Shown: in pieces, positions 1 to 24,224 of the stretch
How the letters are laid out: each line of letters starts with the position of its first letter
Numbering within the stretch: the stretch's first letter is position 1
IMG/VR virus record: IMGVR_UViG_3300033144_004508
Span: 1 to 24,224 of that record
Length of the DNA: 24,224 nt
Strand: one strand, 5' to 3'
Source: a virus
Made by a program: the position numbers and the translations under genes
Notes under the pieces: generated by a model
What the model saw: the letters and a program-made list of their open reading frames with translations, nothing else
The model's database searches: none
Told to the model about the DNA's origin: nothing

Positions 1-1
1 A

Positions 2-118
2 AATGTAATTGATGATGATAAAATAAATATTAATATTGTTAATGAAGAAAGACCCTGTTTGATTGAGGGTGAAAATGATAAAAGTTTTTTAAGTGTAGTT
101 ATGCCGATGAGAATCTAA
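2..118 (+). CDS. dnaN: DNA polymerase sliding clamp (beta clamp), C-terminal end
   Basis: Only the last 38 codons are inside the window; the 5' part lies to the left. The reading frame ends with PCLIEGENDKSFLSVVMPMR followed by Ile and stop. This closely matches the C-terminus of bacterial DnaN clamps, where a short strand ends in VMPMRL and the tail contacts the partner-binding cleft. A clamp encircles DNA and tethers the replicative polymerase, so a phage-encoded copy points to a replication module just upstream. The assignment rests on the C-terminal signature only. The gene converges with the leftward operon that follows. Confidence 0.75.
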   Translation, partial: NVIDDDKININIVNEERPCLIEGENDKSFLSVVMPMRI

Positions 119-128
119 TATGTGTTTT

Positions 129-180
129 TGCCTGTATCGTGTTATATTGATGTCATTATATTGAAAGTACGATACAGGCA
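129..180. repeat. 12-bp inverted repeat between convergent genes
   Basis: TGCCTGTATCGT at 129-140 is perfectly repeated in inverse at 169-180, with a 28-nt AT-rich spacer that itself holds two TTATATTGA copies (142-150 and 156-164). It lies between the clamp stop codon and the end of the leftward operon. A role as a bidirectional transcription end is plausible, but no long U tract follows either arm. A protein-binding site is the alternative. Confidence 0.55.
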
Positions 181-189
181 TTATTGTGT

Positions 190-423
190 CTATCTATAGT
201 ATTTTGCGCATTCAGGACACGCCCATAATTCATTGTTATACACCAAATTTCCTCCATAATTAGTTTCACAAATAAGCGGATCGTCTGTAAGAAACCATCC
301 GTCATCCCATGCATCAATCTGTGAGTTGTAAATTACTATATGATCACAACTCGCATTGCATTTAACATTAGCGCATGTATAGTGGTAATTAATATCATTG
401 TTTTTAATAATCATATGATCCAT
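190..423 (-). CDS. Small cysteine-rich protein, probably zinc-binding
   Basis: 77 residues, last gene of the leftward operon. There are Cys residues near positions 17, 22 and 26 (CANVKCNASC) and a C-terminal CPEC pair at about 70-73, so the protein could hold a metal in a split four-cysteine site. No known family is recognised. The start at 423 has GAGGG about ten bases upstream; an ATG three codons later (414) is also possible. It follows the 437-712 gene by 13 bases and ends just before the inverted repeat at 129-180. Confidence 0.6.
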   Translation of the reverse strand: MDHMIIKNNDINYHYTCANVKCNASCDHIVIYNSQIDAWDDGWFLTDDPLICETNYGGNLVYNNELWACPECAKYYR

Positions 424-436
424 GATTTTTATTCCC

Positions 437-712
437 TCATTTTATGTTATGGTTATTTTTTATATATTCGATCCTTGCGATGTCTTCTATAATAACGTCA
501 TTTCTACCACGTTCATATTCGAGAGTCAATAATTTGTTCATGGAATCAGATATATTATTTTCTTTTTTTTCGATATTTTTAAACCATTCTTTTTCAGTAA
601 TTTTAACACGACTAACTATATATCCTTGCTTCTTATAGATTTCCATAAAACTTTCAGTTCCATAGTTAATTAATTTGAGCTGATTATCTATTATCTTGTA
701 TAATTTTACCAT
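437..712 (-). CDS. Hypothetical protein, MVKLYKI family (paralogue of 2274-2381)
   Basis: 91 residues, no recognised domain. The first 36 residues (MVKLYKIIDNQLK... to GYIVSRV) match the whole of the 35-residue protein at 2274-2381: both have the pattern M-x-KLYKI, an NYG/DYG turn, and Y-x-x-QGY-V/I-V. The rest is a charged, probably helical tail. GAGAGG lies seven bases before the ATG at 712. It sits four bases downstream of the 717-1010 gene, so they are likely translated from one message. Function unknown. Confidence 0.65.
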   Translation of the reverse strand: MVKLYKIIDNQLKLINYGTESFMEIYKKQGYIVSRVKITEKEWFKNIEKKENNISDSMNKLLTLEYERGRNDVIIEDIARIEYIKNNHNIK

Positions 713-716
713 ATTG

Positions 717-1010
717 TTACCTCTCTTTTAGGTTTGCTATTATTCTTGCATATTTCGATCTGTCTTGTTCATTATTGCTTTTCAAGTAAAGCACATAGTA
801 AGAATCACCATTACAACGGTCAGTTACTTCCCAGTCAAGAAGACATTCTGAACAAGAATCTACATATTCGCACAAAAAACAACAGTTCTTGATTTCATCA
901 TCAAAATATATCCAATCAGGCCATTCCCCCTTTTTTTTATCCGGATTATCAGCAATCCAATTCCATAGTTTTCGATGTAGTATTATTGTACGTTTTTTAG
1001 TGAGTTTCAT
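717..1010 (-). CDS. Cysteine-rich hypothetical protein with LWxWIA and CxxC motifs
   Basis: 97 residues. The N-terminal part has RKLWNWIADNP, followed by a cysteine cluster CCFLCEYVDSCSECLLDW and a further Cys near residue 66. The arrangement resembles 6620-6940 (a basic start, an HW pair, then CELCKLYNYKCYMCPL), so the two may be distant members of one phage family of small metal-binding proteins. AAAGGAT lies upstream of the ATG at 1010. Its role is unknown; the C-terminus (RSKYARIIANLKER) looks helical. Confidence 0.65.
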   Translation of the reverse strand: MKLTKKRTIILHRKLWNWIADNPDKKKGEWPDWIYFDDEIKNCCFLCEYVDSCSECLLDWEVTDRCNGDSYYVLYLKSNNEQDRSKYARIIANLKER

Positions 1011-1081
1011 ATTTTAGTATCCTTTAGTTTTATTTATATAAAATCGAATAGTTTTGCATCATTCGTGCTGTGAGTACCTAC

Positions 1082-1192
1082 TCATGCATGGCCTACCTGC
1101 TCCACACGACTCACCCTATTCTCAGTGACATTAACCAATGGTTTGAAATCTTGTTTCTCACCCGTAATCACTGTGCATTTATACGCATTCAT
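1082..1192 (-). CDS. Possible 36-residue peptide
   Basis: An ATG at 1192 directly after the stop codon of 1193-1399 opens a 36-codon frame (MNAYKCTVITGEKQDFKPLV...). The adjacent stop and start would allow translational coupling. There is no independent SD, and the rest of 1011-1192 holds no other gene. Sequence texture is plausible for a protein but no homology is recognised. Weak call. Confidence 0.3.
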   Translation of the reverse strand: MNAYKCTVITGEKQDFKPLVNVTENRVSRVEQVGHA

Positions 1193-1399
1193 TTATCTCA
1201 GATGGAAATCCAAATTGGTTGAAAATGGTAGCGCTGATAGTGCCTCATTTAGCGAGCTTGGATAAGCCAGGGCTATTTCAGCAAGCATAAATCCGTCTTT
1301 AGGCTTAACGTGTGTCTTGCAATTTTGCTCTGGATTAACCATACCATTACAACCTTTTCTTGCACATCTATTACAATTTGCTCTAAGTATTCTTTCCAT
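1193..1399 (-). CDS. Small cysteine-rich hypothetical protein
   Basis: 68 residues when started at the ATG at 1399, which has a perfect GGAGG 12 bases upstream; a longer open frame upstream lacks such a site. The N-terminus carries CNRCARKGCNG and another Cys near residue 26, so a metal-binding knuckle is likely. The C-terminal half (FMLAEIALAYPSSLNEALSA) looks helical. No family is recognised. Confidence 0.6.
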   Translation of the reverse strand: MERILRANCNRCARKGCNGMVNPEQNCKTHVKPKDGFMLAEIALAYPSSLNEALSALPFSTNLDFHLR

Positions 1400-1424
1400 T
1401 TTTTCACTACCTCCATTTTTAATA

Positions 1425-1604
1425 TTAAATATCAAGTTCGTTAATCGGTCGTTTGTCAAATGAGCCTGCCGGTATCTCAATGCCACGCACAACAGCGATA
1501 TCATCCTTGAAATATTCGACATCATAAATCATGCCAGCCAAGAAAGAAATTACTATATTGTCATTAGTGCTGATACCATAGTTCTTAATACATTTACGTT
1601 TCAT
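1425..1604 (-). CDS. Hypothetical 59-residue protein
   Basis: The frame opens at an ATG at 1604 preceded by AGAGGTGAGATA, a good SD at normal spacing. It encodes MKRKCIKNYGISTNDNIVI, then a beta-rich region with DVEYFKDDIAVVRGIEIPAG, and ends at 1425. Its size, site and spacing fit the surrounding operon. Function unknown. Confidence 0.6.
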   Translation of the reverse strand: MKRKCIKNYGISTNDNIVISFLAGMIYDVEYFKDDIAVVRGIEIPAGSFDKRPINELDI

Positions 1605-1621
1605 TATCTCACCTCTTTAAT

Positions 1622-1822
1622 TTATACTGTAATTCTAACACCATAATGCGGTATGTAATAATTAAAATCATCATTATTTTTTATATACCAATCTCTAATA
1701 CCAAGCGATTCAATTCTGTAAATATTCATATATCTAATCATCTGTGTTCCAAATTTATCAGTTATACTATCGTGATCTTCAATTTCAGTCCATACGTTAT
1801 TAATATTTATCTCAATTTTCAT
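1622..1822 (-). CDS. Hypothetical protein
   Basis: 66 residues, with AGGTGATTG directly before the ATG at 1822, which abuts the stop of the upstream gene at 1823. The composition is rich in Ile, Tyr and Asn, with many alternating hydrophobic residues suggesting beta structure (WYIKNNDDFNYYIPHYGVRI). No motif is recognised. Confidence 0.6.
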   Translation of the reverse strand: MKIEININNVWTEIEDHDSITDKFGTQMIRYMNIYRIESLGIRDWYIKNNDDFNYYIPHYGVRITV

Positions 1823-2092
1823 TCAATCACCTACATTTATAACAATTGCAATGTAGTTAATAAAATCAGCTCTCGACATGGCTGGATTATGATGATCAGA
1901 TATTAAGTCGTACATATCATTAATTTCATCTATTGAAATATTTTCAGCTACATCTTTGATAATTGCTTCGTTTTTTTTTATCTCTTTTTTCATCATTTCA
2001 TTGTCTATAAGATAATATAATTTGTCAAGATACTTTTCATGGGTATTTTTTCTCTTGAATAGTGAAAGCTCATTATTCATATTTTCAACCAT
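1823..2092 (-). CDS. Hypothetical helical protein
   Basis: 89 residues, highly charged and probably mostly helical (KKEIKKNEAIIKDVAENISI, then DEINDMYDLISDHH). AAAAGGAGAATAGAA gives a strong SD for the ATG at 2092. Three bases separate it from the upstream gene ending at 2095. No known domain is recognised. Confidence 0.6.
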   Translation of the reverse strand: MVENMNNELSLFKRKNTHEKYLDKLYYLIDNEMMKKEIKKNEAIIKDVAENISIDEINDMYDLISDHHNPAMSRADFINYIAIVINVGD

Positions 2093-2094
2093 TT

Positions 2095-2229
2095 CTATTC
2101 TCCTTTTATTATTGCATTTTCTTTTTCAGTTAGCTCAATGCCGTACTTTTTCTTAATAGCAATAGCTTCCCTTATATTTGCAATTGCACGAAAAATCCTT
2201 GCATTATGTAGTTTTCTTTCTTTATCCAT
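2095..2229 (-). CDS. Hypothetical basic 44-residue protein
   Basis: The frame from the ATG at 2229 (AAAGGAAAAACATC upstream) encodes MDKERKLHNARIFRAIANIR, then EAIAIKKKYGIELTEKE..., ending at 2095. It is basic and predicted helical from its periodicity. Its stop overlaps the SD of the next gene, the usual arrangement in this operon. Function unknown. Confidence 0.55.
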   Translation of the reverse strand: MDKERKLHNARIFRAIANIREAIAIKKKYGIELTEKENAIIKGE

Positions 2230-2273
2230 GATGTTTTTCCTTTTTTATAGATTTATTAATCCATCTAATATAA

Positions 2274-2381
2274 TTAATACACAACAACATAACCTTGCTC
2301 TGTGTATTTATCAGCCATTGCAGGAACGCCATAGTCAACAAACTTCCATTCGCCATTTACTATTTTATATAATTTTATCAT
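2274..2381 (-). CDS. Short MIKLYKI-family protein (paralogue of 437-712)
   Basis: 35 residues from the ATG at 2381, which follows AGAGGAGACGGAG. The open frame extends further upstream, but the SD and the match to 437-712 fix this start. MIKLYKIVNGEWKFVDYG aligns with MVKLYKIIDNQLKLINYG, and both continue to a QGYVV/QGYIV strand. The copy here stops where the other adds a 55-residue charged tail. It may be a minimal independent domain or a truncated duplicate. Confidence 0.55.
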   Translation of the reverse strand: MIKLYKIVNGEWKFVDYGVPAMADKYTEQGYVVVY

Positions 2382-2451
2382 CTCCGTCTCCTCTTTTGTG
2401 TTAGTTGTTGTTTTTTTAATATAAACGCTTTTTATTACAATGCCAATCGTT

Positions 2452-2694
2452 TTATTTAACACAATTAGATTTTTTATTAAATTCATCGTAAACTTTTTTC
2501 GTGAAAATTTCAATAGTTCCTTTATGATCGCACATTTTATCCATCTCTATACGATAGAGAACTTTACCATGAAACGTTTTATATGCTTCCATTGATTCCT
2601 TCAAAGCATCCATCCAATCCGATCCATATTTAATCATTATTTCAATTGCGTATTGTATCATAGCATTTTCGCTAATAGATTTTTCACATTCCAT
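2452..2694 (-). CDS. Hypothetical protein
   Basis: 80 residues with TAGGAGG seven bases before the ATG at 2694. It is mostly helical by eye (ISENAMIQYAIEIMIKYGS, then WMDALKESMEAYKTF) with a CDHKG turn around residues 55-59. No domain is recognised. Confidence 0.6.
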   Translation of the reverse strand: MECEKSISENAMIQYAIEIMIKYGSDWMDALKESMEAYKTFHGKVLYRIEMDKMCDHKGTIEIFTKKVYDEFNKKSNCVK

Positions 2695-2695
2695 A

Positions 2696-2785
2696 TTAGC
2701 CTCCTATATAATAAGGTGTTTCGATTTTTAAAATCTCATCAGTAATGGTCACATAACCATTATACACTTTATATTCATTCGCACA
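2696..2785 (-). pseudogene. Probable gene remnant
   Basis: One frame of this interval encodes NEYKVYNGYVTITDEILKI and a few more residues to a stop that overlaps the start of the next gene by the usual few bases. The frame is blocked upstream by a TAA and has no ATG with an SD; the only internal start is a GTG. The texture and downstream spacing look like a real gene that lost its 5' end through a frameshift. Low confidence. Confidence 0.3.
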
Positions 2786-2882
2786 TTAGCTTGCATTGTA
2801 TTTACAATGTATAGGCATCCTATGTGTCAGTCCTGTTCTCATCGCTGTCAGTTTCCCTGCGAGACTGAATCCTAACTATTTG

Positions 2883-2960
2883 TCAGGCTGTTTTTTTGGG
2901 CTTGTGAGATGTTTTATTTTTGGGTTTACTCGCTGTGACCGTTTCCCGTGTCACTCTCAT
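2883..2960 (-). CDS. Possible 25-residue basic peptide, first frame of the sigma-54 operon
   Basis: An ATG at 2960 lies about 14 bases after the start expected for the promoter at 2984-3000. The frame reads MRVTRETVTASKPKNKTSHK and ends in a lysine-rich tail. The SD is weak (AAGACGGC). It could be a leader peptide, a small nucleic acid-binding protein or chance. The rest of 2786-2882 shows no convincing gene. Confidence 0.3.
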   Translation of the reverse strand: MRVTRETVTASKPKNKTSHKPKKTA

Positions 2961-2983
2961 TTTGCCGTCTTGTTTATATAGTA

Positions 2984-3000
2984 CTGCAAACCATGTGCCA
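2984..3000 (-). promoter_or_regulatory. Sigma-54-type promoter of the leftward operon
   Basis: On the minus strand: TGGCACATGGTTTGCAG, with GG (2999-2998) and GC (2987-2986) separated by exactly ten bases, as in the RpoN -24/-12 consensus TGGCAC-N5-TTGC. It continues with TACTATATAAAC, an extension shared by the other four promoters of this type in the window. It would read the small genes from 2960 down to 190. Confidence 0.7.
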
Positions 3001-3167
3001 CATGCCATGAAAATGAGAAATAATTTATAAGTTATTATAATCATTAGAAATAAAACATTTATCAATATAATCATTAAAAGATATAATTATCTATGTGCAA
3101 AAAAAAATGTATTATATTTGTACAGTTTTATGACATCGTTATAAGTTGTTAAAATTATTACATTTAA

Positions 3168-3212
3168 AGTGTATTGTTTTAATGCATTAAATCGAGTGTA
3201 CAACAATACACT
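3168..3212. repeat. 11-bp inverted repeat in the divergent control region
   Basis: AGTGTATTGTT at 3168-3178 is perfectly inverted at 3202-3212, with a 23-nt spacer. It lies between the leftward sigma-54-type promoter and the rightward promoter at 3298. It may be a two-site operator or form a cruciform or hairpin. No T tract follows. Confidence 0.45.
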
Positions 3213-3224
3213 ATTCGTATTAGC

Positions 3225-3254
3225 TAAAAAGTGACAATTTTTGTCATATTGACA
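3225..3254. promoter_or_regulatory. Putative activator-binding element, copy 1
   Basis: This 30-bp segment is identical to 8243-8272. It contains the palindrome TGACAATTTTTGTCA overlapping a second one, TGTCATATTGACA. It lies about 225 bases upstream of the sigma-54-type promoter at 2984-3000, a normal distance for an enhancer-binding activator site. It also lies about 45 bases upstream of the rightward -35 at 3298. Confidence 0.55.
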
Positions 3255-3297
3255 TTTTTTTTTGCAAAATGTTTATTGTAAAAAATTAATTTATTGC

Positions 3298-3326
3298 TTG
3301 ACACCTATCAATATGTTTGATATGTA
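3298..3326 (+). promoter_or_regulatory. Sigma-70-like promoter with overlapping inverted repeat
   Basis: TTGACA (3298-3303), a 17-base spacer and TATGTA (3321-3326) precede the rightward operon. TATCAA at 3306-3311 and TTGATA at 3317-3322 form an inverted repeat with a 5-nt centre inside the spacer and -10, a typical place for a repressor. The -35 is perfect and the -10 poor; the same -10 (ATATGTAT) recurs at 5835. Confidence 0.45.
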
Positions 3327-3379
3327 TTTTTTAAAAATAAAAAAAGATATTGAAATGAAATTAATTATGGAGGGTTAAC

Positions 3380-3424
3380 ATGGAACAAGAAAAAATGTTA
3401 CACGATTTAAAACCCGGAGACTAA
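3380..3424 (+). pseudogene. 14-codon frame, remnant of a MEKKLQDLRVGD-type gene or leader peptide
   Basis: ATG at 3380 with GGAGGG seven bases upstream opens MEQEKMLHDLKPGD and a stop. This matches the start of the 88-residue protein at 12096 (MEKKLQDLRVGDYV). The SD is the best in the area, and the stop is one base before the next ATG (3426). It is either a gene truncated after its first 14 codons or a retained leader that couples translation to the next gene. Confidence 0.45.
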
Positions 3425-3425
3425 T

Positions 3426-3686
3426 ATGAGTAGTGGATATTTCGATTATAGGCAACATCGAATGGATGACATAATAGAAGCAATTGAAGATGTTGTTGAG
3501 AATAATGATGCTGTATATTCTTACAATCAATCATTTATCAATGAATTAATAAATGCGATAAGAGCGCTTAAAATAGCATACATCTACACACATAGAATAG
3601 ATTATTTATTGTCAGGCGATGATAGCCAAGAAACATTCTTAGAAAGACTTAGAGACAATCTAAATGAAATAGAAACGGAGGATTAA
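3426..3686 (+). CDS. Hypothetical acidic protein
   Basis: 86 residues, acidic and probably helical (DDIIEAIEDVVENNDAVYSY, then a second helix ending in DNLNEIETED). The SD (CCGGAGA) lies inside the preceding 14-codon frame, and the stop codon touches the ATG of the next gene (GAGGATTAAATG), so the three are probably co-translated. No family is recognised. Confidence 0.65.
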   Translation: MSSGYFDYRQHRMDDIIEAIEDVVENNDAVYSYNQSFINELINAIRALKIAYIYTHRIDYLLSGDDSQETFLERLRDNLNEIETED

Positions 3687-3941
3687 ATGATAGATTATCA
3701 AGAATTCACAAGTAAGAATACACCCAAGATTGAAAGGGATAAGTTGGGCATAGGTAGCATTTTTTCGAATACAGCAACATGCCTTCTTTGTGGATGCACG
3801 ATAAGATCAAGAAACAGGCACGATTTTAGAACTTGTTCATGCGGAAAATTATCAGTTGATGGTGGAAGCTGGTACATCAAGAGATCGTTTGAAACAATTA
3901 ACTCTTTTCGGAATAATGTTGTATTATATGATGACGTATGA
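3687..3941 (+). CDS. Small zinc-ribbon phage protein
   Basis: 84 residues. The centre carries CLLCGCTIRSRNRHDFRTCS, then CGKLSVDGGSWYIKR. This spaced CxxC...HDF...CxCG...VDGG pattern is common in small phage proteins; I believe it corresponds to the DUF7695 family but could not check. The four cysteines (near residues 32, 35, 50 and 52) most likely bind zinc. GGAGG lies directly upstream of the ATG. Molecular role unknown. Confidence 0.7.
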   Translation: MIDYQEFTSKNTPKIERDKLGIGSIFSNTATCLLCGCTIRSRNRHDFRTCSCGKLSVDGGSWYIKRSFETINSFRNNVVLYDDV

Positions 3942-3966
3942 TTTATTTTAAATGGAGGTTGTAAAA

Positions 3967-4158
3967 ATGCATTTCATAGAATTAACACGTACTGACAAAA
4001 AAAATATTATTGTAAATATCGAAAAAATAGTAGAGATTGTTGATTTAAAGAAATTTAGGAGGATTCTGTTTGCAATTCAAATAGATAATGATTACGGCTA
4101 TGAAGATGTTGTCGAAACTACAGAGGAAATAATGGTGAAAGGTTATAAGGCGCTATAG
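3967..4158 (+). CDS. Hypothetical beta-rich protein, FlbD-like in pattern
   Basis: 63 residues from the ATG at 3967. An ATG 15 bases earlier is in frame, but the SD GGAGG (3954-3958) overlaps that codon, so the later start is preferred. The pattern of an initial strand (MHFIELTRTDKKNIIVNIEK), a loop, another strand, and a C-terminal VETTEEIMV resembles small FlbD-type proteins that are frequent in phages and Gram-positive genomes. That resemblance is by eye only. Confidence 0.6.
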   Translation: MHFIELTRTDKKNIIVNIEKIVEIVDLKKFRRILFAIQIDNDYGYEDVVETTEEIMVKGYKAL

Positions 4159-4173
4159 GGGAGATATAACAAT

Positions 4174-4398
4174 ATGATTACATTATGGTTATTATACGCA
4201 ACAATAGTATTTTATTCTATAGTTGATGCAGTACAAACCAAAATGCTATTAGATATGGGTGCAACTGAATTAAATCCTATACTAAACTGGTTTATTGGTG
4301 AGATGAGTACGGTATATGCAATATTTTTCGTTAAGGCATTCTGGCTTATACTGTTATTTGTATTATTGAAAATTAAATCAAAAAAGGAGGCAATGTGA
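4174..4398 (+). CDS. Small membrane protein, DUF5658-like
   Basis: 74 residues with two hydrophobic segments (about 2-20 and 46-66). The first contains SIVDAVQT and is followed by GATELNPILNWFI. The D-x-x-x-T ... GA-x-E-x-NP signature matches DUF5658, a family of short two-helix membrane proteins of unknown function. The protein ends KIKSKKEAM, a positive cytoplasmic tail. GGGGAGAT precedes the ATG, and the stop overlaps the GTG of the next gene by four bases. Confidence 0.7.
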   Translation: MITLWLLYATIVFYSIVDAVQTKMLLDMGATELNPILNWFIGEMSTVYAIFFVKAFWLILLFVLLKIKSKKEAM

Positions 4399-4658
4399 AT
4401 ATTGATGAAGTATATACAAGGCTAAAAGTAGTTGAAAATAATATGAAAGAAATTGCACAAATATTTAAAGATGACGGTATTGAGATGGATTCCATATTGT
4501 GTGAGTTCTGGACAAAATACAATGAAGGGATTGATGTCAAGATTTGGAATGAGTCATGCTATATTCTAAAGGGCGCCGAGAACGATGCTTTCCCGATAAA
4601 GATAGTAGATATCACCACTGCTTTGTTTCGCAGAAAAATTTTATTTCGTAAGTTTTAA
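4395..4658 (+). CDS. Hypothetical protein ending in LFRKF
   Basis: 87 residues, starting with GTG at 4395 in the overlap ATGTGA and served by AAAGGAGG at 4384-4390. Helical N-terminal half (RLKVVENNMKEIAQIFKDDG). The last nine residues, RRKILFRKF, resemble the end of the otherwise different protein at 8295-8489 (YKKEVLFRKF), and the DNA there is also alike (TTTTATTTCG...TTTTAA). No known domain. Confidence 0.6.
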   Translation: MNIDEVYTRLKVVENNMKEIAQIFKDDGIEMDSILCEFWTKYNEGIDVKIWNESCYILKGAENDAFPIKIVDITTALFRRKILFRKF

Positions 4659-4669
4659 AGGTGGTGCAT

Positions 4670-4969
4670 ATGAAAAAAATACTCTATCTACACTTAAAAA
4701 CAAAATATTTTGAACAAATTAGATGCGGTGAAAAGACTGAAGAATACAGGCTACATGGTAACTATTGGTGTAGTCGTTTAGATTTTACAACATACGATGA
4801 AATACATGTATTAAAGGGGTATCCTAAAAAAGGCGATTCGTCGAGAAGATTGATCTTCCCTTGGAATGGATATCAAATAAAGAAAATCAACCATCCTGAA
4901 TTTGGTAACGATGAAGTTTGTGTATATGCTATTAGACTATGCAATGATGATTTGATAGAATTCTATTAA
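4670..4969 (+). CDS. ASCH-domain protein
   Basis: 99 residues. The N-terminal LYLHLKTKYFEQIRCGEKTE and YRL, then YDEIHVLKGYPKKGDSSRRL, and IKKINHPEFG..VCVYAI near the C-terminus match small phage ASCH proteins. ASCH folds are PUA-like and bind RNA or modified bases; some members cleave RNA. The substrate here is unknown. The ATG at 4670 is preferred because AAAGGTGG lies just before it; the frame also has GTG codons at 4661 and 4664 within or beside that SD. Confidence 0.75.
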   Translation: MKKILYLHLKTKYFEQIRCGEKTEEYRLHGNYWCSRLDFTTYDEIHVLKGYPKKGDSSRRLIFPWNGYQIKKINHPEFGNDEVCVYAIRLCNDDLIEFY

Positions 4970-5005
4970 AATTAGATTTAAAATATGTAATAAATGGTGA
5001 TAACA

Positions 5006-5262
5006 ATGCAAATTAATAAAAGACTTGGTAAGCTTAAAATTGATTACGAATACATCTACAATAAGCCACATCTCATCACAGAAGCCCTTTATAGATTACG
5101 TGCAGTTCCGTAGAGATAGATAAAGCACATACTGTAATCTCTGATGAGTTCAATACGGTAAATATAGGGGATGTCATACCTTACTATGATTTATTTTTAA
5201 CATGTGATACAGATGGTGAAGTAAACAAAATTAGCACAAGGAAGCGTGACGAAGTTAACTAA
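5006..5262 (+). pseudogene. Small gene split by a frameshift
   Basis: ATG at 5006 (GGTGATAAC upstream) encodes MQINKRLGKLKIDYEYIYNK and continues to RLRAVP, then a TAG at 5111. In another frame the sequence continues without a break from about 5110 as VEIDKAHTVISDEFNTVNIG and on to RKRDEVN, ending at 5262. Both halves look like normal coding sequence, so one gene of about 86 codons seems to have lost its frame near 5108-5113. No family is recognised. A sequencing error would look the same. Confidence 0.5.
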
Positions 5263-5286
5263 GCTTACGAAAGGAAACCTATATAA

Positions 5287-5697
5287 ATGCGTGAAACTAA
5301 AAAACATTTAGATGCGTTTGAAGAATATGTGTTGTTAGGGAGTTACCGAAGTTATGCTAATTTGGCAATTTCTTTGTCTGTCAGCAAAGTTTCTATAGGG
5401 CGAGTCTCCCTGCGAGACATTGCTAATTCTAAGCAAATCGCCAAAGTTACTGATAGGTCAATAGTTGCCACAAAGGCAAACTATAGAAAAGATATCGAAG
5501 ACAATATGAAAATTATCAGAGCCACGATCTTATCTGCGATTGACCCTATAACTAAGAGACTAAACATAACAACCAAGACACCAGGTGACATAAACGCCTT
5601 AACCAACGCATATGAAAAACTCGCAAAGCTTGACCTACTCCTAATAGGTGAAAGCACTGGAAATGAAACGGTCACGATTAGTGTTGATGTTGAATAA
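5287..5697 (+). CDS. Putative terminase small subunit, HTH region apparently shortened
   Basis: 136 residues. The start KKHLDAFEEYVLLGSYRSYA, then NLAISLSVSKVSI, matches the N-terminal helix-turn-helix region of phage small terminases that normally continue with a WSxxFxWxxR segment before an RD motif. Here VSKVSI runs straight into GRVSLRDIANSK, as if about nine residues had been lost in frame. The C-terminal part (NALTNAYEKLAKLDLLLIGE) fits the oligomerisation region. It would recognise the packaging site and recruit the large subunit at 15204. It lies about 9.5 kb from that partner, whereas the two genes are usually adjacent. Confidence 0.55.
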   Translation: MRETKKHLDAFEEYVLLGSYRSYANLAISLSVSKVSIGRVSLRDIANSKQIAKVTDRSIVATKANYRKDIEDNMKIIRATILSAIDPITKRLNITTKTPGDINALTNAYEKLAKLDLLLIGESTGNETVTISVDVE

Positions 5698-5811
5698 AGA
5701 TTGTTGACAATTTTGAAAGTTTAACAAAACGCAACACACTAATTTATTAACACAAAGACAACTTTCTGTACGGGCGGGAGACTTCTGTGCAGGAAATAAC
5801 CAAAATAACAC

Positions 5812-5840
5812 TTGACCTTTAATAAAAAGCCTAATATGTA
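5812..5840 (+). promoter_or_regulatory. Possible sigma-70-like promoter
   Basis: TTGACC (5812-5817), a 17-base spacer and TATGTA (5835-5840) lie in the 235-base gap before the 5933 gene. The -10 sequence ATATGTAT is the same as at 3320-3327. No gene with a convincing start is seen in 5698-5932; a 22-codon frame at 5835 lacks an SD at proper spacing. Confidence 0.35.
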
Positions 5841-5932
5841 TCACACGATCAGCGGAGGGAAATCATTTCAAAGAAAAACAACAGGATATAATTCAACAAA
5901 ATAAAGAATTAAAAAAATAGCGGAGGTAAAAT

Positions 5933-6058
5933 ATGTATGAGATTATTTTTCTAGTATTGCTTAGTTTGTGTGTCAATATTTGCATGTTGGCTATGTGTTC
6001 GGATTTGGATTATGTGGTCAGATTTTTAATTTACGGTTGGAAACACAAGGTGATATGA
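5933..6058 (+). CDS. 41-residue membrane peptide
   Basis: ATG at 5933 with a strong SD (GCGGAGGTAAAAT). The product begins MYEIIFLVLLSLCVNICMLA, a single membrane-spanning helix, followed by MCSDLDYVVRF and a short basic tail. The stop is one base before the next start (TGAAATG), so it is probably coupled to 6060-6371. No family is recognised. Confidence 0.55.
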   Translation: MYEIIFLVLLSLCVNICMLAMCSDLDYVVRFLIYGWKHKVI

Positions 6059-6059
6059 A

Positions 6060-6371
6060 ATGAAAAGACGCATAATGGAAACATCAATCATGACAAGTCG
6101 TGGAGCATCAAGGGTCATCACATACGGCTATGACACAAAGATACCAGGACTTGCAGTTATGAGAGTTACTTGCACCGGAAAGCTTTTTACGTCAATTCAT
6201 GTACGAAGCGGGCTTTCAATATTGTTATACGATGAGTCAGCGATGAGGATTAAAAGATTCGTAGAAAAATATCTTAAAGATTTTGATTTCCTTTTAAATG
6301 CTGACAACTTAACTAAGGATAGAAGCCTTTGGCGATGCGTACGCGCACATAAGTCTAAAGAAGGATTGTAA
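6060..6371 (+). CDS. Hypothetical basic protein
   Basis: 103 residues, basic, with an N-terminal MKRRIMETSIMTSRGASRVI and a central strand-rich region, ending WRCVRAHKSKEGL. AAGGTGA upstream serves as SD inside the previous gene. No known domain is recognised. The following 248 bases (6372-6619) contain no gene with a convincing start. Confidence 0.6.
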   Translation: MKRRIMETSIMTSRGASRVITYGYDTKIPGLAVMRVTCTGKLFTSIHVRSGLSILLYDESAMRIKRFVEKYLKDFDFLLNADNLTKDRSLWRCVRAHKSKEGL

Positions 6372-6619
6372 GAATTGGTACACTGCCATGAAAAGTTTAA
6401 TAATATCTTAAAAGCAATACTTGACACGCATCAATAAGCATAATACGTTTTGTTGAAAAAAGATCTACTGAAAGTATTGATTGGTTGGGATAAAACGTTG
6501 TTAATTCTTGCTAATTCGATGGTAGGTCAATATTACAACTTGACTTTTGTTGGCAAGCCTGATATATCTATTGAATTAAAGGCAAAATCTTTTATTTGAT
6601 TCCAATCCGGAGGTAAGAA

Positions 6620-6940
6620 ATGGATAAGAAAAAGGCAAGGGTAGCGCTAAGGAAAAGCATCAAACACTGGTGTATTGATATTAGGAAGCCATTTTTTTCT
6701 GGTGATAGTATATTTGAAAATTATTGGATAAAAGATGGTACTAAGGTAAAAATGTACGGTAATGACTGCGAGTTATGCAAGCTATATAATTACAAGTGCT
6801 ATATGTGCCCACTATCACTATTTGGGAGCAAGTGTAACGATAGAAGCAGCGAATATTCTATCTTTCGAAGAGATTTAAATCTAAAATCAGCAAACAACAT
6901 GATAACTGTATTAATTAAAGCATATAAGGAAGTACTGTAA
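6620..6940 (+). CDS. Cysteine-rich hypothetical protein
   Basis: 106 residues with GGAGG eight bases before the ATG. The N-terminus is basic (MDKKKARVALRKSIKHWCID); the centre has CELCKLYNYKCYMCPLSLFG and SKC, four or five cysteines that could form a zinc site. A similar layout is seen in 717-1010 on the other strand. It is the last gene of the rightward operon. Function unknown. Confidence 0.65.
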   Translation: MDKKKARVALRKSIKHWCIDIRKPFFSGDSIFENYWIKDGTKVKMYGNDCELCKLYNYKCYMCPLSLFGSKCNDRSSEYSIFRRDLNLKSANNMITVLIKAYKEVL

Positions 6941-6955
6941 AACATAATTACCAAT

Positions 6956-7003
6956 GAGGTGTATGATATCCATAAAAAGGACATAATTAAAATCATACAC
7001 CTC
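6956..7003. repeat. 12-bp inverted repeat between convergent operons
   Basis: GAGGTGTATGAT (6956-6967) is perfectly inverted at 6992-7003, with a 24-nt AT-rich spacer. It sits between the stops of the rightward 6620 gene and the leftward 7011 gene. The design (12-bp arms, long spacer, convergent stops) is the same as at 129-180. A bidirectional transcript end is plausible though no U tract follows. Confidence 0.55.
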
Positions 7004-7010
7004 TATGCAA

Positions 7011-7172
7011 TCATACTATCTCATATCCATCGCAGTCTATGATATAGTCCTGGACGATTTCTGTTAATTCTTCATCTGTACAAATCATATCAAGTGATCT
7101 TTCTCTATTAAACATATCATCGTTTGCAGAAATTTCTATCTCAGATACTTCTCCGTAAATTGTTTCAATCAT
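7011..7172 (-). CDS. Hypothetical acidic 53-residue protein
   Basis: ATG at 7172 with AAGGAGG directly upstream encodes MIETIYGEVSEIEISANDDM, then FNRERSLDMICTDEELTEIV and an acidic end (QDYIIDCDGYEIV). It overlaps the previous gene by eight bases. It is the last gene of the leftward operon. No family is recognised. Confidence 0.55.
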   Translation of the reverse strand: MIETIYGEVSEIEISANDDMFNRERSLDMICTDEELTEIVQDYIIDCDGYEIV

Positions 7173-7344
7173 TTAATTGCCTCCTTGTATTATAATCGCT
7201 ATAATTATTTTGCAATAACTCATTATATACTTTAATTAATTTTGATGCGAAGATAAAATCTTCATCGATGATAGGTTCCTTGATGTTTATGCAAAAATGT
7301 TTTATGATTTCCGCTAATGCTGTCATTGCCTCTGACTTATCCAT
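7165..7344 (-). CDS. Hypothetical 59-residue helical protein
   Basis: ATG at 7344 preceded by GGGAGGTAGATA. The product reads MDKSEAMTALAEIIKHFCIN, then IKEPIIDEDFIFASKLIKVY and NELLQ, all probably helical. Its 3' end contains the SD and start of the next gene, so the two are probably translationally coupled. Confidence 0.55.
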   Translation of the reverse strand: MDKSEAMTALAEIIKHFCINIKEPIIDEDFIFASKLIKVYNELLQNNYSDYNTRRQLND

Positions 7345-7357
7345 TATCTACCTCCCT

Positions 7358-7564
7358 TTAGTACGCAATTAACCTATATATACCATGATTTATTTCCTCT
7401 ATTTGGCACGGCCTACATCCAGATACATCACCGCATGTACAATTATTGATACCACATAGATTTCTACGGGCGGTTGTTATCTGGTTGTGTGTTAATATAC
7501 CATCTTTTTTTACAATTACGTTACATTCTGTGTCGTGATAATTATTAGTAAGTTTTACTTTCAT
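7358..7564 (-). CDS. Hypothetical cysteine-containing phage protein
   Basis: 68 residues. It starts MKVKLTNNYHDTECNVIV and has a central CGINNCTCGDVSGCRPC cluster with five cysteines, probably a small metal-binding knuckle. The SD AAAGGAGAAT lies in a 37-bp stretch shared exactly with the start of 7847-8053. No defined family is recognised. Confidence 0.65.
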   Translation of the reverse strand: MKVKLTNNYHDTECNVIVKKDGILTHNQITTARRNLCGINNCTCGDVSGCRPCQIEEINHGIYRLIAY

Positions 7565-7594
7565 TTTTTATTCTCCTTTTTTATTTATTGTTTT
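7558..7594. repeat. 37-bp direct repeat over a start region, copy 1
   Basis: The segment is identical to 8047-8083. On the plus strand it begins CTTTCATTTTTTATTCTCC and contains the SD and first codon (ATGAAAG) of the leftward genes at 7564 and 8053. Related, imperfect versions precede the genes at 7781 and 11698. Identical initiation cassettes would allow coding regions to be exchanged by recombination. Confidence 0.6.
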
Positions 7595-7781
7595 TAAGAT
7601 GATCTTTCATTTTTTCGTCAATAACGCTATCTGAAACAAGACAATCAATACATACCTGTTCATGCCATGGCGCTTGTTCAGTTTCGTGGCAAATGCAATG
7701 TAGCTCAGAATCAAGTTCATATTGTTTTTCACATCTATCACAAACATATTTTATTGGTTTTAAATAATTTTTTGGCTTCAT
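7581..7781 (-). CDS. Small zinc-ribbon-like protein
   Basis: 66 residues with two cysteine pairs, CDRC near residue 14 and CIDC near residue 46, plus CICHET between them: a likely treble-clef or ribbon zinc site. AAAGGAGAATACA gives a strong SD for the ATG at 7781. No specific family or function can be named. It is 65 bases downstream of the 7847-8053 gene. Confidence 0.65.
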   Translation of the reverse strand: MKPKNYLKPIKYVCDRCEKQYELDSELHCICHETEQAPWHEQVCIDCLVSDSVIDEKMKDHLKNNK

Positions 7782-7846
7782 TGTATTCTCCTTTTTTGTT
7801 TTATTGTTTTTATTATCACAATATTTCTATTACAATCATTAGAGTA

Positions 7847-8053
7847 CTATTTGATACTGACAGTTTTCTCAACCCATAAAATTCCATCACTTAAAGAATC
7901 AAAATCCTTGTGTTCACCGTGAACACGTGCAAGATAATATCCATTTCGTGATTCTACCTTAAGTGAAGACTGACAAATTCCAGGTGTTAGTTTATTAGGT
8001 TCTGTGTATTTCCAAGATTTTGTATCTTTATCGTATGTTAATTGACCTTTCAT
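7847..8053 (-). CDS. Hypothetical protein, first gene after a sigma-54-type promoter
   Basis: 68 residues, beta-rich in pattern (MKGQLTYDKDTKSWKYTEPN, later YYLARVHGEHKDFDSLSDGI). The ATG at 8053 has AAAGGAGAAT upstream. The promoter at 8105-8122 should start transcription near 8096, giving a leader of about 43 bases. That leader contains an 11-codon frame MMTKTINKKGE. No family is recognised. Confidence 0.6.
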   Translation of the reverse strand: MKGQLTYDKDTKSWKYTEPNKLTPGICQSSLKVESRNGYYLARVHGEHKDFDSLSDGILWVEKTVSIK

Positions 8054-8083
8054 TTTTTATTCTCCTTTTTTATTTATTGTTTT
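8047..8083. repeat. 37-bp direct repeat over a start region, copy 2
   Basis: Identical to 7558-7594; it covers the SD and start codon of the 7847-8053 gene. The flanks differ immediately outside the repeat. Confidence 0.6.
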
Positions 8084-8104
8084 CGTCATCATGCCTATAT
8101 ACTA

Positions 8105-8122
8105 CTGCAACCCGTGTGCCAA
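8105..8122 (-). promoter_or_regulatory. Sigma-54-type promoter
   Basis: Minus strand: TTGGCACACGGGTTGCAG, with GG (8120-8119) and GC (8108-8107) ten bases apart. This is very close to the RpoN consensus. It continues TAGTATATAGGC, as in the other members. It would read 8053 down to 7011. Confidence 0.75.
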
Positions 8123-8242
8123 GTCTTATGAAAATGATAAATTTTCATAAAAAAGCTATATGTATTTAAAATCATTATATAAAATATATTATAATTAAAA
8201 ATATAATCATTCCAGCAATTTTATACATTACATGACTTACAA

Positions 8243-8288
8243 TAAAAAGTGACAATTTTTGTCATATTGACAAACTTTTTGTCATATT
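8243..8288. promoter_or_regulatory. Putative activator-binding element, copy 2
   Basis: The first 30 bases equal 3225-3254, with TGACAATTTTTGTCA overlapping TGTCATATTGACA. A further half site TTTTTGTCATATT follows (8276-8288). It lies about 120-165 bases upstream of the -24 element at 8120, within the range used by enhancer-binding activators of sigma-54 polymerase. It also adjoins the end of 8295-8489. Confidence 0.6.
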
Positions 8289-8294
8289 AGCTAT

Positions 8295-8489
8295 TTAAAA
8301 TTTCCGAAATAAAACTTCCTTTTTGTATATATCATCAGCTTTAATATACATACTGTTCGCAGAGCATCGTGATGCTTGATCACCAGCATAGAATAGAATA
8401 TCAGCATCCTTATTCAATTTTAAGATTTTCTCAAATGCCTTGTCAGATATTTTTCTGAGTCTTTTTATTTCGATTTCGTTTAGTAACAT
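8295..8489 (-). CDS. Hypothetical protein ending in LFRKF
   Basis: 64 residues from the ATG at 8489 (AAGGGGTGA upstream); a GTG three codons earlier is in frame but overlaps that SD. Helical N-terminus (MLLNEIEIKRLRKISDKAFE), a Cys-containing centre, and a tail YKKEVLFRKF. The tail is shared, in protein and DNA, with 4395-4658. Function unknown. Confidence 0.6.
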   Translation of the reverse strand: MLLNEIEIKRLRKISDKAFEKILKLNKDADILFYAGDQASRCSANSMYIKADDIYKKEVLFRKF

Positions 8490-8494
8490 TTTAT

Positions 8495-8692
8495 TCACCC
8501 CTTGTGTAATTTTATAATCATTTCAAATACTTCGTAACTACGGTCAAACATGTATCCAGGTGGTATCATGTTAGAGTCGTAGAAAGTGTTTATGCATTTC
8601 AGTATGCGGTTATATCTTTCAGTATCGTAAGCAGTGAATACATAACCATTGTGAGCTTGATAACCAGTATTTATATAACTTCTTCTTTTCAT
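8495..8692 (-). CDS. GYQAHNG-family hypothetical protein (paralogue of 10280-10477)
   Basis: 65 residues from the ATG at 8692, which has AGGAG eight bases upstream; an in-frame GTG at 8701 lies within the SD region. MKRRSYINTGYQAHNGYVFT aligns with MKLRRIYNPGYQAHNGHVFT of the 65-residue protein at 10280-10477, followed by D-x-x-RYNR and an IN pair in both. The C-terminal halves differ. A conserved N-terminal binding surface with a variable partner part is one reading. No known family. Confidence 0.7.
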   Translation of the reverse strand: MKRRSYINTGYQAHNGYVFTAYDTERYNRILKCINTFYDSNMIPPGYMFDRSYEVFEMIIKLHKG

Positions 8693-8772
8693 CTTACCCA
8701 CTCCTAATTATATTATTTTATATATTTATGGACAAATGTATTTCAGTATTATCACGATCTCCAATAAAATCC

Positions 8773-8958
8773 TTATAACATTACTTGCAAAACACATAAG
8801 CTTTTTTTAATGCAAAATCCTTCTTGGCATAATGCATTGATGTTTCTCAGACCATCGCACATAACAAAGAATCGTTCATTGCCCTTATTGTAGCCTTTAG
8901 CAACTCCATATGTTACTGTGTGTTTCTTGTTTTTGTGTTGCCATTGTTTTATCTCCAT
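8773..8958 (-). CDS. Hypothetical 61-residue protein
   Basis: The frame starts at 8958, about 22 bases after the start expected from the promoter at 8990-9007. It begins MEIKQWQHKNKKHTVTYGVA and carries FFVMCDGLRNINALCQEGFC. No clear SD precedes the ATG. The C-terminus (CIKKSLCVLQVML) is unusual and may reflect an altered 3' end. Function unknown. Confidence 0.45.
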   Translation of the reverse strand: MEIKQWQHKNKKHTVTYGVAKGYNKGNERFFVMCDGLRNINALCQEGFCIKKSLCVLQVML

Positions 8959-8989
8959 GGTTATTATTGTTTGCGTTCATGCCTATATG

Positions 8990-9007
8990 TAGCAATTTGC
9001 ATGCCAA
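8990..9007 (-). promoter_or_regulatory. Sigma-54-type promoter
   Basis: Minus strand: TTGGCATGCAAATTGCTA, with GG (9005-9004) and GC (8993-8992) ten bases apart, followed by CATATAGGCATG. It is somewhat weaker than the others (CAT for CAC). It would read 8958 to 8295. Confidence 0.6.
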
Positions 9008-9088
9008 CTGTGATAATTATTTTCATGTTAGTAAATTCAATGGTTTGTAATATTTGCCTATTTAACAGGTTGGGTAATGTTACATTTT

Positions 9089-9120
9089 TTGTCAAATAGT
9101 GTGACAATTTTTGCAATATT
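9089..9120. promoter_or_regulatory. Putative activator-binding element, variant copy 3
   Basis: TTGTCA (9089-9094) and TGACAA (9102-9107) face outward across seven bases, followed by GTGACAATTTTTGCAATATT. That string differs from the copies at 3231 and 8249 only at two adjacent bases (CA for TC). It lies about 85-115 bases upstream of the promoter at 8990-9007. Confidence 0.5.
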
Positions 9121-9332
9121 TAAAACCTATTCATGAAGTTTCTTTGGTGAGCATGTCCTGCTTGATCAAAGTATATGTAAGGATGACTGTTTAGTATTCT
9201 GTCTGGTACTATATATCCAGATCTTATTGATTGTTCAACTTTACGAACCCAAATCTTTTCAACATCGTATGTATCAGCTTCATGGTAAAGATAAAAACTA
9301 TTGCTATGGAATTCATTAAATGTATATTTCAT
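9120..9332 (-). CDS. Hypothetical protein
   Basis: 70 residues, with GGAG eight bases before the ATG at 9332. It is rich in aromatic residues and histidine (MKYTFNEFHSNSFYLYHEAD, then YDVEKIWVRKVEQSI). The start overlaps the stop of the upstream gene by four bases, so the pair is likely co-translated. No family is recognised. Confidence 0.6.
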   Translation of the reverse strand: MKYTFNEFHSNSFYLYHEADTYDVEKIWVRKVEQSIRSGYIVPDRILNSHPYIYFDQAGHAHQRNFMNRF

Positions 9333-9526
9333 TTTAACACTCCATCTATTATCTTAAACAGTTCTGTTTCAATTTGTTCGTCGCACAAATAGCCATCTAA
9401 TGCTTTTTTAAGTGCATTGGGTACGCATATATCAAATAAACACCAAACATATACCTTATCTGCCAATCCATGCCTTTTATATTTTTCTCTTAGTCGTGGA
9501 TTGATAGCATGTCCATATTCTATCAC
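9329..9526 (-). CDS. Hypothetical protein, start codon uncertain
   Basis: 65 residues if started at the GTG at 9526, which has no SD. The same frame stays open upstream to an ATA at 9565, which has AGGAGG six bases before it and would add 13 residues (x-EIKQDHYKELKEV). The best reading is a gene whose original start was ATG at 9565 and is now ATA, or which uses a rare ATA start. The rest reads IEYGHAINPRLREKYKRHGL and ends DGVLK. Function unknown. Confidence 0.55.
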   Translation of the reverse strand: MIEYGHAINPRLREKYKRHGLADKVYVWCLFDICVPNALKKALDGYLCDEQIETELFKIIDGVLK

Positions 9527-9580
9527 TTCTTTTAATTCTTTATAGTGATCTTGTTTTATTTCTATATTGTTCCTCCTAAC

Positions 9581-9934
9581 TTAAGCATGTTTTAGGTAGT
9601 AAGATTGTCCGTCAAAATCAATCTTATTGTAATCACTTTTCATGTCACTTGCCACACCTACCCAGTCTATATTGTTTATTATGAAGTCTGGAACCATTTT
9701 CGGCAAATATCCGCAAAGAACTGTTTCCTTGCATAGTTGGGTAAGACAGTCTTCGTGTATAAGGGTAAAGTTGTATGCTTCAAGATTCCTGCATTGCCAA
9801 AGAAGTAAGTTTAGTTTTGCAAGGTACTCTATGTCATTCCTCAACTTATATGATCCAAGATTCTCAAGATAATCTATTTCTTCGGCAATGTTTTCTGAAC
9901 TTATTGTTCTATCATAATTTGTTATTGTATTCAC
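9581..9934 (-). CDS. Hypothetical protein with a C-terminus like ArdA-type antirestriction proteins
   Basis: 117 residues. It begins with GTG at 9934, preceded by GGAGGGATAG. The N-terminal half is helical (NIAEEIDYLENLGSYKLRND). The end, IDWVGVASDMKSDYNKIDFD then GQSYYLKHA, is reminiscent of the W-x-x-x-A-x-D ... F-x-G-x-Y-Y tail found in many phage antirestriction (ArdA-type) proteins. That is a weak, by-eye resemblance; no DNA-mimic acidic pattern is obvious over the whole length. Confidence 0.6.
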   Translation of the reverse strand: MNTITNYDRTISSENIAEEIDYLENLGSYKLRNDIEYLAKLNLLLWQCRNLEAYNFTLIHEDCLTQLCKETVLCGYLPKMVPDFIINNIDWVGVASDMKSDYNKIDFDGQSYYLKHA

Positions 9935-9946
9935 CCTATCCCTCCA

Positions 9947-10273
9947 TTATTGTTGTTTGGTTTTAAAATGATTCTTTAAAACATATTTATTTAAATCGTT
10001 TTTGGCCATAATGTAACTTGCTTCGGCATAATTATTTAATGTACGTTCTTTGTTGTGTATAACAGTTTGTTTAATCATTGTCAAGACCTTTATAAAAAAA
10101 GTGTTTTCTTTCAATACTACAGTGTCTAAGTTAATTCCAAAACCATACTTATCAAATGTTATCTCGCTTGCGCCAACAAATTGTTCAGCTTCCATTACTC
10201 GGTAGAATATCCAAGGTAATACTTTATCATTTGCATCTGCGCCGTAATATTTTGTCATGTTCTCCGTTATCAT
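9947..10273 (-). CDS. Hypothetical protein
   Basis: 108 residues. The start at 10273 follows GGGGGG very closely; an in-frame ATG at 10258 (MTKYYGADANDK) with GGAG upstream is an alternative. The sequence has a central beta-like part (FDKYGFGINLDTVVLKENTF) and a helical C-terminus. No domain is recognised. Confidence 0.55.
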   Translation of the reverse strand: MITENMTKYYGADANDKVLPWIFYRVMEAEQFVGASEITFDKYGFGINLDTVVLKENTFFIKVLTMIKQTVIHNKERTLNNYAEASYIMAKNDLNKYVLKNHFKTKQQ

Positions 10274-10279
10274 ACCCCC

Positions 10280-10477
10280 CTATTTATTATTAATGATTGA
10301 GTTGTAAACAAACGTGCTATACAGGTAATCAAGAACGTCCTCTAGAGCAAGGTATCCATCCACTACAAGGCAGTTGATTGAGTCTTGTACACGATTGTAT
10401 CTGTCACAGTCATCTCTTGTGAATACGTGACCATTATGAGCTTGATATCCTGGGTTGTAGATTCGTCGTAGCTTCAT
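10280..10477 (-). CDS. GYQAHNG-family hypothetical protein (paralogue of 8495-8692)
   Basis: 65 residues with AGAGGATAAT upstream of the ATG at 10477. The first 33 residues share R-x-Y-N-x-GYQAHNG-x-VFT-x-x-D-x-x-RYNR-x-x-x-x-IN with 8495-8692. The C-terminal half (VDGYLALEDVLDYLYSTFVY) is unrelated and helical. Function unknown. Confidence 0.7.
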   Translation of the reverse strand: MKLRRIYNPGYQAHNGHVFTRDDCDRYNRVQDSINCLVVDGYLALEDVLDYLYSTFVYNSIINNK

Positions 10478-10488
10478 ATTATCCTCTC

Positions 10489-10641
10489 TTATTTCTTGGT
10501 TTTTGCTATCTCTTTCTTGGTTGCCTTCCTTGTACCTGACTCGGTCGAAATGTAATAAGTCTCACCTATTAAAAGCAATGCATATCCTGTATGGTATCCT
10601 GTTGATGTCCTGCTGCCTTCACTTTGTGTTATTCGTTTCAT
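10489..10641 (-). CDS. Hypothetical basic 50-residue protein
   Basis: The ATG at 10641 has AAGGGAGGGTGAC upstream, so this start is preferred over an earlier in-frame ATG at 10680 without an SD. The protein begins MKRITQSEGSRTSTGYHTGY, has a short beta hairpin (ALLLIGETYYIS) and ends in a lysine-rich tail (TKKEIAKTKK). It follows the 10643 gene directly. Confidence 0.55.
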   Translation of the reverse strand: MKRITQSEGSRTSTGYHTGYALLLIGETYYISTESGTRKATKKEIAKTKK

Positions 10642-10642
10642 G

Positions 10643-11221
10643 TCACCCTCCCTTGTTGTTTGTTGCCAAATGCTTTGCATAGTTATAGGCTACTTTCCCC
10701 AAACCATAGTCACCAATTCTGTAGGTTGTTTTCTTGCCAGACTCAATAATCCTTCTATCATGTGCGTCCTGTTCCGATTGGGTAGCTCTATTGAATAATG
10801 AGCGAGACATTGGAAGGATACGATCAACCTCTGCTGTTTTTAATTCTGCACCTACAGATACCAAATTTCTTACTTGTTCTTTTAACGGAAGTATCTCACC
10901 ACCATTGAGGCGTATTTGCTTATTGAGTGCCTTTAATATCCTACCCCTTGCCATTGGAGTCTCGCTGCCTGCAAAACCGTCGACGTTATCAAACTCTATC
11001 TTTTTAATTCTATCTATTTCTGCCTGCTCAGCATTTATCATAGCCTGCCTTTCCCTGGAAGCCTTGTTTGCACTATCACGCCCTTGTTCAGTCACAACGT
11101 ACTGCCTCGCTAATTCAATCGTTTCAAAGATAGGATTACCAAACTCGCTATCCATATTTTCCCTTACTGCATACTCTGCGCCCCTCTCAAGCCTTACTGT
11201 GTAAATATCGTATTTTTCCAT
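10643..11221 (-). CDS. Hypothetical protein, largest of the leftward accessory genes
   Basis: 192 residues from the ATG at 11221 (AAGGGAGCTATCAGG upstream); an in-frame ATG at 11251 is less likely. Layout: an N-terminal beta-rich part (MEKYDIYTVRLERGAEYAV), a charged helix rich in Ala, Glu, Arg and Gln near residues 45-75 that looks like a coiled coil, a helical middle (ARGRILKALNKQIRLNGGEI), and a C-terminal TYRIGDYGLGKVAYNYAKHL. Its base composition is visibly less AT-rich than its neighbours', which may mean separate acquisition. No known domain is recognised. Confidence 0.65.
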   Translation of the reverse strand: MEKYDIYTVRLERGAEYAVRENMDSEFGNPIFETIELARQYVVTEQGRDSANKASRERQAMINAEQAEIDRIKKIEFDNVDGFAGSETPMARGRILKALNKQIRLNGGEILPLKEQVRNLVSVGAELKTAEVDRILPMSRSLFNRATQSEQDAHDRRIIESGKKTTYRIGDYGLGKVAYNYAKHLATNNKGG

Positions 11222-11234
11222 CCTGATAGCTCCC

Positions 11235-11447
11235 TTATGATATTTGTTCATAATATGGTCTTACGTAGCCTATGCCCATGTGAGGCGCTAACTTGTCGAG
11301 GTGCCTCTTTGCACCAGATTCTGTTTTGAACATGTGAGGTGATTCACCATAGCCTACAAGGCTCTTCTTCCCATATTCCCACGGTGTTAGCGTTCCCTCC
11401 GAATTGTATTTTATGCCTGCAATGTATCCAATTAGCTTCTCTTCCAT
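11235..11447 (-). CDS. Hypothetical protein
   Basis: 70 residues from the ATG at 11447 (AGGAGGGATAAC upstream). The open frame runs further back, but without an SD. It starts MEEKLIGYIAGIKYNSEGTL, then YGKKSLVGYGESPHMFKTES and ends with HMGIGYVRPYYEQIS. A small alpha-beta fold is likely; the F-K-T-x-x-x-A-K-R-H-L stretch resembles substrate-independent phage modules but no family can be named. Confidence 0.6.
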   Translation of the reverse strand: MEEKLIGYIAGIKYNSEGTLTPWEYGKKSLVGYGESPHMFKTESGAKRHLDKLAPHMGIGYVRPYYEQIS

Positions 11448-11464
11448 GTTATCCCTCCTATTTG

Positions 11465-11698
11465 TTATATGAAGAATTTTTCCGGATAGTCCATATCGTC
11501 TACATTCTCTGTATCCATCCACGCATCAAATTTAGATTGATTTCTTTTTTCTAATTCATCCATAATCCATCCACGAACTGTAGGGACACGCCTGTCTTGA
11601 TTATTGTTAGTTTTACCAAAAAGTTTACAAAGTTCAGAAACGCTTTTTGATTTCATTGTTTGATCTACTTTTTTCATTATTTGATCTACTTTTGTCAT
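11465..11698 (-). CDS. Hypothetical protein of a plasmid/phage type ending WMDxxN...KFF
   Basis: 77 residues from the ATG at 11698, with GAGGAG eight bases upstream. The frame is open further upstream and includes MMTKTNNKRGENK, which resembles the leader peptide before 8053, but no SD supports that start. Near the start, KVDQIMK/KVDQTMK is a seven-residue repeat. The end RVPTVRGWIMDELEKRNQSK, then FDAWMDTENVDDMDYPEKFF resembles small proteins common on plasmids and phages with a T-x-R-x-W-I-x-DELE-x-R pattern. Function unknown. Confidence 0.65.
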   Translation of the reverse strand: MTKVDQIMKKVDQTMKSKSVSELCKLFGKTNNNQDRRVPTVRGWIMDELEKRNQSKFDAWMDTENVDDMDYPEKFFI

Positions 11699-11748
11699 TT
11701 TGTTTTCTCCTCTTTTATTATTTGTTTTCGTCATCATGTTCTTATAGT

Positions 11749-11767
11749 AATGCAATGCGTGTACCAA
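11749..11767 (-). promoter_or_regulatory. Sigma-54-type promoter
   Basis: Minus strand: TTGGTACACGCATTGCATT, with GG (11765-11764) and GC (11753-11752) ten bases apart, then ACTATAAGAAC. It differs from the consensus by T for C at one -24 base. It would read 11698 down to about 9120. Confidence 0.6.
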
Positions 11768-12030
11768 GTCAACAAAAAAACATAACTTTTTATAAAAAAG
11801 TTGTATATATCTAAAAATATTACATAAAATACCTTGTTTAATATGCCATAGCGACCAGACGCATAGTGCTGTGAAATAGTTATTGTCCGATATTCTGGAT
11901 AGTGTATCGTACAGTTGTGTAAAATTCATACATTGCGCATAATCATGAGATAGTAGATAGAATGACAATTAAAATTGATATCATCTATTATAATAATCAG
12001 TTATAAAAAAATGTATGATTAAATTATAAT
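11768..12030. other. Divergent control region between two sigma-54-type promoters
   Basis: About 260 bases with no convincing gene, between the leftward promoter at 11749-11767 and the rightward one at 12031-12047. A TGACAATT half site with an imperfect partner (TGACAATTAAAATTGATATC, 11963-11982) lies about 50-70 bases upstream of the rightward promoter and roughly 200 from the leftward one. It is the only sequence here resembling the elements at 3225 and 8243. Confidence 0.4.
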
Positions 12031-12047
12031 TTGGCACACTGATTGCA
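12031..12047 (+). promoter_or_regulatory. Sigma-54-type promoter of the rightward RNA-ligase operon
   Basis: TTGGCACACTGATTGCA with GG (12033-12034) and GC (12045-12046) ten bases apart, followed by GTAGTATAAAAGC. TTGGCACAC and TTGCAGTAGTATA are identical to the leftward promoter at 8105-8122 although the strand is opposite. It would start near 12058 and read the genes from 12096. Confidence 0.75.
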
Positions 12048-12095
12048 GTAGTATAAAAGCGAATTGCAAATCAACTTTGAGAAAGGGGTGTAAGA

Positions 12096-12362
12096 ATGGA
12101 AAAAAAATTACAGGATCTTAGAGTAGGCGATTATGTGTCTTGGTCATCACAATACAGAATAGGCGTAAAAACGATTCTAAGCATCACTGGGACACATATA
12201 AAAACAACTGAGGGTATGAGGTACGATATTGATACAGGCGAGCTTATAGGTGGCTATAAATGGGATACGAGTAAAATTAATATATTGACTCAAGATCGTA
12301 AGTATGAAATAGTTAAACTTATTCGTAGTTGGGTATTAGATAATAAAAAAGCAAACTACTAA
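12096..12362 (+). CDS. Hypothetical protein, MEKKLQDLRVGDYV family
   Basis: 88 residues with GAAAGGGGTG upstream of the ATG. MEKKLQDLRVGDYVSWSSQY looks like the first strands of a small beta barrel, with DTGELIGGY later and a helical C-terminus. Its first 14 residues correspond to the 14-codon frame at 3380-3424. It is the first gene after the sigma-54-type promoter. Function unknown. Confidence 0.65.
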   Translation: MEKKLQDLRVGDYVSWSSQYRIGVKTILSITGTHIKTTEGMRYDIDTGELIGGYKWDTSKINILTQDRKYEIVKLIRSWVLDNKKANY

Positions 12363-12388
12363 CAATAAATAATCAATGAGGAGCTGAA

Positions 12389-12535
12389 ATGAAAATACAT
12401 AAATTTTATAAAAAGGACGGATCTGTCCTTATTTATGCGATAGCAAAAACATTAGAGGATGCAATAAAGATAGTGGAGGGAAACAACATAAACCTCAATG
12501 ATGCATATATTGATCTTCCCAAAAAAAAGAAATAA
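12389..12535 (+). CDS. Hypothetical 48-residue protein
   Basis: ATG at 12389 with GAGGAG seven bases upstream encodes MKIHKFYKKDGSVLIYAIAK, TLEDAIKIVEGNNINLNDAY, and ends in KKKK. The beta-beta-alpha pattern looks like a real small domain; the start (K-x-x-K-F-Y-K-x-D-G) is loosely like the MVKLYKI proteins at 437 and 2274. No family is recognised. Confidence 0.55.
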   Translation: MKIHKFYKKDGSVLIYAIAKTLEDAIKIVEGNNINLNDAYIDLPKKKK

Positions 12536-12544
12536 GGGGGAAAC

Positions 12545-12757
12545 ATGGGACTATTAGAACTATTGAAAAAGATAGAAGATACTTATATCAACAACCTACC
12601 AAATATTGAAGAAATGAAACGACTTTGTTCAGGCATGGGCTGGGATGTTGAGTATAGAGATGGATTTTGCCAACGCTGGTATAATTGGCTATTGTTTAAC
12701 GATTGCGAGTATGTACTTAACATAAACGATAACGACATGAGAAATTACACATCATAG
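12545..12757 (+). CDS. Hypothetical protein
   Basis: 70 residues; AAGGGGGAAAC precedes the ATG. Helical N-terminus (MGLLELLKKIEDTYINNLPN), then a Cys- and Trp-rich middle (GMGWDVEYRDGFCQRWYNWL). No known domain. It lies nine bases after the previous gene. Confidence 0.6.
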   Translation: MGLLELLKKIEDTYINNLPNIEEMKRLCSGMGWDVEYRDGFCQRWYNWLLFNDCEYVLNINDNDMRNYTS

Positions 12758-12768
12758 GAGTTGGAATC

Positions 12769-12975
12769 ATGGAAAACCGTGACTATAAAAAAACAATTGA
12801 ACTTTCTGATAATGTGATGAAAATATGTAACGAAAATTATAGTAAAAAATGTGGCGTTTGCGGATTAAGACAAAAATGTGTTAATAGTGTTGGGCTTGGC
12901 AGACAAGGTTTTAATGAATGGATCTTGTCGGTTAATAAGTTGTGCGAAATTATAAATAAAAAAATGGAGGCGTAA
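12769..12975 (+). CDS. Small cysteine-rich protein
   Basis: 68 residues, with AGGAGTTGGAATC upstream. The middle carries CNENYSKKCGVCGLRQKC, four cysteines in a compact knuckle likely to bind zinc, flanked by helices. It resembles 717-1010 and 6620-6940 only in cysteine spacing. Function unknown. Confidence 0.6.
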   Translation: MENRDYKKTIELSDNVMKICNENYSKKCGVCGLRQKCVNSVGLGRQGFNEWILSVNKLCEIINKKMEA

Positions 12976-12977
12976 CA

Positions 12978-13069
12978 ATGGATATAAACTTTTTGACCTT
13001 GAGATCAAACTGTGTAAAAACTGCAATTTCATTGACGACAAAATATTGAGCGCTTATTTTAGCGTTTAG
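12978..13069 (+). pseudogene. Tiny gene with a frameshift after the fourth codon
   Basis: GGAGG and ATG at 12978 start MDIN, after which the frame gives an unlikely 23-residue product. One frame over, the DNA reads LFDLEIKLCKNCNFIDDKIL then SAYFSV, ending at 13069. Adding one A in the AAAC at 12987-12990 would join them. The CKNC pair suggests a former zinc-binding peptide. Sequencing error is possible. Confidence 0.4.
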
Positions 13070-13082
13070 GCGGGGTATTGAT

Positions 13083-13988
13083 TTGAAATTTGAAAAATAT
13101 ATGCACATAGAAAAATTTAAGAATGAAGAAGTTGAGGGCATAGAGTTCGGAAAATGCTATATATTTCCAAAACTTGATGGAACAAATGCATCTGTCTGGT
13201 ACGATGATGAGGTTTGCGCAGGTAGTCGTAAAAGACAGTTATTTATAGGAAAAGAAAGTGACAATGCCGGATTTTGTAACTATGTTTTGAACGACGGTCA
13301 CAACTTGCGTAATTTTGTTACTAAAAATAAACATCTGCGCCTTTTTGGTGAATGGCTGGTTCCTCACACTTTTAAGAAATACAAAGATTACGCCTGGTAT
13401 AAGTTCTATGTATTCGACGTATACTCAGAACTTAATGGAAGATATCTTAAGTATGAAGAATATAAACAGTTGCTTGATGATTTCAATATAGATTATATTC
13501 CACCACTATGCATTATGGAAAATCCTACTGAAACAAATTTATATAACGAACTGAAAAATAATTGCTACTTAGTAAAAGATGGATATAGTTGTGGTGAAGG
13601 TATAGTAATAAAGAATTACGATTTTAAGAATAAATTTGGTAGGATAACGTGGGCCAAAATAATTACTAAAGAATTCAGAGATACCCATGGTAGAAACAAT
13701 CCGACTAATATTAAGAAAAATAAACATACAGTAGAGCAAGAAATTTGTGATAATTACATAACTGATCATCTTGTCAACAAAGTGCATGCAAAAATCGTAA
13801 ACGAAATGAACGGATGGAATTGCAATTATATTCCACGGTTATTTTCTACAGTATATTATGATATGATAAATGAAGAGATGTGGGACATTGTTAAAAAATA
13901 TAAAAAACCGACCATAGATTTTAAACGGCTCAATTCGCTTGTAATTCAAAAAATAAAAGAAATCAAGACCGAACTTTTTCAGAATTGA
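13083..13988 (+). CDS. RNA ligase family protein (covalent nucleotidyltransferase)
   Basis: 301 residues starting with TTG at 13083 (GGCGGGG seven bases upstream); the next ATG (13101) has no SD. The nucleotidyltransferase motifs appear in order: I, PKLDGTN with the adenylated lysine at about residue 30; III, LFGEW near 87-91; IIIa, FYVFDVY near 108-114; IV, EGIVIKNY near 172-179; V, WAKII near 190-194. A helical C-terminal part of about 100 residues follows. The family (RNA_ligase, PF09414) seals nicked RNA using ATP; phage members typically repair tRNAs cut by host defences. The natural substrate here is not shown. No kinase/phosphatase partner is seen in the window. Confidence 0.85.
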   Translation: MKFEKYMHIEKFKNEEVEGIEFGKCYIFPKLDGTNASVWYDDEVCAGSRKRQLFIGKESDNAGFCNYVLNDGHNLRNFVTKNKHLRLFGEWLVPHTFKKYKDYAWYKFYVFDVYSELNGRYLKYEEYKQLLDDFNIDYIPPLCIMENPTETNLYNELKNNCYLVKDGYSCGEGIVIKNYDFKNKFGRITWAKIITKEFRDTHGRNNPTNIKKNKHTVEQEICDNYITDHLVNKVHAKIVNEMNGWNCNYIPRLFSTVYYDMINEEMWDIVKKYKKPTIDFKRLNSLVIQKIKEIKTELFQN

Positions 13989-13999
13989 GGTAATTAAAT

Positions 14000-14098
14000 A
14001 TGAAGGCAAAAGATCTCGCAGACAAGCTTTTACAATATCCTGAGCTTGACGTTCAGTTTTCTTTATTCGAGACAGATGGAGCAATTAGGGAATTATGA
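14000..14098 (+). CDS. Hypothetical 32-residue protein, possibly truncated
   Basis: ATG at 14000 preceded by GAGGTAATTAAAT. The product MKAKDLADKLLQYPELDVQF then SLFETDGAIREL matches the first 30 residues of a common phage type that starts with a helix, a Y-P turn and a beta strand, but usually continues for several more strands. Here it stops early, so a truncation is likely. Confidence 0.5.
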   Translation: MKAKDLADKLLQYPELDVQFSLFETDGAIREL

Positions 14099-14142
14099 AA
14101 AATAAAAGAAATTAAAAGCTATCTTTATTAGGAGGCAAAATT

Positions 14143-14316
14143 ATGAAAAAGAAAAATGCATATGCTGTTATAGATTACATAGATTTAATACCAAGTGATT
14201 ATACAGAATATAAAATGTTTTTCGAGAAAAATGTTCTTGGAGGAAGAATGCTTTCAACCGACAAGATGATAAGTCTAAGCGTCTTAGACTATACCCATGA
14301 ATGCAGTTATAGGTAA
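14143..14316 (+). CDS. Hypothetical 57-residue protein
   Basis: ATG at 14143 with AGGAGG eight bases upstream. It reads MKKKNAYAVIDYIDLIPSDY, then TEYKMFFEKNVLGGRMLSTD and a Cys-containing end. No known motif. Its 3' end overlaps one of the two possible starts of the next gene. Confidence 0.55.
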   Translation: MKKKNAYAVIDYIDLIPSDYTEYKMFFEKNVLGGRMLSTDKMISLSVLDYTHECSYR

Positions 14317-14329
14317 AATTGAGACTACC

Positions 14330-14527
14330 ATGAAAAAGAAAATCACAGATAGAATAACGGCGGTAAATACTTTACTGTCAGGCAAATGTAATAAAATAAC
14401 AAATGTTGAAAACAACCGCATGTCTTTTGAGTTGAATGATAATGATGAAATAGTATGGATGATAGACAATAAGAAAATGAATCCGATAGCAATGTGTTAC
14501 CTTGGTGACTATGTATTAGATAAATAA
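14330..14527 (+). CDS. Hypothetical protein, last gene of the operon
   Basis: 65 residues from the ATG at 14330 (MKKKITDRITAVNTLLSGKC); an in-frame ATG at 14297 would add 11 residues. Neither has a strong SD. The first has a weak GAGA five bases upstream; the second overlaps the end of the previous gene. The rest has a beta-type pattern (MSFELNDNDEIVWMIDNKKM). Function unknown. Confidence 0.5.
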   Translation: MKKKITDRITAVNTLLSGKCNKITNVENNRMSFELNDNDEIVWMIDNKKMNPIAMCYLGDYVLDK

Positions 14528-14915
14528 AAAAATATACATAAACGTATATAAAACAATACATAATCGTTACATAAATATAAACATCGATATATTAAACTAT
14601 ACATGACTGTTAATAAATATAAACAGTGACACATTGTTGCGTACAAAATTTATCAATGTTAGATAAATCAGCACGTTAATGCTACAAGCATGCTGCAAGC
14701 ATACTACTGGCATGCTAAAACAATGCTAAAATTCATATTCAATAATTCTACTCAAAAATCAATACACTTAGTATTGACTACCTCACTGATTGTTGGCCAA
14801 CTACTGTGTACTTACTAATCAGAGACTACTACCTCAAATATAAACGTGTTTTAAACATCCTTAGCTTAATATATGTTAAACATTTCAGAGCGTTAATGCT
14901 AACAGCATACTACAT

Positions 14916-14944
14916 GCATTGCTAAATACATGGTTTAGCAATGC
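14916..14944. repeat. Perfect hairpin with 11-bp stem and 7-nt loop
   Basis: GCATTGCTAAA (14916-14926) and TTTAGCAATGC (14934-14944) enclose TACATGG. It could act as a transcription end for the 12096-14527 operon, but a C-rich stretch rather than a T tract follows. It abuts the tandem repeat at 14946. Confidence 0.6.
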
Positions 14945-14945
14945 C

Positions 14946-15011
14946 CCTGTTCCTTCTCCTGTTCCTGTTCCTTCTCCTGTTCCTGTTCCTTCTCCTGTTC
15001 CTACTCCTATT
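14946..15011. repeat. 18-bp tandem repeat, three exact copies plus a degenerate one
   Basis: CCTGTTCCTTCTCCTGTT occurs at 14946-14963, 14964-14981 and 14982-14999, followed by the variant CCTACTCCTATT. It is a strand-biased, pyrimidine-only but for one G per half-unit, tract. In one forward frame it encodes PVPSPV repeats; whether it is translated is uncertain. Confidence 0.75.
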
Positions 15012-15117
15012 TTAGTCATACTAAAAGATTATGACCATGAAAAAAAATTAACGTCACTTAGTACAAACTACTCCACTAACTGTGAGCTCAGTAACAATTC
15101 ATACATGGTCATTGTAT

Positions 15118-15148
15118 ACTAAGTACTATATACCAACTACTAAGTACT
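15118..15148. repeat. Two direct copies of ACTAAGTACT
   Basis: Copies at 15118-15127 and 15139-15148 are 21 bases apart, two helical turns, so a protein could contact both on one face. Related ACTTAGTA strings occur at about 14767 and 15056. They lie just before the terminase gene. Confidence 0.45.
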
Positions 15149-15167
15149 GAATACATAATCATAGTTA

Positions 15168-15196
15168 TTGACTTATAAGCGTAAGCATGATACTGT
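15168..15196 (+). promoter_or_regulatory. Weak candidate promoter of the large terminase gene
   Basis: TTGACT (15168-15173), a 17-base spacer and TACTGT (15191-15196). If used, transcription would begin at about 15203, next to the ATG at 15204, making the message nearly leaderless. The -10 is poor. Confidence 0.25.
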
Positions 15197-15203
15197 ATTG
15201 ATT

Positions 15204-16448
15204 ATGAATATAGCTGTAAAAATAAATAAGAAAGTATTTAATTTATCGTACTTACAGTTCCTGAATTGTGATACCAGGACGCAGCATTTTTTCGGCGGAT
15301 CAAGCGCTGGGAAAAGTATATTTTGCGTTGGGCAGCGGGCTATATATGATATCCTAAAGGGTGGGCGCAATTATTTAATTGTCAGGAATGTAGCAAGGAC
15401 ATCAAGACAGAGTACATTTAACGAAGTGTGTAAATCAATATCGGCATGGAACTTGGAAAAATACTTCAAAATTAATAAAAGTGATTTATCAGCAACCTGC
15501 GTAAATGGATATCAAATTCTTTTCGCAGGCCTTGACGATGTCCAGAAATTAAAAAGTCTTACACCGGCAAAGGGTGTGCTTACAGATATATTAGTTGATG
15601 AAGCTACAGAGACTAAAGAGTCTGATATAAAAGAACTTGAAAAAAGATTGAGGGGTCGATCTAACGTAAAAAAAAGACTGACTCTTATCTATAATCCAAT
15701 ACTGCGAAGCCATTGGCTGTATCAGAAATATTTTATTGGTAGATTTAAAGATGAAGATAAAAAATACCATGATAAGGATTTATTAATCTATAAGGCAACA
15801 TATAAAGATAACCTGAGATTCTTAGAGCAAGACGATGTCGATGCCCTTGAAAATGAAACTGATGAGTATTTCTATAACGTTTATACCTTAGGCAACTTTG
15901 GTGTTATGGGTGGAGTGATTTTTGCAAACTGGAGAACAGAAGATCTTAGCGAACAAGTACCCAGGTTTGATAATATTAGGAATGGCCTTGATTTTGGATT
16001 TTCTCAACATCCATCGGCATGGATAAAGATTCATTATGACAAAATGAGAAAAAAGATATATATATTCGATGGTAATTATGAATATGGGTGCACTAATCAA
16101 GATCTATCAGAAATATTAAAATCAGTCATTGACGATAGTTTAGTTACATGTGATAGCGCAGAACCTAAATCAATACAAGAATTAATCAATTATGGCATCA
16201 ATGCAGTAGGTGCAAGAAAAGGCCCTGGTTCGATAAATTTTGGAATTCAATGGCTCAACCAAAATGAAATAATAATAGATCGTAACTGTCAGGATATTAT
16301 CAACGAGTTTCAACAATATCAGTGGAAAAAAGATAAGAACGGCGATTCTATGCCTAAGCCAGTTGATAAATTTAATCATTGCATAGACGCTTTAAGGTAT
16401 GCACTTGAAGACGATATGAACGATGATACAAAGATATATATCGCTTAA
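15204..16448 (+). CDS. terL: Terminase large subunit, PBSX type
   Basis: 414 residues from the ATG at 15204. The frame also opens at a TTG at 15168; neither start has an SD. The protein is the packaging motor: an ATPase plus a nuclease that cuts concatemers. The ATPase has the Walker A variant GGSSAGKS (residues 31-38), Walker B ILVDEATE (DE at 132-133) and the coupling segment LTLIYNP. The nuclease acidic residues are in GLDFGF (263), CDSAEPKS (317) and FNHCIDALRYAL (395), with GARKGPGSINFGIQWL between, typical of the PBSX/Terminase_3 family. Length is normal and the gene looks intact. Its probable small subunit lies far upstream at 5287. Confidence 0.92.
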   Translation: MNIAVKINKKVFNLSYLQFLNCDTRTQHFFGGSSAGKSIFCVGQRAIYDILKGGRNYLIVRNVARTSRQSTFNEVCKSISAWNLEKYFKINKSDLSATCVNGYQILFAGLDDVQKLKSLTPAKGVLTDILVDEATETKESDIKELEKRLRGRSNVKKRLTLIYNPILRSHWLYQKYFIGRFKDEDKKYHDKDLLIYKATYKDNLRFLEQDDVDALENETDEYFYNVYTLGNFGVMGGVIFANWRTEDLSEQVPRFDNIRNGLDFGFSQHPSAWIKIHYDKMRKKIYIFDGNYEYGCTNQDLSEILKSVIDDSLVTCDSAEPKSIQELINYGINAVGARKGPGSINFGIQWLNQNEIIIDRNCQDIINEFQQYQWKKDKNGDSMPKPVDKFNHCIDALRYALEDDMNDDTKIYIA

Positions 16449-16465
16449 TAAAATAATGGGGGGAT

Positions 16466-16654
16466 ATGGCAACCATTGATCTTACAGAAGATGCATTAAA
16501 GGAATACCTTGATGAGCGTATCGTATCTTGGAGAAAAAAGAGTTTGTCTGATGGATATAATAGTAAGATAGCAGTTTATTATATAGACGCCTTTCAGAGC
16601 GTTCGGATATCTCTACTCGGTAAATTGCTACCAAACAGAGAAAACTTAACATAA
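16466..16654 (+). CDS. Hypothetical protein between terminase and portal
   Basis: 62 residues with GGGGGG five to six bases before the ATG. It reads MATIDLTEDALKEYLDERIV, SWRKKSLSDGYNSKIAVYYI, then DAFQSVRISLLGKLLP. The W-R-K-K ... YYIDAFQSVR-x-SL-x-G pattern recurs in small proteins next to phage portal genes, as far as I recall. Helical by eye. Its role is unknown; it follows terL by 17 bases and is probably co-transcribed. Confidence 0.7.
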   Translation: MATIDLTEDALKEYLDERIVSWRKKSLSDGYNSKIAVYYIDAFQSVRISLLGKLLPNRENLT

Positions 16655-16713
16655 ATAAAATAGATTCTTAGTTTTTAACGATAACACACAAATATATATT
16701 GCTTAATAAAACC

Positions 16714-16742
16714 TTGACTTTATAGACTAAGTAGTCTATAAT
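16714..16742 (+). promoter_or_regulatory. Strong sigma-70-type promoter with palindromic operator
   Basis: TTGACT (16714-16719), 17 bases, then TATAAT (16737-16742), almost the full consensus. TATAGACTA (16721-16729) and TAGTCTATA (16732-16740) form a perfect 9-bp palindrome with a 2-nt centre filling the spacer and part of the -10, a typical repressor site. The start would be near 16749, about 44 bases before the portal ATG. No other promoter in the window is as good. Confidence 0.75.
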
Positions 16743-16792
16743 ATTTAAATGTTTGGAACTGCGAGCTTAATCTTAAAAAAAATAAAAATACT

Positions 16793-18745
16793 ATGCAAAT
16801 AATATCAAAACTAAAAAATCTATTTACTCGCAACCTTGCCTTTTCAAATCAGTACGTGATTAAGACTGGTGCGCCTCAGTATAAAAACTGGACAATACAG
16901 AAAGCGGTTAAGGACGGTTATAGGGCGAGTAGTTGGGTACATAGAGCTGTTAGCCTTATTGCTAAATCTGCAAGTTCAGTTCCGTGGAGGGTACAAAATG
17001 AGAAAGGTGAGCATGTTGATCATTATCTTGCAGACCTGATAGAATATCCAAATCCTTCAATATCAAGGCAGGACGTATTTGAGCTTATAATCTCATGGTT
17101 GGAATTAGGCGGGAATGCGTATCTAAATAACGTTAAGGTAGGAAATAGATCAACAGAACTTTGGCCAGTATCACCAGACAGACTTTCTCCCATTCTGTCA
17201 AAAAATATATCTGAATGGATACAGGGATATGCACTGGATCAGTCTTCAAAAGTTAATTTTCAACCAGACGAAATAGTACACTTCAAATATTTTGATCCTG
17301 CCAATCCTTACGAGGGGATAGGTCCACTACAAGCCGTATGCAAAACAGTTGATATAGATGTAGATCAGTTAGCTTGGAATAAATCGGCGATGCAAAACCG
17401 CGGTGTCTTGGACGGAGTATTTTCTTTCAAGAAAGAATTTAGAAGTCAAGATCAGGCTGATGCGATTAAGGAAAAGCTTAACGAAAGATATGCAGGCGGT
17501 CGTGGTATAGGAGTTATTGGTAGCGAAGCAAAATACGAAAGAACAGCGTTAACTCCAGTCGAAATGGATTTCAACGTATCACGGAAGTTTAATCGTGATG
17601 AAATATTAATTATTTTTGGCGTTCCTCCTCAATACGCTGGTACGCAGGAAAGCTCAACCTATAATAACTACCAAACTTCAGAATTAATATTTTGGTTTCA
17701 AAAGATCATACCACTTCTTGATGACATTAAAGATACTCTAAATTTCTTTTTTAAAACAGAGCTTGACGGGTTGCATTTTAATTACGACTTGAGCAAAATC
17801 CCAGCTATCCGTAGGGCACTACTCGAAAGATCTAAGACAGCTAAAATATTATTTGACATGGGCGTCCCAACAAGCCAGCTAAACAGAATCTTTGAGTTTG
17901 GCATAGAAGAGTTCGATGGATGGGATGTGTCTCACATAAAGAAAGAGCCTCAAGAACAAATAGAAGTAAAAGGAACATCGAAGAATATAGAAACACGCAA
18001 GGCAACTCTTATACAAAAAAGAAGTTTCGAGCAAGAGCAAAAGGATAGAGATGAGTTTTCTATCAAAAAAGCAAAGGGAATAGAAATTCTTTTAGGCGAT
18101 CAACAGGAAATAATATTTGATGCAATCGAAAAGAATGCAACAGATATTGTTGGATATATTAATGTTGAAAAATTATTACTACCTACCTGGTCAGACTGGA
18201 TTGATCTTTACAATGATTTAACGAAAGAATATGCGATGATAGCATCAGGTGAGGTAGTATTGACAAGGTCTGCAAATCCTGATCTTGATGAATTAATTGA
18301 AAAATATCTCGAAGAAGAATCAACAGTATTAATTGAAAAAAGTCTAATAGAAAAAACAACAGTATCACAGATAATAGATCAAGTAGAAGAAGGACTTGAA
18401 AGCGCATGGACAACAGCGCAATTACAGCAAGCAATAGTTGACATAGGAGTCTTTTCATCAGAACGTGCATTGAGATTGTCAAGAACAATAACTGGAACAT
18501 CAGGCAGCATTGGTCAATTTGTTAGTGCAAATGAAACAGGCGCAACTCATAAGAAATGGATTAACTCTGGTTTTGAGGTAAGAGATATACACATACAGAG
18601 AGCCGCTGGCCCTGCAATAAAAATAAATGATAGATTTCCGGCAATGGCAGGTGCGTTTCAAGGGCCGATGTTTCCACTTGACAATGTATTGGCTCCGTCA
18701 GACCGTGTAAACTGTAGATGTGCAATGAGCTTTGAAATTAGATAA
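16793..18745 (+). CDS. Portal protein fused to a MuF-type minor head domain
   Basis: 650 residues. About residues 10-385 are an HK97-type portal (PF04860): SSWVHRAVSLIAKSASSVPW, PNPSISRQDVFELIISWLEL, DEIVHFKYFDPANPYEGIGP and the FGVPPQYAG loop. A charged linker follows. About residues 500-650 form a MuF-type domain (PF04233) with GATHKKWINSGFEVRDIHIQ, GPMFPLDN and the C-terminal NCRC (640-643). The portal makes the 12-fold DNA entry ring; MuF domains are minor head proteins usually encoded separately just downstream. The ATG at 16793 has no SD, unlike its neighbours. The frame is continuous across the junction. Confidence 0.9.
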   Translation: MQIISKLKNLFTRNLAFSNQYVIKTGAPQYKNWTIQKAVKDGYRASSWVHRAVSLIAKSASSVPWRVQNEKGEHVDHYLADLIEYPNPSISRQDVFELIISWLELGGNAYLNNVKVGNRSTELWPVSPDRLSPILSKNISEWIQGYALDQSSKVNFQPDEIVHFKYFDPANPYEGIGPLQAVCKTVDIDVDQLAWNKSAMQNRGVLDGVFSFKKEFRSQDQADAIKEKLNERYAGGRGIGVIGSEAKYERTALTPVEMDFNVSRKFNRDEILIIFGVPPQYAGTQESSTYNNYQTSELIFWFQKIIPLLDDIKDTLNFFFKTELDGLHFNYDLSKIPAIRRALLERSKTAKILFDMGVPTSQLNRIFEFGIEEFDGWDVSHIKKEPQEQIEVKGTSKNIETRKATLIQKRSFEQEQKDRDEFSIKKAKGIEILLGDQQEIIFDAIEKNATDIVGYINVEKLLLPTWSDWIDLYNDLTKEYAMIASGEVVLTRSANPDLDELIEKYLEEESTVLIEKSLIEKTTVSQIIDQVEEGLESAWTTAQLQQAIVDIGVFSSERALRLSRTITGTSGSIGQFVSANETGATHKKWINSGFEVRDIHIQRAAGPAIKINDRFPAMAGAFQGPMFPLDNVLAPSDRVNCRCAMSFEIR

Positions 18746-18755
18746 GGGGATAAAA

Positions 18756-19859
18756 ATGAAAGTAATAGAGTATCGATATTTCGACCCATCGTCAGACATA
18801 CGTGCTATTGGAGGCAAAGATGAGTGGACGTTCGAAGGATATGTAGTGACGTGGGACACTATTGACGATTATAATTCAACTTTTAAAAGAGGATCTTTCA
18901 AAAAGACAATAACAGAACGTGGAACCAGAATTAAAGTATTGTGGAATCATGATACTGATGAGCCAATCGGTAAAATCGTAGAGATTCGTGAAGACAAGAA
19001 AGGGGTATTTGTAAAGGGAATATTGACCGAAGGCGTATCAAAGGCGTCTGATGTGTATAAGAATTTACGTGCTGGAGTTATCGATACGCTGTCTTTTGGT
19101 TTCATTCCACTTCAGAAAAAAACTACAAAGGATGGAGTGCTTGAAATAACAGAGGTTAAGCTTTTCGAGGTTTCACCAGTAACATTCGAAGCAAACGAAA
19201 CAGCAGTAATAACAGACGTAAGGAGTGAAGACATGGAAGAGAAAGAAGTTGAAAAAGAAGTTGAAAAAAAAGAGATACGTTCTGAAGATTTTTCAGAAAC
19301 GTTAAATGATGCTGAGTTAGGTAGAAAAGGATATATGCTTATAGATTCTCTCTCTGAGACGCTGTGGGATATATGGTATAGTAATGACGACAAGGACACT
19401 ATAATAGCAAAACAAGACAAAGCTATTTCAGAGTTCCATGCGAAATATTTAAAGTGGGCGTCTGAATTCATGAGCAACTTTTGGGAAGAAAGAAAAACAG
19501 CGATGGCTATTAACGGACTGTCTAAATCATTCTATGTTGAAATGAATGATCCACTTGAGAAAATATCAAGCAGAACATCGTTTACTATGGATGAGTTAAA
19601 AGAACTATCATCCGGCAAAATATTAAATATAGATAGTCGTAAAAAATTGGTCGAGCTACCTAAATCAATTAGGTCAGCACACCAGAAAGAAAGAGGCAAA
19701 GTCGTTGAGGCACTTTGTTGTGAATTGAGAAATGGTGGATTTAGTGACGCCGAAAAAGTAAGATTAAGTGCTCTATTGGGTGTAGTTGATGAAACAGTAG
19801 AGAACGGCGATGCTGTCTTAAATTTAATTAAAGAACTTAGAAAAAGCGCAAAGGAGTAG
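18756..19859 (+). CDS. Prohead protease with a C-terminal extension
   Basis: 367 residues from the ATG at 18756 (AAGGGGAT upstream); a TTG at 18732 opens the frame but overlaps the portal gene. Residues 20-165 are the HK97-type protease domain (PF04586): EWTFEGYVVTWDTIDDYNST, catalytic His65 in WNHDTDEPIGK and Ser113 in DTLSFGF, then EVKLFEVSPVTFEANETAV. The protease trims scaffold and capsid N-termini during maturation. A repeat of EVEKEVEKKE at about 165-175 leads into roughly 190 more residues (NDAELGRKGYMLIDSLSETL..., with a Trp-rich helix), which may be a fused scaffold or a separate assembly domain. Four bases separate it from the capsid gene. Confidence 0.87.
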   Translation: MKVIEYRYFDPSSDIRAIGGKDEWTFEGYVVTWDTIDDYNSTFKRGSFKKTITERGTRIKVLWNHDTDEPIGKIVEIREDKKGVFVKGILTEGVSKASDVYKNLRAGVIDTLSFGFIPLQKKTTKDGVLEITEVKLFEVSPVTFEANETAVITDVRSEDMEEKEVEKEVEKKEIRSEDFSETLNDAELGRKGYMLIDSLSETLWDIWYSNDDKDTIIAKQDKAISEFHAKYLKWASEFMSNFWEERKTAMAINGLSKSFYVEMNDPLEKISSRTSFTMDELKELSSGKILNIDSRKKLVELPKSIRSAHQKERGKVVEALCCELRNGGFSDAEKVRLSALLGVVDETVENGDAVLNLIKELRKSAKE

Positions 19860-19862
19860 GAA

Positions 19863-21068
19863 ATGAGTGATCTTAAAGAATTTAACAATGAGTTGAACAA
19901 AACTTTTGAGGAGTTTAAAACTCGCAATGACCAGGCAATTAATGAAGCAGAAAAACGTTCTGGGGTTGCAACCGCGGAAACCGTAGCTATCGTAGAGAAA
20001 GTTAATGAAGCCATTACCGAAATCCGCAAATCAATGAAAGATATTGAAGTGCGTATGGCAAGACCTGGATTCGACCCTGAAAGTAAAGAGAATAACGAAG
20101 CGAAAGAAATTAGAACTTCAGCTTTTCAGAAATGGCTACGACATGGCTTTCAGTCAGAGCGTGTTGCTTTCACGCCTGAAGAGAAACGGTCTTTGTCAGG
20201 ATCTGCTGATGGCAATGGTGGCTTCTTGGTTCCAGTTGAATTCGAGTCTGGAATTATAATGAATGCGTACGAGCTTGCTGAATTACGAGGTATTTGTCAG
20301 GTTGGTCCAACTGGTCGTGATACCGTTCAGCTTGGTTCACTTTCAAAACCTTCAGTTGCATGGGGTAGAACTGATATTGCAATTACCGCACAGACGCTTA
20401 CTGCTGGTGCTGAAAGAATTACCATCTACCCATTGAGGGCGATTGCTCTCGTACATAACGATACCCTTGAAGATGCTGAGGCAGATATAAATGCAGAGCT
20501 TAGTGATGCTTTTGGTCGTGCATGTGCTGAGGCTGAAGACGATGTGTTCGCCATCGGAGCTGGTGATGATAGCCCCAAGGGCGTTGCTTCTGATGCAAGA
20601 GTACAGGCGCTTTATGCAGCTTCTGGAATTTCAGATGCCCTTTCAGATTCAAGCCACAATGGCGTTGATGCACTTACCGACGTGCTTTACACTCCCAAAA
20701 AGACTTACAGGCGTAATGGTTGCTGGGCATTCAACTCTACTACAGAAGCAGCTATTCGTAAGCTCAAAAACGGAGAAGGAAACTATTTGTGGCAGCCTCC
20801 AGTTCAGGAAGGTCGTCCGGCAATGTTGTTGGGAAAACCGATTGTAAATCCTGAAGGAATGGCAGACATAGCAGCAGGCGCTTTCCCGATTGTATTTGGC
20901 GATTTTATGGCTGGCTACAAAATTAGAGATCGCAAGGGTCTTACGGTTACCCGTCTTGTAGAGCGTTATGCAGAGTACGAACAGACTGGTTTTAAAATCG
21001 TAAAACGTGTTGGTGGCCAGGTTGCTTTGGCTGAGGCTTTTGCCTGTCTGAAAATAGCCGCATCATAG
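19863..21068 (+). CDS. Major capsid protein, HK97 fold
   Basis: 401 residues; AAGGAGTAGGAA precedes the ATG. The first 105 residues are a helical delta domain (ELNKTFEEFKTRNDQAINEA), normally removed by the protease during maturation. The mature part starts near the RTSAFQKWLRHG/RSLSGS region and shows typical Phage_capsid (PF05065) features: SADGNGGFLVPVEFESGIIM, RGICQVGPTGRDTVQLGSLS, the E-loop with AWGRTD, GAGDDSPKGVAS, the helix NSTTEAAIRKLKNGEGNYLW, and GKPIVNPEGM. It forms the hexamers and pentamers of the head shell. The base composition is less AT-rich than the early genes, as is common for highly expressed phage genes. Confidence 0.93.
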   Translation: MSDLKEFNNELNKTFEEFKTRNDQAINEAEKRSGVATAETVAIVEKVNEAITEIRKSMKDIEVRMARPGFDPESKENNEAKEIRTSAFQKWLRHGFQSERVAFTPEEKRSLSGSADGNGGFLVPVEFESGIIMNAYELAELRGICQVGPTGRDTVQLGSLSKPSVAWGRTDIAITAQTLTAGAERITIYPLRAIALVHNDTLEDAEADINAELSDAFGRACAEAEDDVFAIGAGDDSPKGVASDARVQALYAASGISDALSDSSHNGVDALTDVLYTPKKTYRRNGCWAFNSTTEAAIRKLKNGEGNYLWQPPVQEGRPAMLLGKPIVNPEGMADIAAGAFPIVFGDFMAGYKIRDRKGLTVTRLVERYAEYEQTGFKIVKRVGGQVALAEAFACLKIAAS

Positions 21069-21088
21069 TCGAAGGGAGAATATAAATT

Positions 21089-21565
21089 ATGAGTTATAAT
21101 AAACCTTATGTTAAAACACAGAGTCTTTCTATCGACGATGTTGAGGTAACGGCTACAGCGGCGGAGATTAACACTCTGGATGGTGTGATAGCATCGGCAG
21201 TTCCAGTTCTATCCGCTGGCGCTGCAACTGATGAAATGGATATTACTATAACTGTTAAAGATGCTGCTGGAACTACGATAGCACAGCCGCACATATTAGA
21301 AGTATGGATTACAGATAGTGATACTAACTTTACGCTAACTGGTACATCTGCAAGTGGAGCATTAACTGCTGTAGATGGCGCTGTGTTAATAGAGAACACA
21401 GCGAAAAAACATATTCAAGTTTTAACTCCGGCAACTGGTATTATCAATCTTTCATTGGTTGACAGTGCCAATACGGCTGGAGAAATAGTATGTGTTAGGT
21501 TACCAAATGGATTGTTTTCGCAGAGTGCTGCTTCAGCAGGCACTGATTACGAAGGCGGATCATAA
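21089..21565 (+). CDS. Probable head decoration or fibre protein
   Basis: 158 residues, with AAGGGAGAAT upstream. VTATAAEINTLDGVIASAVP contains the TAAEIN-x-LDG motif typical of phage head fibres and other surface proteins. It is followed by a beta-rich, Thr/Ala/Gly-rich region (MDITITVKDAAGTTIAQPHI; FTLTGTSASGALTAVDGAVL) that looks like an immunoglobulin-like domain. Its position straight after the capsid gene fits an outer capsid accessory protein. Host-range or surface-binding roles are possible but not shown. Confidence 0.65.
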   Translation: MSYNKPYVKTQSLSIDDVEVTATAAEINTLDGVIASAVPVLSAGAATDEMDITITVKDAAGTTIAQPHILEVWITDSDTNFTLTGTSASGALTAVDGAVLIENTAKKHIQVLTPATGIINLSLVDSANTAGEIVCVRLPNGLFSQSAASAGTDYEGGS

Positions 21566-21580
21566 ATAATAATTAAAAGT

Positions 21581-21639
21581 TTTGCGGGATAGGGATTTAA
21601 ATCCTGAACGGTTGGCCGCCTCCCCAGCCTTCCCGCAAA
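21581..21639 (+). ncRNA. Predicted three-way-junction RNA element in the head operon
   Basis: GC-rich 59-base element between two head genes. P1: TTTGCGGGA (21581-21589) pairs perfectly with TCCCGCAAA (21631-21639). P2: GGAT/ATCC with a TTAA loop (21593-21604), plus a G-T pair. P3: GGTTGG (21610-21615) with CCAGCC (21624-21629), one G-T, and the loop CCGCCTCC. Junction strands are TA, GAAC and T. No T tract follows, so it is not a simple terminator. The P3 loop contains CCTCC, complementary to an SD. It could process the message or control the next gene, whose SD is 24 bases downstream. Confidence 0.6.
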
Positions 21640-21670
21640 TAAAATATGAGGCAAAATAAGGAGAACAATT

Positions 21671-22048
21671 ATGAAAGGGAATGCAAGCGATAATTTTACT
21701 GTAGATGATGACGGATATCCAGCGCTTAGTAGAACAGCAGATACTTATACCACCGAAACACTTGATCACGGCCTTGCGCCGTCTGTGTTGTATTTTATTT
21801 CATGCGGAGTTTGGGCTACCTCTTTTGTAGCGACCCTGCAATATAGTGACAATGATTCTGATTGGACTGCCGAACCTGATACAACCGCAGGTAATACTGT
21901 AAGCCTTACGCTTACCGAAGCTGGAAATGGAGTTATTAATGTTCCTAATCCACGGGCACGTTATAGCAGGCTTAGTGTTGTTATAGGTGGTACTTGCGTA
22001 TATGGTGTTACGTCCGTACTCGGCCCACTAAGAAGCGTATCTGTTTAG
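21671..22048 (+). CDS. Hypothetical structural protein of the head region
   Basis: 125 residues with AAGGAGAACAATT upstream. The pattern VLYFISCGVWATSFVATLQY, then SDNDSDWTAEPDTTAGNTVS and NPRARYSRLSVVIGGTCVYG is a beta sandwich seen in small phage structural proteins located just after the capsid gene (YSDNxSxW...PRxRYxRL). The exact role is unknown; decoration or head-completion are candidates. Confidence 0.65.
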   Translation: MKGNASDNFTVDDDGYPALSRTADTYTTETLDHGLAPSVLYFISCGVWATSFVATLQYSDNDSDWTAEPDTTAGNTVSLTLTEAGNGVINVPNPRARYSRLSVVIGGTCVYGVTSVLGPLRSVSV

Positions 22049-22067
22049 TTTTTTTAAATAATTTTAT

Positions 22068-22121
22068 AGGAGATGGTGTGGCATTCAATTTATATCACAA
22101 TGCCACACCATAAAATATATG
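22068..22121 (+). promoter_or_regulatory. Shine-Dalgarno and start codon separated by a perfect hairpin
   Basis: AGGAG (22068-22072) is followed at once by ATGGTGTGGCATT (22073-22085), a 13-nt loop, and the exact complement AATGCCACACCAT (22099-22111). Then AAAATAT and the ATG at 22119. Unfolded, the SD is 46 bases from the start; with the hairpin formed it is seven bases, a normal spacing. No other SD serves this start. T4 genes 25 and 38 are known precedents for this arrangement. Confidence 0.65.
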
Positions 22122-22376
22122 AAAATAAAAATGACTGAAAATAAAAAAGGTAGTATTGATGGAGTCACTGTTGAAACATATGTAGCAGGCAATGAGTATG
22201 ATATCGCAGAAAGCCTTGCAAGCGTTTTTATAAAATTAAACGTAGCAAAAGAAGTTATTGATATGCCAGAAATTATAATAGAAACACCAGAAAAACCGAT
22301 AAAGCTTTTGACATCAGCATTAAAAACTAAGCACAGAGGACGTCCAAAAGGAAGTAAAAATAAAAGGGATATATAG
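22119..22376 (+). CDS. Small head-region protein with a C-terminal AT-hook-like motif
   Basis: 85 residues. The N-terminal part (MKIKMTENKKGSIDGVTVET, then YVAGNEYDIAESLASVFIKL) resembles small phage proteins found between capsid and connector genes. The tail HRGRPKGSKNKRDI contains RGRPKGSKNK, very like an AT-hook that binds the minor groove of AT-rich DNA. Possibly it contacts DNA near the head opening. Its start depends on the SD-hairpin at 22068-22121; an ATG at 22131 has no SD. Confidence 0.7.
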   Translation: MKIKMTENKKGSIDGVTVETYVAGNEYDIAESLASVFIKLNVAKEVIDMPEIIIETPEKPIKLLTSALKTKHRGRPKGSKNKRDI

Positions 22377-22379
22377 AAC

Positions 22380-22934
22380 ATGGCTATTGAACTCGTAACC
22401 TTTGCAGACCTAAAAGCATTTCTTGATTTGGAATCGGCAGCCATAACAGATTACCCAGCCCTGAATATTATTCGATCGTCGGCAACATTCGCAATTGAAG
22501 AATACCTTGGCAGACTGCTTGAATCTAAAGAACGAACTGAAACCATATATATTGGTAGCTATAAAACCAGCATGATAAAGCTTCCTGCGATCCCTATTAC
22601 AGCGATATCATCAGTTACGGTCACGATAGGATCCGATTCAGAAACATACGATGAGCATGAGGAATATGAAATAACAGATTACGGATTAAAACTATTTACT
22701 ACATTAATGAATGCTAAAATTGTTGTAGTTTATACTGGTGGAATTACTACCGTACCTGATGTAATGAACAGAGCAGCATTATTGCAAACAATTTTTGAAT
22801 TTCAAGCTAAAGATCAGGTTGGGGCTGAATCAGTATCGAGCACTGGTGGTAGTGTTAGTAGACCAGTGTTGGGATTATTAAAAGAAGTACGAAGAATGCT
22901 TAACAGCGAAAAACATCCATTGCTACAGGTATAG
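22380..22934 (+). CDS. Head-tail connector (adaptor) protein, HK97 gp6 type
   Basis: 184 residues. It starts with helices typical of connector proteins (ELVTFADLKAFLDLESAAIT; NIIRSSATFAIEEYLGRLLE), then a beta-rich middle (SVTVTIGSDSETYDEHEEYE, YGLKLFTTLMNAKIVVVYTG) and a C-terminal helix (ALLQTIFEFQAKDQVG). This layout fits the Phage_gp6/gp15 adaptor families that bind below the portal ring. Start ATG 22380, with a modest SD (AAGGGAT). Recognised by pattern and gene order rather than one diagnostic motif. Confidence 0.75.
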   Translation: MAIELVTFADLKAFLDLESAAITDYPALNIIRSSATFAIEEYLGRLLESKERTETIYIGSYKTSMIKLPAIPITAISSVTVTIGSDSETYDEHEEYEITDYGLKLFTTLMNAKIVVVYTGGITTVPDVMNRAALLQTIFEFQAKDQVGAESVSSTGGSVSRPVLGLLKEVRRMLNSEKHPLLQV

Positions 22935-22941
22935 GTAAGAC

Positions 22942-23544
22942 ATGTCTGATGAGCTAAAAGTAGAGGTTAAAAATCTTGCAGAGGTAAATAAATATCTCAA
23001 TGATATGCCTGAAGAAACATTCAGGGACGCAAAGCCGCTATTTGCCAATGCTGTATTGAAAGCAGATAAGCGAGTTAAATCTTTATTTGGAAGAAGGTTA
23101 AAGTCAAGGTCTGGTCTTTTGCGAAGATCTTTAAGAACAAGCGTTACAGGTATGAGTCTTAAAAACTTGAGTGCATCTTTTTACAGCGCTGGCAGTGTAG
23201 CTGGCAAGCCGGTACCATACGCACCAATACAAGAATATGGTGGAACTATCGAAGCAAAAAACGCATATAAGAAAGTAAAGGGTGGGCCGTACCTAAACAT
23301 ACCAACAAAATCAAACAAAACAGCATCAGGCGTTATGCAAAAATCAGCAAAGACTGTTTTCGATGAAGGCGGATGCGTAATAGAATACAAAGACGATAAA
23401 TTTGGAGTTTTCCTTGGCAGTAAAATGATGTTCGTTTTAGTCAAAAAGGTACACATACCACCAAGATTAAGTATGATGGTATCTTCAGAGAGACAAATAG
23501 CACCATTACTCACAAGCCTATCAAAAATAATCGGAGAAGAATAA
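22942..23544 (+). CDS. HK97 gp10-like neck/tail completion protein
   Basis: 200 residues. LKVEVKNLAEVNKYLNDMPE at the start, the basic segment RLKSRSGLLRRSLRTSVTG, and YAPIQEYGGTIEAKNA with IPPR-x-S-M later match the gp10-like family (HK97-gp10_like), proteins that close the head or complete the tail. Position after the adaptor gene fits. The start ATG at 22942 has AGGT a few bases upstream. An insertion of about 50 residues between the YGGTI and HIPPR motifs makes it longer than many members. Confidence 0.75.
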   Translation: MSDELKVEVKNLAEVNKYLNDMPEETFRDAKPLFANAVLKADKRVKSLFGRRLKSRSGLLRRSLRTSVTGMSLKNLSASFYSAGSVAGKPVPYAPIQEYGGTIEAKNAYKKVKGGPYLNIPTKSNKTASGVMQKSAKTVFDEGGCVIEYKDDKFGVFLGSKMMFVLVKKVHIPPRLSMMVSSERQIAPLLTSLSKIIGEE

Positions 23545-24036
23545 ATGGCAATCCCAGCTATAAATACAATATTGATAGAAATAGGTGCAAGGCTTGCCAA
23601 TATCACAACTTCTAATGGCTATAATTATACATTTAAGAAAATAGAAGAGGCGCGGCTTGAGCCATTTGTCGGATATGACTTACCAGCAATAAATTATTGG
23701 TTGACAAATGTCAGTAATGAGCGTAATGTATACAATGATGATAGTCGAAGCGTAGGTCTTGCAATAGAAGCTTTTTCTGCTACACGCGATGAGTCTTTTA
23801 CCAGGGTGGTGAGTAAGCTTGCGGCGGATGTCGTGACAGGTTTAACAAGAGCAACCGATTCGCCAAAAGTATCCGATACGCCTGATTATGAATTAAACGA
23901 AACTCTATCAGATTTTATATTCAATGGTTATGATTATGAAATAGGAGAGGGTCAAAAACCGTGGTGTGGCGCGCTACTACAATTTACAATAAAGTACCAA
24001 ACCGATCCTTTTGAGATGGCAACGTATGGAGCATAG
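23545..24036 (+). CDS. Probable tail terminator or minor tail protein
   Basis: 163 residues with CGGAGAAGAATAA before the ATG. It begins with an amphipathic helix (INTILIEIGARLANITTSNG) and continues with beta strands and a helix (SFTRVVSKLAADVVTGLTRA), ending LLQFTIKYQTDPFEMATYGA. This pattern and its place after the gp10-like gene fit the tail-terminator group, which caps the tail and joins it to the head. The family assignment is by gene order and overall pattern only. Confidence 0.65.
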   Translation: MAIPAINTILIEIGARLANITTSNGYNYTFKKIEEARLEPFVGYDLPAINYWLTNVSNERNVYNDDSRSVGLAIEAFSATRDESFTRVVSKLAADVVTGLTRATDSPKVSDTPDYELNETLSDFIFNGYDYEIGEGQKPWCGALLQFTIKYQTDPFEMATYGA

Positions 24037-24051
24037 TGGAGGCTATACTAT

Positions 24052-24224
24052 ATGAGTAAGGTTGCAATAATATGTAGTCCAGGAATGGATAATCATTTAG
24101 GAGAAATTTCAGATTACTTTTGCGAAAAACATAACACAAAGATTTGCGTAAATGGTAATCAAGAGGAAATATTTAACTCATTAAAATGGGCTGATACGGT
24201 ATGGATAGAATGGGCAGATCAGAC
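24052..24224 (+). CDS. Probable glycosyltransferase, N-terminal part
   Basis: ATG at 24052 (TGGAGG ten bases upstream); the gene runs off the window after 57 codons. The start MSKVAIICSPGMDNHLGEIS is like the first strand and loop of a GT-B fold, and later ADTVWIEWADQ resembles the strand that ends in W-x-E-W-A in phage and bacterial glycosyltransferases. It would transfer sugars to a protein or surface glycan. With only the N-terminus visible, the family cannot be fixed. Confidence 0.5.
   Translation, partial: MSKVAIICSPGMDNHLGEISDYFCEKHNTKICVNGNQEEIFNSLKWADTVWIEWADQ

Follow-up and report, generated by a model that had tools for sequence, protein, structure and literature searches.

Takeover of transcription by phages is usually ascribed to sigma-70 promoters, to sigma factors of their own or to polymerases of their own. 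Which system, then, would operate the small-gene blocks of a phage whose DNA carries elements of sigma-54 type, and would the phage or its host supply the proteins? The window analysed here, meaning the whole stretch of 24,224 bases from an IMG/VR virus record, is probably a fragment of a phage genome. A first-pass annotation had proposed that five GG-N10-GC elements in it are sigma-54 promoters controlling such blocks, in response to a host signal or to a phage-encoded activator. All five, here P1 to P5, are present in the window, and each is intergenic and directed into a small-gene block:

2985-3001, minus strand: P1 sigma-54 core GTGGCACATGGTTTGCA, then GTACTATATAAACAAGA (pattern and matrix scan; near-identical in the relative G001)
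8106-8122, minus strand: P2 sigma-54 core TTGGCACACGGGTTGCA (pattern and matrix scan)
8991-9007, minus strand: P3 sigma-54 core TTGGCATGCAAATTGCT (pattern and matrix scan)
11751-11767, minus strand: P4 sigma-54 core TTGGTACACGCATTGCA (pattern and matrix scan; region duplicated from P2)
12031-12047, plus strand: P5 sigma-54 core TTGGCACACTGATTGCA (pattern and matrix scan; divergent from P4)
190-2694, minus strand: P1 small-gene block (open reading frames, all minus strand)
7011-8053, minus strand: P2 small-gene block, five genes (open reading frames)
8295-8958, minus strand: P3 small-gene block (open reading frames)
9120-11698, minus strand: P4 small-gene block (open reading frames)
12096-14316, plus strand: P5 small-gene block, including an RNA ligase (open reading frames)
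13083-13988, plus strand: the RNA ligase of the P5 block (phrog_548, E=1.6e-41)

All five sites fit the sigma-54 core TGGCAY-N5-TTGC, whose invariant GG and GC are separated by ten bases. The pattern GGYAYN5TTGC matches the window exactly five times, at P1 to P5, and none of 2000 dinucleotide shuffles reached five (mean 0.55, maximum 4). An approximate RpoN matrix, based on a consensus reportedly that of Barrios 1999, likewise ranked these sites top at 15.4-18.9 bits, with the sixth-best site at 11.8, and 100 shuffles yielded about 0.29 matches of at least 15 bits per shuffle; the comparison of a matrix with shuffled sequence that had been proposed as a check thus came out in favour of the elements. 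The extension TTGCA-K-TA-S-TATA, said to be shared by four of them, was indeed found at P1, P2, P4 and P5 and is absent from P3. The five sites are not fully independent, since P2, P4 and P5 are partly duplicated, through a 137-base direct repeat at 8050 and 11695 (78%) and an inverted copy at 12001-12060. Their description as lying immediately before small-gene runs holds for direction at all five and for distance at four, where the first start codon is ~50-65 bases 3′ of the core, a spacing also seen in many of the bacterial pilA promoters examined; P1 is separated from its first gene by a non-coding leader of ~290 bases. The plus-strand block at 3426-6940 is without an element of this kind. 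That P1 to P5 are sigma-54 promoters of phage small-gene operons is well supported by their excess over chance, by where they lie and which way they point, and by the conserved P1 core of a relative.

That relative, G001, is a 75-kb viral record whose portal and major capsid proteins are ~71% and 79% identical to those of the window (tblastn). The P1 core and the 17 bases after it are almost the same in G001, which also retains the leader, while no similarity is recognisable in DNA farther upstream; a functional promoter would be expected to show this pattern. The P1 leader folds modestly better than its shuffles (z=-2.03), and a predicted ribozyme lies near its 3′ end:

2713-2770, minus strand: type III hammerhead ribozyme, predicted (match to Rfam RF00008)

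The match extends over the full 54 positions of the model (E=1.9e-6 in a search of 321 bases) and scores 36.3 bits, below the Rfam gathering score of 48.5; the conserved core and the three stems are matched, and the element is conserved in G001. Upstream of it a leader hairpin has GTGAC/GTCAC in the window where G001 has GGCAC/GTGCC. If active, the hammerhead would cleave the P1 leader immediately 5′ of the first gene. A search for a third relative found none.

Upstream of P1, P2 and P3 the window also holds palindromes that the first-pass annotation had not mentioned:

3232-3246, no strand assigned: perfect palindrome TGACAATTTTTGTCA, candidate enhancer, 231 bases upstream of P1 (exact match)
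8250-8264, no strand assigned: perfect palindrome TGACAATTTTTGTCA, candidate enhancer, 128 bases upstream of P2 (exact match)
~8268-8284, no strand assigned: second palindrome TGACAAACTTTTTGTCA, 17 bases, after the 8250 palindrome (upstream of P2)
9080-9094 and 9102-9116, no strand assigned: two degenerate copies of the candidate enhancer, 73-95 bases upstream of P3 (site scoring)

The two perfect 15-base copies follow the pattern TGACAAnnnTTGTCA, for which 2000 dinucleotide shuffles give an expectation of 0.0015 per shuffled window. Neither P3 copy stands out from chance by itself (expected 0.65 and 1.07 times per record); taken together, the two, 22 bases apart, have the place and spacing expected of such sites, and the six top palindrome scores in the window all fall just upstream of P1 to P3. 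An upstream site of the pilA type is perfect at P1 and P2 and degenerate at P3, and P4 and P5 have no recognisable enhancer, nothing in 11768-12030 scoring above background. No match to the IHF consensus was found between enhancer and core. In G001 the perfect palindrome is absent at P1 although the core is kept, for which a different host activator could account.

The pairing of palindrome and core recurs in other phages. A scan of viral contigs for TGACAN5TGTCA, with TGGYAYN5TTGCW 72-101 bases on, found 68 stretches, against four with a scrambled palindrome; grouped by DNA the 68 make 53 clusters, and grouped by translated similarity they make 33. Only ten positions of the palindrome were specified in this search, yet the remaining ones agree on TGACAAwwwTTGTCA, and additional copies lie mostly ~20-24 and 40-44 bases away, or about two and four helix turns. 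At three loci (L169, L202 and L225), shared palindromes are flanked by divergent promoter pairs. With a stricter, twelve-base palindrome, viral loci numbered 37 at spacings of 72-101 bases, 19 at 112-141 and five at 205-234, so that spacings as long as those of P2 and P1 are found elsewhere too. The first genes of the viral loci mostly encode short proteins without known function, and a pilin was the first gene in 0 of 71. A few of the 68 matches (L188/L215, and probably also L204 and L171/L209) fall within coding sequence and are likely to be chance ones. The extended core TGGYAYN5TTGCAKTASTATA was also tried alone as a marker; its matches in 104 viral stretches were mostly one recurring sequence, apparently a piece of a phage coding gene, and the core alone is thus unsafe for this use. 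Among terminase relatives there was no general enrichment of sigma-54 sites, and the feature thus does not track the terminase lineage. Searches for named phages akin to three enhancer-bearing contigs, and for relatives of two small-block proteins, found none.

The unit's bacterial neighbours bear on the identity of the activator. A scan of bacterial genomes for palindrome and core, with the stricter palindrome, gave at least 120 loci, which among the matches listed belong to Oxalobacteraceae, Desulfobacterota, Nitrospirota, Aminicenantes and others. Again among the matches listed, the first gene is pilin-like, with a GFTLIEL-type signature, in 73 of the 117 loci for which a first gene was called, a proportion that comes from a motif-conditioned search and so shows the location of the motif without implying that only pilins have it. 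Pilin is nonetheless the commonest gene after the unit among these matches, across many phyla. At least ten loci also contain an NtrC-family activator gene, mostly beside pilins among the matches listed. L268 (Aminicenantes, 31% GC) runs from a response regulator through GTGACAAAATTTGTCA and a sigma-54 core to a pilin gene; L260 and L320 have a like order of NtrC-family gene, palindrome, core and pilin, and L257 is similar, but with its pilin start somewhat farther downstream. Judged by gene order, this is the pilR/pilA arrangement. PilR is an NtrC-family response regulator that normally activates the major type IV pilin gene pilA, and Jin et al. in 1994 reportedly described a PilR motif in P. 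aeruginosa, with which the TGTC half-site agrees. PilR and RpoN are known to act on pilA in Pseudomonas and Geobacter (PMC6058289, PMC2725144; references in PMC3333781). NCBIfam returned no PilR model, and the PilR assignment accordingly rests on gene context. Three other regulators were considered. PrsR, the PEP-CTERM regulator suggested by the taxa, was dropped because the downstream genes are pilins; RtcR, considered because of the RNA ligase, was not supported; nor was GlrR, whose site TGTCN10GACA has its half-sites arranged oppositely.

As to who supplies the proteins, the sigma-54 DNA-binding family was found in none of 35 viral records (the window, G001-G003 and 31 records from the enhancer scan), and matches to the activator family in enhancer-bearing viral records were weak or marginal, none convincing. 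This makes the host the likely source of both sigma-54 and activator. Between the host signal and the phage activator originally offered, a host activator of PilR type is the better reading, given the pilA-like enhancer and the lack of a convincing phage activator in these records; the proposal that five sigma-54 promoters control the blocks stands as regards the cores but is not fully supported for all five, as the enhancers extend only to P1, P2 and P3. Anaerobic ribonucleotide reductase and its activase are apparently encoded in G001 (translations inspected), so that the host is probably an anaerobe; a search for the host through the capsid protein in three phyla found none. We put at roughly 0.7 the probability that P1 to P5 are host sigma-54 promoters and that the palindromes of P1 to P3 are enhancers for a host activator of PilR type; that PilR binds these palindromes, and that the host possesses it, we infer.

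The palindromes might instead be bound, at the same sigma-54 promoters, by a different host NtrC-family activator, such as a PilR paralogue or a protein with a similar recognition helix. The bacterial loci leave some room for this, as 44 of the 117 have other first genes among the matches listed and PilR is assigned by context, and Myxococcus offers a precedent in NmpR, a second NtrC-like regulator that acts on the pilS-pilR region (PMC6211767). We nevertheless hold it unlikely, given the predominance of pilins over many phyla and the activator genes that mostly adjoin them, both among the matches listed. Supply of the activator by the phage, as an enhancer-binding protein encoded outside the window, would fit a window that is only part of a phage, and an unrelated jumbo phage record, G009, does contain a Sigma54_activat match of 30.8 bits. 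It becomes very unlikely in view of G001, where the match is 14.5 bits, below the cut-off and in a clamp-loader-like protein, of the 31 further enhancer-bearing records, which may be incomplete and yielded one marginal match (20.6 bits), and of the 68 viral loci, from which the activator signature motif is absent.

Two further explanations give the palindromes or the cores another role. Intergenic palindromes in phages commonly serve as operators, and the copy at 3232 also lies upstream of the rightward block; even so, we consider it extremely unlikely that the palindromes are operators of a phage repressor, unrelated to the cores, since those at 8250 and 9080-9116 sit between tandem blocks of one direction, where they serve no evident divergent promoter, and since palindrome and core are paired in unrelated phages 17 times as often as in the scrambled control. 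Ordinary sigma-70 promoters, in which TA(G/C)TAT would be the -10 box and the GG/GC pattern chance, are scarcely credible: P4 alone has a usable -35 (TTGACT, 17 bases, TACTAT; 9/12), P1, P2, P3 and P5 have none at the right distance, sigma-70-like matches barely exceed chance in DNA so rich in AT (112 vs 85), and the five GG/GC cores exceed every shuffle.

If the palindromes are indeed PilR-type enhancers, sigma-54 RNA polymerase would wait, closed, on the -24/-12 core until PilS phosphorylates PilR, which would bind the palindromes TGACAAnnnTTGTCA 70-230 bases upstream, reach the polymerase by DNA looping and open the promoter using ATP, so that turning on the host pilus switch would turn on the phage operons. 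The purpose may be that a phage entering by the pilus meets only cells with active PilR. P4 and P5 might respond to the same activator through degenerate sites, or to another activator.

The closest known system is PilS/PilR-RpoN control of pilA in Pseudomonas aeruginosa, Geobacter sulfurreducens and Myxococcus xanthus, which shares the core with upstream TGTCA-type palindromes, the position of the unit before bacterial pilin genes and a similar start-codon spacing. The phage unit differs in leading into small-gene blocks, not pilins, in its several copies per genome, in the absence of pilR from the phage and in spacings of up to 231 bases. The sigma-54 regulons of Desulfovibrio vulgaris also pair cores with upstream NtrC-family sites and include the pilus regulator DVU2114 (PMC4641369, PMC3333781), but they comprise host genes only, and DVU2114 acts on Tad-type pili. 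In Salmonella, the accessible portions of two papers (PMC9879122, PMC3844500) report phage genes that interact with the sigma-54 regulon; there, however, prophage genes act on a host sigma-54 operon (RtcR) or show changes when rpoN is mutated, and PilR enhancers in phage promoters are not described in those portions. Our search of the open-access literature, outside which most subscription papers lie, found sigma-54 regulons and prophage effects, and no PilR-type enhancers in phage promoters.

At least three small-gene blocks of this phage thus appear to stand under promoters built like the bacterial type IV pilus switch, and the presence of such promoters in dozens of unrelated phages suggests that many phages read the host's pilus regulator. 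We favour, with somewhat less assurance than our reading of the window itself, the view that the PilR enhancer and sigma-54 core of host pilA promoters have passed into many unrelated phages of environmental bacteria, by separate acquisition or by exchange, and that the host's PilS/PilR switches the small-gene operons of these phages. If so, a host two-component system would decide the timing of phage operons across dozens of lineages, phage gene expression would be tied to the piliation or surface state of the host, and two separately studied topics, pili as phage receptors and pilus regulation, would be joined. The enhancer-core signature would then serve as a searchable DNA marker for such phages, and predicts that their hosts possess PilR and RpoN.

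The leader of P1, a sigma-54 core on the minus strand, contains a predicted type III hammerhead ribozyme that is kept in G001, a 75-kb viral record from a relative of the window phage, and that would split the operon messenger from a structured leader RNA of ~230 bases.

RNA-related features in the window and in L134, a stretch of G001
Window 2713-2770, minus strand: type III hammerhead ribozyme (predicted), within the P1 leader
L134 4579-4632, minus strand: type III hammerhead ribozyme (predicted), counterpart of the P1-leader copy
Window 13083-13988, plus strand: RNA ligase (phrog_548), within the small-gene block downstream of P5

Upstream of its own P1, where the window has a palindrome, G001 carries a direct repeat, AAAAGTGTAYGACTGTCCAG (L134 near 4980-5120, minus strand), perhaps a site for a different activator. 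The RNA ligase possibly has a role in repairing cleaved tRNA. Ahead of the terminase gene, a ~600-base stretch of the window without clear genes holds CCTGTTCCTTCT-type units repeated in tandem (14946-15020).

The unrelated 378-kb jumbo phage record G009 (L130) contains two strong sigma-54-like cores, and one of its open frames, of 777 residues, matched the Sigma54_activat domain at 30.8 bits.

Across L133-L136, G001 encodes many GIY-YIG-like endonucleases; it also appears to have genes for replication proteins of its own and for a ribonucleotide reductase of the anaerobic type, the latter pointing to an anaerobic host.
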